DNA of 64,000 nt from an uncultured bacterium. Its GTDB lineage: Bacteria; Atribacterota; Atribacteria; Atribacterales; Caldatribacteriaceae. This document shows positions 1 to 64,000 of this stretch, in pieces (position 1 is the first letter of the stretch; each line of letters starts with the position of its first letter). The stretch lies in assembly GCA_937139415.1 (NCBI GenBank), contig CAKZPS010000022.1, positions 1 through 64,000 of the forward strand, written 5' to 3'. Made by a program: the position numbers and the translations under genes. A model generated the notes under the pieces. It did no database searches and had not been told where the DNA came from. It saw only the letters and a program-made list of their open reading frames with translations.

Positions 1-64
1 CAACGTGTCCAATGGTTCCAACATTGACGTGGGGTTTTTTCCGTTCAAATTTTTGCTTCGCCAT
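1..64 (-). CDS. tuf: Elongation factor Tu, N-terminus only (cut by window edge)
   Basis: The minus strand reads ATG at 62-64 and then MAKQKFERKKPHVNVGTIGH, the typical start of EF-Tu up to the first part of the GTP-binding G1 loop. EF-Tu carries aminoacyl-tRNA to the ribosome. The remaining roughly 375 residues lie outside the window. It follows fusA by 18 bases, with an AGGAGG site just upstream, in the classical rpsL-rpsG-fusA-tuf order, so it is the last visible gene of that operon. Confidence 0.93.
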   Translation of the reverse strand, partial: MAKQKFERKKPHVNVGTIGHV

Positions 65-82
65 AGGTTATCCTCCTTTTTC

Positions 83-2179
83 TTATCTATTCTTCTCCAT
101 AATCTTTCGCATGACCGGAAGAGGAACCTCTTGATAGTGAGAAAATTGCATCGTATAGTTAGCTCTTCCTTGAGTCAATGAACGCAAAGAAGTTGCGTAT
201 CCAAAAAGATTGGCAAGAGGGACTTTGGCATTGACAATTTGTATTTCCCCCCTGGCTTCCATTCCCTCAATTTTTCCTCTTCGAGCATTTAAATCACCGA
301 TCACGTCCCCAAGGTACTCACGGGGAACGATAACTTGAACTTTCATAATCGGTTCTAAAATAGTGGGGCTGGCCTTCTCAATGGCTTCCTTCACCGCCAT
401 AGCGGCAGCGATCTTAAAAGCAATATCCGAAGAATCAACCGGGTGATATGATCCATCCACGAGACGAACCTTCAAATTGATTACCGGAAAACCACTCAAA
501 ACACCATTATCAAGCGCCTCTTTCACACCTGCTTGTACCGCAGGAATATACTCCTGGGGAATAACTCCACCTACGATGCGATTTTCAAAGATAAAGCCCT
601 CATAAGGTTCTATTTCTAATACCACGTGACCGTATTGCCCTCTCCCTCCAGTCTGGCGAATAAACTTACCCTCGCCCTTGGCCATCCCCTTGATTGTTTC
701 TTTGTAAGCCACCTGCGGTCTTCCAATGTTCGCTTCAACCTTAAATTCCCGCAAAAGCCGGTCAACAATAATTTCTAAATGTAATTCTCCCATGCCAGAG
801 ATAATCGTCTGAGCGATTTCTTCATCCGTGCGAACTTTAAAGGTGGGATCCTCTTCCGAAAGCTTCGTGAGAGCCATGGTTAACTTATCTTGATCCGCCC
901 TCGTTCTGGGTTCAATCGCCACCGAGATAACCGGCTCAGGAAAGGAGGGTAATTCGAAAAGGATGGGGTATTTTTCATCACACAGGGTATCACCGGTGGT
1001 AGTCTTCCGAAGACCTACAATACCGCAGAGATCTCCTGCTTTTACTTCCTCTACGTCTTCGCGCCGACTGGCGTGAATAATCAAGAGACGGCTGACTCTC
1101 TCTTTTTCTCCTTTTGTGGCGTTATACACATAACTTCCACTTTTGAGCTTTCCTGAATACACTCGAACGAAAGAAATTTTCCCTGCATGAGGATCCATAA
1201 CAATCTTAAAAACTAAACCAGCAAAGGGCTCATTCAATAGAGGAAGGCGATTTTCTTCTTCACCGCTGCGAGGATTTATACCTTTTAAAGAGGGAAGATC
1301 GGCAGGAGAGGGGAGATACCACACCACTGCATCCAAAAGCAATTGAATGCCCTTATTTCGCAACGCCGATCCAGCCAAAACCGGCACAAATTTTCCTTGG
1401 ATGGTTAACTTCCGAATTGAGGCACGCACCTCTTCTCCGGCTATTTCCTCTCCGTTCAAATATTTCTCGAAGATATTCTCGTCGAGCTCTGCTAAAGCCT
1501 CAAGCAAGGCTTCCCGATACAATGCTACTTCTTTTTCCATGTAATGGGGAACCTCAGTAACACGATATTGCAAGCCTTCTTCATCAACATCGTAAAAATA
1601 CGCTTTCAAATCGATTAAATCCACAACCCCCACAAATTCGGTCTCTCTCCCTATAGGAATCTGAACAGGATAGGCATTGGCGTTCAATTTCTTGCGGATT
1701 GCCTCCACCACGGCGTAAAAATCTGCACCAACTCTGTCGAGCTTGTTCACGAAAGCAATACGAGGAACGTGATACCGATCGGCTTGATACCATACGGTCT
1801 CTGATTGGGGCTCAACTCCTCCTACCCCACAAAATACGGCTATGGCCCCGTCAAGCACTCGCAAGCTGCGTTCCACCTCTACAGTAAAGTCCACGTGCCC
1901 TGGCGTATCAATAATGTTAATACGACAATCCCTCCAAAAACAGGTGGTCACGGCAGAACTAATGGTAATACCCCTCTCTTGCTCCTGGGGGAGAAAATCC
2001 ATAGTTGCCGTACCTTCGTGAACTTCTCCCATACGGTGAATCTTCCCGGTATAGTAAAGAATGCGCTCCGTCACCGTAGTTTTCCCGGCATCAATGTGAG
2101 CCATAATTCCTATGTTGCGAATATCAGAAATAGCATACTCTCCAAATTGCTGTTCAATCTTATCCATACTCTTACTCAC
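83..2179 (-). CDS. fusA: Elongation factor G
   Basis: Translocation GTPase of the ribosome. The G1 motif AHIDAGKTT is near residues 27-35, followed by the G3 DTPGH and G4 NKLD motifs, then domains II-V up to the usual C-terminus; about 698 residues, normal for EF-G. The open frame extends upstream into rpsG, so the start was chosen at the GTG at 2177-2179, which lies 14 bases after a GAGGAGG ribosome binding site. The ATG at 2165-2167 is the alternative and would remove four residues. It sits between rpsG and tuf in the str operon and is presumably transcribed from the promoter at 3.4 kb. Confidence 0.95.
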
Positions 2180-2201
2180 GTGTCTTTCTTTAACCTCCTC
2201 A

Positions 2202-2675
2202 TTAAAACCACCGATAGTGAGCAAATGCTTTGTTTGCTTCAGCCATGCGATGCGTGTCTTCTCGTTTTTTGACTGCTCCTCCTGTACCATTTGCCGCATC
2301 TAAGATTTCATTAGCCAATTTCTCAACCATCGTTTTCCCTTGCCTCTCACGGGCATAATTTACTAACCACCGCAAACCCAGGCTCTTGCTGCGATCGGGT
2401 CTCACTTCAATGGGAACCTGATAATTTGCTCCTCCAACGCGCCTGGGTCGGACTTCCACAAGCGGCATCACATTATTGAGGGCTTGAGAAAACACTTCCA
2501 ATGGATCTCTCTTGGTCTTCCCTTGGATAATCTCAAATGCGCCATAAACAATACTTTCTGCAACAGTCTTTTTCCCATCTTGCATGACTTTATTGACCAA
2601 CATTGCCACATCGACATTGTTATATACCGGATCTGGCGGAATTTCTCTCTTCGCAACTGGACCTTTCCTCGGCAC
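2202..2675 (-). CDS. rpsG: 30S ribosomal protein S7
   Basis: Small-subunit head protein that binds the 3' major domain of 16S rRNA. The product begins [19 protein letters not shown] and contains the conserved stretches [24 protein letters not shown] and AFAHYRWF at the end; 157 residues, the usual length. The start is GTG at 2673-2675, chosen because it gives the canonical S7 N-terminus and avoids an overlap with rpsL; GGGAG lies about ten bases upstream. In E. coli S7 is also the translational repressor of its operon; nothing here shows whether that applies. Confidence 0.95.
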
Positions 2676-2691
2676 TGTACTCACTCTCCCT

Positions 2692-3066
2692 TTACGACTT
2701 GGGTCGCTTGGCACCGTATTTAGAACGACCTTGCTTCCTATTTTCCACGCCAGCAGCATCCAGAGTGCCACGAATCACGTGATAACGCACTCCCGGTAAA
2801 TCCTTTACTCGTCCTCCCCGAATGAGAACAATAGAGTGTTCTTGGAGATTATGGCCAATGCCAGGTATATATGCCGTAACTTCCATACCGTTCACTAACC
2901 GAACCCTTGCTACTTTTCGTAGTGCCGAATTAGGTTTCTTAGGAGTAATAGTCCAAACACGAGTACAAACACCCCGCTTTTGAGGAGACCCCTTCAAAGC
3001 CGGAGCGCCACTTTTCTTTTTCAATTTTTTGCGACCTTCACGAACCAATTGATTAACCGTCGGCAT
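2692..3066 (-). CDS. rpsL: 30S ribosomal protein S12
   Basis: Decoding-centre protein of the small subunit. The 124-residue product starts [14 protein letters not shown] and carries the conserved loops [11 protein letters not shown] and [13 protein letters not shown], including the lysines whose mutation gives streptomycin resistance in E. coli (here wild type) and the aspartate that is methylthiolated in some bacteria. Its start overlaps the end of the L7Ae-like gene by 14 bases, which implies translational coupling. First of the classical str genes here. Confidence 0.96.
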
Positions 3067-3334
3067 CTTCTTCCTCCCTCGTCCTAACATTTTTAAGAAT
3101 AGCTGCACAAGAAGACGAAACTTCTATACCACACATCCTCCCTAACTCCTGTGCTTTGGGAACGTACTCTATGGGCACTCCCTTTTCTTTGGCTAAAGTC
3201 TCTATTCTCTTTCGGAGTATTTCTTCCACGTCTAACGCAATAAATACTCTTTCTACTACTCCTTTTTTGAGTGCTCTCTCGGTCGCCCGCATCCCTACTA
3301 CTCGTTGTGCTCTGTGCAATAGCTCAGAACTCAC
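3053..3334 (-). CDS. L7Ae/L30e-family RNA-binding protein (YbxF-like)
   Basis: Small protein of about 93 residues with the L7Ae/L30e/S12e/Gadd45 fold: a central [14 protein letters not shown] segment and an upstream [16 protein letters not shown] region resemble B. subtilis YbxF/YbaB-neighbour protein (L7Ae-like), which is encoded at the same place before rpsL and binds kink-turn RNA. GTG at 3332-3334 is preferred because GTGGTGGGG lies upstream; a TTG at 3349 would add five residues. It is the first gene after the promoter at 3.36-3.39 kb. Role in the ribosome or in regulation is not known from sequence. Confidence 0.85.
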
Positions 3335-3361
3335 CCCCACCACTCCCAAAACAACGGAGGA

Positions 3362-3390
3362 ATTTTACCAGCATTTCCAAAAACTGTCAA
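3362..3390 (-). promoter_or_regulatory. Promoter of the L7Ae-like/rpsL/rpsG/fusA/tuf operon
   Basis: On the minus strand a perfect TTGACA (3385-3390) and TAAAAT (3362-3367) are separated by exactly 17 bases, a textbook sigma-70 type promoter. It lies just after the rpoC stop codon and about 30 bases before the L7Ae-like start, so the str operon need not depend on read-through from rpoBC. Confidence 0.85.
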
Positions 3391-3397
3391 CGAGAAG

Positions 3398-6300
3398 TCA
3401 TTCTCCGTCATCAACCTCTTCATCGTCAATTTCTTCATCGTCATCGTCGTCAAAATTCAATTCTTCATCTCCTTCCTCTTCCAAGGGGAAGGAAGAGAAT
3501 TCTTCCTCTAATTCTTCCTCTAATTCTTCCTCTAATTCTTCCTCAAAATCGGAAGGAATCTCCTCACCTTCTATAAAACCACGAATAAACTCCTCTTGAA
3601 GCCCGGCAGATTTTTCTTCTAAAGCAGCTTCTTCTGTTGAAAGTTTAATCTTCCGATATTTGCTACATCCGGTCCCAGAAGGAATAACCTTACCGATAAT
3701 TACGTTTTCCTTGAGACCTATGAGTTCATCTACTTTCCCTTTAATCGCCGAGTCAGCCAAAACATGTGTAGTCTGTTGGAAAGAAGCAGCAGAAAGGAAA
3801 CTCTCTACTGCCAAAGAGGCTTTGGTAATACCAAGGACGATTGGTCTTCCCGTGGCGACTTGCTTCATTCCAGGAAGATAAATCACTTCCTCTATCAAAG
3901 TTCTTACTTCTTTCTCTCCCTCTAATTCACGCAAAAGAAGGGTTGTGACATTGTCCTCGGCCATCTTTACCACTGTTTCCCTATCAATAACTTCACCGGC
4001 CTTGATCAAAACCATACCATCTCTTCCTAATACCACATCCTGTGCTGCAACTTTACCGACTACTTCTTTTTCTAACATCTCGATTAATCTTCCCTCGATA
4101 GAGAAGAGACGTCCGTCACTCAAGGGGATTTCCCGGATTCCCTCTTGAACTAACCTGCGAGCCAAACTCTTACTGATAGGCTGTCCAGATTGAATAATAA
4201 TCTCTCCCGTATGAGGGCTTACTACATCCCGAGCAACCTCCTTACCCAAAATCTCATCGCGGAGGGCTTTGACCAAGTTTTCTTTGATGGGAAAGAGCTT
4301 AACATTTTTCCACACCACTAATCTCTCAACCTCGTGCTTTTGCAAAAGATCGATCTGCTCATTTTCTAAACGAGTATAGGCAGGAACGATCACTTGTGAG
4401 GTCCGAGGATCGAGCACGTTTTCTGCTAAAATAGATCCTCGCAATTTCTCCCAAGTCGCCCTTTCCCGAATCTTCAAACTTACCGGACCTATTTCCGCAA
4501 CACGATCGAGGGATAGAGGCCTCAAGACTTCTCCGGCCTTCACCAAAAGCTTCTCCTCGCGATCTCTTATCTCCTCCACGCATATACGATCGGCAAGTTC
4601 GAGTTCTAAGTTCTTATATCCTCGGATGACCCGAACGATACTTTCTCCTCGTTCCATGGGGAAGGGTTTGCAATCTACCGAAAGGAGCGCTTGCACTGCA
4701 AATTCATCTAAGGTTTCCCCTTTACGCAATATCGTCTCTCCGCCAATATCTCGTACATCTTCGACAAGCCGGTGCCCTTCCATAAGTTCTCGTGCACGCT
4801 CCAGGAGGAGTTGGTTTCCCTCGAGGATACGAGCATTCTCTCGCTCAAAATCTTCTAAAAACACCATTTCTCCCGAGAGAAGACCGGTATCGCCGGAATT
4901 CTCAATCATAACTTTATTGAGGCGCGCTATTTGCCTAATAATAACCTCAATGTGTTTATCGTTAATATTCACTCCCTGAGAAACATATACTGATTGAATT
5001 TCTTCGAGGAGGTATTTTTGTACCGCGCGAATCCCCTTAATTTTCAGGATGTCCCGTGGATTAATAGGCCCCTGAGTGAGACGTTCTCCAGCTTTGGCTC
5101 TATCGCCTTCCGTCACAGAGATTCTCACATCATGAGGCACAAAATAGGTACGAGTAGTTTGATCCAATTCGTCTTCGCTCGGTTTGACGTAGATTTTGCG
5201 ACGATTTCCGATAATCTCAATTTTCTCTACCGTCCCATCCACTTCCGAAAGAACCGCCGCTTTTTTCGGCTTCCTCACTTCAAAAAGTTGCTCCACGCGA
5301 GGCAAACCTTGTGTGATATCTTCTCCGGCAATACGAATTCCCCCGGTATGGAAAGTACGCATGGTCAATTGTGTTCCTGGCTCACCAATCGATTGTGCTG
5401 CAACAATGCCAACCGCTTCGCCGATGTCCACCAGGCGTCCCGTGGCAAGATTCCGTCCATAACATTTTACACAAACACCATATCGAGTCTTACAAGTGAG
5501 AACCGATCTTACCCATGCACTCCGAATGTTTCGTTCCTTGAAGCGTACGATTACCTGCTCATCGATTTCTTCTCCTGCTCTCACTAAGACCTCGCCTGTT
5601 CCCTCGTCAATGACATCTCGGAGTGCAATCCTACCCAACGCTCGATCTTCAAAAGCTTCAACAATGTTATCACTTTCATCCCGCAAATCTTCAAGGAGAA
5701 TACCCTCCTCAGTACCACAATCTTCTTCTCGAATGATGACATCCTGCGCTACATCGACCAATCGGCGAGTGAGGTATCCGGACTTAGCAGTTCGTAACGC
5801 GGTATCAGCCAATCCTTTTCTTGCTCCATGAGTAGAAATGAAATACTCCAAAACGCTTAACCCTTCACGGAAATTCGCTCGAATTGGGTATTCGATAATT
5901 CGACCTGACGGATCGGCCATCAAGCCACGCATACCGGCAAGCTGACTCACCTGACGAATACTTCCTCTTGCTCCAGACTTAGCCATCATATTGACCGGAT
6001 TAAACTCGTCTAAATTTCGTAAAATGGCATCCGCAATTTTGTTCGAAGCGTCGGTCCAAACATCGATAACTTTCTGCTCTCTCTCTTCACCAGTAATGAG
6101 ACCTTCTGCATAGTGCTGATTAATTTCTTCGACCCGTCGGGTAGCTTCTTCGATAATCTCTGATTTTTCGGAAGGAATTTCTAAATCTAAAACTCCAATG
6201 GTCGAACCGGATTTAGTAGCGTAGCGAAAACCGAACTCCTTAATACGGTCAAGTAACTGCACCGTCTGAAGGTTACCGAACTTTCGATAGCACAAGTCCA

Positions 6301-8566
6301 CGATTTCCGACAATTTCTTTTTGGTAATCGGCTCATTGTAATAAGGCATCCCTGGAGGGAGTACTTGATTAAAAATAATCCTCCCTACGGTGGTTTCTTG
6401 GATTTTGGGATGAGCTTCGGTAATTTCCCGAACCGAAATCGGTTCGTGTAAATCCAACTTTCTGAAAGAGTATGCTAACAAGGCTTCTTCAACGTCACGA
6501 AAGTAGCGTTGAGGTTGAGAAAAGTCACGGGACCGAAGTTGAGATGGACCAAGGTCATGAGTTTGGGAGTTATTGATGTCACGCAACTCAAGTTCAGACC
6601 GAGTAACGTCTGAGGGCCGAGACTGAGGGTGAACAGTGCTCCCATTTTTTCTCCTTCCCAATAAGGTAAGGTAGTAACAGCCTAATACCATATCTTGGGT
6701 TGGAACGGCGATTGGTTTTCCATGGGCTGGAGAAAGAATGTTATGGGAGGAGAGCATAATAATCTGTGCCTCCGCTTGTGCTTCAGCAGAAAGAGGTACA
6801 TGAACTGCCATCTGATCGCCGTCAAAATCGGCATTGAATGCCGGACAAACCAAGGGATGCAGCTGAATAGCGTTTCCTTCCACTAAAACTGGCTGGAATG
6901 CTTGGATGCTCAAACGATGCAAGGTAGGAGCACGATTCAAAAGGACAGGATGCTCGGCAATGACCTCTTCTAAGATTTCCCAAACTTCATCACGAACCTT
7001 CTCTACCATTCTCTTGGCGCTTTTAATATTGTGAGCAAAACCCTTATCTACCAATTTTTTCATCACGAAAGGCTTAAATAACTCCAGAGCCATTTTCTTG
7101 GGAATACCACACTGGTCAAAACGGAGACGCGGGCCAGAGACGATCACCGAACGACCAGAGTAATCAACTCGCTTACCGAGGAGATTCTGTCTGAAACGGC
7201 CCTTCTTACCCCTTAACATGTCGCTTAAGGATTTCAAAGGACGGTTTCCTGATCCTAATACCGGTCTCCCCCTTCGCCCGTTATCGAAAAGCGCATCAAC
7301 GGCCTCTTGAAGCATACGTTTTTCGTTCTTTACAATGATTTCAGGAGCTCCCAATTGCAAGAGCCGTTTCAGACGATTGTTCCGATTGATGACCCGACGG
7401 TAGAGATCGTTAAGATCGGAAGTTGCAAAACGCCCTCCGTCAAGCTGCACCATAGGGCGTAAGTCCGGGGGTAAAACCGGGATTACCTCGAGGATCATCC
7501 ACTCCGGGCGGTTTCCAGATTTACAAAAAGACTCCACTACCTGTAATCTCTTAATGAGCTTCTTCGCCTTTGCCCCCGACGATTCTTTTAACTCTTTCCG
7601 GAGATCTCGGGCTAACTGATGGACATCGATGTTTTTCAATATTTCCCGTACTGCTTCTGCACCCACTCCCGCACGGAATCCAGGATCATAATGAGAAAGA
7701 AGTTTCGCCTCGGTTTCCAAAATCATCTGGGCAACCTTGAGACCCGTTTGCCCAGGGTGAACCACGATGTAACAAGGCTCCTCAACGGTTTCCGAGAGAA
7801 CGGTTTCTCCAAAAAGGCTCCCAAAAGTTTCTCGCAAATGATTTACTTCGCTTTCTGAAAGTTCCTCATCACGCTGATAAGGGAATACCTTGATATCTAC
7901 AATTTCAAAATGATTCTCATCAACGGGTTCTACCGCAAAACTCTCCTTATATTTTGAACGACAACGAGTATATTCTTTCAGACTGAGACGGTCACCGATG
8001 GAAAAAGGGAAATGATGTACTTCAACAATTTTATACGCCGGTTCAGCACGGAACTGGGGATCATACTTCGAATAGATTTTGTACTCTGTTTCGCGAATGG
8101 TAGCACCGACCTCTAAATCGGTAGTACCGGGATCGATAACTTTATAACAATCTTCTCTCTTCCTCCCCGAGGCGAAATAGAGAACTTTTTCCAAGTTCTT
8201 GGGAAGGATACCAAGAAGAAGAGCCATCTTGCTGGGTATGCTCTTAAAATACCAGATATGAGAAACCGGAGCGGCAAGCTCAATATGTCCCAAGCGCTCT
8301 CTCCGCACCGAAGACCTGGTGATTTCTACCCCACAACGGTCACAGATCATTCCTTTATCTCTCACTCGCTTATACTTTCCACAATAGCATTCCCAATCCT
8401 TGGTGGGTCCAAAAATTTTCTCGCAGAACAGACCGTCCTTCTCCGGTTTCAGGGTACGGTAATTAATGGTCTCCGGCTTTTTCACTTCCCCGCGAGACCA
8501 ACGACGGATTTCCTCCGGGGAAGCTAATCCAATCTGAATTGCGCCAAGATCATTTACATCTACCAA
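3398..8566 (-). CDS. rpoC: DNA-directed RNA polymerase beta' subunit, with large insertions
   Basis: Catalytic subunit of RNA polymerase. Visible landmarks: N-terminal zinc ribbon (Cys60, Cys62, Cys75, Cys78), the active-site NADFDGDQM near residues 577-585, the second zinc site around [13 protein letters not shown], and the closing [17 protein letters not shown]. At 1722 residues it is about 300 longer than the E. coli protein. The excess is in four places: an internal duplication and insertion near residues 135-305, a Ser/Arg/Gln-rich stretch near 641-690, a block of roughly 300 residues near 1240-1570, and an acidic tail ending in runs of Glu and Asp with an EEEL repeat. The start is TTG at 8564-8566 behind GGGGGAAAGG. 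It follows rpoB by 18 bases and shares its promoter. Confidence 0.96.
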
Positions 8567-8584
8567 GGGCCTTTCCCCCTTTTT

Positions 8585-11500
8585 TCACTTTTTTTCTCTT
8601 CCCTGGAGATTGACTCCTAAATCAGCTACCTCCTCCTCGGTATTTTCCATTTCCTCCAGGGAGATTTCTCTCTTTTTGGCATCAGAAACTTTCACACTCA
8701 AACACAAACTCTGTAACTCCTTCACTAACACCTTGAAAGATTCAGGAAGAGATGGTTTGAAAACATTTTTGCCCTTTACAATGGCTTCATAGGCTTTCAC
8801 CCGTCCGGTGATATCATCGGACTTCACCGTCAGTATTTCTTGCAAGGTATAAGCAGCACCATAACCCTCCAAAGCCCAGACCTCCATTTCTCCAAAACGT
8901 TGGCCACCAAACTGGGCCTTACCTCCTAAGGGTTGTTGAGTCACCAAAGAATACGGTCCGGTAGAACGAGCATGAATCTTTGTTTCCACGAGGTGAGCGA
9001 GTTTCATCATGTAGATATATCCTACCGTTACTCTATTATCAAAGGGTTCACCCGTTCTCCCATCGTAGAGAATGGTCTTCCCATCTACATCGATTTGTAA
9101 TTCTGGGGAGATCCGAGAATCAAAAAATTCTTCGAAAGGTACCTTCTCCTGCGGGACCTGAGCGCTTCGAATCTCCGCAAGAATTCCTTCTTCCTTTGCT
9201 CCATCAAAAGGTGGGCTGGCAATAAAAGTTTTCTCTTTATTCGCTACCCACCCCAAGTGAGTTTCAAGAATTTGACCGATATTCATTCGCGAAGGAACCC
9301 CCAAGGGATTGAGAACAATATCAACCGGCGTACCATCGGGGAGATAGGGCATATCTGCTTCCGCCACGACCCGGGCAATGACTCCCTTGTTTCCGTGGCG
9401 TCCTGCCATTTTATCTCCCACCGATATCTTCCTCTTTTGAGCAACAAACACTTTTACCAACTTATTCACGCCGGGAGTCAACTCATCACCATTTTCTCGA
9501 GAAAAAACCTTCACATCAATCACTTTACCGTACTCTCCGTGAGGTACCCGTAAAGAAGTATCTCTCACCTCACGAGCTTTTTCTCCAAAAATAGCCCGTA
9601 AAAGTTTCTCTTCCGGAGTAAGTTCGGTCTCTCCTTTGGGAGTAACCTTACCTACCAAAATGTCACCCGGCTTTACATCAGCTCCAATTCGGATGATCCC
9701 GCTCTCGTCAAGGTTACGGAGCATGTCTTCACCGAGATTAGGAATATCGCGGGTAATCTCCTCAGGACCTAACTTCGTTTCTCGCGCTTCGACTTCATAT
9801 TCTTCAATATGAATGGAAGTAAAAATGTCCTCTTTCACTAATCGCTCGCTGATGACAATGGCATCTTCAAAGTTCTCTCCCTCCCAAGGCATGAAGGCAA
9901 CCAGTACGTTACGCCCTAAGGAAACCTCACCCATGCAAGTACAGGGGCCATCGGCAATCACTTGCCCACTACTCACCCAATCCCCTTTGCGAACAATCGG
10001 TTTATGGTTGATGCAGGTACTCTGATTAGAACGTTGAAACTTTTCGAGTTCATAAATGTCTATGACCCCTTCTTCTGTCTCGATCTCGATAGAGCGACTA
10101 TCTGCTCTCCTCACTCGACCTGCTCTCTTCGCCACCACCGCTGCGCCAGAATCTTGAGCAACCTTGTATTCCATACCTGTCCCGATGTAAGGAGGATGAG
10201 GACGAAGCAAGGGAACAGCCTGCCGTTGCATGTTGGTCCCCATGAGAGCACGGTTGGCATCGTTATGCTCTAAGAAAGGAATCAGAGCAGCAGAAACACT
10301 GATAATTTGCTGGGGTGAAACATCAACAAACTCAACCTTTGATTTCGAAACCTCCACGATTTTTCCTCGAAAACGTACCACAATGTTTTCATCGATTAAG
10401 GAATCGTTTTCGTCTACCTTCACATCTGAAGGAGCAATATGGTAACGATCTTCTTCATCAGCGGTGAGGTACACAATATCATCGGTCAATTTCCCTTCCA
10501 CTACCCGACGATACGGTGTTTCGATAAAACCATATTCATTAACCTTAGCAAATATACACAGAGAGGTGATGAGACCGATGTTGGGACCTTCAGGAGTTTC
10601 AATGGGACACATTCGTCCATAATGAGTGTAGTGAACATCTCGGACTTCAAATCCCGCTCGCTCTCGACTCAACCCCCCCGGTCCCAGAGCACTCAGTCTC
10701 CGCTTGTGGGTAATCTCGGACAGAGGGTTAATCTGATCCATGAATTGCGATAGGGGACTACTGCCCAAAAACTCTCGCAATGCAGCAATAACCGGACGGA
10801 CATTGATCAAACTCTGGGGAGTTGGCGATTCAGTTTCCGGTTGAATGGTCATCCTCTCACGAATTACTTTTTCCACCCGGAGAAGACCGGTACGAAACTG
10901 ATTCTGCAATAGTTCCCCCACTAAACGCGCTCTTCGATTGCCTAAATGGTCGATATCATCATCATATCCTATGCCATCCATAAGGTTGAGAAGATATCGT
11001 ATGCTTCCCACTACGTCTTCAACGGCAAGGGTCCGGCTCTTACGCACGCGGACTCTTTCAAGACCCAATCCACGCAAATCTCGGATGAGATCCAAAGTGA
11101 GTACCTGTCCTCTCCCTAAGAGGAACTCGTGAGTGGTAGGATCGAAAAGATCTTCGGCGAGAATCTTCCCTTCTGCGTTCTCGGAAAGCGTCTCCCAAGT
11201 ATCTTCCCGCTCTACATACACTTTTACCGGCAAGTCCTCCTCGTTGAAAATCTTAATATATTCTATGGAATACTCCTCGCTGAGTTTCTCAATCTCTTGG
11301 GCGTGTTGGCGACCCAAACGATCTCCTTTGCGAAGAACGATTTCATATCGAGCAATGTCTCTCTCCATCTCGGGTGTAACTTCCCGCAGAATTTTCTTTT
11401 CCACATGGTCGATCACGAGATCTTCCGCTGCTACAGGCTCTTCGACACGAACGATTCGTTCTTCAAGACGCAGCTTGTTATTAATTTTGTACCTTCCCAC

Positions 11501-12319
11501 TTCTCCTAAATCATAGCGTCGTGGATCGAAAAAGAGGTAACGAATGAAATCACGGGTATTCTCCTCAGTAGGTGGTTCACTGGGCTTCAATCTCCTAAAT
11601 ATCTCCGTAACCGCCTCTTTCACATTGGTTGTTGGGTCTTTCTCAAGGGTTTTGCGAATTAAAGGGTGATAATCAAAAAGAGCCAAAATTTCTTCATTGG
11701 TGTTGAATCCCAGGGCTCGCACTAACGTACAAGCATTAATTTTCCGTCGTTTGTCTACTCTGACAAAGAGAACATCTCCGGGGTCGACGCCAAACTCTAA
11801 CCACGCCCCTCGATTGGGAATGATTTTGAAGCCGTACTCGGTCTTGCCGGTTGAAGTAACCTCTTTAGAAAAAAAGACTCCCGGGGAACGGACTAACTGG
11901 GTGACCACCACCCTCTCTGCTCCGTTGACCACAAAGGTTCCCCTTTCGGTCATCAAAGGCATATCTCCCATATACACATCTTGTTCGAGAATTTCTTCAG
12001 TTCGCCGATCAATCAACCTCACTCGAGCGTATAGGGGAGCAGAATACGTTCTCCCTCTCTCTTTCGCTTCCGTGATCTGTAGGGGAGGTTCTTCCAAACG
12101 ATATTCCAAAAATTCTAAAATTAAGTTGCCGGTAAAATCCTGAATGGGGAAAATCTCCATAAAAACTTCTTGTAAACCCTGTCTTTTTCTTTCTTGAGGC
12201 GGAACGTCTTTCTGTAGAAACCATTGAAAGGATTTTTTTTGAATTTCGATGAGGTCAGGGATTGGAGCACAGGAAGGAATTTTTGCAAAACTTCGCCTTT
12301 CAGTATAACCCAGACTCAC
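8585..12319 (-). CDS. rpoB: DNA-directed RNA polymerase beta subunit
   Basis: Second large subunit of RNA polymerase, 1244 residues. The rifampicin-binding region ([18 protein letters not shown], near residues 515-545) and the conserved [16 protein letters not shown] and [14 protein letters not shown] blocks are intact, as is the C-terminal [20 protein letters not shown] clamp region. The start is GTG at 12317-12319 behind AAGGTGG; an ATG four bases upstream is out of frame. Unlike in many bacteria, rplJ and rplL do not precede it; a MEMO-family gene does, and a strong promoter sits in between. Confidence 0.96.
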
Positions 12320-12475
12320 TCATCACACCACCTTTGAGGGAAATTAAAAATGGGAGCATTACTCACGCATTACTCTTAAAGCTTCCATGAAAACAAGCGA
12401 AACGCAGAGAATAAGAATCAATCCATCCTTTTCTCAAAAAACCAATGCCATAGGGTTTCAAATCGACAATTGGTC

Positions 12476-12504
12476 ATTGTAAAAGATTTACTTTGTACTG
12501 TCAA
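12476..12504 (-). promoter_or_regulatory. Promoter of rpoB-rpoC
   Basis: Minus strand: TTGACA (12499-12504), a 17-base spacer and TACAAT (12476-12481). This is a near-consensus sigma-70 type promoter that begins five bases after the stop codon of the MEMO-family gene and leaves a leader of about 150 bases before the rpoB GTG. I see no convincing ribosomal-protein binding structure in the leader. Confidence 0.87.
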
Positions 12505-12508
12505 GAGC

Positions 12509-13357
12509 TCATGGAGACAAATTTGGAAAAATTATCGACGTATATCCCACGACTTGCCTGAGTTCGCCGGTCACCTCACCACTATGAGCGTAACAGAGTA
12601 ACTCTGGCTTTTTTGCCGAAAGACCTCGATGGTATTCCATCAAGGTAGCAACGCCACCAGGTCCACAAATGCTCAGATCTTTTTCATAAACGTCCCGATA
12701 AAAGCCCTCCGTATCTAAAGAGAGAATGTGAGCGATGAGGGTATGATCTTTCTCCTCCACTACTCGTGCAGGTTCGTAATGAGAAAAATCGCTACTTGCG
12801 ATGACCACGATCTTCTCTTGCCGTGCAAGTTCTCGTAAGGCTTGAGCAAGTTCTCTTGCGATACTCAAGTCTTGCCAAGCTAAAGCTATAGGTACAATGT
12901 GAAAGCGATAAGACAAAAAGAACTGTAAAAACGGTAATTGCACTTCTAAGGAATGCTCCAATTGATGGGCTAACGAATCAATCCGCGCAGAAGGAAAAAC
13001 TTGAGAGAGAAAGTGCGTGGCTTCTCTGTCTATGGGGATAAGTCCCAAGGGTGTTTGCCAAAAGTCTTCCCCTGCCAGTGCTATCTTTTCACCTATCCCA
13101 CGATGATTTGGACCAATCAAAATTATCGTTTCAACCGGTAAACAGAGAGAGAGCGCGTAAAAAGAGTAAGCTGCTACCTTCCCAGAATACACATATCCCG
13201 CGTGAGGACTAACTACTCCATGCAGTTCTCGTATCCCTTCTAACCTCGAGCGAACTAACGCTTCTATTTCCTCGTTCACCAATGAGGCAAGTAATTTTCT
13301 CAGTTCTCTCTCCTCACCGGGGTAAAAGTATCCTGCTACCGCAGGCTTCCTCACCAT
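12509..13357 (-). CDS. MEMO1 family protein (AmmeMemoRadiSam system protein B)
   Basis: About 282 residues starting MVRKPAVAGYFYPG. The family fold relates to extradiol dioxygenases and binds metal through histidines; the matching motifs here are SPHAGYVYSG, IGPNHRG and ASSDFSHYEP. Prokaryotic members are often coded beside an AMMECR1-domain protein and a radical SAM enzyme, but neither is present here. The start ATG (13355-13357) was chosen over an upstream extension because it follows GGAGAAGGTGG and just clears the preceding stop codon. It is third in a plsC/NHL-protein/MEMO operon. Biochemical function is unknown. Confidence 0.85.
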   Translation of the reverse strand: MVRKPAVAGYFYPGEERELRKLLASLVNEEIEALVRSRLEGIRELHGVVSPHAGYVYSGKVAAYSFYALSLCLPVETIILIGPNHRGIGEKIALAGEDFWQTPLGLIPIDREATHFLSQVFPSARIDSLAHQLEHSLEVQLPFLQFFLSYRFHIVPIALAWQDLSIARELAQALRELARQEKIVVIASSDFSHYEPARVVEEKDHTLIAHILSLDTEGFYRDVYEKDLSICGPGGVATLMEYHRGLSAKKPELLCYAHSGEVTGELRQVVGYTSIIFPNLSP

Positions 13358-13359
13358 GA

Positions 13360-14739
13360 TTACCACCTTCTCCGATGCACCTTCAAACGGTAAAAAACGA
13401 CAAGAAGCACCAAAAGTATGAGCGCCAAAAAGAGCAGCAAAAGATTTGAACCCCCTACTAAAAGGAAAGAGGTCCACACCAAGGTGAATAGAGCAGGCAA
13501 ATAACCGCGCTTGAATGACTGTGCGTATAACTCTCGGGCGTGTTGGAGATCCCCATCTTGCTTCAGATTATTTCCTTTCTCATAATACAACTTCCCCAAC
13601 ATTTTCTTCCAGTGATCTCTTCTCGCCTCATCGCTCATAAATAGTTCTTCTGCCTGAGTAATCATCCCTTCTATATCTCCACGCCTCTGAAGAAACTCAA
13701 AAACCATTTCTGCCACTTCAGGGTCTCTTCTCTCCTGAGGTGAAAGGCGCTGCCAAAGGGCAAAGAACTCTTCCTCCTCCCCCCGATGAGCCAGGGAGAG
13801 CAAGTGTTTCTTAGGCTGAAGCAAAGCAGCTACATCAATGGCCTTTATTCGACTATTCCCTGCATCGGCCACCCAAAGAAAACCCTCCTCATCAACCCAC
13901 ACTCCTTCAGGATAAGAAAATTCCAAAGCTCCAACACCCTCCTTGCCACCAATAATGGCAAGGAGAGATCCCTTTCGGTCGTAAATTTTAATGCGGTGAT
14001 TGCGGTAATCGGAAATAAAAACAAAGTCCCCCCGCACAAATATGTAACGAGGATGATGAAAATCACCCTCCCCTTCGCCACCTTGACCAAAGCGAAACAA
14101 AAACTTTCCTGTCCGATCTAAAACTTGGATGCAATTGTGGGCAGTATCAACCACCCATATGAGACCTTCTTCATCAACCACAACTCCTCGTGGATAGTAA
14201 AATTCTCCGTCCCCCATCCCCTCCTTACCAATAGAGGCAATTTCTTCACCCGAAGAGCGAAAAACGATAATCCGTGAATTTCCCGTGTCAGCCACATAGA
14301 TGTTACCAGCCTCATCAATCCATATTCCTCGCGGTTCACGAAAAGAACCACTGGTAGGCTTCAAAGATCCTATAAGAGCAAGTTTTTCTGCATCGAAAAT
14401 CTTCACCTGATTCCCTTTCTGTTCTACCACGAAAAGTTTCCCCCCTCTTTTCGCTAATCCTACTGGCCCTTGGAGTCCATTCAAAGCTCGAAGAAAACGT
14501 CCTTGCCGGTCAAAAACTAAAACTCGATTGTTGCCCCAATCACTTACCCAGATAGTTTGTTTTTCGTGATCCACGAAAAGTCCCACCGGATAATTCATGA
14601 AAGGAACGTCTCCACCAACTTCTTCAATGTTTATCTTTAATTCCCAAGGAAATTCTAGCCCCAACACCTCTTGAAAACAAAACCACGTTAACAGAAGAAA
14701 GGAGAGCAATAACTTAACACGCAATTTCTTTGCCGGCAT
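13360..14739 (-). CDS. NHL-repeat protein with signal peptide and C-terminal membrane anchor
   Basis: 459 residues. Residues 1-27 form a signal peptide. Residues about 30-310 hold six or so NHL repeats (recurring forms such as YPRGVVVDEEGLIWVVDTAHN, GIWIDEAGNIYVADTGNSR and GVWVDEEGFLWVADAGNSR), which should fold as a beta-propeller outside the cell. A helical stretch around 320-410 looks like TPR or SEL1-like repeats, and a strongly hydrophobic segment near 425-450 ends in a basic tail (KVHRRRW), so the propeller is probably tethered to the membrane. It overlaps plsC by 26 bases and is followed two bases later by the MEMO gene. The ligand is unknown. Confidence 0.82.
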   Translation of the reverse strand: MPAKKLRVKLLLSFLLLTWFCFQEVLGLEFPWELKINIEEVGGDVPFMNYPVGLFVDHEKQTIWVSDWGNNRVLVFDRQGRFLRALNGLQGPVGLAKRGGKLFVVEQKGNQVKIFDAEKLALIGSLKPTSGSFREPRGIWIDEAGNIYVADTGNSRIIVFRSSGEEIASIGKEGMGDGEFYYPRGVVVDEEGLIWVVDTAHNCIQVLDRTGKFLFRFGQGGEGEGDFHHPRYIFVRGDFVFISDYRNHRIKIYDRKGSLLAIIGGKEGVGALEFSYPEGVWVDEEGFLWVADAGNSRIKAIDVAALLQPKKHLLSLAHRGEEEEFFALWQRLSPQERRDPEVAEMVFEFLQRRGDIEGMITQAEELFMSDEARRDHWKKMLGKLYYEKGNNLKQDGDLQHARELYAQSFKRGYLPALFTLVWTSFLLVGGSNLLLLFLALILLVLLVVFYRLKVHRRRW

Positions 14740-15331
14740 GGATTAATACCTCCATCTCTCGCCTAATCCTTTGTGTTAGTTGCTCTGTTTCTTGAGGGAA
14801 AGAAAGATCGAGACGAGAAAAAGAAACGGCCACCCGGGAAAACCGAGGAACGGTTCTTCCCCGTGGCAAGCTCTCATAAGTACCACAAATCCCGGCTACT
14901 ACCACCGGGACCTGGACCTTAAGGAGTAACTTTACTACCCCTGGTTTAAAATCTCTTACCGCACCATCATTCCGGGTACCCTCCGGGAAGAGACACACCA
15001 CCTTGCCCTCTTTGAGCAAGGTAAAGATCTGTTTCACTGCCACTTGATCTACTTCTTTTCTTCGTAGCGGAAATGCGCCCAGAGCGCGTAAAAAATAACT
15101 CGCCACAGGATTGCGAAAAAGTTCTTCTTTGGCCACAAAATACACCCGTCGCGGAGAGGCACATCCAATGACGATGGGATCGAGATAACTCGAGTGATTA
15201 GCCACAATAATACACGGTCCATCTTGCGGGATAGAAGAGCAGCTACTCACATGAAAACGGAAAAAAATCTTGAGTAAGAATAGGGCTAAATACTTACTCA
15301 AAAAATAAATCATGGTATGAGGCACTTTCAA
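14714..15331 (-). CDS. plsC: 1-acyl-sn-glycerol-3-phosphate acyltransferase (PlsC family)
   Basis: Membrane acyltransferase that makes phosphatidic acid. It has the HX4D catalytic motif in NHSSYLD (about residue 46), the second block FPEGTR (about 118), and an N-terminal hydrophobic helix; about 205 residues, on the short side but normal for bacterial PlsC. The start is uncertain: TTG at 15331, GTG at 15325 and ATG at 15313 are all in frame without a strong ribosome binding site. A near-consensus promoter lies just upstream, so this is the first gene of a three-gene unit. Confidence 0.87.
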   Translation of the reverse strand: MKVPHTMIYFLSKYLALFLLKIFFRFHVSSCSSIPQDGPCIIVANHSSYLDPIVIGCASPRRVYFVAKEELFRNPVASYFLRALGAFPLRRKEVDQVAVKQIFTLLKEGKVVCLFPEGTRNDGAVRDFKPGVVKLLLKVQVPVVVAGICGTYESLPRGRTVPRFSRVAVSFSRLDLSFPQETEQLTQRIRREMEVLIHAGKEIAC

Positions 15332-15380
15332 TCAAGGAGTTTCTCGTTCCGACCGATCACTCTGACATCTCTCCCTCCGT

Positions 15381-15409
15381 ATTATACGTTCACGGAAGAA
15401 AAGAGACAA
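15381..15409 (-). promoter_or_regulatory. Promoter of plsC/NHL/MEMO operon
   Basis: Minus strand TTGTCT (15404-15409), 17 bases, then a perfect TATAAT (15381-15386). It fills the 85-base gap between the atpC stop and plsC. Confidence 0.82.
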
Positions 15410-15416
15410 TCCTTCT

Positions 15417-18123
<2,707 letters not shown>

Positions 18124-18125
18124 AT

Positions 18126-19646
18126 TTATTTCGCTATTTTTTTGAGAAAGCTTTGATTAAAAATCAGGAGCAAATCTCTCATTTTTTGCTCCAACTCCCC
18201 AGAGAGAACCTCTTCTTTCTCTAATCGTTCACAGAGTGCCGAATCTTTGTCCTGGACGTAGAGATACAATTGATTTTCCCACTCTTTGATCTCTCCTTCC
18301 GGAATTTCATCAATGAGTCCTTCGGTTATGGCAAAGACACTCAGTACTTCCCAACCTAATCTCAGGGGTTGTCCTTGGGGTTGGGTTAAGAGCCGCAATG
18401 CTTTTTTACCATGCATGAGTTGCTTTTTGGTCACTTCGTCTAAATCGGCGCTGAACCGTGCAAAATCTTCCAATTCAAAGTACTGGGACAGATCCAAGCG
18501 CAAGCGTCGAGCCACTCGCTTCATGATCGACGTCTGTGCTTCTCCCCCCACCCGAGAGACAGAAAGACCGATATTAATAGCCGGCATGAAACCTTGCGCC
18601 ACCAAATTGCTCTCCAAATAAATTTGCCCATCGGTAATGGAAATGATATTGGTGGGAATATAGGCAGAAATATCACCTTCTTGGGTCTCTACAATGGGGA
18701 AAGCGCTCATGGATCCGCCGCCCAATTCCTCACTCAGCTGGGCACTACGTTCCAAAAGACTCGAATGGATGTAAAAAATATCCCCGGGATAAGATTCCCG
18801 CCCCGGAGACCTACGCATCAAAAGAGACAGCGCTCGGTAAGCATTGGCGTGTTTTGAGAGGTCGTCATAAACGATGAGCACGTCTTCTCCCTGATACATA
18901 AAATACTCGCCCATAGCACAGGCAGCGTAAGGGGTGAGATATACCAAAGCTGCGGGGTCTTCTGCAGAGGTAGCCACCATGATTGTGTATTTTAGCGCTC
19001 CAAAAGAACGAAGCACTTTCGCAACTTCGACGATCGTGGACAACTTCTGGCCTATAGCCGCGTAGATACAAAGCACATTCTTCCCTTTTTGGTTGAGAAT
19101 AACATCCAAAGCCAGCGAAGTTTTTCCGGTCCGTCGATCGCCAATGATGAGCTCCCTCTGGCCCTTTCCCAAAGGGATCATGGAATCAAGAATCTTCACC
19201 CCGGTGAGGAGAGATCGCCGTACCGGAACACGCTTAGTAATCGGAGGAGCCGCGACAAACGCCGGTCTCCTCGTTTGACAAAGCGGAGGTTGGCCCCCAT
19301 CTAAGGCATCTCCCAGAGGATTCACTACTCTCCCAATGAGCTCTTTTCCTACCGGCACAGAGAAGACTTGCTCGGTACGAAATACGGGGTCCCCGGAGCG
19401 AAGTATGGAATAATCTCCTAAAACAATACACCGTAAATATTCTTTCTCCAGGTTGAAAACCTGACCAGGAATTTTACCAGCGAAGAGAAGAAATTCTCCC
19501 AACATCGCTTTGCGCAAACCTCTTACCGAAGCAACTCCATCCTGTACCTCTAAAAGTTCGCCAATTTCTCGGACTTCAGGTTTTATCTTATAAGTTCGGA
19601 CAACTTCCTTCGCCCTTTGTAAAACATTCTCCAAAACGACCCCCAT
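18126..19646 (-). CDS. atpA: ATP synthase F1 alpha subunit
   Basis: About 506 residues. Non-catalytic nucleotide-binding subunit with Walker A GDRRTGKT (the family usually has GDRQTGKT) and the arginine-finger block SVSRVGGEAQ. The ATG at 19644-19646 was preferred to the TTG at 19655, because GAGGG lies ten bases before the ATG but directly abuts the TTG. Coded between the delta and gamma genes in canonical order. Confidence 0.95.
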   Translation of the reverse strand: MGVVLENVLQRAKEVVRTYKIKPEVREIGELLEVQDGVASVRGLRKAMLGEFLLFAGKIPGQVFNLEKEYLRCIVLGDYSILRSGDPVFRTEQVFSVPVGKELIGRVVNPLGDALDGGQPPLCQTRRPAFVAAPPITKRVPVRRSLLTGVKILDSMIPLGKGQRELIIGDRRTGKTSLALDVILNQKGKNVLCIYAAIGQKLSTIVEVAKVLRSFGALKYTIMVATSAEDPAALVYLTPYAACAMGEYFMYQGEDVLIVYDDLSKHANAYRALSLLMRRSPGRESYPGDIFYIHSSLLERSAQLSEELGGGSMSAFPIVETQEGDISAYIPTNIISITDGQIYLESNLVAQGFMPAINIGLSVSRVGGEAQTSIMKRVARRLRLDLSQYFELEDFARFSADLDEVTKKQLMHGKKALRLLTQPQGQPLRLGWEVLSVFAITEGLIDEIPEGEIKEWENQLYLYVQDKDSALCERLEKEEVLSGELEQKMRDLLLIFNQSFLKKIAK

Positions 19647-19651
19647 GGTTT

Positions 19652-19882
19652 TCAATCCCTCAAAATGGCTTCCTTCATTCGTTGTAACTGGGTCTTTACA
19701 CTACAATCGATAATCATGTCGCGGAAAAACACTACAATGCCTCCGATGAGGGAAGGATCCACCTCCTCCTCTATGGAAAAGAGCCCCGTTTTCACGACTC
19801 GCGATAACTTTTCACGAATTATGTCTCTTTGTTCTTCAGTGAGAGGGAGAGGTGACACGACCCTAATCGTTTCTCTGTCCAT
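19652..19882 (-). CDS. atpH: ATP synthase delta subunit reduced to its C-terminal domain
   Basis: Only 76 residues, whereas delta/OSCP subunits are normally about 175-185. What is present matches the C-terminal half: SPLPLTEEQRDIIREKLS, then EEEVDPSLIGGIVV, then SVKTQLQRMKEAI. The N-terminal six-helix bundle that holds the tops of the alpha subunits is missing. It is not a simple frameshift, because the DNA upstream is occupied by atpF, whose last 20 bases overlap this gene, and no delta-like sequence is seen in other frames. Position between atpF and atpA is canonical. This domain is the one that binds subunit b, so it may link b to F1 by a different contact. Confidence 0.85.
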   Translation of the reverse strand: MDRETIRVVSPLPLTEEQRDIIREKLSRVVKTGLFSIEEEVDPSLIGGIVVFFRDMIIDCSVKTQLQRMKEAILRD

Positions 19883-20387
19883 GACCCACTTCCATCACTG
19901 CTTCCAATTGTTTCATTGCCTCTTCAAACATGTTGGCAATGATCTGAGTCTGTATCTCAGGAGTAATTTGAGATTGCAGGAATTTCTTTATTACTTCTTC
20001 GGCAACGTTCACCATTTCCTCTTTCATGGTACTGAACAATTTTTCAACTTCTTTTTTCGCCCTTTTTTCATACTCCTTTCTGATTTTTTCACCTTCCTCA
20101 AAAGCCTCGCGAACAATCTCTTCTTTGATTTTAGCAGCCTCGAGCCTCGCCTGGTCAATCGTTCGTACATACTCCTCTTTAAGGTTTTTCTTCTCTTCGA
20201 GCAAGGATTGCTTCATCTTCTCAAGTGTCTCCTTCTCCTCGGCAATCTTCTGCAATTCTCCTTTAATGAGCTGAGACCGCCGATCTAAAGCCTTGACCAC
20301 CGGTTTAAAGAGAAAACGGAACAACAAGAAAACCAAGGCCACAAAATTGACGACTTGAAGAACAATGCTTCGATCGACACGAATCAC
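19863..20387 (-). CDS. atpF: ATP synthase Fo b subunit
   Basis: 174 residues. One N-terminal membrane helix (VLQVVNFVALVFLLFRFLF) is followed by a long charged coiled coil rich in Glu, Lys and Ala, the peripheral stalk. The start is GTG at 20385-20387. The C-terminus is slightly long and overlaps the truncated delta gene by 20 bases; with delta lacking its N-domain, the last 30 residues might make contacts that delta normally makes (inference). Confidence 0.93.
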   Translation of the reverse strand: MIRVDRSIVLQVVNFVALVFLLFRFLFKPVVKALDRRSQLIKGELQKIAEEKETLEKMKQSLLEEKKNLKEEYVRTIDQARLEAAKIKEEIVREAFEEGEKIRKEYEKRAKKEVEKLFSTMKEEMVNVAEEVIKKFLQSQITPEIQTQIIANMFEEAMKQLEAVMEVGHGQRND

Positions 20388-20402
20388 GTGCGAAGCACTT
20401 CC

Positions 20403-20669
20403 CTATTTGAAAACATATCGAAAAAGTGGATTAGCGAAAAGAAGTATCAAAGAGACAACCAAAACATAAATCGCCAGCGACTCGAGCATCGCCAAACCAA
20501 CAAAGAGGGTTCTACTGATGGGTCCAGTTGCTTCCGGCTGACGAGCAATACTCTCAAGTGCTTGAGCACATGCCCGTCCCTGGCCTAAAGCAGGAAATAC
20601 GACTCCAAAGGCAATAGAAAATCCGGCAGTAAAAACGGTGACACATAAAAACAGTATTTCTCCCTGCAT
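20403..20669 (-). CDS. atpE: ATP synthase Fo c subunit, sodium-type signature
   Basis: 88 residues, two transmembrane helices joined by the polar loop ARQPEATG. Numbering from the ATG at 20667-20669 (behind GGAGG), it has Gln30 in the first helix and Glu63-Ser64 with Tyr68 in the second. Together these match the sodium-binding residues of Ilyobacter tartaricus subunit c (Gln32, Glu65, Ser66, Tyr70), though Thr67 of that site is Leu here. Proton-type c subunits usually lack the Gln and Ser. The rotor therefore probably carries Na+. Confidence 0.93.
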
Positions 20670-20708
20670 GCTCTCATCCTCCTTCAAGCATTAGAGGGAA
20701 TTATACAA

Positions 20709-21377
20709 CTAACCCTCGTGAACTTCAACCGCAGCACTGATATACACCACCGTTAAAATGGTAAAAATATATGCTTGGATAACGCCGGTAAAGACACTAA
20801 AAAGCATCATAGGAATAGGAACAAAGAGCGGCGAAAGGAGAAAGAAAATGCCAATAATGATTTCTTCTCCCAAAATATTGCCAAAGAGACGTAAGGCTAA
20901 AGAGAAAGTACGAGTAATTTCACTGATGATATGAAAAGGCAATAAAATAGGCGAGGGGGAAACATATTCTCGAAAATACCCTCGCACCCCCCGCATGGCA
21001 ATTCCGTAGAAGGGGACAGCGAAAAAGACCACCAATGCCAAGGCGAAGGCAGTGTTGAAATCCGAAGTCGGAGCCTTGAGTCCGGGCACTAAATGAGCGA
21101 TACTTGCAGTACCGATGAACAGTGCTAAACTCCCCACCAGGGGCAAAAATTTTCTCCCGTTTCCCGGCGACATACCCTCGATAAGATTGATAATCGCTTC
21201 CACAAAGAGTTCCACAATGTTCTGCAAGCGAGTGGGTACAGGGTTCATTCGACGGGTGATGAACCAAGAAAGTATTACCAGAAAAGCCATAACTATCCAG
21301 GTCGAGACTACTGTCTTCGTAACCGGGAGACCAAGAAAATAGAAAAAGACTTGCGGATTAAAGAGTTCTTCCATCAT
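20709..21377 (-). CDS. atpB: ATP synthase Fo a subunit
   Basis: 222 residues, five or six membrane helices. The essential arginine lies in the LALRLFGNILGEE block of the penultimate helix region, and the final helix segment is typical. It forms the ion half-channels facing the c-ring. Two ATGs are possible (21375-21377 or 21372-21374), and GGGAGGG fits the second slightly better. It overlaps the upstream atpI-like gene by 20 bases. Confidence 0.94.
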   Translation of the reverse strand: MMEELFNPQVFFYFLGLPVTKTVVSTWIVMAFLVILSWFITRRMNPVPTRLQNIVELFVEAIINLIEGMSPGNGRKFLPLVGSLALFIGTASIAHLVPGLKAPTSDFNTAFALALVVFFAVPFYGIAMRGVRGYFREYVSPSPILLPFHIISEITRTFSLALRLFGNILGEEIIIGIFFLLSPLFVPIPMMLFSVFTGVIQAYIFTILTVVYISAAVEVHEG

Positions 21378-21648
21378 TACCCTCCCTTCTCCAAAGATGG
21401 TGCTCCCAAAACCACACTAAAAGAAAGTAGCTCACCGAAAAAGAAAGGAGGAAAGAGAAAATTTGGGCATGAAAATAGTGAAGCCATACACCAATTATTC
21501 CTCCTGCCACAGAGAGACGGAATAAAATTCCTCTCCCCAAAGAAAAACGGTGATCGTTGATCACTTGCTTTACAAAATACCACAATAACCAAATATCCGA
21601 TACGGCTAAAAGTATACCACCAACAGTGCTAATGAATATTTTTATCAT
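21358..21648 (-). CDS. atpI: AtpI-like small membrane protein (ATP synthase assembly)
   Basis: 96 residues with about four hydrophobic segments, coded directly before atpB and overlapping it. Size, topology and position fit the loosely conserved AtpI/subunit I family that helps assemble the c-ring. No catalytic motif is expected. Sequence conservation in this family is poor, so the name rests mainly on position. The stop of atpZ lies inside its 5' end. Confidence 0.68.
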   Translation of the reverse strand: MIKIFISTVGGILLAVSDIWLLWYFVKQVINDHRFSLGRGILFRLSVAGGIIGVWLHYFHAQIFSFLLSFSVSYFLLVWFWEHHLWRREGNDGRTL

Positions 21649-21889
21649 GAGGCGTATTCTTCCTGTTGATTTTACGACTTTCTTTCATAAGAAAATCGTA
21701 GAGATTGTAAAAACCTAACATGGCACCCAAGACTAAGCAAGAAAGCGTCCAAGAAAAACCCAAGGGATACCGGCAATCGAGGTACTGACCGAGGAAAAGT
21801 CCTAAGAGTATAGGCATCACCGTAATCCAGGCAAGATCCCACAAAATACTTATCCCTCGAAAGATATCTTCTTTATCCCATTTACCCAT
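21629..21889 (-). CDS. atpZ: AtpZ-like two-helix membrane protein
   Basis: About 86 residues starting MGKWDKEDIFRGISILWDLAW, with two transmembrane helices containing LGLFLGQYLD and LGAMLGFYNLYDFL. This matches the AtpZ family (putative F0F1-ATPase subunit associated with Mg2+/Ca2+ transport), often the first gene of sodium-type atp operons. The ATG at 21887-21889 overlaps the end of wecB, tying the atp genes to the upstream cell-envelope genes. Confidence 0.78.
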   Translation of the reverse strand: MGKWDKEDIFRGISILWDLAWITVMPILLGLFLGQYLDCRYPLGFSWTLSCLVLGAMLGFYNLYDFLMKESRKINRKNTPHDKNIH

Positions 21890-23042
21890 AGATGAAGGGA
21901 ACGAATTCCTCCACGTCTTCATGGTGAAGACCAAAGAAACCCTCAATCACTCGAAGAATCCGCCACGAAGCTTTCCCATCGCCAAAGAGAAGCCGTTTCA
22001 TCGAGGAAACCCCCCTATCCTCCATGAACTTGAGTGCTTCGGCAACAATTCTCTCCTGATCGCATCCTACTAAAACTCCAAGACCAGCTTCCACAATTTC
22101 TGGCCTCTCCGTTGACTCTCGGGTGATCAGGGTAGGAACACCTAAGGAAACAGCCTCTTCCTGCACTCCTCCGGAGTCGGTGATGACCAGAGAAGAACGG
22201 GAGAGAAGATAGACAAAATCGGGATACTCTAAGCTCCCCAAGAGAAAAATCCGCGGCAGAGAAGCGAGTTCACTGTACACCACCTCCTTCACCACCGGAT
22301 TGGGGTGGACGGGAAAGAAAATTTTCACCCGAGAATGAGCAGAAACTAAGGTCTTCAGCGCTTGGGCGATATTACGTATTCCTTCTCCCCAGTTCTCTCG
22401 GCGATGGGCGGTAACCACAATAATGAAACTTCCCTGGTCATCTCTGAGCTCTTTTTCAAGAAGTGGATGACTTGTGGCAACGTTTCTCTGCAAAATCCAC
22501 AGTAGAGCGTCAACGACGGTATTCCCGGTAAGGAAAATTTTTCCCTCTTCAATGCTCTCTTTGAGAAGATTTGTTTTCGCAAGCGGAGTAGGAGCAAAAT
22601 GAAGGTCTACCATACGAGCAATTAAGACACGATTCATTTCTTCGGGAAAGGGACGGTACTTCTCGCCGGTTCGTAAACCCGCCTCCACATGTCCTAAGGG
22701 GATTTGAGCATAGAAAGAAGACAAAGCACCGCAGAGAGCAGTAGTCGTATCGCCTTGGACAAACAAGAAATCGGGGTGCTCTAACTCAAAAATTTCCTCT
22801 AATTTTTGGATTATTCGAGCAGTGAGAGAACCTAAGGACTGTTTCTCTGTCATAACTTGTAAGTCATAATCTGGAATAAGTTCGAAGACTTTCAAAAACT
22901 CGTGGGACATGTCCTGATGCTGACCGGTATTGATAATTTTTACCCCAAATCGAGGGTGGGACTGAAAAGCCATAATAAGAGGGGCAAGCTTGATGACTTC
23001 AGGGCGGGTTCCCAAAACGAAGAAAACCTTAATTTTTTTCAA
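21882..23042 (-). CDS. wecB: UDP-N-acetylglucosamine 2-epimerase (non-hydrolysing)
   Basis: Interconverts UDP-GlcNAc and UDP-ManNAc for surface glycans or wall polymers. The 386-residue GT-B fold protein shows the N-terminal GTRPEVIKLAPL, the GHVEAGLRTG block and the nucleotide-binding DSGGVQEEA block. The start is TTG at 23040-23042, inside the 3' end of wecA. Its product is consistent with the neighbouring WecA/TagO-type glycan initiation enzyme. Confidence 0.93.
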   Translation of the reverse strand: MKKIKVFFVLGTRPEVIKLAPLIMAFQSHPRFGVKIINTGQHQDMSHEFLKVFELIPDYDLQVMTEKQSLGSLTARIIQKLEEIFELEHPDFLFVQGDTTTALCGALSSFYAQIPLGHVEAGLRTGEKYRPFPEEMNRVLIARMVDLHFAPTPLAKTNLLKESIEEGKIFLTGNTVVDALLWILQRNVATSHPLLEKELRDDQGSFIIVVTAHRRENWGEGIRNIAQALKTLVSAHSRVKIFFPVHPNPVVKEVVYSELASLPRIFLLGSLEYPDFVYLLSRSSLVITDSGGVQEEAVSLGVPTLITRESTERPEIVEAGLGVLVGCDQERIVAEALKFMEDRGVSSMKRLLFGDGKASWRILRVIEGFFGLHHEDVEEFVPFIYG

Positions 23043-24081
23043 CAGGTCTCTTTCCTTCCGGAAGCTCGGTAACTCGTAAATTTTTTCCCCAGCCGAGAAA
23101 TAGCATCACGAAAGAGAGGAAGAGCAATAACGAGTAAGTGCTATTCACCAAAAAAGAATTAATCAAAATTGCCACTCCACCACATAGAGTACTAATACCA
23201 TAGAAAATGACTACCACCTCTCGTTGTGAATACCCTCGTTCGAGAAGTCGATGGTGCAAATGGCCCCGGTCAGGATGGAGAATAGAAAGACCATTTTTCT
23301 TACGACGAACAATGGCGAAAAAGGTGTCAAATATTGGAATCCCCAAGATGAGAATAGGCACTGCTAAGGTAAAAGTGGCCGCACTCTTCGTTGCTCCCTG
23401 TACCGAAATAGAAGCGAGCATCGCGCCTAAGAAGATTGCCCCACCATCACCTAAGAAAATCCGCGCTGGGGGGAAATTATAATACAAGAATCCCAGGATA
23501 GAAGCGAAGAGAATGAAGGCCAGAATCGCCGGCTCCATCCGTCCCTCTTGCCAAGCAATAACTGCCAAAGTAAAGGAGGCAATAGCTCCGATACCGCCGG
23601 ATAATCCATCAAGACCGTCAATCAAATTGAGAGCGTTAGAAATACCCACGATCCACAACAAGGTCAAAGGATATCCCCATATCCCCAAATAGAACATTCG
23701 ATCCCAAGGAAGGGTGAAAAAACGGATGAGAACCCCACTCTGGATCAGGAGTAACCCACCGATAATCTGGCCCACGAGTTTAAGTCCGGGAGAAAGGGCA
23801 AAAAAATCGTCCAGTAATCCGGTGAGGAAAAAAACGAGAGCCCCTACGACAAAGAACCACGAAAATGGTAGCCGAAGAGACCAATGGAGCAAAAGAAAAC
23901 CGCTCAAGAAGGCCAGAAAAAGCGATACTCCCCCTAAACGAGGAATTGGACGCTCGTGGGTTTTCCTCTTGCCATCAGGCCAATCGAAACAATTCCTTTT
24001 ATGGCTCAGATGGACAATGAGAGGAGTAATGCTCCATCCACACATAAAAGCTAAGAGGCTAAAGAAAAAAACCTCTTTCAA
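23029..24081 (-). CDS. UDP-sugar:undecaprenyl-phosphate sugar-1-phosphate transferase (WecA/TagO/MraY family)
   Basis: About 350 residues with ten or so membrane helices. Family motifs are visible: [20 protein letters not shown] near the N-terminus, the LLDDFF aspartates, [26 protein letters not shown] and the cytosolic [12 protein letters not shown] loop. It starts surface polysaccharide or wall-polymer synthesis by loading a sugar-1-phosphate onto undecaprenyl phosphate. TTG at 24079-24081 is the likely start, with GGAGG seven bases upstream, and forms a TTGA overlap with the deaminase stop codon. Confidence 0.92.
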
Positions 24082-24536
24082 TCTTCTTCCTCCCCAAAGA
24101 CACACATCGTCACTTGTGCCTCCTCTAACAATTGATCAGCTAAGGGATCCGGATAGGGATTCTCGTACACTACCCGTACCACACCCGCATTAATAATCAT
24201 TTTAGCACAAAGAACGCATGGTTTATGAGTACAGTAAAGAGTTGAGTTTTTGGTGCTCACTCCATGGAGAGCAGCTTGGATAATCACGTTTTGTTCAGCA
24301 TGAAGCCCCCGGCATAATTCTTGATTTTGTCCCGAGGGAATATTGCCTACGCTTCGTAGACAAGTTTCCAAAGTGCAGTGTGGCACACCACTCGGAGCAC
24401 CATTATAACCAGTAGCCAAAATACGTTTCTCCTTGACTAAAACCGCTCCCACCTGACGCCGCAAACACGTCGAGCGTGTGGCCACAAGACGGGCAATCCC
24501 CATAAAATACTCATCCCAAGTTGGTCTTCGGTTCAT
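24078..24536 (-). CDS. dCMP deaminase family protein (ComEB-like)
   Basis: 152 residues. Cytidine/deoxycytidylate deaminase zinc site: HAEQN and, downstream, CTHKPCVLC; the [12 protein letters not shown] stretch is typical of dCMP deaminases. It would make dUMP, the substrate of the ThyX coded nearby. The ATG overlaps the rpiB stop by four bases. Confidence 0.9.
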
Positions 24537-24973
24537 TGTCCCTCGTACACCTCTATTTTCTCCAAGCGACGAGCATGTCGTTCTCCTTGGAAATCAGTTT
24601 CTAACCATACTTTGACGATTTCTCGGGCTAAACCCTTACCGATAACCCGTTCTCCCATGGCCAAGATATTGGCGTTGTTGTGAGCTCGAGAAGCTCGCGC
24701 AGAAAATACGTCATGACAGAGTGCTGCTCGAATTCCTCTAACTTTATTCGCGGCGATAGACATCCCTACTCCGGTTCCGCAAATGAGAATACCTCGTGAC
24801 CCCTTCCTTTTGGCTACGTCTTCTGCCAAGCGGAGAGCAACATCAGGATAGTCAAACGGTTCCTCACTAAAAACACCATAATCTTCAACATCGTGTCCTA
24901 AGAGCATGAGATACTCTTTAATATCTTCTTTCAATTGAAAGCCAGCATGATCGCTTCCGATGAGAACTTTCAT
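24533..24973 (-). CDS. rpiB: Ribose-5-phosphate isomerase B
   Basis: 146 residues of the RpiB/LacAB family: N-terminal [12 protein letters not shown], the catalytic cysteine in [20 protein letters not shown], and the [14 protein letters not shown] helix. It interconverts ribose 5-phosphate and ribulose 5-phosphate. The 20-base gap to prmC contains a GGTGAGG-type site. Confidence 0.94.
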
Positions 24974-24992
24974 GGCCTCCTCACCCTCACCC

Positions 24993-25865
24993 TCACCCTT
25001 TCTTTCTTATCACACTCGCCCTTACTCTTCCTTGATAATCTTCAATATGCCGCACATATTCTAAGGCAGGTTTTCTCGCCACCATAGCCTGAATGGTCTC
25101 TTTTTGCCGTGGATCATGTTCAATGAAGAAAGTCCCTCCTTCTTTAAGGAAAGGAACTCCTTCTTCAATGATTCTCTGAATGACATCTACCCCCTCCTCG
25201 CCACCAAGAAGAGCTTCACGAGGCTCGTAATTCCTGATTTCCGCGGAAAGCGTGTCCCAATCCTCAGGTGTAACATAGGGGGGATTAGAGAGGATAACAT
25301 CGAAGCGAAGATCGGCGGGAGAAAGCGCCTGAAAAAGGTCGGAGTGGATAAAAATCATCTGGTCCGCGACTCCTATTTGGCGAGCGTTTTTCTCCGCCAG
25401 GGCAAGAGCCTGGAGGGAAATATCCACGCTATATACCCTGGTTTCTCGTACCCAAAATGCACAGGAAATTCCTATCACTCCACTCCCACAACCCATGTCG
25501 CAAACGGTAAGGATCTGCTGCCGTTGAGCGAGAAAGCGCAGAAAAACGATGGCCTCTTCAACCCATGCTTCGGTATCAAAGCGAGGAATAAAAACTCCTT
25601 TTTCCATCCAAAAAGGGAGGGACAAAAATTCCCACTCACCCAACACATACTGTAACGGTACCCCGCGCAGTCGTTCTTCAAGCATATTGGTAAGAGAAGT
25701 TAAAAAGGCCTGGTTAACCTCGTGATCCCAGAAGAGGCACAATCGACTGGGAGAAACGCAGAGTAACTGGGCGAGAATAAATCGGGCCTCTCTCATAGGA
25801 GAGGTAATCCCCTTGGTGTGGAGAGTGTTCACCACATCTTTCCAGACTGCTCGCAAAAGAGGCAA
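24993..25865 (-). CDS. prmC: Peptide chain release factor N5-glutamine methyltransferase
   Basis: 290 residues. A helical N-domain is followed by a SAM-dependent methyltransferase domain with DMGCGSGVIGIS and the catalytic NPPY (in LSNPPYVTPEDW). It methylates the glutamine of the GGQ motif in release factors, and it lies directly behind prfA, its substrate. The start is TTG at 25863-25865, behind AGGTGAG. Confidence 0.93.
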   Translation of the reverse strand: MPLLRAVWKDVVNTLHTKGITSPMREARFILAQLLCVSPSRLCLFWDHEVNQAFLTSLTNMLEERLRGVPLQYVLGEWEFLSLPFWMEKGVFIPRFDTEAWVEEAIVFLRFLAQRQQILTVCDMGCGSGVIGISCAFWVRETRVYSVDISLQALALAEKNARQIGVADQMIFIHSDLFQALSPADLRFDVILSNPPYVTPEDWDTLSAEIRNYEPREALLGGEEGVDVIQRIIEEGVPFLKEGGTFFIEHDPRQKETIQAMVARKPALEYVRHIEDYQGRVRASVIRKKG

Positions 25866-25867
25866 GT

Positions 25868-26938
25868 TTAACTCACCTTTTCTAACATTCTCGCTCGTTC
25901 TTCAGCAATCAATGCTTCGATAATTTCTTCTAATTCTCCTTCAAGCACGGTCTCCAATCGATAGAGAGTAAGATTAATACGATGATCGGTCACCCGATTC
26001 TGCGGGAAATTGTAGGTACGGATACGTTCACTACGTTCTCCTGTTCCAATCTGAGTTCTTCGCTCACGATCGATTTCTTCCTTTTGCGATTTTCGCTCCA
26101 ATTCCAAAAGGCGGGCCCGCAAAATACGCAGGGCTTTGGCCTTGTTTTTATGTTGTGACTTCTCATCTTGACAGGTCACCACGATACCGGTCGGTAAATG
26201 AGTCATCCGTACTGCAGAATCGGTGGTGTTAACACTCTGTCCACCATGTCCTGAAGAACGATACACATCAACTCGCAAATCTTCAGGTTTAATTTCTACT
26301 TCTACTTCGTCAGCCTCCGGCAATACTGCAACCGTGGCAGTAGAAGTATGAATACGCCCTCCTGCCTCAGTCACCGGTATCCTTTGTACTCGATGTACCC
26401 CACTCTCAAACTTCAATTTACTATACACACCCTTACCTTCAACCGCAAAAATAATCTCTTTAAATCCACCCAATTCGGTTGGATTGGCACTCATGACTTC
26501 TACTCTCCAACCCTGGCGTTCTGCATAACGACTATACATACGGAAAAGATCGGCTACAAAAAGCGCCGCTTCCTCTCCACCTGTCCCTGCCCGGATTTCC
26601 ACTAAAGTGTTCTTTGTGTCTCTCGGATCTTTCGGTAAAAGAGCGATTTTCATTTCTTCTTCGTACTTCTCCAAAATCCCCTTGAGACGTGCAATATCCT
26701 CTTCAAGGAGATTGCGCAACTCCATATCCTTTTCGATCCGCAACAACGCTCGTTCTTCCTCTAATTCCCGCTCGATCCTCTGATACTCTCTATACCTATC
26801 CACTAAGGGCTCGATTTCTGCCAAAGTTTGTGCGTATTCGCGATACCGATTCATATCTCCAATAATTTGTGGATCGGCCATTTTTTGTGTTAACTCCTCG
26901 TATTGCTTCACAATGGCTTCAATTTTCTCCCGCCACAC
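25868..26938 (-). CDS. prfA: Peptide chain release factor 1
   Basis: 356 residues. The codon-recognition loop reads [17 protein letters not shown] (PxT type, RF1) and the peptidyl-tRNA hydrolysis loop reads [15 protein letters not shown]. It terminates translation at UAA and UAG. The start is GTG at 26936-26938 behind GGAGG. It overlaps the 3' end of the DUF1385 gene by 20 bases. Confidence 0.95.
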
Positions 26939-27836
26939 GAGTATCTTCCTCCCCTAAACTTTCTTTCAATGCCGCAAAAGCCACTTCAAGCTGAGAACGA
27001 TCGGGCTCTCGGGTAGTAATACGCTGTAACAAGAGTCCCGGCAAACTCAAGAGGTAGGCGAACTTATTATGCTGATATCGGGAAAGAAACTTAATAATTT
27101 CGTAAGCTAAACCAGCAACAATGGGAATAACCAGGACGCGCGTGACAATTCGTCCGATAACGCCCGGCCTTCCGAGAAAAGAAAATACAAAAATACTCAC
27201 GATCATCACGACAAGCAACCAATTGGTTCCACAACGAGGATGAAGAGTCGTAAATTTCTCTGCATTCTCCGGAGTTAATGATTCTCCATGTTCTAAAACA
27301 AAAATCGCCTTATGCTCGGCACCATGATATTCAAACACCCGACGAATCTCTCTCATGCGGGAGATAACCACCAAATAGACAAGAAAAATTCCCACTCGGA
27401 TAAATCCTTCTACCAGATTATAGAATACCGTCGAAGATAAGAACCGATCGAAGAGGGAAGTCAAAAAGGTGGGCAAAGCGATGAAAAGCCCGGCAAAGAG
27501 AGCTAAAGCCATAAGAACGGCTATGCCCATATCAAAACCGCTCAATTTTTCCTCCTCCTCATCAAAAGCCACCGAAGCAGAATAAGAAAGCGCTTGCCAC
27601 CCCACAAGGAGAGAGTCCACGAGGTTCACGATTCCCCGAATGATTGGCAAAGCAAAGAAACGGTTACGCTGCGCAAGTGGCTTTTGCTTCCGAACTTCTA
27701 AAACAATATCACCATTCTTTTTGCGTACCGCGTACGCTAAACGGGAGGGGGTACGCATCATCACTCCTTCGATGAGCGCTTGACCACCAACTTCCGTACA
27801 CCTTCTCTCAGGCTGATTTTTTCCAAGGTCGTCCAC
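26919..27836 (-). CDS. DUF1385 membrane protein (YqhQ family)
   Basis: About 305 residues. The N-terminal [16 protein letters not shown] signature and the central [16 protein letters not shown] and [14 protein letters not shown] segments identify the DUF1385/YqhQ family, with four or so transmembrane helices. Function is not established; the gene is usually found beside prfA and rpmE, as here. GTG at 27834-27836 was chosen because AAGGAG lies nine bases upstream; it overlaps thyX by 29 bases. Confidence 0.88.
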
Positions 27837-28467
27837 AGCTTTTCTCTCCTTCCGGACAGATACCATCGACACAGGGTGGCCCAGCTAAGGCAAAAATAGA
27901 CGGAGCGACCACTCGTACTAAGGTAAGCATTTGCCAACAGAGTTCACGAATTTCCCACTGCGCTCGATTACACAGTCGTAATCGAAAAATGTGCAGGAGT
28001 TCTCGAGCATTCGCCGAGAAAAAGAGGTTGGTAGTAACTCCCTGGGGAAGGAGATAACGCGCGTCTTCCTTCTCTATCCCCAATTGGAGGAGACGTTCAT
28101 ACGTCTTTTGACAATGGCCTAAAACCTCCCGATAAAGTGCGTGCGCCTCCTCATGCTTGGCAATACTGGGCGGGCAAACAAAATTCGGCTCGTGGAGAGC
28201 AACATAACGGTGACTCTGCTGCGAGTAGGAAGCTAAACGATGTCGCACCAACTGATGAGAGGCTACTCGTGAGATGCCCTCGATCTGAAAAGTAAAAGAA
28301 GCATGCTCTAAAACCGACTCATGGCCTCTTTGAATCAGTTCCTGAATGAGTATCTGTGCTTTCTCCAAGGAAATCTCGAGGGAAAGGTGGTGACTATAAC
28401 AGGTTCTCGCCGCTAAAGCAACGGTAACTTCCGGATTGGGTGTATAAGCCACAAGAGAAACATTCAT
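27808..28467 (-). CDS. thyX: Flavin-dependent thymidylate synthase
   Basis: 219 residues. The ThyX signature RHRLASYSQQSHRY is present, with SVLEHASFTF before it and RELLHIFRLRLCNRAQWEIR after it. It makes dTMP from dUMP using FAD, methylene-tetrahydrofolate and NAD(P)H. The ATG at 28465-28467 sits four bases after GGGGAGG; the open frame continues upstream but has no better start. Located after rpmE in the same transcription unit. Confidence 0.94.
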   Translation of the reverse strand: MNVSLVAYTPNPEVTVALAARTCYSHHLSLEISLEKAQILIQELIQRGHESVLEHASFTFQIEGISRVASHQLVRHRLASYSQQSHRYVALHEPNFVCPPSIAKHEEAHALYREVLGHCQKTYERLLQLGIEKEDARYLLPQGVTTNLFFSANARELLHIFRLRLCNRAQWEIRELCWQMLTLVRVVAPSIFALAGPPCVDGICPEGEKSCGRPWKKSA

Positions 28468-28533
28468 AAATCCTCCCCAAATAAAAGAGGAAGCGGCACA
28501 ATGTACCACTTCCCCATCGACCACATTGAACGA

Positions 28534-28740
28534 CTAATAAGCGTTCCCGTATTTATTCCGAAATTTCTCCACCCTTCCTGCCGTATCAACCAACTTTTGC
28601 TGTCCGGTAAAGAAAGGATGACAATGAGCACAAATCTCAACTTTAATTTCAGGAAACTTGGTTGACCGAGTCACAAAAGAGTGTCCACAGGCACAGATTA
28701 CTCGTGTCTCTCGATAATCCGGATGTATACCTTTTTTCAT
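28534..28740 (-). CDS. rpmE: 50S ribosomal protein L31, zinc-binding type
   Basis: 68 residues starting MKKGIHPDY. Four cysteines (16, 18, 37, 40) form the zinc site of the C+ type. A few residues of upstream frame were dropped because MKKGIHP is the family N-terminus. It stands directly behind a consensus promoter and probably begins the long unit that ends with the atp genes. Confidence 0.94.
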
Positions 28741-28769
28741 CGTTTTCACCTCTCCCCAAAGTGCAAAAT

Positions 28770-28798
28770 ATTATAACACGGGCTCTGAGTAGTGTCAA
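28770..28798 (-). promoter_or_regulatory. Promoter of the rpmE-thyX-prfA... operon
   Basis: Minus strand: TTGACA (28793-28798), 17 bases, TATAAT (28770-28775), both boxes perfect. It overlaps the T-run of the rho terminator hairpin, and the rpmE start lies about 25 bases downstream of the expected transcription start. Confidence 0.9.
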
Positions 28799-28818
28799 AA
28801 AGCGTCTCTCCGTAGAGA
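28797..28818 (-). terminator. Possible terminator of the argS-rho unit
   Basis: Downstream of rho on the minus strand, TCTCT-ACGG-AGAGA forms a five-pair hairpin followed after a few bases by TTTTT. The stem is short, so termination may be partial. Confidence 0.45.
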
Positions 28819-28834
28819 ATATGGAAATGCAGAT

Positions 28835-30181
28835 TTACCGAGAAGTTTTGAGAACTTGGTCGATAATCTTCAAAAACTCCCGATTAGAACGGGTATTTTT
28901 CATCCGTTCTATAACCATCTGGACAGCTTCTTGAGATTCAACGCTGGCCAAGAGCCTTCGTAACATCCATATCCTTTCTAAATCTTCCTTCTTGAGCAAT
29001 AACTCTTCCTTGCGCGTGCCAGAACGATGAATATCAATGGCAGGAAATATCCGACTCTCGGCTAAGGCTCGGCTCAGATGGAGTTCCATATTACCGGTAC
29101 CCTTAAACTCTTCGTAAATGACTTCGTCCATCCGTGAACCAGTATCAATGAGCGCCGTAGCAAGGATGGTAAGACTGCCTCCCTCTTCGATATTCCGAGC
29201 CGCACCAAAAAAGCGTTTTGGCCAGTGGAGAGCGGAGGAATCGATACCACCAGAGAGGGTTTTCCCTGTCGTGGGTACTACTAAGTTATTGGACCGAGCC
29301 AAACGGGTGATACTATCAAGGAGAATGACCACATCTTTACCCTCTTCCACCAAGCGCTTTGCTCGTTCCAAGGTTAATTCGGCAACTCGTAAGTGATTCT
29401 CCGGTTTCTGATCAAAGGTGGAAGCAATTACATATCCTCTTACCGAACGCTCCATCTGGGTAACTTCTTCCGGCCTCTCATCAATGAGAAGTACAATCAG
29501 TACCGCATTGGGGTAATTGGCTGAAATTCCGTTGGCAATCTTTTCAAGAAGCACCGTTTTTCCCGCTTTCGGGGGAGCAACAATGAGACCTCGTTGTCCT
29601 TTACCAATCGGGGCAAAGATATCAATAATTCGAGTAGAAATCTCGGTAGGAGTAGTTTCTAAAATATACTGCTCGTCAGGGAAAATAGGGGTTAAATTCT
29701 CAAAAAGAGGCCTTTTCTTAGCTTGTTCTGGATCTTCGTCGTTGATCGCCTCGATGCGGAGCAAAGCATAATACCGCTCTCCTTCTTTGGGAGGACGTAC
29801 CTGACCAGCGACTTTGTCACCACTACTCAACACAAAACGCTTAATCTGTGAAGGAGAAACATACACGTCATTTTCTGAAGGAGAAAAATCGTCCGCAGTA
29901 CGCAAAAATCCGTATCCATCGGGCGTAATTTCTAACACTCCTTCACTGAAGATGTACCCTTTTGACTCGGTTACTTTCTTTAAGATTTCAAAAATCAAAT
30001 CATTCTTCTTCTTTCGACTGTACCCAGAAATACCAAGAGATTGAGCAATCTCCGATAATTCTGCGTTCGATTTTTTCTTTAATTCGGCTAAAGAATATTG
30101 AATCGCGGGTGCTTTTTTTTCTGCCTCTTTTTGTTCCGTCTCCTCTACGATTAGATCCATCTGGTTATTCTCGGTAACCAC
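28835..30181 (-). CDS. rho: Transcription termination factor Rho
   Basis: 448 residues. N-terminal helical domain ([19 protein letters not shown]), RNA-binding cold-shock-like domain with DGYGFLR, Walker A APPKAGKT, then the Q- and R-loop region and a complete C-terminus. It is a hexameric RNA helicase that ends transcription. The start is GTG at 30179-30181 behind AGGAGGAGG. It lies 17 bases after the nucleotidyltransferase gene. Confidence 0.95.
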
Positions 30182-30198
30182 TGTAACCTCCTCCTATC

Positions 30199-30948
30199 TC
30201 ATTTACTCAAGAGCTCTCTTGCTTTTTCCACATGTTCTACTTTATCGACGTCAAACCCTATTTCGGGGTAAGGAGTGATAATAGCCACACCCTTCATACC
30301 TAAAACGTTCTCTACTCTTTTCTCCACATCTTCAATTCGCAACCTACCCAAGAGATACTTCACAATGATTGCCAAACCTAAGATACGAGCCATAGCAAAG
30401 GGGTTTTTGCGGTTTTCCACCATTTGCATAATCCATTCCCTTTTCTTTTGAATCACCTTAGGATCCAAAAGGAAAAAATTACCTCCTGTAAAAGACCCTT
30501 CCTTAACCTTCACAAAGGTTCTCTGTCCCTTTCCAATTCGCTCTTCATAAACTTCCTTGCGGACAATGGGGTAATAAAAATCAGCCTCTTTTTTTTCGCA
30601 TCTCAAGAAAAAATCTTCAATCATCTCTCCTCGGAGAAGAGGTAAATCACCAGCCACAACCAAGATTTTCCCACTCGGTTCCAGGGCTTCCAAACCATGT
30701 AACATACTCTCGAAGGGATTCCTACCGGGTTGAACAATTTGCGTCACCTTGCTGCCAATTCTCGATTGAAAATCCTCAACCGGGCCAACAACAACAATCT
30801 TCCCAATAGAGGCAACATCTCTGAGGGCTCCTGTTACATACTCTACCATAAACTTCCCCTCGATGACAAGTAGAGCACGATTGCTCACCCCAAATTTTTT
30901 TTCTATTTCTCCCTTCCCGCTCCCCGCTAAAACAATCGCATCAACCAT
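30199..30948 (-). CDS. MobA-like nucleotidyltransferase family protein
   Basis: 249 residues with a GT-A Rossmann-like fold. The N-terminal AIVLAGSGKGE resembles the nucleotide-binding LAGGxGxR loop of sugar-nucleotide and molybdopterin nucleotidyltransferases but is not a perfect match, and VVAGDLPLLRGEMIEDF provides the metal-binding Asp. The C-terminal part (ALLSK end, PYPEIGFDVDKVEHVEKARELL) fits the MobA-like NTP transferase group. The substrate is unknown. It lies between ispE and rho. Confidence 0.72.
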   Translation of the reverse strand: MVDAIVLAGSGKGEIEKKFGVSNRALLVIEGKFMVEYVTGALRDVASIGKIVVVGPVEDFQSRIGSKVTQIVQPGRNPFESMLHGLEALEPSGKILVVAGDLPLLRGEMIEDFFLRCEKKEADFYYPIVRKEVYEERIGKGQRTFVKVKEGSFTGGNFFLLDPKVIQKKREWIMQMVENRKNPFAMARILGLAIIVKYLLGRLRIEDVEKRVENVLGMKGVAIITPYPEIGFDVDKVEHVEKARELLSK

Positions 30949-30972
30949 GTTCTCCCTCCTATTTTCAAGCTT

Positions 30973-31847
30973 CTAAAGCGTTGAAGCAAGTACTACTCGA
31001 AAGCCTTCTTTGCCAAGCTTTTGAGACATTTCTTCTCCCTCTTCTTTTGTTCTCACCACACCCACCAGGGTTGATCCACTTCCCGTCATGAATACGTATT
31101 GGCAGCCTAAATCCATCAATCGGTCTCGATAAGTTTGTAAAGCAGGATAATACCTTATTACCAGAAGCTCAAAATCGTTCCAGATCACTTCTTCAATCGT
31201 TTCATAATTTCCTCCGGCTAAAAATTTTTGGAAAGATTCCTTTCTCGCTTGAGTGAGTACTTGCCAACACGTTTTTTCTCTATCCCAAGCTCTATACGCC
31301 CAAGTAGTAGAAACAGAAAAGGGAGGGAAAAAGAGCACTAAATACCGCTGAGGAACGGGTTTCAAGGGAAGCACTTTCTCTCCTCTTCCCTGCACCAAAG
31401 CAAAAGAGGCATCTTCAAGGAAAAAGGGAATATCCGAACCTAAGGCAAGAGAAACACGCAAGAGATCCTCCTTGAAAACAGTCGCACCGTAAAAACGAGG
31501 AAGTTCTCGCAGGAGAGAAGCTACATTACTGCTCCCCCCTCCCAAGCCACTTCCCGGAGGGATATGCTTTTTAATGGTAATCGAGAAGTGAGTATGGGCA
31601 AGGTCCGGATAGATCTCTCTGAGTTTGCGAAGCGTCCGCCACAACAGGCTTCCCTTTCCTACCGGGATCGGGTAATCACAGGTGATAGAATCACATGAAG
31701 AAGGCACAATCTCTATTTCGTCATATAAAGAAACCTTTTGAATGAGAGACTGAATTTCATGATACCCATCTTCTCGCAAATCACCAATGCTCAAAAACCA
31801 GTTAATTTTTCCATAAGATCTGAAAATCAAGGTTTCTTGCATTTCCA

Positions 31848-31848
<1 letters not shown>
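30973..31848 (-). CDS. ispE: 4-diphosphocytidyl-2-C-methyl-D-erythritol kinase
   Basis: 291 residues, GHMP kinase. The N-terminal YGKINWFLSIGDLREDGYHE and the ATP loop PPGSGLGGGSSN are intact, and the C-terminal MTGSGSTLVGV is the third motif. It phosphorylates CDP-ME in the non-mevalonate isoprenoid pathway. Its start codon shares one base with the murI stop. Confidence 0.94.
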
Positions 31849-35985
<4,137 letters not shown>

Positions 35986-36036
35986 GCCAAATCTCCTCAT
36001 TTTTCTCAAAGTGCAAAAATTCTTCGTCCCTGCGAC

Positions 36037-36065
36037 ATTATATATTTTTTTCTTTTTCCCTTCAA
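36037..36065 (-). promoter_or_regulatory. Promoter of argS operon
   Basis: Minus strand TTGAAG (36060-36065), a 17-base A-rich spacer and TATAAT (36037-36042). It is in the 216-base intergenic region that separates the housekeeping half from the sugar half. Confidence 0.8.
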
Positions 36066-36148
36066 CAAACTCTGCCACCTGGAAAAAGAATTATCTCGCC
36101 TCACTTGCTTCCCTTTTCAAATGATCTCCTCTCGGAAGAATCATCTCC

Positions 36149-36178
36149 TTGTCAACTGAATGTCTTTCGTGCTACTCT
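36149..36178 (+). promoter_or_regulatory. Possible promoter of the plus-strand sugar kinase
   Basis: TTGTCA (36149-36154), 18 bases, TACTCT (36173-36178), about 24 bases before the kinase ATG. The -10 box is poor, so this may be weak or need an activator. Confidence 0.4.
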
Positions 36179-36201
36179 TTTCAAAAAGAGGGGTGCGGTG
36201 T

Positions 36202-37689
36202 ATGGACTTTTTCTTAGGAATCGACCTTGGAACACAGAGCGTTAAAGTCGTTTGTCTCGACGAAAGCGGAAAGACGCAGAAGATCGTTTCCCGTGATTAC
36301 CCCATCTCAACCCCTCAACCTGGATTTACCGAACAAGACCCCGAAGTATGGTGGCAAAAAACCAAGGAAGCCATACAAGAAGTTGCGGCAAGCTTACCAG
36401 AGCCAATCATAAAAGCCTTGAGTTTTTCGGGACAAATGCATGGTACAGTGATGATTGACGAAAACTATTACCCTGTCTATCCAGCTATTATTTGGACCGA
36501 CCAGCGAAGCCATGAAATACTCAGAGACCTCCGAGAAAAGCTCAAATCTTACCTTGAAACCGTGGTCGGGAGTGACATCGCTACCGGATTCATGATCGCT
36601 ACCCTGGCCTGGGTGAAAGAAAATCTTCCCGAAGTCTATTGCCGTACACGCTGGGTCATGCTTCCCAAGGACTATCTCAAGGTAAAGATGGGACTTCCTC
36701 CCTCCACCGATGTAGCCGATGCTTCGAGCACTCTCCTCTTCGACATTCGCCGACGATGTTGGTCAGAAGAAATCATCAATCTTCTCGATTTAGATTCCCG
36801 CCTCTTCCCACCCCTCTATGAATCAAATCAAGTGATTGGACAAGTGGCAGAAAGTGTGAAAGCCGAGCTTGGCATCCGAGGAGACGCATTGATCGTCGCC
36901 GGAGCGGGAGACCAACACTGTGCCGCTCTCGGTAACGGTATCACCCAAGAAGGTGAAATGCTCATCACTATCGGTACCGGCGGACAGGTATTTGCCCCTT
37001 TGCGCTATCCTCTCATTGATAATAAACTCCGTATTCACACTTTCTGCCATGCGCTACCTGGCTATTGGCATCTCCTAGGGGCAATTCTCTGTGCCGGCCT
37101 TTCGCTCAGTTGGTTTAAAAAGTCCGTCTTGGATTCTAAAGAATACACCTTTGACTTCAAGAGCTTAGACCAAGAGGCTCAACAATCACCTCCTGGATGT
37201 AATGAGCTCATTTTTCTCCCCCACCTCATTGGAGAGAGGACTCCCTACATGGACCCCCACGCACGAGGCGCTTTTCTCAATCTCCACCTCACTCACGAAC
37301 GAGCTCATTTCATTCGCGCCATCATGGAAGGAGTAGCCATGGGCATCAAAAATGCCATAGAAGTTTTCCGTGAGCTCGGTCATCATCCGCAGCGGGTCAT
37401 CTTTTCTGGAGGTGGAGCAAAAAGCCCCCTGTGGAGGAAAATCATGGCTTCGATGATCAATTTGCCGCTCTTCACCACCAACGCTAAAGAAGAGGCTGCC
37501 TTGGGAGCGTGTCTTCTTGCCATGGTGGGCGTTGGCCACTTTTCCTCGTTTGAAGAGGCCATACAAACAACCATTCAATATACCCATCCTACCCTTCCCG
37601 ACGCTTACTGGGTAGAAATTTACCAGAACTTGTATCCCCGATTTCAAAGCGCTTATTTCTCCCTTTCGGCAATTCACCCACGACAATGA
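36202..37689 (+). CDS. Xylulokinase-like FGGY sugar kinase
   Basis: 495 residues. The N-terminal FFLGIDLGTQSVKVVCLD phosphate-binding block, SFSGQMHGTVMID (the QMHG is typical of xylulokinases), the WTDQRS block, the catalytic-base region VAGAGDQHCAALG and the FSGGGAKSPLWRKI adenosine motif are all present. It would phosphorylate a pentulose or related ketose. The ATG at 36202 sits behind GAGGGG; a 14-residue upstream extension has no ribosome binding site. It is alone on the plus strand, back to back with argS and facing the shikimate-dehydrogenase-like gene of locus A, and ends at a strong terminator. Confidence 0.88.
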   Translation: MDFFLGIDLGTQSVKVVCLDESGKTQKIVSRDYPISTPQPGFTEQDPEVWWQKTKEAIQEVAASLPEPIIKALSFSGQMHGTVMIDENYYPVYPAIIWTDQRSHEILRDLREKLKSYLETVVGSDIATGFMIATLAWVKENLPEVYCRTRWVMLPKDYLKVKMGLPPSTDVADASSTLLFDIRRRCWSEEIINLLDLDSRLFPPLYESNQVIGQVAESVKAELGIRGDALIVAGAGDQHCAALGNGITQEGEMLITIGTGGQVFAPLRYPLIDNKLRIHTFCHALPGYWHLLGAILCAGLSLSWFKKSVLDSKEYTFDFKSLDQEAQQSPPGCNELIFLPHLIGERTPYMDPHARGAFLNLHLTHERAHFIRAIMEGVAMGIKNAIEVFRELGHHPQRVIFSGGGAKSPLWRKIMASMINLPLFTTNAKEEAALGACLLAMVGVGHFSSFEEAIQTTIQYTHPTLPDAYWVEIYQNLYPRFQSAYFSLSAIHPRQ

Positions 37690-37697
37690 GACGAGAC

Positions 37698-37722
37698 GGG
37701 CGCACACAGCGTGCGCCCTTTA
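37698..37722 (+). terminator. Rho-independent terminator of the sugar kinase gene
   Basis: GGGCGCAC-ACAGC-GTGCGCCC forms a perfect eight-pair GC-rich hairpin followed by TTTATT on the plus strand. On the minus strand no T-run follows, so it mainly serves the kinase gene. Confidence 0.88.
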
Positions 37723-38673
37723 TTACGAGCTTTTTCGAAAAGCATGGGATATGCTTTCAATGCGGGCAAAGGTTTCGGCATCGATATCGATATGGAAGAC
37801 CTGGGCAATTACTTGAGTCCAACCATGGATAAAGTAGAGCCACCCATCCTCAACATGGAGTTTCCGCGACTCTCTCTGTGCCAAAGCTTGGTGCATAAAA
37901 AGCAAATCGCCTCGATAGTTCAATTCCCACACTAAACTGTGGAGAGGAAATACACATCGATCAGTTAAAGGAGAACCAGGGCGATCCTTTCCTAACCCGG
38001 TAGCATTGACCACCAACGAATACGGTTTGAGCTTACTCAAAATCTGATCATTCACGGTCGGTTCTGGTGAATGGATATACTCAGCACTGATTTCAGGATT
38101 AATGATTTCCATGATTTCCTTCATCCTCAATAATCGAGGGGTAGTCCGATTGGAGACGAAAAGTCGAGAGGGCGTATTCCCTTTTTTCTTGGGATCGAAG
38201 AGATATGCGGCAATAGCCCGCGCACTCCCTCCTGCTCCCATGATGAAAACCTCTCCACCGTGGTCTTTCCAAAATTGGGGAGGAATAAAAGCTTCCATGG
38301 CAAGGCCACTCGATATTGGATCCTTAGCATGTCCCTCTAAACGCCCGTCCACTTTAGAAATCGAAGAGAGTTCCCCAAAAAGTTGAGCATAGGGGTCAAG
38401 ATAGTCGAACATATCTCGACACGCTTCGAAGAGATCAATTTTGTGGGTGGTAACGAGAGCCCCTAAGGAGAGGGGATCATTTTTGATAAAATCCACTACC
38501 TCCCGATATACCGAGTGAGGAGCATGAATCTCAATGTCAATTCCCTTCAACACAGCTTCTTTGAGATTCAAACATTGAGCCCACTGCGGGAAAAGCTTCA
38601 TGATGGAAGACTGTGAAGTGGTTACCCCGATAAAATACATGGTCGGTTGAGTCGCTTTGGCCGGAAGTTCCAT
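37723..38673 (-). CDS. Shikimate dehydrogenase-like protein in a sugar operon
   Basis: 316 residues. The fold and motifs are those of shikimate/quinate dehydrogenases: the catalytic Lys78 in VTTHK and Asp118 in AKDPISSG keep the Lys-Asp pair, and GAGGSARA (146-153) is the NAD(P) loop followed by SNRT. The substrate-binding part differs from AroE: the usual NxTxPHK and GxNTD are changed to VTTHK and HAKD, and the protein is some 40 residues longer. No other aromatic-pathway gene is nearby. It is the last gene of the locus A operon, so it probably acts on a sugar- or polyol-derived acid or cyclitol rather than on 3-dehydroshikimate (inference). Confidence 0.75.
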   Translation of the reverse strand: MELPAKATQPTMYFIGVTTSQSSIMKLFPQWAQCLNLKEAVLKGIDIEIHAPHSVYREVVDFIKNDPLSLGALVTTHKIDLFEACRDMFDYLDPYAQLFGELSSISKVDGRLEGHAKDPISSGLAMEAFIPPQFWKDHGGEVFIMGAGGSARAIAAYLFDPKKKGNTPSRLFVSNRTTPRLLRMKEIMEIINPEISAEYIHSPEPTVNDQILSKLKPYSLVVNATGLGKDRPGSPLTDRCVFPLHSLVWELNYRGDLLFMHQALAQRESRKLHVEDGWLYFIHGWTQVIAQVFHIDIDAETFARIESISHAFRKSS

Positions 38674-38684
38674 GACACTCTCTC

Positions 38685-39272
38685 CTAAACATTTTTTTTC
38701 CAGTAAGGATTAGGAATAAGCTGTACTTTACCATTTCTTTCTACCACTAACTGAGGAAAACCGTGTCTTTCAATCGTAGCATAGTCGTGCCCCGCATCTC
38801 CCGGGAAAATACAATAGAAAATGAGCGGTTCTTGACCTACGTTGACGGTACGGTGAGACCAATAGGGAGGAATGTAGGAAGAAGAACCTGGAAACATATC
38901 CAAGACTTCAAATTCCCCTTCTACTGACTCCATGAGGAGTTTTCCCGTTCCTTGCAGGCAAAAATAAATCTCCGCGGTTTCCAATTTTTCATGTCGATGG
39001 CCTTTGGTAAAAAAGAACTCCTCTCCAACTCGCCCCGGGTAGAGAATGGTAGTACAATGGCCCAAATGCCCTCCCTCTTCAGGAACATCAGCGTAAATCA
39101 CTTCGTACATGAGAGGGTCATCATGGTGAATGAGTTCTTCGGCAGCTTTCTGGTTGTAAAAGAGCGGTTTTAAATCACTCACTCGGCGAAGCACTCGCTT
39201 CCCAGGAGAGAGCTCACCCGTCTTAAAGTTAATGACCACATTGAACGGCTTCATAATCTTCATGACACTCAT
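38685..39272 (-). CDS. Cupin-type phosphoglucose isomerase (archaeal-like)
   Basis: 195 residues. The cupin barrel carries the cPGI family pattern: FFTKGHRHEKLETAEIYFC (metal-binding His-His-Glu) and YIPPYWSHRTVNVG (the fourth His), then FPGDAGHDYATI. These are the hallmarks of the metal-dependent glucose-6-phosphate isomerases first described in Pyrococcus and Thermococcus. It may interconvert glucose 6-phosphate and fructose 6-phosphate or a related sugar phosphate. Start ATG at 39270-39272; the ATG at 39263 is also possible. It lies 11 bases before the shikimate-dehydrogenase-like gene. Confidence 0.83.
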   Translation of the reverse strand: MSVMKIMKPFNVVINFKTGELSPGKRVLRRVSDLKPLFYNQKAAEELIHHDDPLMYEVIYADVPEEGGHLGHCTTILYPGRVGEEFFFTKGHRHEKLETAEIYFCLQGTGKLLMESVEGEFEVLDMFPGSSSYIPPYWSHRTVNVGQEPLIFYCIFPGDAGHDYATIERHGFPQLVVERNGKVQLIPNPYWKKNV

Positions 39273-39286
39273 CCTTTCTCCATGAA

Positions 39287-40309
39287 TTAGGGGGTAAGAA
39301 CAACTTTGAGAGACTTTTGGGATTCCATGAGTTGTAATCCTTCCTCAATTTTCTCCAAAGGGAGAGTATGACTCACAAGGTAAGATAAATCTATACGTCG
39401 AGTCAACAAAAGCTCCAAAGCGTAACGAAAGTGAAAATTATTCGATCTCGTCGTACCTGTCACAAGAAGCTCTTTATAATGGATGAGATTGCTGGGAAGA
39501 GGAACGTCTTTAACCTGAGGAGGTAAACCACCAAAAAAGTTAATCCGCCCGTAGGTTTCTGCTATCTCTAAGGCTTCCCTTTGCGCACTTGGAGAGGGTG
39601 CCGCTACAATAACGACATCCGCCGAACCGAGCTTTTCTTTGACACTCTCCTTTTCTACCAAGATGGTATTGGCTCCGCGACTCTGTGCCACCTGCAAACG
39701 CTCAGGACTCAAATCGGCAATCCATACTTCTTTTGCCCCAAAGTGTCGAGCAAGTTCCCAAAACATGAGACCGATAGGACCAGCCCCATAAATGAGGACC
39801 CGATCTTGAAAATCTACCTTTAAAGGGAGAAATCCGTGAACAACACAGGCAAGCGCCTCCACAAAAGCAACATCAATAAAATGAACCTCAGGAGGAAGGA
39901 CTACCACATTCCCTTGAGTCACTACCCTTTTGGGTACCAGCATAAATTCTGCAAAACCACCATCCACAGTAACGCCGATAGCCCGCGTCTCCGGACAATG
40001 ATGCGTCAATCCTTGAATGCAATACCTACATTGTCCACATCCGTAATTGGGCGCAACGGCGACTTTCGATCCTTCCGGGAGCCCTTCTACCCCTTTACCT
40101 TTTGCCACAATTATTCCCACAACTTCATGACCCAAAATTCGCTCTTCGTCCTGCTTAATACTTCCGTGTCCTCGACGGGCAATACGCAAATCGGTCCCAC
40201 AGAGTGCTGCCGCTTTGACTTCAATAACTACTTCACCTTCACCCGGTACGGGCACGGGTTTTTCTCTTATCTCTATATGTGGAGGATAGGAAAACACTGC
40301 TGCTCTCAT
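39287..40309 (-). CDS. Zinc-dependent medium-chain alcohol/polyol dehydrogenase (locus A)
   Basis: 340 residues. Catalytic zinc ligands are in CGTDLR and GHEVVG, structural zinc cysteines in CGQCRYCIQGLTHHC, and the NAD loop is GAGPIGLMFW. It belongs to the sorbitol/threonine dehydrogenase type of MDR enzymes and should oxidise a secondary hydroxyl of a polyol or sugar acid. The exact substrate is not readable. 16 bases separate it from the kinase gene upstream. Confidence 0.87.
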   Translation of the reverse strand: MRAAVFSYPPHIEIREKPVPVPGEGEVVIEVKAAALCGTDLRIARRGHGSIKQDEERILGHEVVGIIVAKGKGVEGLPEGSKVAVAPNYGCGQCRYCIQGLTHHCPETRAIGVTVDGGFAEFMLVPKRVVTQGNVVVLPPEVHFIDVAFVEALACVVHGFLPLKVDFQDRVLIYGAGPIGLMFWELARHFGAKEVWIADLSPERLQVAQSRGANTILVEKESVKEKLGSADVVIVAAPSPSAQREALEIAETYGRINFFGGLPPQVKDVPLPSNLIHYKELLVTGTTRSNNFHFRYALELLLTRRIDLSYLVSHTLPLEKIEEGLQLMESQKSLKVVLTP

Positions 40310-40325
40310 GATTTTTTCCGCCTTT

Positions 40326-41861
40326 CTAAAAGAATAACTCTCCGTGATTTTGAAAAACTTTTCCCATCTTTTCCATCACTTCGAGATAAAAAGGGAGGAG
40401 TTTTTCATAAAATCTGGAGAGTTTTTCGTCCGGATAGTGAACCTGCACTTTTCTCACCGACTGTAAGGCTTTCTCTTTCAAATCGGTAAAAACACCTACT
40501 CCAAAACCGGCTAAAAGCGCCGAACCCCAAATGGCACATTCCTTCCGATCAATCTCGGTATAAGGGATACCAAGCACGCTCGCCTTGATGCGATTCCACA
40601 GAGAACTCTTCGCACCTCCCCCAATCACTCGTACCTCGAAAAACTGTGCTTCAGGGAGTGACTCTCGAATAATTTTCAAGTAATAGGCGTATTCGAAAGC
40701 AATTCCCTCTAAAATAGCACGAAAAAGGTGTTCTCGCTTGTGTTCCCAACTAAATCCGGCAAAAACTCCCCTAAAATAGGGTTCTCCTGGGCAATTCCGG
40801 CCTCGAAGATGAGGGATAAAAACAATCGGAACAGGGGATGAAGCAACTCCTTCCACCTTTTCATTAATCAAAGTGAATGCTTGGGAAGAAGAAGCAAGTT
40901 CACTGAAGAACTCGTCCTTCGCCCACTCGAGATCCAGCCCACCTCCGTTGATATAAGCCATAGGATAGTAGTCATCTCGCATAACCGCGCGAGGGAAAAG
41001 CAAGGTTTTATACTTCACATCAGGGACGTACTGGTCAACATATAAACTGAAGCAAGAAGCCGTACCAGCTACATCAAAAGCCATTCCTCTCTCTACTACT
41101 CCAGCGCCCAAATTATTTGCTGCTTGATCTCCACATCCTGCTATGATCGGCATACCTTCCCAAAGACCCATCTCCTCTGCCCACGATTTCTGCAACTCCC
41201 CGATTACCTTCCATGGTTCTACTACGCGTGGGAATTTCTCCTCCTCCACCCCAAAAAGCGATACAAGCTCCGCATCCCAGGTTGCCTCCTTAAGATTGGC
41301 AAAACAAGAGAAGTGGAGATAGGTATAATCAATAAACGTCTCTGCGCCACCGAGACCAGCAAATTTCTGTGCCACCCAACAAGAAGGAACGGTAAATTTC
41401 GCTATCTTACGGTAAATATCAGGATGTTCATGCTTCCACCATAAAATTTTCGGGCCGTGATTAATGCTGGGAGCCATTCCCGAGCGAAGAGTGATGAGAT
41501 CCTCCGCTTTTTCTCGCATCACCCGCGCGTAGGGAGCAGAACGCACATCGAGCCATGAATCATACGGAGTAGCAGGCTCTCCCTTCTCATCCACACCCAT
41601 AATGCCAGCCATTTGACCATCCAAGGCCATCGCTCCAACTTCTCGAGGGGATACCCCACTTTTTTCTACTACCTCCCGTACCGTTTCTACTACTGATTCC
41701 AACATTTCGTAAGGCTCCTGAATAACACTGCCATCTTTACCATAGATAAGATGAGAATTCTTTCTGGCCAGAGCCAAGAGGTTCCCTTCTTGGTCAAAGA
41801 GGCCGGTCTTTGTGGCCGTAGTCCCCAAATCACAACCAATAAAGTAACGCACGTTCACCAC
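40326..41861 (-). CDS. FGGY-family carbohydrate kinase (locus A)
   Basis: 511 residues. N-terminal YFIGCDLGTTATKTGLFD, a DGQMAGIMGVD block, the catalytic region IIAGCGDQAANNLGAG, and a C-terminal VIGGGAKSSLWNRI. It differs from the QMHG kinases (QMAG here) and so probably has another substrate than the plus-strand kinase. Two adjacent GTG codons (41859-41861 or the next) can serve as start, behind AAGGAGA; the gene overlaps the Gfo/Idh gene by seven bases. Confidence 0.87.
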   Translation of the reverse strand: MVNVRYFIGCDLGTTATKTGLFDQEGNLLALARKNSHLIYGKDGSVIQEPYEMLESVVETVREVVEKSGVSPREVGAMALDGQMAGIMGVDEKGEPATPYDSWLDVRSAPYARVMREKAEDLITLRSGMAPSINHGPKILWWKHEHPDIYRKIAKFTVPSCWVAQKFAGLGGAETFIDYTYLHFSCFANLKEATWDAELVSLFGVEEEKFPRVVEPWKVIGELQKSWAEEMGLWEGMPIIAGCGDQAANNLGAGVVERGMAFDVAGTASCFSLYVDQYVPDVKYKTLLFPRAVMRDDYYPMAYINGGGLDLEWAKDEFFSELASSSQAFTLINEKVEGVASSPVPIVFIPHLRGRNCPGEPYFRGVFAGFSWEHKREHLFRAILEGIAFEYAYYLKIIRESLPEAQFFEVRVIGGGAKSSLWNRIKASVLGIPYTEIDRKECAIWGSALLAGFGVGVFTDLKEKALQSVRKVQVHYPDEKLSRFYEKLLPFYLEVMEKMGKVFQNHGELFF

Positions 41862-42883
41862 TCTCCTTCAAGAGATACCGGCGTTCCCAACTCTAAGGAT
41901 CGATGGGCAGCCTCTACTACCTTAACCACTCGTAAACCGTCTTGAAGAGAAGGAGAAGGTGTTTCGTCTTCCACAATACAGCGAATGAACGATCCCATTT
42001 CCTCAAGATATCCCTCGCGGAAACGATTTCTCCAACTCGCCTGCGTGTCCCGTACTGCTTTTTTATCTCCTGTGTAGACGATGGGGCCGGTTGACACGGT
42101 TTCTCCAACTTGGATCATACCTTCTGTACCTAAGATCTCTACCCGAGCATCATAAGCATAGCCGACCGGACATCCCCCATCAACCACTCCAAAAGGACCC
42201 TCATGAAAGGCAACAGTCAATACATAATGATCATAAAAATCGGGAAATTGTTCCTTTGCTTCTTGCCCTTTGAAATTTTTAGCCATCAAGAAAACACGCT
42301 CTGGCTGCTTTTCAGCAAACCATAACACCGTATCTACATCGTGAGAAGAAACTTCGGCCAACATTCCTCCGCTCTTTTGTCGGTCCCAGATCCATGCGGG
42401 GGGCAATCCGGGACCACGACCAGTAGACTTAATGAGCACTATTTCACCAATTTTACCCTCCCGAATCATCTCCCAAGCCCTCTTTATTCCCGGATCATAT
42501 CGACGCATAAAACCGATTTGAAACTTCACCCCCGTCTCATCGATAATTGCTTCGATTTTCTGCGCTTCTTCCTGAGTTTGAGCAAGGGGTTTTTCACAAA
42601 AAATATGTTTTCCGGCTTTCGCAGCTACTTCTATGACCTCACGATGAGTAAAAGTCAAAGAAGCAATACACACCGCATCACATGCTTCTTTTTCCAAGGC
42701 GTCAGCGATATTCGTATAGCACCGCACGACTCCCCCGAGTTCTCGGGCGGATTTCTGTGCTTGCTCCATATTCACATCTACTAACGCAGTAAGATGGGCT
42801 TCGGGAATATAATGTACCAGGTTGTGGGCATGCACCATCCCTGCTCTACCCGCTCCCACTAAAATAAAACGAATAGCGTCCAT
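41855..42883 (-). CDS. Gfo/Idh/MocA-family dehydrogenase, inositol dehydrogenase-like (locus A)
   Basis: 342 residues. The NAD loop is VGAGRAGMVHAHN, the family EKPLAQTQEEA block follows, and the C-terminal alpha/beta domain has the SHDVDTVLW histidine-aspartate region. Members oxidise inositols, glucose or related pyranoses. The ATG at 42881-42883 follows GAGAGGAG; the in-frame upstream ATG lacks such a site. It follows the permease gene by 24 bases. Confidence 0.87.
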   Translation of the reverse strand: MDAIRFILVGAGRAGMVHAHNLVHYIPEAHLTALVDVNMEQAQKSARELGGVVRCYTNIADALEKEACDAVCIASLTFTHREVIEVAAKAGKHIFCEKPLAQTQEEAQKIEAIIDETGVKFQIGFMRRYDPGIKRAWEMIREGKIGEIVLIKSTGRGPGLPPAWIWDRQKSGGMLAEVSSHDVDTVLWFAEKQPERVFLMAKNFKGQEAKEQFPDFYDHYVLTVAFHEGPFGVVDGGCPVGYAYDARVEILGTEGMIQVGETVSTGPIVYTGDKKAVRDTQASWRNRFREGYLEEMGSFIRCIVEDETPSPSLQDGLRVVKVVEAAHRSLELGTPVSLEGEW

Positions 42884-42907
42884 GTGTTTCACTCCTCTCT
42901 CCAAACA

Positions 42908-43918
42908 CTACTCCCCTAATCTTCTTCTCCATTGATCAAATACTACCACTGCAATAATGAGCACTCCATTGACTACTCTTTGCCAAAATGGCTGTACATT
43001 GAGGAGATTCAAACCGTTACTGAGAACACCCATTAAGATTGCTCCGACCAAAGTACCAAAAACCGAGCCTCGCCCTCCGAAAAGATTGGTTCCTCCGATC
43101 ACTACCGCTGCAATCGTTTGTAATTCAATTCCTTCAGCCATCAAAGCATTCGCCGAATTCATTCGTCCAACTAATACCAATCCCCCAATACCACAATACA
43201 GTCCAGAGAGACCGTAAACAAGAATTTTAATCCGGTCCACATCAATCCCCGAAGCCCTGGCCGCTTCTCGATTCCCCCCTACCGCATACAATGAACGTCC
43301 AAAAACGGTACGGGAGAGAATAAACCAGGTTATGATAACCACTACTACACCGATAATTGCCGGAACTGGTATGAGCCAAATATCCCCACTCCCAAGCCAA
43401 ACTAAAACCTGGGGGAGATACCCTGCAAGTTGGGTAGCGGTGAAATGAGAAGGAACGGGAAGACCACCGGTTACAAGGAGCGAAACCCCGCGCAAGGCGC
43501 CGAGCATTCCCAAAGTAGCGATAAAATCGGGAATTTTCCCTTTTGCCACCACTACCCCACTTCCCAAACCAGCCAAGCTGGCCACTGCGATACCTAAAAG
43601 AGAACCAAGCACAAATCCCCAACCCCAATAACTCATCGCCACCGCGGCAAGACATCCACCGAGAGCAAGAAGTGATCCAACCGAGAGATCAATACCACCG
43701 GTGATAATGACCATAGTCTGGGCTGAAGCTAAAATCATAACTACCGCTACTTGCCGAAGAATGTTGAGCCAATTACTCAAAGTCATAAAATGAGGGGAGA
43801 GACTGGCAAAAGCTATACTCAAGGCAATAACCCCAACTAACGATCCCCCCCGTAACACTATGCTTCGCAAAGAAGGTATCAACGCAAACGTGCTAACGAC
43901 TACTTTGTCCTTAGCCAT
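42908..43918 (-). CDS. Ribose/inositol-type ABC transporter permease (locus A)
   Basis: 336 residues with eight to ten membrane helices. RbsC-family signatures are present: ITGGIDLSVGSLLALGG, GGNREAARASGIDVDRIK (the ATPase-coupling loop) and AAVVIGGTNLFGGRGSVFGTLVGA. It forms the membrane channel with the ATPase gene it overlaps by eight bases. Confidence 0.9.
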   Translation of the reverse strand: MAKDKVVVSTFALIPSLRSIVLRGGSLVGVIALSIAFASLSPHFMTLSNWLNILRQVAVVMILASAQTMVIITGGIDLSVGSLLALGGCLAAVAMSYWGWGFVLGSLLGIAVASLAGLGSGVVVAKGKIPDFIATLGMLGALRGVSLLVTGGLPVPSHFTATQLAGYLPQVLVWLGSGDIWLIPVPAIIGVVVVIITWFILSRTVFGRSLYAVGGNREAARASGIDVDRIKILVYGLSGLYCGIGGLVLVGRMNSANALMAEGIELQTIAAVVIGGTNLFGGRGSVFGTLVGAILMGVLSNGLNLLNVQPFWQRVVNGVLIIAVVVFDQWRRRLGE

Positions 43919-45440
43919 TCAAAACCACCTCTTTCGCGAGCACTCCACTTGCCGCAGCGATAAGTTCCGATTTCGTTATAGCACGAAGGTTTTCAAAGGT
44001 TGCCACAATTCTTCCTCCCCGCATGACTACTATTCGATCACCCAGTTCTAAGGCTTCAGGAGCTTCTGAAGTAATATAGACGATGACCAATCCTAAGGAA
44101 GCCAAAGTACGAGCCAACTCACGAACCTCAAACTTCGCCCCTACATCAATACCCCGGGTCGGTTCATCCATGATCAATACCTTCGGATTTCGGGCTAACC
44201 ACCTCGCCAAAAGAACCTTTTGTTGATTTCCTCCACTCAAAAAGAGCACCTGACGGAAAACATGAGGAGTTCTAATCCGCAAATCATTGACGAATTTCTT
44301 CGCTATGCGATGTTCCTCCTCAAGATCTAAAATACCCCTTCGCGAAACTTTTTCTAATACTGCCAAAGTGATGTTCGCAAAGACTGGCATCTCGTATACC
44401 AATCCCTGTCTCCTATCTTCGGGAATATAACCAATTCCTCTCTCCACTGCCTCAAGCGGGGAGGAAATGTGAACTTCCCCGCCTTGCAAGAAAATTTTTC
44501 CAGTCAATTTTTTGAGACCGAATATTCCTTCTGCTAAGGTGGTACGTCCCGAACCAACTAACCCAAAAATAATTAAGATCTCACCGCGATGAATGTCTAA
44601 GTGAATATCTCGCACAAAATTTTCCACCGTAACGTCTCTCAGGCTTAACACAACTTCCCGACCTTTTTCAGACAAAGCGGCGGGAGTAGTTTGCTTCGCT
44701 TCTAAGGTTCTTCCCGTCATGTGGAAGATAATATCGTGTTCGGTGAGATTTTCTCTCAAAGCAGTGATCACCTTGACTCCATCTCGAAGTACCGTAATCC
44801 GATCAGAAATAGTAAGCGCTTCATTAATTTTATGAGAGATAAAAATAATGGCCTTACTTTCCTTCTTAATTTCTCGAAGGAGTACGAATAATCTTTCGAT
44901 TTCTTTATCGCTCAAAGCCGAAGTAGGCTCGTCGAGCAAAAAGACCTGAACATGAGGTTTGGCCATCGCCTTGAGGATTTCAACCATTTGCTGTTCTGCC
45001 ACACTCAATTTTTCTACGGTTGTCTGCGGAGCAATAGTAAGACCGAAGCGCTGTAAAAGTTGTTCCGCCTCTGCCTTTAAAGCCTTCCAATCGATCATCA
45101 ATCCTTGTTTATGCCATCTTCCCAAAAAAAGATTCTCCGCTACGCTCAGGTAAGGAACCAAAGAGAGCTCTTGTTGAACTAAAGCTACTCCTGCTGCGAT
45201 GGCGTCTTTGGGACTTCGGAAATCTACTTTCCGATCACCGAGGAAAATCTCCCCACTGTCCTTGCGAGTAATTCCCGAAAGAATTTTCATCAAGGTGGAC
45301 TTCCCTGCTCCGTTTTCCCCTAAAACGGCGTGAACTTCCCCAGAAAATACTTCTAAACTTACTTTATCAAGTGCTCTTACTCCGGGAAATTCTTTGCATA
45401 TATCTTTAAGAACTAAGAGCGGTTTCTTTTCATTCACCAC
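43911..45440 (-). CDS. Sugar ABC transporter ATPase, two nucleotide-binding domains (locus A)
   Basis: 509 residues of the RbsA/MglA type. The first domain has Walker A GENGAGKST and signature LSVAEQQMVEI. The second has GLVGSGRTT, a degenerate Walker A, and LSGGNQQKVLLARWL with LIMDEPTRGIDVG. Both domains are complete. GTG at 45438-45440 is the start, behind GGAGGG. The seven-base overlap with the SDR gene indicates coupling. Confidence 0.92.
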   Translation of the reverse strand: MVNEKKPLLVLKDICKEFPGVRALDKVSLEVFSGEVHAVLGENGAGKSTLMKILSGITRKDSGEIFLGDRKVDFRSPKDAIAAGVALVQQELSLVPYLSVAENLFLGRWHKQGLMIDWKALKAEAEQLLQRFGLTIAPQTTVEKLSVAEQQMVEILKAMAKPHVQVFLLDEPTSALSDKEIERLFVLLREIKKESKAIIFISHKINEALTISDRITVLRDGVKVITALRENLTEHDIIFHMTGRTLEAKQTTPAALSEKGREVVLSLRDVTVENFVRDIHLDIHRGEILIIFGLVGSGRTTLAEGIFGLKKLTGKIFLQGGEVHISSPLEAVERGIGYIPEDRRQGLVYEMPVFANITLAVLEKVSRRGILDLEEEHRIAKKFVNDLRIRTPHVFRQVLFLSGGNQQKVLLARWLARNPKVLIMDEPTRGIDVGAKFEVRELARTLASLGLVIVYITSEAPEALELGDRIVVMRGGRIVATFENLRAITKSELIAAASGVLAKEVVLNG

Positions 45441-46201
45441 GCGGTATACCCTCCATCAACACTCAAGATCGCGCCAGTAGCATAGGCAATAGCATCCGAG
45501 GCGAGAAAGAGAATCGCCGCAGCGATTTCCCGCGGGGTACCCAAGCGACGTAAAGGCCTGCTTTCTTCTAAAGTTCTCTTGGTAGACACTGGATCGCTTT
45601 CTTTGGTCAAAGCTTGCTCTACCAAAGGAGTGAAGGTAGTACCTGGACAGACACAATTGACCCGTATACCGTAGGGAGCAAGATCAACTGCACAGCTTTG
45701 TGTGATGGAGATAACCGCTGCCTTGGAAAGATTATAGATTACCTGCCCTTTAATACCCACCAAACCTGCTTCGGAAGCCACGTTGACAATAACCCCATAA
45801 TGGTTCTTTTTCATTTCTAAAGCGGCATATTTCGTGCATAAAAGGACTCCTCTAACGTTTACCGCCACAATCTGCTGAAAATCTTCTTCCGAATAGGAGA
45901 GAACATCGCCTTTGCGATAGATTCCTGCATTGTTGACCAAGATATCAAGCCGCCCAAAGGTATCGACAATAGAACGGATACCCGTCTGTACCTCCTCTTC
46001 CATAGCAACGTTCATGGGAAGGAATTCCCCCTGTCCACCCATTTCGGTGATTCTCGTTAAAACTTCTTTACCCCGTTCACGATCCACATCCCCTAAGATT
46101 ACCCGCGCGCCTTCTCGGGCAAAACACACTGCCGTCTCTGCACCAATGCCTGCCGATGCACCAGTAATGAGGACGACCTTCTCTTTCATGCCTACATCCA
46201 T
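45434..46201 (-). CDS. Short-chain dehydrogenase/reductase (locus A)
   Basis: 255 residues. Classical SDR: cofactor loop TGASAGIGAE, structural NNAG, catalytic Tyr-Lys in YNLSK with an upstream serine in NVASEAG, and C-terminal SVDGGYTAW. It would oxidise or reduce a sugar or polyol hydroxyl. The ATG at 46199-46201 follows GGAGG; that ribosome site lies immediately after the hairpin that ends the binding protein gene. Confidence 0.88.
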   Translation of the reverse strand: MDVGMKEKVVLITGASAGIGAETAVCFAREGARVILGDVDRERGKEVLTRITEMGGQGEFLPMNVAMEEEVQTGIRSIVDTFGRLDILVNNAGIYRKGDVLSYSEEDFQQIVAVNVRGVLLCTKYAALEMKKNHYGVIVNVASEAGLVGIKGQVIYNLSKAAVISITQSCAVDLAPYGIRVNCVCPGTTFTPLVEQALTKESDPVSTKRTLEESRPLRRLGTPREIAAAILFLASDAIAYATGAILSVDGGYTAW

Positions 46202-46213
46202 ATTACTACCTCC

Positions 46214-46244
46214 AAAAAAGATGGGGGCGAAAATTGCCCCCATC
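46214..46244 (-). terminator. Hairpin with T-run between binding protein and SDR genes
   Basis: Minus strand: GATGGGGGC-AATTTTC-GCCCCCATC followed at once by TTTTTT. It has the form of an intrinsic terminator but lies inside the operon, right before the SDR ribosome binding site. A partial terminator here would make more binding protein than downstream enzymes; it would also protect the upstream mRNA. Confidence 0.83.
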
Positions 46245-46250
46245 TCTCAC

Positions 46251-47387
46251 TTACTCCTTCTCTGCATAAGCTTTCTTGATAGCCTCCCAGTCGGTTGGCT
46301 CTAAGGCGGGGTTGGGATAGAACTTATCAGCGTTTCCCTGCCACTCGATTCTCGGTCGAATATCCACGAATTGGGGAACCAGGTCCTTTAACCCCAACGC
46401 TAACATGACTGCGTAACGTGTTCCATACCAACCCCACTCGGGGAATCCATGCCAAGTTTCAGCAATGAGTCTTCCTTCACGAATACGTTCTACTGATTCC
46501 GGAGTGCCATCGTTGGTAAACACTCTCACTTCTGTTCTTTCCAGTCTTTCACAGGTCAACATGGCACCCAAGCCCATTTCATTGGAAGCAGCCCAGATGA
46601 AATCGAGAGTCCCCTTGGGGTTCGCAGAGAGAATGTCCTCGGTAACTTTAATAGCTTTCTCTCGATTCCAATCAGCAGGCAGGGTGGTGACGATTTCTAT
46701 CCCTGGAAATTGATCAATCACTGAGTGAAATCCTTTCAAACGTGCCGTGGAGAAGAATCCTCCTGCTACACCTTCAATGATGGCTCCCCGAAGTTTTACT
46801 TTATCTTTCAGTCCACCAATAATTTCCTGCGTGTACAAATCCTGCCAGAATTTCAAATCTAAGAAGGTATCCGGCGTAACTGGCAATGTCTCGCCCTCTC
46901 CTAAGACACCAGGACCCCCAAAGTAGTCAATGACCGCGTAAGCAGAAACGGTTCCCGCTACGGTATTATCAAACCCGATGTAACAATCAACATCTACATC
47001 GGCAATAGGCTCAAGAAGGTTGACTACGATAACCGGAATACCTGCTGCCTTAGCCTTTTGCAGAGCTGGTTTCACCACTTCTACTTCAATTGGCGAGATG
47101 GCAATAACGTTCACTTTTCTTTGAATGAAGTCTTCTATGATCGCAATCTGGTCTGCAAAAGCGGTATGTGATGCAGGCGCTCTGGTAACAATAGTGACCG
47201 GGATACCATGGTTACGCGCGTCTTCGGCACCTTTTTCAAAGAAGTCGGTGGCGGTTTTGAAAACTCCAGTAATATCAGGAGGAGTCCATCCAATGACGAT
47301 TTCAGGTATTTTTTCCTGAGCCCAAGTCAAACCAACCCATCCAACACACACCAAACCGACTAATAGCCAAACGAACTTTCTCACCAC
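46251..47387 (-). CDS. Periplasmic sugar-binding protein (locus A)
   Basis: About 378 residues. A signal peptide (MRKFVWLLVGLVCVGWVGLTWAQ region, cleaved after about residue 23) precedes a type I periplasmic-binding domain with FFEKGAEDARNHG, VNVIAISPIEVE and IPVIVVN segments. The ligand cannot be named. Of three possible starts (ATG 47393, GTG 47387, GTG 47384), GTG 47387 has the best spacing to AAGGGGG. First structural gene after the GntR gene. Confidence 0.88.
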   Translation of the reverse strand: MVRKFVWLLVGLVCVGWVGLTWAQEKIPEIVIGWTPPDITGVFKTATDFFEKGAEDARNHGIPVTIVTRAPASHTAFADQIAIIEDFIQRKVNVIAISPIEVEVVKPALQKAKAAGIPVIVVNLLEPIADVDVDCYIGFDNTVAGTVSAYAVIDYFGGPGVLGEGETLPVTPDTFLDLKFWQDLYTQEIIGGLKDKVKLRGAIIEGVAGGFFSTARLKGFHSVIDQFPGIEIVTTLPADWNREKAIKVTEDILSANPKGTLDFIWAASNEMGLGAMLTCERLERTEVRVFTNDGTPESVERIREGRLIAETWHGFPEWGWYGTRYAVMLALGLKDLVPQFVDIRPRIEWQGNADKFYPNPALEPTDWEAIKKAYAEKE

Positions 47388-47454
47388 GTCCATCCCCCTT
47401 TCGTCAATCATTCACTTGAGAAAACAAAAATGCCTAATGTGCTCCTTGTCCTCT

Positions 47455-48201
47455 TTACAGTTTGTTCATCACCTCCACCTTTACCCTCCCTTTGTCCCCT
47501 CGAAAACGAGACTGGAAGAAGTCCATGATGACTCCGCTCTCGGTAAAAGTAATATTTTCCATGAGCAAAATCGGCGCCCCAGGACTTATCTTCAAGAAAG
47601 AAGCGTCAACTTCATCGGCAATGGACACTTCCAGAGCAATTTCTGCTCGATACGGTTTCAAGCCATACTTCTCCGAGAGCAAGTGGTATAACGACTGATC
47701 CGTCAAATCTTCTTCTACGAGATGGGGACAAAGAGTATAGGGGATATGATTTTGGACACGCACCACCGGCTCGTTTTCCACGAAACGGAGTCTCTCAATA
47801 TGAATAATTTGGTCATGAGGTTCAAGACCAAGAAAACGGGCCACTCTTTTACCAGCTTCCTTTACCTCCATGCTCAATACTGTGGTTTTTACCGTTAAGC
47901 CTCTTTCAGCCATGTCATCGTAAAAAGTCACAAAACGTTGGACAAAGCCGTAGTTGATTTTAGGTTTTGAGATATACGTTCCTCGTCCTTTTTCCCGAAC
48001 CAAAAACCCCTCATGCACTAAGTCCTTAATAGCCTGTCGAACTGTAGGCCTACTGATGCCATACCGCTCAGAAAGCTCCCGTTCTGAGGGCAAAAGGTCA
48101 CCCGGCTTAAAGATCCCCTCTTCAATTTGCTCCCGCAACATTTCTTTCAACTGATAGTAGAGGGGTATCGGTACATTTCTATTCAATCGTCGTTCTGTCA
48201 A
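47455..48201 (-). CDS. GntR-family regulator with UTRA domain (locus A)
   Basis: About 248 residues. The N-terminal winged helix-turn-helix is complete (LPSERELSERYGISRPTVRQA, then GFLVREKGRGTYIS). The C-terminal UTRA ligand-binding domain is of the HutC/FarR group (RLRFVENEPVVRV, YHLLSEKYGL). It probably represses the operon it heads and is released by a pathway metabolite. TTG at 48199-48201 lies seven bases after AAGGGGG; an earlier TTG at 48207 is too close to that site. It is followed after about 65 bases by the binding protein gene. Confidence 0.88.
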   Translation of the reverse strand: MTERRLNRNVPIPLYYQLKEMLREQIEEGIFKPGDLLPSERELSERYGISRPTVRQAIKDLVHEGFLVREKGRGTYISKPKINYGFVQRFVTFYDDMAERGLTVKTTVLSMEVKEAGKRVARFLGLEPHDQIIHIERLRFVENEPVVRVQNHIPYTLCPHLVEEDLTDQSLYHLLSEKYGLKPYRAEIALEVSIADEVDASFLKISPGAPILLMENITFTESGVIMDFFQSRFRGDKGRVKVEVMNKL

Positions 48202-48262
48202 GGTCAAGCCCCCTTATCCATTCAGGAAATACGTCATAAGGTACTATTGTATTTACCAACTT

Positions 48263-48291
48263 ATTAAACCATATTCATCTCCTTCTGTCAA
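48263..48291 (-). promoter_or_regulatory. Promoter of locus A operon
   Basis: Minus strand TTGACA (48286-48291), 17 bases, TTTAAT (48263-48268), about 60 bases before the GntR start. The adjoining stretch GTAAATACAATAGTAC downstream of the -10 is AT-rich with GTA/TAC ends and may hold the regulator's site, but it is not a clear palindrome. Confidence 0.72.
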
Positions 48292-48299
48292 TGTTAATG

Positions 48300-49190
48300 C
48301 AAGTATGGGTATCTCTTCCCCTATTCTCAAGAATATAATAATTGCCCATCCCCATAATGATACGATAATGGTTTCAGTGGCATCCTAAGAATTGGGCTTC
48401 AAAAACAATATGGTGACCTTCCCTAAAAGTTTCAAAGAGGGAGAAAGCTACCATGCAAGAGCAGAACACGGGAAAATTATAAGGAAAGTAGGATAGAACA
48501 CCTCTTCCTATACCTTCCAATCTTTTGAGTTCCTTTCTGCTCACCGATACTGGTCTTGGGCTTCTAAAAGCTCAACCAGGATACCTTTCATCGTTCGGTT
48601 CAAGGTCCTCCACAGATTTCTTGAGGATGAGAACATCAGTATCTCCTACAAGAGTTTTAACAACAACCTTCATGACCCTCTCCAATCCTTCGAAAATATG
48701 ATGTACTCTCTCCATGAGATCTCGCCTCTCTCAGAGGTTTGGTGCTTTGGATATACCATGAAGACTGGATGGTGAAACCTCTCTTTTCTTGTTGCTTGCA
48801 AATATTCCTTTTAAAACTCCTCCGATAAATTTATGCTAATACTCCCGAAAAAGCAAAGCATGAACGGAATCTTCTTCCAAAACTTCATTCTACCTGAGAT
48901 TGCTCTTTCTTGCTGAAACCTCGAGAATTTGGCGGTGGATTCTTCCCGTCGCTCTCAGGTAAAGTACTTCGAGCTGAGAATCCTACCGTACTTCCTTCGT
49001 TTTTCTCCTCCACGATCGGACGCCCCGACTCACTATATTCCCTTTTCCATGCTTTAGAAAATTGGAAGGAGGGCATGGTTTTTACAAAATGCTATACCAT
49101 ACATTGGGCAGTGAAGTCTTTTTATTCCTTCCACAATAGATGATTCTCTAAGACCCTTCCGATAAACTTACGTTGCCACATTTTCTTCCA
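48300..49190 (+). other. Long intergenic region with no intact gene
   Basis: About 1.08 kb separates the GntR gene (minus) from the plus-strand cupin gene, apart from their promoters. No intact gene with a good start and ribosome site was found. It contains short minus-strand reading frames (one at 48541-48715, another at 48885-49076) and two copies of a similar 17-base stretch, AAATTTATCGGAGGAGT near 48830 and AAGTTTATCGGAAGGGT near 49160 (minus strand), about 330 bases apart. This looks like decayed coding or mobile-element DNA. Confidence 0.4.
48541..48715 (-). pseudogene. Possible relic of an unidentified protein gene
   Basis: A 47-codon frame from the ATG at 48715 reads MERVHHIFEGLERVMKVVV and continues protein-like to EDLEPNDERYPG, then stops; in the next frame MKGILVELLEAQDQYR (48591-48541) continues in similar style. 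Together they look like one gene broken by a frameshift and shortened. I do not recognise the family. Coding nature is uncertain. Confidence 0.25.
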
Positions 49191-49230
49191 AGGTAAATTT
49201 ACTTGATATTACATTATATGTTGAAGAGTA

Positions 49231-49260
49231 TTTACTGAGAATACCAGCATACGATACAAT
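49231..49260 (+). promoter_or_regulatory. Promoter of the plus-strand cupin-SDR pair
   Basis: TTTACT (49231-49236), 18 bases, TACAAT (49255-49260). An inverted repeat GTATT-7-AATAC (49228-49244) overlaps the -35 box and could be an operator. The cupin ATG is about 30 bases downstream. Confidence 0.6.
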
Positions 49261-49289
49261 GAAAACAAAATTATGGAAGGAGGATCTTC

Positions 49290-49781
49290 ATGAAGCGACT
49301 AAAACCGGAACTCCCAAGGGCTATCTATGAGTTCCCTGATGGCCAACTGCGTTTAGTGAACTGGAAAGAAATACCTCCTATGGAGCTCGGTAACTGGGCA
49401 GGACTCCATGGAGAGATGGAAACAGAACTCATTGTCTGTCGCGAGGTAACAGGTTCCAAAATGACCGTAGTGGGGCGCTCTGTTTTTTTTCCCGGAGCAT
49501 ACCACGATCCCCACTTCCACCTCCACGCGGAAGAAGTCCTTTGGTGTTTGAGCGGCAAGGGCGTCACCGGAGGGGGGGATAAAGAGTATCTGCTCACCCC
49601 AGGAGACATTCAATTCGCTCCAGTAGGTGAAATCCACTGGCTACGGAATCCCTTCAACGAACCCTTAGAGTTCATCTGGATTTATAGCGGTGTCGCGATG
49701 CCCCAAGAAAGTGGATATGCCACTCCTGACCTTTTTGAGACCGCCATGGCCGTTATGAAAAGGGGCGAGATCCCAAAGTAG
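49290..49781 (+). CDS. Cupin-domain protein (locus B)
   Basis: 163 residues, one cupin barrel. First motif: DPHFHLHAEEVLWCLSGKG, with the His-x-His and Glu metal ligands. Second motif: LTPGDIQFAPVGEIHWLRNP, with the closing His. It could be a sugar isomerase, a sugar-acid epimerase or a binding protein; sequence alone does not decide. The ATG at 49290 follows GGAGGATC. It precedes the SDR gene by nine bases and both form a short plus-strand unit. Confidence 0.8.
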   Translation: MKRLKPELPRAIYEFPDGQLRLVNWKEIPPMELGNWAGLHGEMETELIVCREVTGSKMTVVGRSVFFPGAYHDPHFHLHAEEVLWCLSGKGVTGGGDKEYLLTPGDIQFAPVGEIHWLRNPFNEPLEFIWIYSGVAMPQESGYATPDLFETAMAVMKRGEIPK

Positions 49782-49790
49782 GAGGAAACC

Positions 49791-50603
49791 ATGAAAGAGT
49801 TGTGGGAGAAAGCCCTTGACGTCTTTTCTCTTTTTTGTCTTGACGGGAAAGTAGCTCTGGTTACCGGGGGTGGGAAGGGCCTTGGTGAGGCCATAGCCTA
49901 TGCCTTGGCGGGAGCTGGAGCTGATGTAGCGGTGGCGGGGAAAACCTTAGAGAATGTCTGTCGAGTAGCTGAAAATATTACAAAGATGGGAAGAAAATCT
50001 CTGCCCATTAAGGCCGATGTGAGAAATGAAGAAGACGTACAGAGAATGGTGGAGTCCGTTGTTCAAAAATTTGGCCGCCTTGATATTCTGGTCAATAACG
50101 CCGGGGTAGCCTCGGTACATCCCATTACTGATTTCTCTACCGAGGAATGGGAATACATCATGGATACCAATGCCAAGGGGGTCTTTCTCTGTGCTCGAGA
50201 GGCAGCAAAAGTGATGCTCAAGCAAAAAAAGGGGAAAATCATTAATATTTCTTCCTTACAAGGTTCAAGCGGAAGGGCCGGTGACCCTGCCTATGCCGCA
50301 AGCAAAGCTGCGGTAAATCTCATGACTATGGCTATGGCCTGCGAATGGGCACCATATGGAATTTGTGTAAACGCTATCGCTCCCACCTGGTGCTGGACGG
50401 ACCTTACAAAACCGATTCTGTTACAGGAAATCTTTTACGAGAGGCTCAAAGAACGCATACCGGCGCAAAGAGTAGGAAATCCGGAAGACCTCTTCGGAAT
50501 CGTGGTATTCTTAGCATCTGAGGCTTCCAACTTTGTTAACGGTGCCATCATCCCACTTGATGGGGGAGCCATTGCTTGCGACGGATTCCCTCCCGTTCCC
50601 TGA
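49791..50603 (+). CDS. Short-chain dehydrogenase, gluconate 5-dehydrogenase-like (locus B)
   Basis: 270 residues. SDR cofactor loop TGGGKGLGEA, NNAG, catalytic serine in NISSLQG, Tyr-Lys in YAASK, and C-terminal PLDGGAIACDG. The N-terminal DVFSLFCLDGKVALVTGG form is common in gluconate 5-dehydrogenases and related sugar-acid enzymes, but the substrate is not certain. Followed by a strong hairpin. Confidence 0.87.
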   Translation: MKELWEKALDVFSLFCLDGKVALVTGGGKGLGEAIAYALAGAGADVAVAGKTLENVCRVAENITKMGRKSLPIKADVRNEEDVQRMVESVVQKFGRLDILVNNAGVASVHPITDFSTEEWEYIMDTNAKGVFLCAREAAKVMLKQKKGKIINISSLQGSSGRAGDPAYAASKAAVNLMTMAMACEWAPYGICVNAIAPTWCWTDLTKPILLQEIFYERLKERIPAQRVGNPEDLFGIVVFLASEASNFVNGAIIPLDGGAIACDGFPPVP

Positions 50604-50615
50604 AAAAGTGTAAAA

Positions 50616-50649
50616 CTAAAAAGGGGCTGGATTCTATCCCAGCCCCTTT
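50616..50649. terminator. Bidirectional terminator between converging genes
   Basis: AAAGGGGCTGG (50620-50630), eight-base loop, CCAGCCCCTTT (50639-50649): an 11-pair stem. On the minus strand it is followed by TTTTTAGTTTT, so it best terminates the long minus-strand operon ending with the zinc dehydrogenase; on the plus strand it can also end the SDR transcript. Confidence 0.88.
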
Positions 50650-50656
50650 CAACCTT

Positions 50657-51721
50657 TCACGAACTCAATATTTCTCTTTTTGTCACATCTGGAGAGACAA
50701 AAATCTTGAGGAGGGCTCGGTTTTCCTTCCCCATAAGGAGAGCTGTTTCAAGTTCTTCAAGGGGGACTTTGAGGGAGAAGAGTGGACGAGGTTCTATTCG
50801 GCCGTACTCGAGGAGCTTAATGGCATCGGGCCAGTCGTTGCCCACTCCGGCGCAGGAACCTACCATACTCCGTTCGCCAAGGACAAAATCGAAGGGTTTT
50901 ACTCGTATGGTCGCGTCGGCTTCAGTGATTCCGAAAGCCGCCACCCGTCCTCCGGGGCGCGTCATAGCGATAGCCAACTCGTACGTCTCGGGGGTACCCA
51001 CCGCCTCGATGACAAAATCCGCCCCTCGTCCCTCGGTAAGCTTCTTCACCCTTTCCACCGGATCCTCAGTAGCAATATCCACGAGGTAATCAACACCCAA
51101 GATTTTTGCTTTTTCCATACGCTCTCTGTGTTTCCCAACGAGAATAACTGGGGCCGCTCCTTGGAACTTGGCAATCTGAGTATGGAGAATACCGAGCGTT
51201 CCATCACCGATAACCGCTACCGTGCTACCCAGGGTAACCTGCATCGCCTTAGCAGCGTGAATGGCACAAGATATGGGCTCCACGAAAGCACCCACTTCAA
51301 AACTAAGGGTGGAAGGAAGTTTATGCACTTGAGCAGCAGGAGCCTTCACGTACCCAGCAAAAGCGCCATCGGTATGAATGCCCAATTGTCGGAATTCGGG
51401 ACACATGAGCTTCTGCCCTCTTTTACAGTAGAAACACATACCGCAACTCATATTGATATCAGCTGTAACGTGGTCTTTGGGTTTGAGATTCTCCACCCCC
51501 TCTCCGACCTCCACGATTTCCCCGGAGAACTCGTGGCCAGGAATGAGTGGCAGGTACTCCCGGGAATACTTGCCGGTGTAAATACTGAAGTCCGTCCCAC
51601 ATATACCACAGGAACGAACCCTAATGAGGACTTCTCCCGGACCAATGCGGGGAATATCAACCTCACTAATTTCCAATCTTCCCGGTTCTAACACCACTGC
51701 CGCCCTCATTTTCCCCTGCAT
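50657..51721 (-). CDS. Zinc-dependent medium-chain dehydrogenase (locus B)
   Basis: 354 residues. Catalytic zinc ligands in CGICGTDFS and GHEFSG, structural zinc cysteines CGMCFYCKRGQKLMC, cofactor loop IGDGTLGILH. Resembles threonine/sorbitol dehydrogenase-type MDR enzymes and would oxidise a polyol, cyclitol or sugar acid. The ATG at 51719-51721 lies behind AGGAGGTG. Last gene of the operon; paralogue of the dehydrogenase at 39.3-40.3 kb but clearly divergent. Confidence 0.87.
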   Translation of the reverse strand: MQGKMRAAVVLEPGRLEISEVDIPRIGPGEVLIRVRSCGICGTDFSIYTGKYSREYLPLIPGHEFSGEIVEVGEGVENLKPKDHVTADINMSCGMCFYCKRGQKLMCPEFRQLGIHTDGAFAGYVKAPAAQVHKLPSTLSFEVGAFVEPISCAIHAAKAMQVTLGSTVAVIGDGTLGILHTQIAKFQGAAPVILVGKHRERMEKAKILGVDYLVDIATEDPVERVKKLTEGRGADFVIEAVGTPETYELAIAMTRPGGRVAAFGITEADATIRVKPFDFVLGERSMVGSCAGVGNDWPDAIKLLEYGRIEPRPLFSLKVPLEELETALLMGKENRALLKIFVSPDVTKREILSS

Positions 51722-51732
51722 CGTATCACCTC

Positions 51733-53037
51733 CTACTCTCTCGGCACAATGGTAATAGCATCAAAGGGACAAATGACCGTACACATGGCACAACTTGAAC
51801 AGTAACGCTCATCTACCTCGGGTTGACCATCTACCATAGAAATGGCAGGACAGTACGAAGCGGCGCATCGACCACACAAAGTGCATCTGTCACGGTCAAT
51901 GCTTGCCTTGTAGTAGTAGAACTCTACTTCCGTAGAAGCCTTAAGGTACTTGAGTCCTAACCCTTTAAAATCCTCAATCTTCTGGTAACCACATTTCTTC
52001 ATGTACTCCTCAAGCCACTTATTGGTCTTGGAGATAAAGTCTATGCCGTGAAGTACAATTCCGGTAAGCGTCTGACAGGCGCCGGCACCGAGCATAATCG
52101 CCTCGGCAACGTGTTCCGGTGCAGTTATGCCTCCTCCAGCAAAGGTCTCGATATGGGGAATATTCTTCGAAATCAATGCCGTTGCTTTGTACATACTGAA
52201 ACGCAAAGCGGGGCCACCAATGTCAGAGAGAACATTGGCATCATCGCTTAAAGCGGGATACTTACCTCTTCCCCCGTTCCAGATATCCGGCGGGGGAACA
52301 ACAAAATACTTATGGGTAGTAACCACAAAGCGAGCACCAAGATTTGCCGCTTCCTCCGTCAGATACAACATTCGCGGGTAACCAACCTCAGGGGTGAGCT
52401 TAAAACCTACCGGGATATTCGTTGCCTTCACACAAGCTTCAAGGACCGGAAGGAAAATCTCCGGTGCGGCTCCCATCATCATCCCCCACTTGGCTTCGGG
52501 AGGGAGCCTTTTAGCATCGAGATGTCCCATAGCTCCCACCGGACATCCAGTGTTCAACTCAATGATGTCAGGACCAAGATCAGCAACCCTTTTGGTCTGT
52601 TCTGCCCAAGCTTGGGGATTCATATCGTGGACAAGGACCTGAGCAATAACGGCTACGCCTTTGGGGAGTGCTGGACGGATCTCCTCAAGGAGTTCCTTTG
52701 CCCAGCTGAGGTAGTTAAAAAGATTTTTAGCGGTGTAGATGTGGGCGATGACTTCCCGGTGCTGCGAATCGAGAACAATCTTCATCCATCTGCCTACATA
52801 GTTCTGACCCTTAAAGAGGGTGGGGAAATCGAGCTCTCTCTCCGCTTTGGTGGGTTCACCAGGGACAAGAGCAGGAATGTAGATAAAGCCTGCTCCGGCT
52901 TCAACATATTTCATGAAAAGTTCCGCCGCCTTTTTTCCTGGAAACCATGGCTTGTCGAGGTTATGTGGAGAAACTCCAAAGGGCGAACGCACCTTCACTC
53001 CCGCCAGGGTAGTAGAGATATCAACGGTCTCGGCCAT
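51733..53037 (-). CDS. DHODH/PreA-like flavoprotein with two 4Fe-4S clusters
   Basis: 434 residues. Residues 1 to about 370 form an FMN-binding TIM barrel of the dihydroorotate/dihydropyrimidine dehydrogenase superfamily: LNTGCPVGAMGHLDAK in the position of the family NxxCPxG active-site loop, FKLTPEVGYPRM with the conserved lysine, and ETFAGGGITAPEHVAEAIMLGA as the phosphate-binding end. The C-terminal 60 residues hold two ferredoxin motifs, CTLCGRCAASYCPA and CSSCAMCTVICP. This layout matches PreA of bacterial dihydropyrimidine dehydrogenase, but no PreT partner or pyrimidine gene is near. ATG at 53035-53037 behind AGGAGG. Substrate unknown; its operon suggests a sugar- or cyclitol-derived enone or dione (inference). 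Confidence 0.82.
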   Translation of the reverse strand: MAETVDISTTLAGVKVRSPFGVSPHNLDKPWFPGKKAAELFMKYVEAGAGFIYIPALVPGEPTKAERELDFPTLFKGQNYVGRWMKIVLDSQHREVIAHIYTAKNLFNYLSWAKELLEEIRPALPKGVAVIAQVLVHDMNPQAWAEQTKRVADLGPDIIELNTGCPVGAMGHLDAKRLPPEAKWGMMMGAAPEIFLPVLEACVKATNIPVGFKLTPEVGYPRMLYLTEEAANLGARFVVTTHKYFVVPPPDIWNGGRGKYPALSDDANVLSDIGGPALRFSMYKATALISKNIPHIETFAGGGITAPEHVAEAIMLGAGACQTLTGIVLHGIDFISKTNKWLEEYMKKCGYQKIEDFKGLGLKYLKASTEVEFYYYKASIDRDRCTLCGRCAASYCPAISMVDGQPEVDERYCSSCAMCTVICPFDAITIVPRE

Positions 53038-53058
53038 AGAGGTTGACCTCCTATTCTC

Positions 53059-54033
53059 TTACTGAAAGAGTATGTCTTTTCTACCTTCATAAGGAGCCCT
53101 GATGAGTAAGGGTTTGAGGAAATCAATGGTCTTCGTTTCCCCATCTTCTCGACTCATCGTGACATCCTCGTGCTCGTAACTCAGAACGTAGTTGTATCCC
53201 ACCAAAGCGAGCTCAGCGATCACCCTCTTCCAAGGTACCGAACCCCATCCGGGGATACGGAAACGGAAACCACGGGTGATCCTATTCCAAGAACCAGTAG
53301 GAATGAGACCATCTCTGCGGACATTGTGCTCCACGATTTCCCCATCCTTGGCGTGCACGTGGTAAATCTTGGTACCTACCGCCTGGACAAAGTTGACTAC
53401 ATCAATTCCCAAATAAATGAGGTTAGCAGGGTCAAAGTTAAATCCCCACGCCGGCTTCTCTTTCATAAGCTCGAGACTCCGCTCTGCAGTGTAAATGTCG
53501 TACACAAGTTCATTAGGATGAGGTTCATGGGCGAACTTTACACCGTACTCTTGAAACTTATCGAGAATCTTTCCCCACCGCTCCGCAAACTTCTCTTCCA
53601 TTTCACTCCACCCCTTAGCATATGGCCAGGGGAAAAACCGTCCAAAGTTTTCGCATCCAATAAATCCGCACACCACAGGAACTCCAAGCTCGTGAGCCGC
53701 TTGAGCCGTTTTCATCATTCGCTCCATTCCAAAGCGAATTTTCTCTTCTGGTGTACCCTGGTAAATTCCATCGGTATCAATGCCGTGTGGTCCAAGGACG
53801 AGCTGCCCCTCTGGATGATTGCTCAAGGCCGAGATGATAAGTCCTCTCTTTTGAACCACTTCCTTGATATGCTGGGCGTAGGATTTATCTTCAAGCACCC
53901 GATCCACATCAAGATGAGGACTTCCTTTAAAAGCAGGAATCTCCACTGCTTCATATCCAAGTTTTACGGCACGATCGAGAACCTCCTCCAAAGGTTTATC
54001 CATACGGTTAGCGGTAAAATATCCAAGTTTCAC
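53059..54033 (-). CDS. Sugar phosphate isomerase/epimerase-type TIM barrel protein (IolE/xylose isomerase-like)
   Basis: 324 residues from the GTG at 54031-54033; an ATG at 54039 touches the AGGAGGG site and is less likely. Xylose-isomerase-like fold: KLGYEAVEIPAF near the N-terminus, a GVPVVCGFIG strand, the metal-binding EPHPNE, NFDPANLIYLGID and HVHAKDGE loops and SYEHED near the end. These supply the Glu-Asp-His-Glu metal site of the AP endonuclease family 2 group, which includes 2-keto-inositol dehydratase IolE and several keto-sugar epimerases. Exact reaction unknown. Lies between the permease and the DHODH-like gene. Confidence 0.83.
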   Translation of the reverse strand: MKLGYFTANRMDKPLEEVLDRAVKLGYEAVEIPAFKGSPHLDVDRVLEDKSYAQHIKEVVQKRGLIISALSNHPEGQLVLGPHGIDTDGIYQGTPEEKIRFGMERMMKTAQAAHELGVPVVCGFIGCENFGRFFPWPYAKGWSEMEEKFAERWGKILDKFQEYGVKFAHEPHPNELVYDIYTAERSLELMKEKPAWGFNFDPANLIYLGIDVVNFVQAVGTKIYHVHAKDGEIVEHNVRRDGLIPTGSWNRITRGFRFRIPGWGSVPWKRVIAELALVGYNYVLSYEHEDVTMSREDGETKTIDFLKPLLIRAPYEGRKDILFQ

Positions 54034-54061
54034 TTCCATCCCTCCTACTCAGCGATTTCTC

Positions 54062-55012
54062 TCACTCTTTAACTTTATAAGCAGCTACAACCACAATCAC
54101 TACGATACCCTTTATAATCCACTGCCAGAAGCCCGAAACGCCCAGGAGATTCAGAATATTGTTGATGAGAGCAATGATAAGAACTCCGGCAATAGTCCCT
54201 TCAATACCTCCTTTTCCTCCGGCAAGCGATGTTCCCCCAATAAGTACGGCGGTAATGGACTCAAGTTCAAATCCCTGACCCATCAGAGGGTCTCCAATAC
54301 CCAAGCGGCTGGCAAGAAAAAGTCCAGTTAGAGCAGCCATGAATCCCGAAATGACATACACCGCTACCTTGGCCACTGACACACGAATACCGCTCAAGCG
54401 AGCGATTTCTTGATTTCCTCCTATCGCGTACACATGGAGTCCTAATCCGGTCCGACGGAGAAGAAAAAGAAAAAAGGAGAGGAGAATAACCCAAAAAACA
54501 AAGGCAAACGGTATAGCTCCCAACTGTCCATTAGCAAAGAACATAAAACCTCTTGTGACTCCTCCAACGGGTTTTTTGGTATAGAGGAGCACACTCCCTT
54601 GGAGGATAGCCGACATAGCTAAAGTAGCAATGAAGGGAGGCACACGAAGATAAGCCACAAGCGTTCCATTGGTCAAACCCACGAGAACACCAATCCCCAG
54701 AACGAGAAACACGATAGGAAAAACAAGGGTAGGATTTCCGATCATGATTCCTGAGGTGAGACATGCCGCAAGGCTTATGAGAGAACCGACCGAGAGATCA
54801 ATACCTCCCGAGAGGATGACAATGGTCTGACCGATACCTACAATGCCAAAAGCCACAGCCTGCCGTAAAAGATTGGAGATATTATATACCGTCCGGAACT
54901 GAGGAGCAGTAGAAGCAGCAAAGACGAAAAAGACGAAGAGAATAACATACACAAAAAAAAGTGTCGGATTACCTCGCAAAATCCTCTGTATAAGCGTCAC
55001 CATATTCCTCAC
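54062..55012 (-). CDS. Ribose-type ABC transporter permease 2 (locus B)
   Basis: 316 residues, about nine helices, RbsC family: LSGGIDLSVGSLISLAA, AIGGNQEIARLSGIRVSVAK and AVLIGGTSLAGGKGGIEGT. GTG at 55010-55012 follows GAGAGG by six bases; an ATG three codons later is possible. Coded after the ATPase; a second, different permease gene lies at 57.7 kb in the same operon. Confidence 0.9.
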   Translation of the reverse strand: MRNMVTLIQRILRGNPTLFFVYVILFVFFVFAASTAPQFRTVYNISNLLRQAVAFGIVGIGQTIVILSGGIDLSVGSLISLAACLTSGIMIGNPTLVFPIVFLVLGIGVLVGLTNGTLVAYLRVPPFIATLAMSAILQGSVLLYTKKPVGGVTRGFMFFANGQLGAIPFAFVFWVILLSFFLFLLRRTGLGLHVYAIGGNQEIARLSGIRVSVAKVAVYVISGFMAALTGLFLASRLGIGDPLMGQGFELESITAVLIGGTSLAGGKGGIEGTIAGVLIIALINNILNLLGVSGFWQWIIKGIVVIVVVAAYKVKE

Positions 55013-55015
55013 CTA

Positions 55016-56521
55016 TCACCTCTCAACGTGAAGTCCCGCGGCAAAGTACATGATTCTTTCCTCGTCCACTCTTTCTCCCCAACCGAACTCCCTTACGATG
55101 GCTCCATCGTGCATGACGTAAATCCGGTCACTCATTCCGATAACCTCGGGAAGCTCAGAAGAAATCATAAGGATAGCTTTACCCTGAGAAGCCAACTGGC
55201 GCATGAGATGATAGATTTCCTGCTTTGCTCCTACATCAATGCCCCGCGTGGGTTCATCGAAAATGAGAAAATCGGGTCGTGTTGCCAACCATTTTGCCAA
55301 AACAACTTTCTGTTGATTCCCCCCACTCAAATTCTGTACCCGCTGGTAGAAGTGGGGAGTCTTGATACGCAAGTCGGCGACAAATTTCTGAACGAGTCCT
55401 GTTTCTCTCCTGCGGTTCAGGAAAAAGGTTGACCGCATCTCATCGAGTACCGCCATAACGCAGTTGTCTTTCACCGAAAGCCCGAGACACAGTCCTTCAC
55501 TCTTTCGATCCTCTGGTGCAAAACCAACCCCTTCCGCAATAGCTCTTTGGGGAGAGTGTAATTTCACCGTCTTCCCTTTGACCACGATTTCTCCCGAATA
55601 ATGGGGGTAAAAACCAAAAAGAGCCTTCGCTAAGTCGGTTCTCCCTGAACCTACAAGACCAAAGAAACCGACGATTTCACCGGCGCGAACGGAAAAATTT
55701 ACATTTTTGAGTATCCGAGGAACAGAGAGGTTACGTACCTCCACTACCATCGGGCCTGTTTCTTTTGCTTTCTCAGGGAACGTCTCTGAGAAGGAACGAC
55801 CTACCATAAGCTTCACCAGCTTATCGCGGTCAAGCTCCCCAATGGAGTAAGTACCAATACACTTTCCATCCTTGAGAACGGTCACACGGTCGGCAATACG
55901 AAAGACCTCTTCCAAGCGATGGGAGATGTACACGATGGTGACACCTTTGCTTTTAAGGTCGCGGATGATTCCAAAGAGCTTTTCCACTTCGGTTTCACTC
56001 AGCGAGGCAGTAGGCTCATCCATGACCAGGATTTTAGCGTTCAGCGAGAGCGCTTTAGCGATTTCCACCTGCTGCTGTTGGGCCACACTGAGATTTCTCA
56101 CCATGGTCTGAGGGGCAATACCAACTCCTACTCGTGCTAAGAGTGACTCGGCTTCTCGTATCATGGTCGAATAGCTCAACACGCGAAGCCGGCCACGGTG
56201 CTCTCTTCCCAGAAATATGTTCTGGACAACATTGAGATCCGGTAAGAGATTGAGTTCTTGATAGATGATACTTATGCCTCTTTCCCAAGCACTTTGGGGA
56301 GTAGGAATGAATACTTTTTCACCTTCAAGGTATATTTCCCCCTCATCGGGTTGTAGTGCCCCAGCAAGGATTTTCATCAGCGTGGATTTCCCTGCACCGT
56401 TCTCTCCCACAAGAGCGTGTACTTCCCCTTGGTTCACGGTGAAGGTCACTCGATCGAGTGCCTTGACACCGGGGAAATACTTGGAAATATTGACCATTCG
56501 CAACGCTTCTTCTTGTTTCAT
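55016..56521 (-). CDS. Sugar ABC transporter ATPase, two nucleotide-binding domains (locus B)
   Basis: 501 residues, RbsA/MglA type. First domain GENGAGKST, LSVAQQQQVEIAKAL, VMDEPTASLS; second domain GLVGSGRTD, LSGGNQQKVVLAKWL, IFDEPTRGIDVG. ATG at 56519-56521 follows GGAGG. A hairpin separates it from the binding protein gene upstream. It should power both permeases of this operon. Confidence 0.92.
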   Translation of the reverse strand: MKQEEALRMVNISKYFPGVKALDRVTFTVNQGEVHALVGENGAGKSTLMKILAGALQPDEGEIYLEGEKVFIPTPQSAWERGISIIYQELNLLPDLNVVQNIFLGREHRGRLRVLSYSTMIREAESLLARVGVGIAPQTMVRNLSVAQQQQVEIAKALSLNAKILVMDEPTASLSETEVEKLFGIIRDLKSKGVTIVYISHRLEEVFRIADRVTVLKDGKCIGTYSIGELDRDKLVKLMVGRSFSETFPEKAKETGPMVVEVRNLSVPRILKNVNFSVRAGEIVGFFGLVGSGRTDLAKALFGFYPHYSGEIVVKGKTVKLHSPQRAIAEGVGFAPEDRKSEGLCLGLSVKDNCVMAVLDEMRSTFFLNRRRETGLVQKFVADLRIKTPHFYQRVQNLSGGNQQKVVLAKWLATRPDFLIFDEPTRGIDVGAKQEIYHLMRQLASQGKAILMISSELPEVIGMSDRIYVMHDGAIVREFGWGERVDEERIMYFAAGLHVER

Positions 56522-56544
56522 AGTGCCTCCACAATCCTTCCCAT

Positions 56545-56569
56545 ACCCCGGGGTCTATAACCCCGGGGT
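56545..56569. repeat. Intergenic hairpin between binding protein and ATPase genes
   Basis: ACCCCGGGG-7-CCCCGGGGT, a perfect nine-pair GC-rich stem-loop without a following T-run on either strand. It sits after the binding protein stop codon. As with the malE-malF type of intergenic hairpin, it may protect the binding protein message from 3' decay (inference). Confidence 0.8.
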
Positions 56570-56575
56570 TATTCC

Positions 56576-57622
56576 TCACCGTTTCGGTAGCCACTCTTCA
56601 GGAAGTCGGCTATCCATGAAGAATTCGTCCGGAAGGTCCATACGAACGAACTTATCAAGATTCTCTTTGGTGATAATCACTCGCGGACAGTCAACATACC
56701 GGGGTACGGCAATACCGTTGAGAATGTCGATAGCTTTCTGAACGGCAACTTGCCCCTGCCAAGTCGGGAAACTTACCGCAACACCCTCAAACCCCATTTC
56801 TTTCCACATTTTCAAGTACCGGTTCATATCCTCACCAGTAACCGGTGGAATGGGCTTTCCTGCTTCTTGTAAGGCTTCGATGGCACCGCTGCCCTGGAGC
56901 GCGCTATCTGCCCACACACCATCAATCTGAGGATACTTTTGAATGAGAGTAGCCATGACTTGCTTCCCCAACACCGGCGACCATTCACAATACTGCTGTT
57001 CAAGAACCTTGATCCCCGGGTAATTCTTCAAAGCATCCATGGCTCCCTTAAGTCGATCTTCAGCGGGACCAGCACCGGCGATACCGCTCAACATGACAAT
57101 ATTTCCCTTACCACCGAGCTTTTCTGCCAACCATTCCGCCATGATCTTTCCCATCTGATAGTTACTCGATTCTACGAAGGTTACGTAAGCATCTGTAGTG
57201 ACTTTCCGATCCACCACTACAACAGGAACGCCTTTCTCCATGGCTTTTTCTACTGCCGGATTCAAAGCCGCCTCGGTTGCTGGAGAGATAATGAGCAGGT
57301 CAATTCCCTTTGCCAGGAGATCTTCAACGTCGGCCAACTGCTTCGTGGGATTATCCTGTGCGTCGGTCACATAGAATTCTGCAATCTCCGGATGCTTAGA
57401 AGCCTCATACTCAACATGTCGCGCAAAGAATACTCGCCAACTATTGGAAATCGAAGCATTACTGAAACCAATCTTCCAAGGCGGGGTCTTGGCGTACATC
57501 GAGGTATCGACGAGCATCTTATCCGAATCTAAGAATTTTACCCAACCCTGAGCAAGTGCCACGCCGGCAAGTACTATCCAAAATAGTAATCCAACGCAGA
57601 GAACCACAAGAACTCTCTTCAT
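56576..57622 (-). CDS. Periplasmic sugar-binding protein (locus B)
   Basis: 348 residues. Signal peptide (MKRVLVVLCVGLLFWIVLAG and the next few residues, cleavage after ALA), then a type I binding domain with TPPWKIGFSNASISNSWR, DLLIISPATEAALNPAVEKA, VPVVVVDRKV and a GVWADSALQG hinge region, close to ribose/rhamnose-type binders. The ATG at 57620-57622 is nine bases after AGGGAGGG. Ligand unknown. Confidence 0.89.
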   Translation of the reverse strand: MKRVLVVLCVGLLFWIVLAGVALAQGWVKFLDSDKMLVDTSMYAKTPPWKIGFSNASISNSWRVFFARHVEYEASKHPEIAEFYVTDAQDNPTKQLADVEDLLAKGIDLLIISPATEAALNPAVEKAMEKGVPVVVVDRKVTTDAYVTFVESSNYQMGKIMAEWLAEKLGGKGNIVMLSGIAGAGPAEDRLKGAMDALKNYPGIKVLEQQYCEWSPVLGKQVMATLIQKYPQIDGVWADSALQGSGAIEALQEAGKPIPPVTGEDMNRYLKMWKEMGFEGVAVSFPTWQGQVAVQKAIDILNGIAVPRYVDCPRVIITKENLDKFVRMDLPDEFFMDSRLPEEWLPKR

Positions 57623-57724
57623 ACACACCATCCCTCCCTCTTTCTTCAAGGTTTTTTAAAAGACCTACTCATTTCCCAAATCACGATCCCGTAAAACAGT
57701 ATCTCTTCCCGAGTATCTTCGTTT

Positions 57725-58627
57725 TCACCTCCTCTCGCCCGATACTTTGACAAAGGAGTAAAAGATAACTGCCGCAGCTACAACCAGACCTTTAACAATT
57801 TGTTGGAATTGGTAGGGTAACCCGGCAAGGAGCACAATATTGGAAAGAATAGTGATGAGGAGCACACCCACGACTGTTCCCCCCATACCACCTTCTCCCC
57901 CGGCCAAGGATGTTCCTCCCACCACTACAGCAGCAATGGCGTCAAGTTCATATCCTTTACCCGCCCAGTTGTCTCCAAAACCGAGATACCCGGCAAGTAC
58001 AAGTCCACCAAAGGCAGCGAAAATACCGGAGAGCGCATAGACGCTGAGAATGATGTTGGGAACGTTGATGCCGGAGTACAGGGCAGCCACTTTGTTGTCA
58101 CCAACGGCATAGATTTTCCTTCCATAAGCAGAGCGTTGAAGAATGGCTTCCATAACGAGTGCCAAGAAAAGGAAAATGATCACTGAAGCGGGGACAAAAC
58201 CTATCCCACCCCTTCCCAAAAACCGCAACCAAGAAGGAATGCTCCCGAAAGGAGCTCCCTTGGTGTATACAAATCGTATCCCCTGGAAAATGAGAGCTGT
58301 CCCGAGAGTAACAATAAAGGGCGGTGCATTCCTACGGGTAGTAATAATCCCATTGAGAAATCCTGCAAGAGCGCCAATAGCGAGGCAGAAAAGGGTTATC
58401 GGGATGACCATGGAGTTTTTGCCGGCCATCAAAGCGGCGGCAAAGACACAGCTTGTAGCCATGATCGAAGCAATGGAGAGATCGATACCTCCAGAGAGAA
58501 TAACCAGTGTTTGCCCTACACTAACCACTCCCAAGGCAGAAGCCTGTTGAAGAACGTTAAAGATATTTTGAGGTCGGTAAAAAATTGGGGATACGATTCC
58601 TGCGACAACAAAAAGCGCTACGAGCAC
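57725..58627 (-). CDS. Ribose-type ABC transporter permease 1 (locus B), start probably further upstream
   Basis: At least 300 residues, RbsC family: LSGGIDLSIASIMATS, AVGDNKVAALYSGINVPN and AVVVGGTSLAGGEGGMGGTVVG. The GTG at 58627 is the only ordinary start in frame, but it lacks a ribosome binding site and would cut the first membrane helix. The frame runs on upstream for 28 codons of permease-like sequence (ERTELRRRPKWILALGAFFV region) to a CTG at 58709-58711 that lies ten bases after AAGGAG, so a CTG start is plausible. It is directly behind the Gfo/Idh gene. Confidence 0.85.
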   Translation of the reverse strand: MLVALFVVAGIVSPIFYRPQNIFNVLQQASALGVVSVGQTLVILSGGIDLSIASIMATSCVFAAALMAGKNSMVIPITLFCLAIGALAGFLNGIITTRRNAPPFIVTLGTALIFQGIRFVYTKGAPFGSIPSWLRFLGRGGIGFVPASVIIFLFLALVMEAILQRSAYGRKIYAVGDNKVAALYSGINVPNIILSVYALSGIFAAFGGLVLAGYLGFGDNWAGKGYELDAIAAVVVGGTSLAGGEGGMGGTVVGVLLITILSNIVLLAGLPYQFQQIVKGLVVAAAVIFYSFVKVSGERR

Positions 58628-58713
58628 GATGTAAATAGTATAACGGACGAAAAAAGCTCCCAGGGCAAGAATCCATTTCGGTCTCCTCCGAAGTTCGGTT
58701 CGCTCGATCAGGG

Positions 58714-59895
58714 TTAGCTCACTCCTTTGAGTACTTCCTTGACCTCAACCCTTTCACCCCGCTCTGCGGAGAGCAACGCTGCGTCAAGGACAGCTTGACA
58801 TTTCAGTCCATCATAGAAATTCGGCTCAGGCGTGGTATCATCTTCAATACATCTCAAGAAATCGGCAAATTCGTGAATAAAGGTGTGCTCATAACCAATG
58901 ATATGACCGGGAGGCCACCACGCCGAGATGTAAGGGTGTACTCCCTCAGTAGCGAGAATAGTACGGAATCCCTGGACCTCTAAGTCTTCCTCCCGAGAAA
59001 AGAACTGGAGCTCGTTCATGCGCTCAAAGTTGAAAACGAGACTCCCTTTGCTCCCGTAAATCTCAAAGTAATTGTAATTTTTCCGCCCCGGAGCAAAACG
59101 GGTAGCTTCAAAAGCTCCCAGGACACCGTTTTCAAACTCAGCAACGACGAATGAAGCGTCCTCAACAGTGACTTCGCCCACACCTTCTCCGCTCTTTGCC
59201 GTCAACATAGTGGAAAGTTCCCTCTCTTCCGCAGGGAGCTTACGGTACTTGATAAAGTTGGTCGTCATACACATGACACTTTTCACATCCCCTACAAGGT
59301 AATGGGCAAGATCGATGAGGTGAGAATTCAGATCCCCATGAGGACCACTACCAGCAACCTCTTTGCGCAGTTTCCAGATGAGAGGGAAATCAGGATCGAC
59401 AATCCAGTCTTGAAGGTAGGCTGCCCGCCAGTGAAAGATTTTTCCAATCTTCCCATCCTCGATGAGCTTTCTTGCCAGCCTCACCGCTGGAACCCTGCGA
59501 TAGTTGAAACCCACCATATGTTTAATTTTTGCTTCTTCTGCTGCCTGAAGCATTTCTTTAGCTTCTCGGACATTCATGGCCAAGGGCTTCTCACAAAAAA
59601 TGTGTTTCTTGTTCTGAGCAGCAGCTTTAGCAATAGCACAGTGGGTATCGGTAGAAGTGCAGATATCGATGACGTCGATATCCTCTCTCTTCACTACCTC
59701 TTCCCAAGATGTGGAAAATTCCTCCCAACCCCATCTCTCTGCCGCTTTCTTAAGAGGTTCGAGATGTCTTCCACAGATCACTTTTGGTACCGGGGAATAG
59801 GTAAGATCGAAAAAGAAGTTGACACTTTTTAAAGCATGGCTATGCGCTTTCCCCATGAATTTGTAGCCAATCATACCCACATTGAGTGGCTTCAC
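58714..59895 (-). CDS. Gfo/Idh/MocA-family dehydrogenase (locus B)
   Basis: 393 residues, longer than the locus A homologue. NAD loop MIGYKFMGKAHSHA (GxxxxGxAH), the EKPLAMNVREA block, and the SHLIDLAHYLVGDVKSV catalytic region with His and Asp. GTG at 59893-59895 follows GGAGG by eight bases. Such enzymes oxidise inositols, glucosides or sugar acids. It comes 15 bases after the cupin gene. Confidence 0.88.
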   Translation of the reverse strand: MKPLNVGMIGYKFMGKAHSHALKSVNFFFDLTYSPVPKVICGRHLEPLKKAAERWGWEEFSTSWEEVVKREDIDVIDICTSTDTHCAIAKAAAQNKKHIFCEKPLAMNVREAKEMLQAAEEAKIKHMVGFNYRRVPAVRLARKLIEDGKIGKIFHWRAAYLQDWIVDPDFPLIWKLRKEVAGSGPHGDLNSHLIDLAHYLVGDVKSVMCMTTNFIKYRKLPAEERELSTMLTAKSGEGVGEVTVEDASFVVAEFENGVLGAFEATRFAPGRKNYNYFEIYGSKGSLVFNFERMNELQFFSREEDLEVQGFRTILATEGVHPYISAWWPPGHIIGYEHTFIHEFADFLRCIEDDTTPEPNFYDGLKCQAVLDAALLSAERGERVEVKEVLKGVS

Positions 59896-59910
59896 CGTTT
59901 CCTTCCTCCT

Positions 59911-60303
59911 TCATTTTTTGGGAACTGCAGCCTCAATGACAATGATACGGAGGTCGGTATCACCAATATTGCGGAAGGTATGTGAACTCCCATGTTTGGT
60001 CAAACAGACATCTCCTGGCTCCATGATGGCCGTTTCCCCGTCGACCGTCATTTCGCCTCTCCCCTCTACCACAAAGTAGAGTTCCTCATTCCCCTCGTGC
60101 TTGTGAAGACCAATGGATGTACCCGGAGGAAGGGTGGTCTCATGCATGAAGCGGAGGCAACTATCAAAATCTTCAGGGAAACCGGGAACTCCAGGAAGCT
60201 TGGGTTCGAGACCAAGAAGCTGACGTACAAAGATCGTGCCTACTCCATCGTGACAATTTTCCACCGTTGTCTGGGGAACATCTTTACGCCCCCGTTTAAT
60301 CAT
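59911..60303 (-). CDS. Small cupin protein (locus B)
   Basis: 130 residues starting MIKRGRKDVPQTTVEN. Metal ligands are in SIGLHKHEGNEELYFVVEG and VCLTKHGSSHTFRN. Similar small cupins occur beside sugar operons, with sensing, isomerase or oxygenase roles that cannot be told apart here. The ATG at 60301-60303 follows GGGGGG; the longer open frame upstream is out of place because it crosses the promoter. First gene of its operon. Confidence 0.85.
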   Translation of the reverse strand: MIKRGRKDVPQTTVENCHDGVGTIFVRQLLGLEPKLPGVPGFPEDFDSCLRFMHETTLPPGTSIGLHKHEGNEELYFVVEGRGEMTVDGETAIMEPGDVCLTKHGSSHTFRNIGDTDLRIIVIEAAVPKK

Positions 60304-60329
60304 TGTGCACACCCCCCAATACATTAATA

Positions 60330-60347
60330 TGTCAACTTGTATTGACA
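60330..60347. promoter_or_regulatory. Palindromic operator at the cupin operon promoter
   Basis: TGTCAACTTGTATTGACA: TGTCAA and TTGACA arms around a six-base centre. It abuts the -10 box and covers the expected transcription start, the usual position for a repressor site. The GntR/UTRA protein coded at the right end of the window is the natural candidate. Confidence 0.7.
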
Positions 60348-60375
60348 TTATATAATGTAGCTCCAACCTTGTAAA
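60347..60375 (-). promoter_or_regulatory. Promoter of the cupin/Gfo-Idh/ABC/DHODH operon
   Basis: Minus strand TTTACA (60370-60375), 17 bases, TATAAT (60347-60352). It starts after the aldehyde dehydrogenase gene, so the ten-kilobase catabolic operon has its own promoter. Confidence 0.85.
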
Positions 60376-60400
60376 GTAAACCAAGGAATCAAGAAAACTC

Positions 60401-61840
60401 CTATAGGACCTCCATTTTGATATGCTTCCACTCAAGATACTCTTCAAGGCCATGCCAGCCCAACTCCACCCCCAGTCCACTTTCCTTCCATCCTGGGTAA
60501 GGAGCATAGAGGCTGTCAGGAGTTATGTTATTGATGGCCACCGAACCCCATTCCAGATTCTCCGCTACATAAAATGCCTTTCTTGCGTCCTCAGTGTAAA
60601 CGTAGGCCACAAGTCCATAGGGAACACTATTAGCCTTCGCAATGACCTCATCAATAGTCTTAAAGGTATCAATACCTACAATGGGACCAAAGGGCTCCTC
60701 TCGCATGAGCTTCAGGTCCTCTTTTACATTCACAACCACTGTAGGTTCAAAATAGAACCCCCGAGAGAGACGAGAGTCTTCCGGTTTCTTCCCCCCACAG
60801 CAAATACGCGCTCCTTTTTCTTGAGCATCTTTCACAAATTCCTCCATTCGTCGCACACCGGCCTCGTTCGCCATCGGCCCCACATCAGGAGCCGGTTCCT
60901 CAAAGGGTCCCCCGAGGCGAAGCTTTTTGGTTTCCTCCAAAAAGGCTTCCACGTATCGCTCATAGAGGGGTTCTTCCACAAAGACTCGATTGACCGAGTT
61001 ACAGATCTGTCCAGCGTTCCGGAAAGCTCGGCGGACTCCATCTTTCACTGCCCGTTCAAAGTTGGCATCGGCAAAAACGATGAAGGGTGAATGCCCCCCA
61101 AGTTCAAGGATGAGTCGCTTAACCGTTTGGGCCGACGCTTCAATGAACTCCTTTCCCGTAGCCGTGGAACCAGTCAGGGCTACAAGGCGCACTAAGGGGT
61201 TAGAGAATATCTCTTCGCTTATTAAAGCATTGTCTCCACTCACAACGTTAAGTATCCCTTCTGGTAATCCCGCATCGTTGCAGGCCCGCACAAATTCAAT
61301 AGTGGAAAGAGGAGTTTCCCGCGAGGGCTTAACGATGACCGTACACCCTGCTGAGAGCGCTGGAGCAATTTTCCAGGAAATGAGGCTTACCGGATAGTTC
61401 CACGCTGCTATAGCCACTACCACACCCACCGGTTGGCGCAGGGCAAAGCTCCGCAGTTTCGGAGCGCTCGAAGGAGGAATTTCTCCAAGAACATTGATAC
61501 CAAGACAGGCATAGTACTCTAAACAGTCTGCCGCTCCAAGAACCTCTCTTTCGGCATCAGAAAAAGCTTTACCCTGTTCCCGGGCCAAAAGGGTAGCAAT
61601 ATCTTTTGACCGAGAACGAACATTTTCCGCTGCTTTCAAAAGGAGACGGGTTCGCTCCACTGGAAACTTCTTTGACCAGGATTGGAAAGCCGTATGGGCT
61701 CCCCCTATGGCCCGGCGAAGTTGTTCCAGAGTCACTTTGGAGACGGTAGCAAAAACCTCCCCGTTTGAGGGGTCCACAACTTCTACGACTCCTATCCCTT
61801 CCTCCCATTTTCCGTTGATGAACGAGTGGTATGAAAGCAT
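60401..61840 (-). CDS. NAD(P)-dependent aldehyde dehydrogenase
   Basis: 479 residues. Catalytic Cys280 in RNAGQICNSVNR, general base Glu246 in LELGGHS, oxyanion Asn148 in AAWNYP, cofactor Lys171 in VIVKPSRETP and the GSTATGK loop are all present, so it should be active. The overall form is near succinate-semialdehyde and lactaldehyde dehydrogenases. It would oxidise a sugar-derived aldehyde such as glycolaldehyde, lactaldehyde or a semialdehyde. The ATG at 61838-61840 follows AAGGAGG; it is four bases after the kinase gene. Confidence 0.9.
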   Translation of the reverse strand: MLSYHSFINGKWEEGIGVVEVVDPSNGEVFATVSKVTLEQLRRAIGGAHTAFQSWSKKFPVERTRLLLKAAENVRSRSKDIATLLAREQGKAFSDAEREVLGAADCLEYYACLGINVLGEIPPSSAPKLRSFALRQPVGVVVAIAAWNYPVSLISWKIAPALSAGCTVIVKPSRETPLSTIEFVRACNDAGLPEGILNVVSGDNALISEEIFSNPLVRLVALTGSTATGKEFIEASAQTVKRLILELGGHSPFIVFADANFERAVKDGVRRAFRNAGQICNSVNRVFVEEPLYERYVEAFLEETKKLRLGGPFEEPAPDVGPMANEAGVRRMEEFVKDAQEKGARICCGGKKPEDSRLSRGFYFEPTVVVNVKEDLKLMREEPFGPIVGIDTFKTIDEVIAKANSVPYGLVAYVYTEDARKAFYVAENLEWGSVAINNITPDSLYAPYPGWKESGLGVELGWHGLEEYLEWKHIKMEVL

Positions 61841-61844
61841 GTCG

Positions 61845-63344
61845 TTATTCCTCCTTCCGATACTTTTCGAAAGCAGCCTGGAGAAGGTCATGAAATTCTC
61901 GGAAAAGGGTGTACTGTCTCTCATAAATCTTTTGATGCGCCGCCGTAGGGGTGTAGCGCCTTCGAATCTTTAGCCATCGTTTACCCAACGAGGACACACT
62001 CTCTCCTGTAACCCCCGAAAAAGCAAGCATTGCTGCCCCCACGATGCCTCCCTCCACCTCTTGGAGAGATATAACCTCTTTCCCATAGATATCCGCCTTT
62101 ATCTGGCACCACAGTGAACTCTTTGCCCCTCCTCCAATGGCCTGCATTTCCCTAATGTTCTCTCCACTCAACTTCTCAATCTCCTCAAGGCTCATTTTGA
62201 GGTCGAAACAGACTCCTTCCATCACCGCCCGAGCAAAGTGACCCCGCCGATGGGAAGGCAAAATCCCAAAGAAAACTCCTCGAGCCCAGGGGGAACCGAA
62301 AAGTCGTTCTCCCAAAAGATAGGGAAAGAAGAGGAGGCCCTCCGCCCCCGGAGGTGTTTGGACTGCCTCCTCGTCAATCCGCATATAGGTAGTAACTCCG
62401 TCATCCCTCACGTACAACGCATCTCGCAGCCATTTCATGCCTCCTCCACCACTGTCCAGAATCCCGAAGCTGATCCACCCATCCACCGCATGGTGCAGAT
62501 TCATGAGGCGAGGAGAAAGAAGGGGCTGCGAAAGATACACAGAGACATCAGCTGCTGTACCCGTTACATCGCACGATCGACCCTTTTCAACTATTCCTCC
62601 CCCTAAAAGAAGGCAGAGCATGTCCCCTGCTCCACAGATGACCGGGACACCCTGCTTAAGACCAAGGAAACGGACCAAGTCCTCCTTCAATCTTCCCACT
62701 ACTTCAAGAGAAGGCACAAGGGGTGGGAGTTTTGAAGGGTCGATCTCGAAAAGAGAGAGAAGCTCCAAATCCCAGGTTCTACTCTTCCAGGAAAAGAGGA
62801 AAGTACCTGAAGCTTCGGAAAAGTCAATGTACTGTGTTCCAGTAAGAGCAAAATTCAGATAATCCTTAGCGGTGAGGAAAACAGAAGTTGCCTGGTACAC
62901 CTCGGGAAGGTTTTCCCGAATCCAACGAATTTTGGGAGCAATCCAGTTAGGAATGAGGAGATTCGCCGCTTTCTCGATCTGTTCTTTTGGGGAAAGGAGA
63001 GCATTCACTTGGATACAGATCTCACTAGAGCGCTTGTCACACCAGATGGGAACCCGTGGCATGAGAAGACGTCCCTCAAAGTCGAGAGGAACGACGGCGT
63101 GCATCTGAGCGCTGACCCCAAGAGAGAGCACTTCCACTGAGGGAACTTCCTTGAGAACTTCTTTCATACACACTAAAGAAGAGGAAAGCCACTCCTCTGG
63201 ATTCTGTTCTGCCCATCCTGGCTTAGGAGAGAAGAATTCGAGAGCTCTTCCTCGAATGGCAAGCACCTCTCCTGCTTCATCCACCAGTGCCGCCCGGACG
63301 CTCTCTGTACCTACATCAACCACGAGTACCGCCTTTTTAGGCAT
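61845..63344 (-). CDS. Xylulokinase-like FGGY kinase (locus B)
   Basis: 499 residues. AVLVVDVGTESVRAALVD at the N-terminus (DVGTES instead of the usual DLGTQS), SAQMHAVVPLD, PIWCDKRS, the catalytic ICGAGDMLCLLLGGG, and AIGGGAKSSLWCQI. Third FGGY kinase in this window and different from both others. ATG at 63342-63344, behind GGGAGAATG. Substrate not determined; a ketose or polyol is expected. Confidence 0.87.
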   Translation of the reverse strand: MPKKAVLVVDVGTESVRAALVDEAGEVLAIRGRALEFFSPKPGWAEQNPEEWLSSSLVCMKEVLKEVPSVEVLSLGVSAQMHAVVPLDFEGRLLMPRVPIWCDKRSSEICIQVNALLSPKEQIEKAANLLIPNWIAPKIRWIRENLPEVYQATSVFLTAKDYLNFALTGTQYIDFSEASGTFLFSWKSRTWDLELLSLFEIDPSKLPPLVPSLEVVGRLKEDLVRFLGLKQGVPVICGAGDMLCLLLGGGIVEKGRSCDVTGTAADVSVYLSQPLLSPRLMNLHHAVDGWISFGILDSGGGGMKWLRDALYVRDDGVTTYMRIDEEAVQTPPGAEGLLFFPYLLGERLFGSPWARGVFFGILPSHRRGHFARAVMEGVCFDLKMSLEEIEKLSGENIREMQAIGGGAKSSLWCQIKADIYGKEVISLQEVEGGIVGAAMLAFSGVTGESVSSLGKRWLKIRRRYTPTAAHQKIYERQYTLFREFHDLLQAAFEKYRKEE

Positions 63345-63347
63345 GCG

Positions 63348-63731
63348 TCATTCTCCCTTTTTCACCGTCACCCACACGTAGGAGAGGGGAAGGTCAAAAG
63401 GATTTTCCGCGCGGTGAAATTCTCCCCCGGGAATGTACACCACATCGCCATTTTCAACCTCAAAGCGTTCTACGCCAATTTCCATGATACCTTTCCCCGA
63501 GGTGACAAAGTATACTTCTTCTAATGGAGCGTGCTCGTGTCCCCGGGTACTGCAATGAGGATAAATGACAGTATATCCCACGTTGATGCGACCAGTTTCG
63601 GTATTCTCTGCACGAAGGAGCATCAATGTATCACGAATAACATGAGTACCAACCTCTGCGAGAACATCTCCAAAAGTATTCTTCCCCGTTTCCGGTGAAC
63701 ACTGAAAGAGATTCGCTTTTTTATATACCAA
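63348..63731 (-). CDS. Small cupin protein beside the kinase (locus B)
   Basis: 127 residues. Cupin motifs TRGHEHAPLEEVYFVTSGKG and VVYIPGGEFHRAENP with the metal-binding histidines and glutamate. TTG at 63729-63731 lies eight bases after GGGAGG and overlaps the end of the GntR gene by 11 bases. Function unknown; may be an isomerase or a sensor for the locus. Confidence 0.82.
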   Translation of the reverse strand: MVYKKANLFQCSPETGKNTFGDVLAEVGTHVIRDTLMLLRAENTETGRINVGYTVIYPHCSTRGHEHAPLEEVYFVTSGKGIMEIGVERFEVENGDVVYIPGGEFHRAENPFDLPLSYVWVTVKKGE

Positions 63732-64000
63732 GTGGAAGACCTCCCTCTATTTTTTTGTATTTTTTATTTTTTTGTATTTTTGGTCTACCTTCAAGGTAGA
63801 CTTTGTACTCGTACTTATCGGCACGAATGACGGAGATAACTACTTCAAAGGGAGTACCGTTCTCGAGATAGGTAATCCTTACTGTGTGAAAAAGTGGTAT
63901 CTTTTCAGGTATTTGCAAGAGATCTGCCTCAAGAGGCCCACTGAGGTACGCTTCAATGGTCTCAACGGCCCGATGAAGCACAAGACCGTATTCTTCCTCC
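63721..64000 (-). CDS. GntR-family regulator, UTRA domain only (runs off window end)
   Basis: The last 92 or so residues of a regulator whose N-terminus is outside the window. LVLHRAVETIEAYLSGPLEA, IPLFHTVRITYLENGTPFEVVISVIRADKYEYKV is the typical end of a UTRA ligand-binding domain. After it comes an unusual Lys/Asn-rich tail (QKNKKYKKIEGG), coded by a T-rich tandem repeat. It is cotranscribed with the cupin, kinase and aldehyde dehydrogenase genes and may bind the palindrome at 60.3 kb (inference). Confidence 0.8.
   Translation of the reverse strand, partial: EEEYGLVLHRAVETIEAYLSGPLEADLLQIPEKIPLFHTVRITYLENGTPFEVVISVIRADKYEYKVYLEGRPKIQKNKKYKKIEGGLPLGI
63749..63801. repeat. T-rich tandem repeat and perfect palindrome inside the GntR 3' end
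   Basis: Two near-identical copies of TATTTTTTTGTATTTTT lie side by side at 63749-63781, followed by the perfect inverted repeat GTCTACCTTCAAGGTAGAC (63783-63801, nine-pair arms around one base). Both are inside the coding sequence. Confidence 0.85.

Follow-up and report, generated by a model that had tools for sequence, protein, structure and literature searches.

Why should an enzyme built like dihydropyrimidine dehydrogenase (DPD) be encoded within a sugar operon? The question is raised by a gene, here called P0001, in a stretch of 64,000 nucleotides (the window) from an uncultured member of the Atribacterota, a deep-branching and oxygen-shunning bacterium. The DHODH/DPD fold is known chiefly through pyrimidine metabolism, and we found no sugar-linked DPD-like enzyme in the searchable literature on levoglucosan, C-glycosides, inositol and Caldatribacterium. 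If the reading developed below is true, the clade of P0001 shows the recruitment of this fold to carbohydrate chemistry, and a ferredoxin-coupled step enters the sugar breakdown of an anaerobe.

The gene, its product and its operon

P0001 is an intact ORF with an ATG start, 434 codons, zero internal stops and a ribosome-binding site (AGGAGGT) 9 nt upstream of the ATG; it is single-copy in the host assembly (2.3 Mb, 96% complete). Compared with the nearest orthologue, pN is 0.058 and pS 0.757, a value at which synonymous sites are saturated; as pN is far under this saturated pS, selection on P0001 is strong. With this low pN and seven orthologues in three phyla, P0001 is more than a chance ORF.

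The initial annotation described the product as a DHODH-type FMN barrel joined to a two-cluster ferredoxin domain, and Pfam, cysteine conservation and fold comparison all bear this architecture out. Fer4 domains are found above cut-off at residues 378-429, and DHO_dh (PF01180) gives 25.6 bits, just under its gathering score of 27. The cluster cysteines at 385, 388, 391 and 396 (first motif, CxxCxxCxxxxCP) and at 413, 416, 419 and 423 (second motif, CxxCxxCxxxCP) are invariant, eight out of eight, across the eight orthologous sequences. The top fold match of the AlphaFold2 model (mean pLDDT 78.3, low at residues 78-105 and 167-185) is pig DPD, 1gte, with an E value of 9e-24.

P0001 is the twelfth gene of an apparent 13-gene operon whose members all share the minus strand and are never more than 86 nt apart; Table 1 follows the gene order, from the GntR regulator to the zinc dehydrogenase. 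Judging from spacing, strand and terminator, the 13 genes would form a single transcript, whose end is likely marked by the strong terminator-like hairpin that closes the table. As was noticed from the outset, P0001 stands between a protein of the keto-sugar isomerase type (the TIM barrel) and a zinc dehydrogenase, behind an ABC importer (54062-58627), and no pyrimidine gene is near: the operon has none, and the nearest one identified, for CTP synthase (32678-34396), is 17 kb off. No PreT-like gene was recognised within the operon. Repeats in the region amount to short, chance-like matches.

Table 1. Features of the P0001 operon in the window, in gene order
Feature	Position	Strand	Basis or remark
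GntR/UTRA regulator, first operon gene	63721..64000, on to 64578 past the window (L044:3721-4578)	-	
Small cupin protein	63348..63731	-	
FGGY kinase, xylulokinase-like	61845..63344	-	365.9 bits, cut-off 380
Aldehyde dehydrogenase, SSADH-like	60401..61924	-	
Cupin protein	59911..60507	-	real start probably downstream of ORF start
Gfo/Idh/MocA dehydrogenase, levoglucosan-dehydrogenase-like	58714..59895	-	404.9 bits, cut-off 650; PDB 6a3f 321 bits
ABC sugar importer permease 1	57725..58627	-	
ABC sugar-binding protein, RbsB-like	56576..57649	-	
ABC sugar importer ATPase, two ABC domains, AraG/RbsA type	55016..56521	-	
ABC sugar importer permease 2, CUT2/ribose type	54062..55012	-	
PF01261 TIM-barrel protein, LgdB2/AtHYD-like, 326 residues	53059..54039	-	best PDB 2zds 157 bits, 8ro4 97 bits
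P0001, FMN/iron-sulfur enzyme, 434 aa	51733..53037	-	ORF, Pfam, curated models, alignment, fold match
P0001, DHODH/DPD-type FMN barrel	residues ~1-345		
P0001, C-terminal 2x[4Fe-4S] ferredoxin domain	residues ~374-434		
Zinc-dependent dehydrogenase, last operon gene	50657..51721	-	Tdh/IolM-like, under both cut-offs
Intrinsic terminator-like hairpin, 13 pairs, U tail	50619..50650	-	6 nt 3' of zinc dehydrogenase

Besides, the window contains a second sugar operon at 37723-48207, which comprises genes for GntR, a binding protein, an SDR, an ATPase, a permease, an IolG-like Gfo, an FGGY kinase, a zinc dehydrogenase, a GPI-type cupin and a weakly AroE-like protein. In another genome (G017, L043) the first genes of an operon of this type come directly after the P0001 operon, and because of this adjacency the two operons may serve related substrates. 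A cupin and a KduD-like SDR (49290-50603, plus strand) converge on the operon end; they also accompany the operon in G011 (L039).

A clade set apart from the pyrimidine enzymes

The active site was mapped by aligning P0001 to DPD and eight other homologues (16 homologues with the clade). For the DPD residues we assume the roles known from DPD/DHODH structures, i.e. C671 as proton donor, K574 as FMN lysine, N736 and T737 in pyrimidine binding. Cys165 of P0001 corresponds to C671 and is aligned in all 16 homologues; Asn162 and Lys213, equivalent to N668 and K709, are also kept, invariant in the eight clade members. At other positions the clade has its own residues: the FMN lysine K574, retained in all eight other sampled homologues, is Pro55 in eight of eight clade members, N736 and T737 are likewise replaced throughout by His242 and Lys243, and S670 by an invariant Gly164. 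Clade-specific inserts occur near residues 24-32, 76-108 and 168-184. For the N609/E611 contacts of DPD the alignments disagree, and the confidence of the P0001 model is low at 78-105.

In the tree the clade is monophyletic (100/100), and its stem measures 4.8 changes per site. Matches at 22-29% identity, tried as further members, are set apart by this tree and keep the FMN lysine. Against the curated PreA model NF006183, P0001 scores 123.8 bits for a cut-off of 335, when the PreA of genome G024 (L070) scores 476.9. Neither PreT nor Pyd genes (PydB, PydC) were recognised in the operon or in the orthologous loci, and the genome of P0001 has no dihydropyrimidinase above the curated cut-off; it carries a separate DHODH-like gene (C63:31320-32198). 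Identity with PreA/PydA and with DHODH was considered and rejected, the grounds being model cut-offs and active-site residues. As K574, N736 and T737 are replaced in all eight members, which form a separate clade on a long stem, P0001 is by its sequence a protein of PreA superfamily and architecture, but not PreA, PydA or PyrD. With PreA/PydA2 and full-length DPD (1gte) it shares the FMN barrel, the C-terminal two-cluster domain and the equivalents of the catalytic Cys, Asn668 and Lys709; it differs by Pro, Gly, His and Lys in place of K574, S670, N736 and T737, and by being without PreT partner or pyrimidine genes in its operon. With PyrD (PF01180) the barrel fold and the catalytic Cys loop are common, but P0001 has a fused ferredoxin domain, lacks the substrate-binding Asn-Ser/Thr pair and stays below the gathering score.

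Other PreA-like proteins, scoring 200-243 bits (cut-off 335), were met by or near UbiD-family decarboxylases, two in Aerophobota (L063:4460-7126 and L064:7896-10567) and one in the Actinobacteria phylum (L066:2356-7969). Their location suggests further non-pyrimidine members of the superfamily, which might act on aromatics. One more PreA-like protein (L065:7258-10561, genome G454) has a gene of the trimethylamine-corrinoid methyltransferase family nearby.

Conservation of the sugar neighbourhood

The clade counts eight members including the window sequence, a small set with several orthologues on short contigs. The seven orthologues are 67-89% identical to P0001: five come from other Atribacterota (81-89%), one from an Aerophobetes bin (69%) and one from an Actinobacteria bin (67%). 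No further member was found in 397 genomes of the phylum of the Actinobacteria bin or in 17 Aerophobota, nor in the class of that bin, IMG/VR or plasmids. The plasmid matches are ordinary PreA at about 26% identity or less, and PHROGs gave zero matches.

A survey of the neighbourhoods of homologues had been proposed with the initial annotation, and it agrees with a link to sugars: all orthologues with readable flanks have sugar genes beside them, and the counter-case named with that annotation, a lack of any tie to sugar genes among homologues, does not hold. The TIM barrel accompanies P0001 in seven of the eight members (the six Atribacterota and the Aerophobetes bin), and LgdA-like dehydrogenases with an ABC importer are near on the longer contigs, i.e. 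the window, G016, G017 and the Aerophobetes bin. The triad TIM barrel–P0001–zinc dehydrogenase is kept in 6/6 Atribacterota, and around it the cupin-kinase-ALDH and cupin-Gfo-ABC modules are shuffled, for example in G017. The order at the Aerophobetes locus is binding protein, ATPase, permease, a second TIM barrel (rhamnose/xylose-isomerase-like), the P0001 orthologue, two LgdA-like Gfo and the TIM barrel. Next to the Actinobacteria orthologue there are an IolG-like Gfo and a distant sulfoquinovose-isomerase-like protein; as the contig is short and these neighbours lie on the opposite strand, the sugar link is weaker there.

Close orthologues of the TIM barrel (at least 75% identity) occur in exactly the six genomes, out of 50, that bear P0001. 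Under free choice such a match would arise once in C(50,6), i.e. 15.9 million. Given the physical linkage of the genes and the kinship of the genomes, however, the figure only says that the TIM barrel and P0001 travel together. The zinc dehydrogenase has the same distribution, truncated by the contig end in G008. More distant TIM homologues (51-54%) of genus g5 lie behind ABC importers without P0001; the TIM family alone thus does not need P0001. At the g5 loci (L101:9762-10724, and equivalents L102 and L103) a 51% homologue ends another CUT2 importer operon and faces an IolC/ribokinase-like kinase and an MtaA-like methyltransferase, a P0001-like gene being absent.

Relatives of the neighbouring enzymes

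Two solved structures are clear relatives of the TIM barrel, 2zds, which is uncharacterised, and 8ro4 (E 1e-26), deposited as a 2-hydroxy-3-keto-glucal hydratase. The Glu-Asp-His-Glu positions of the latter align with the operon protein, where they would bind a metal as in the family; the likeness to the IolE model is weak (35 bits, cut-off 290). The Gfo/Idh/MocA protein is nearest to 4h3v (404 bits) and to levoglucosan dehydrogenase 6a3f; it gives 404.9 bits with the levoglucosan dehydrogenase model, of which it misses the curated cut-off, versus 136 with IolG. The operon neighbours miss the curated cut-offs of LgdA, XylB, IolE, IolM and Tdh, so their names should be read at the family level.

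The levoglucosan pathway of Bacillus smithii starts with oxidation at C3 by LgdA; LgdB1 then eliminates to 1,5-anhydro-D-erythro-hex-1-en-3-ulose (2-hydroxy-3-keto-glucal), LgdB2, of 36 kDa, hydrates this compound (elimination being also possible) and LgdC reduces C3 (PMC7676230). The OGE/HYD glycoside pathway of Agrobacterium is analogous (PMC10628242). Because the relatives of the TIM barrel, similar in size to LgdB2, include a 2-hydroxy-3-keto-glucal hydratase, the operon resembles these oxidation-elimination-hydration routes, with which it shares an LgdA-like dehydrogenase, an LgdB2/HYD-like TIM barrel and an ABC sugar importer. It differs in several respects: a zinc dehydrogenase stands in the place of LgdC, a kinase and an aldehyde dehydrogenase are extra, and an iron-sulfur flavoenzyme, unmentioned in the operon descriptions of both pathways (PMC7676230, PMC10628242), is present. 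A second Gfo (LgdC) and a second TIM barrel (LgdB1) are absent from the window operon; the Aerophobetes locus (L008) has a second, LgdA-like Gfo and a second TIM barrel.

A candidate reaction for P0001

The homologies of the TIM barrel to the glucal hydratase and of the Gfo protein to levoglucosan dehydrogenase make an unsaturated keto-sugar a concrete candidate substrate. P0001 probably adds or removes hydrogen at the C=C bond of an oxidised sugar. More specifically, we read it as a stand-alone FMN/2x[4Fe-4S] oxidoreductase which departed from the pyrimidine family and acts on a keto-sugar of the surrounding pathway, a proposal to which we give slightly less than even credence. The importer would take up an anhydrosugar, a glycoside or a related polyol, of which the LgdA-like Gfo/Idh/MocA protein would oxidise a ring hydroxyl with NAD+, at C3 by analogy. 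The metal-dependent TIM barrel would then eliminate and/or hydrate around a 1,2-unsaturated 3-keto-sugar of the 2-hydroxy-3-keto-glucal type, O5-C1=C2(OH)-C3=O. P0001 would hydrogenate the enone C=C: FMN N5 would deliver a hydride to the beta carbon and Cys165 would protonate the alpha carbon, in the manner of DPD at C6 and C5 of uracil, with electrons coming from reduced ferredoxin through the C-terminal clusters. The zinc dehydrogenase, and perhaps the kinase and the aldehyde dehydrogenase, would process the product.

We infer the reduction of an enone mainly because this vinylogous ester resembles uracil, whose vinylogous amide N1-C6=C5-C4=O is laid out in the same way. The terms "C3" and "glucal" themselves rest on homology, as the Gfo and TIM proteins are under the equivalog cut-offs of all named functions. 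Moreover, a reductase is not required, since the known levoglucosan and glycoside pathways hydrate the enone and do not reduce it, and it is hard to see how the pathway would go on from the 1,5-anhydro-ketohexitol that reduction yields. A changed type of reaction is another possible meaning of the lost FMN lysine.

As regards electrons, PydAc of Clostridium chromiireducens is a PreA-like protein without NADPH module that reduces uracil with reduced ferredoxin (PMC7332683). Like P0001, it has no FAD/NADPH module, feeds FMN through ferredoxin-type clusters and works in a strict anaerobe; unlike P0001, it has two ferredoxin domains (or a separate second one), acts on uracil and belongs to a Pyd cluster (PMC7332683). 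This precedent, the eight cysteines and the operon without recognised PreT-like gene make a ferredoxin-fed reduction the likelier direction, and P0001 may, by analogy, take its electrons from reduced ferredoxin. The initial annotation had proposed a ferredoxin-linked step on a keto-sugar or a cyclitol rather than pyrimidine chemistry. The replaced pyrimidine-binding residues and FMN lysine and the sugar linkage favour the choice of substrate; the ferredoxin partner, on the other hand, is not new for a PreA-like enzyme, being known from PydAc. The proposal as a whole is partly supported; it appears plausible, survived the available tests and is narrowed here to unsaturated keto-sugars as the candidate class of substrates.

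Taken at its boldest, the activity would be new: 1,2-unsaturated 3-keto-sugars would be reduced (or formed by desaturation) in a ferredoxin-dependent way by an enzyme derived from the DPD fold through the replaced pyrimidine-binding residues, as a fifth step of an oxidation-elimination sugar route in uncultured anaerobes. We advance this tentatively, with much the same credence as the keto-sugar reading above. If true, it makes available an enzyme that reduces the C=C of keto-glycals, intermediates of use in synthesis, and the claim is directly testable, the predicted 2-hydroxy-3-keto-glucal being preparable with known enzymes.

Other readings of the locus

That P0001 is a true dihydropyrimidine or dihydroorotate dehydrogenase, placed in a sugar operon by accident, is highly improbable: its fold, cofactors and catalytic Cys are those of such enzymes, but its PreA score is far from the cut-off, the residues N736, T737 and K574 are replaced clade-wide, and the genome encodes a separate DHODH-like protein and lacks a dihydropyrimidinase that passes the cut-off. 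The reverse reaction, a desaturation, is unlikely. The Gfo protein would make a 3-keto-1,5-anhydrohexitol, P0001 would desaturate it to 2-hydroxy-3-keto-glucal, the TIM barrel would hydrate this glucal to a 3-keto-sugar and the zinc dehydrogenase would reduce the latter, 1,5-anhydrohexitols serving as carbon source. Each core gene thereby receives an ordered role, the TIM barrel acting as a hydratase in line with the name of its relative 8ro4, and DHODH shows that the same fold is capable of oxidation as well as of reduction. By known potentials, however, the transfer of electrons from the desaturation of a ketone to ferredoxin is uphill.

A cyclitol route ranks next and is quite unlikely. Here the Gfo protein would make an inosose from inositol, the IolE-like TIM barrel would dehydrate it and P0001 would reduce the enol-dione to a deoxy-keto-cyclitol. 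The weak likenesses of the TIM barrel to IolE and of the zinc dehydrogenase to IolM go in this direction, as do the IolG-like Gfo proteins of the neighbouring operon and beside the Actinobacteria orthologue; but the operon Gfo is far nearer to levoglucosan dehydrogenase than to IolG, and the TIM barrel, whose kinship with the glucal hydratase is clear, resembles the IolE model only weakly. Less probable again is the cleavage of a glycoside by the operon, with P0001 disposing of electrons by reducing the aglycone released, be it unsaturated or aromatic. The operon is without recognised aglycone-handling gene and imports through a CUT2 system, the type for monosaccharides; nevertheless beta-elimination pathways do set aglycones free (PMC10628242), and in Aerophobota and Actinobacteria bins distant homologues of P0001 have UbiD-type decarboxylases next to them or in the vicinity, which suggests relatives that handle aromatics.
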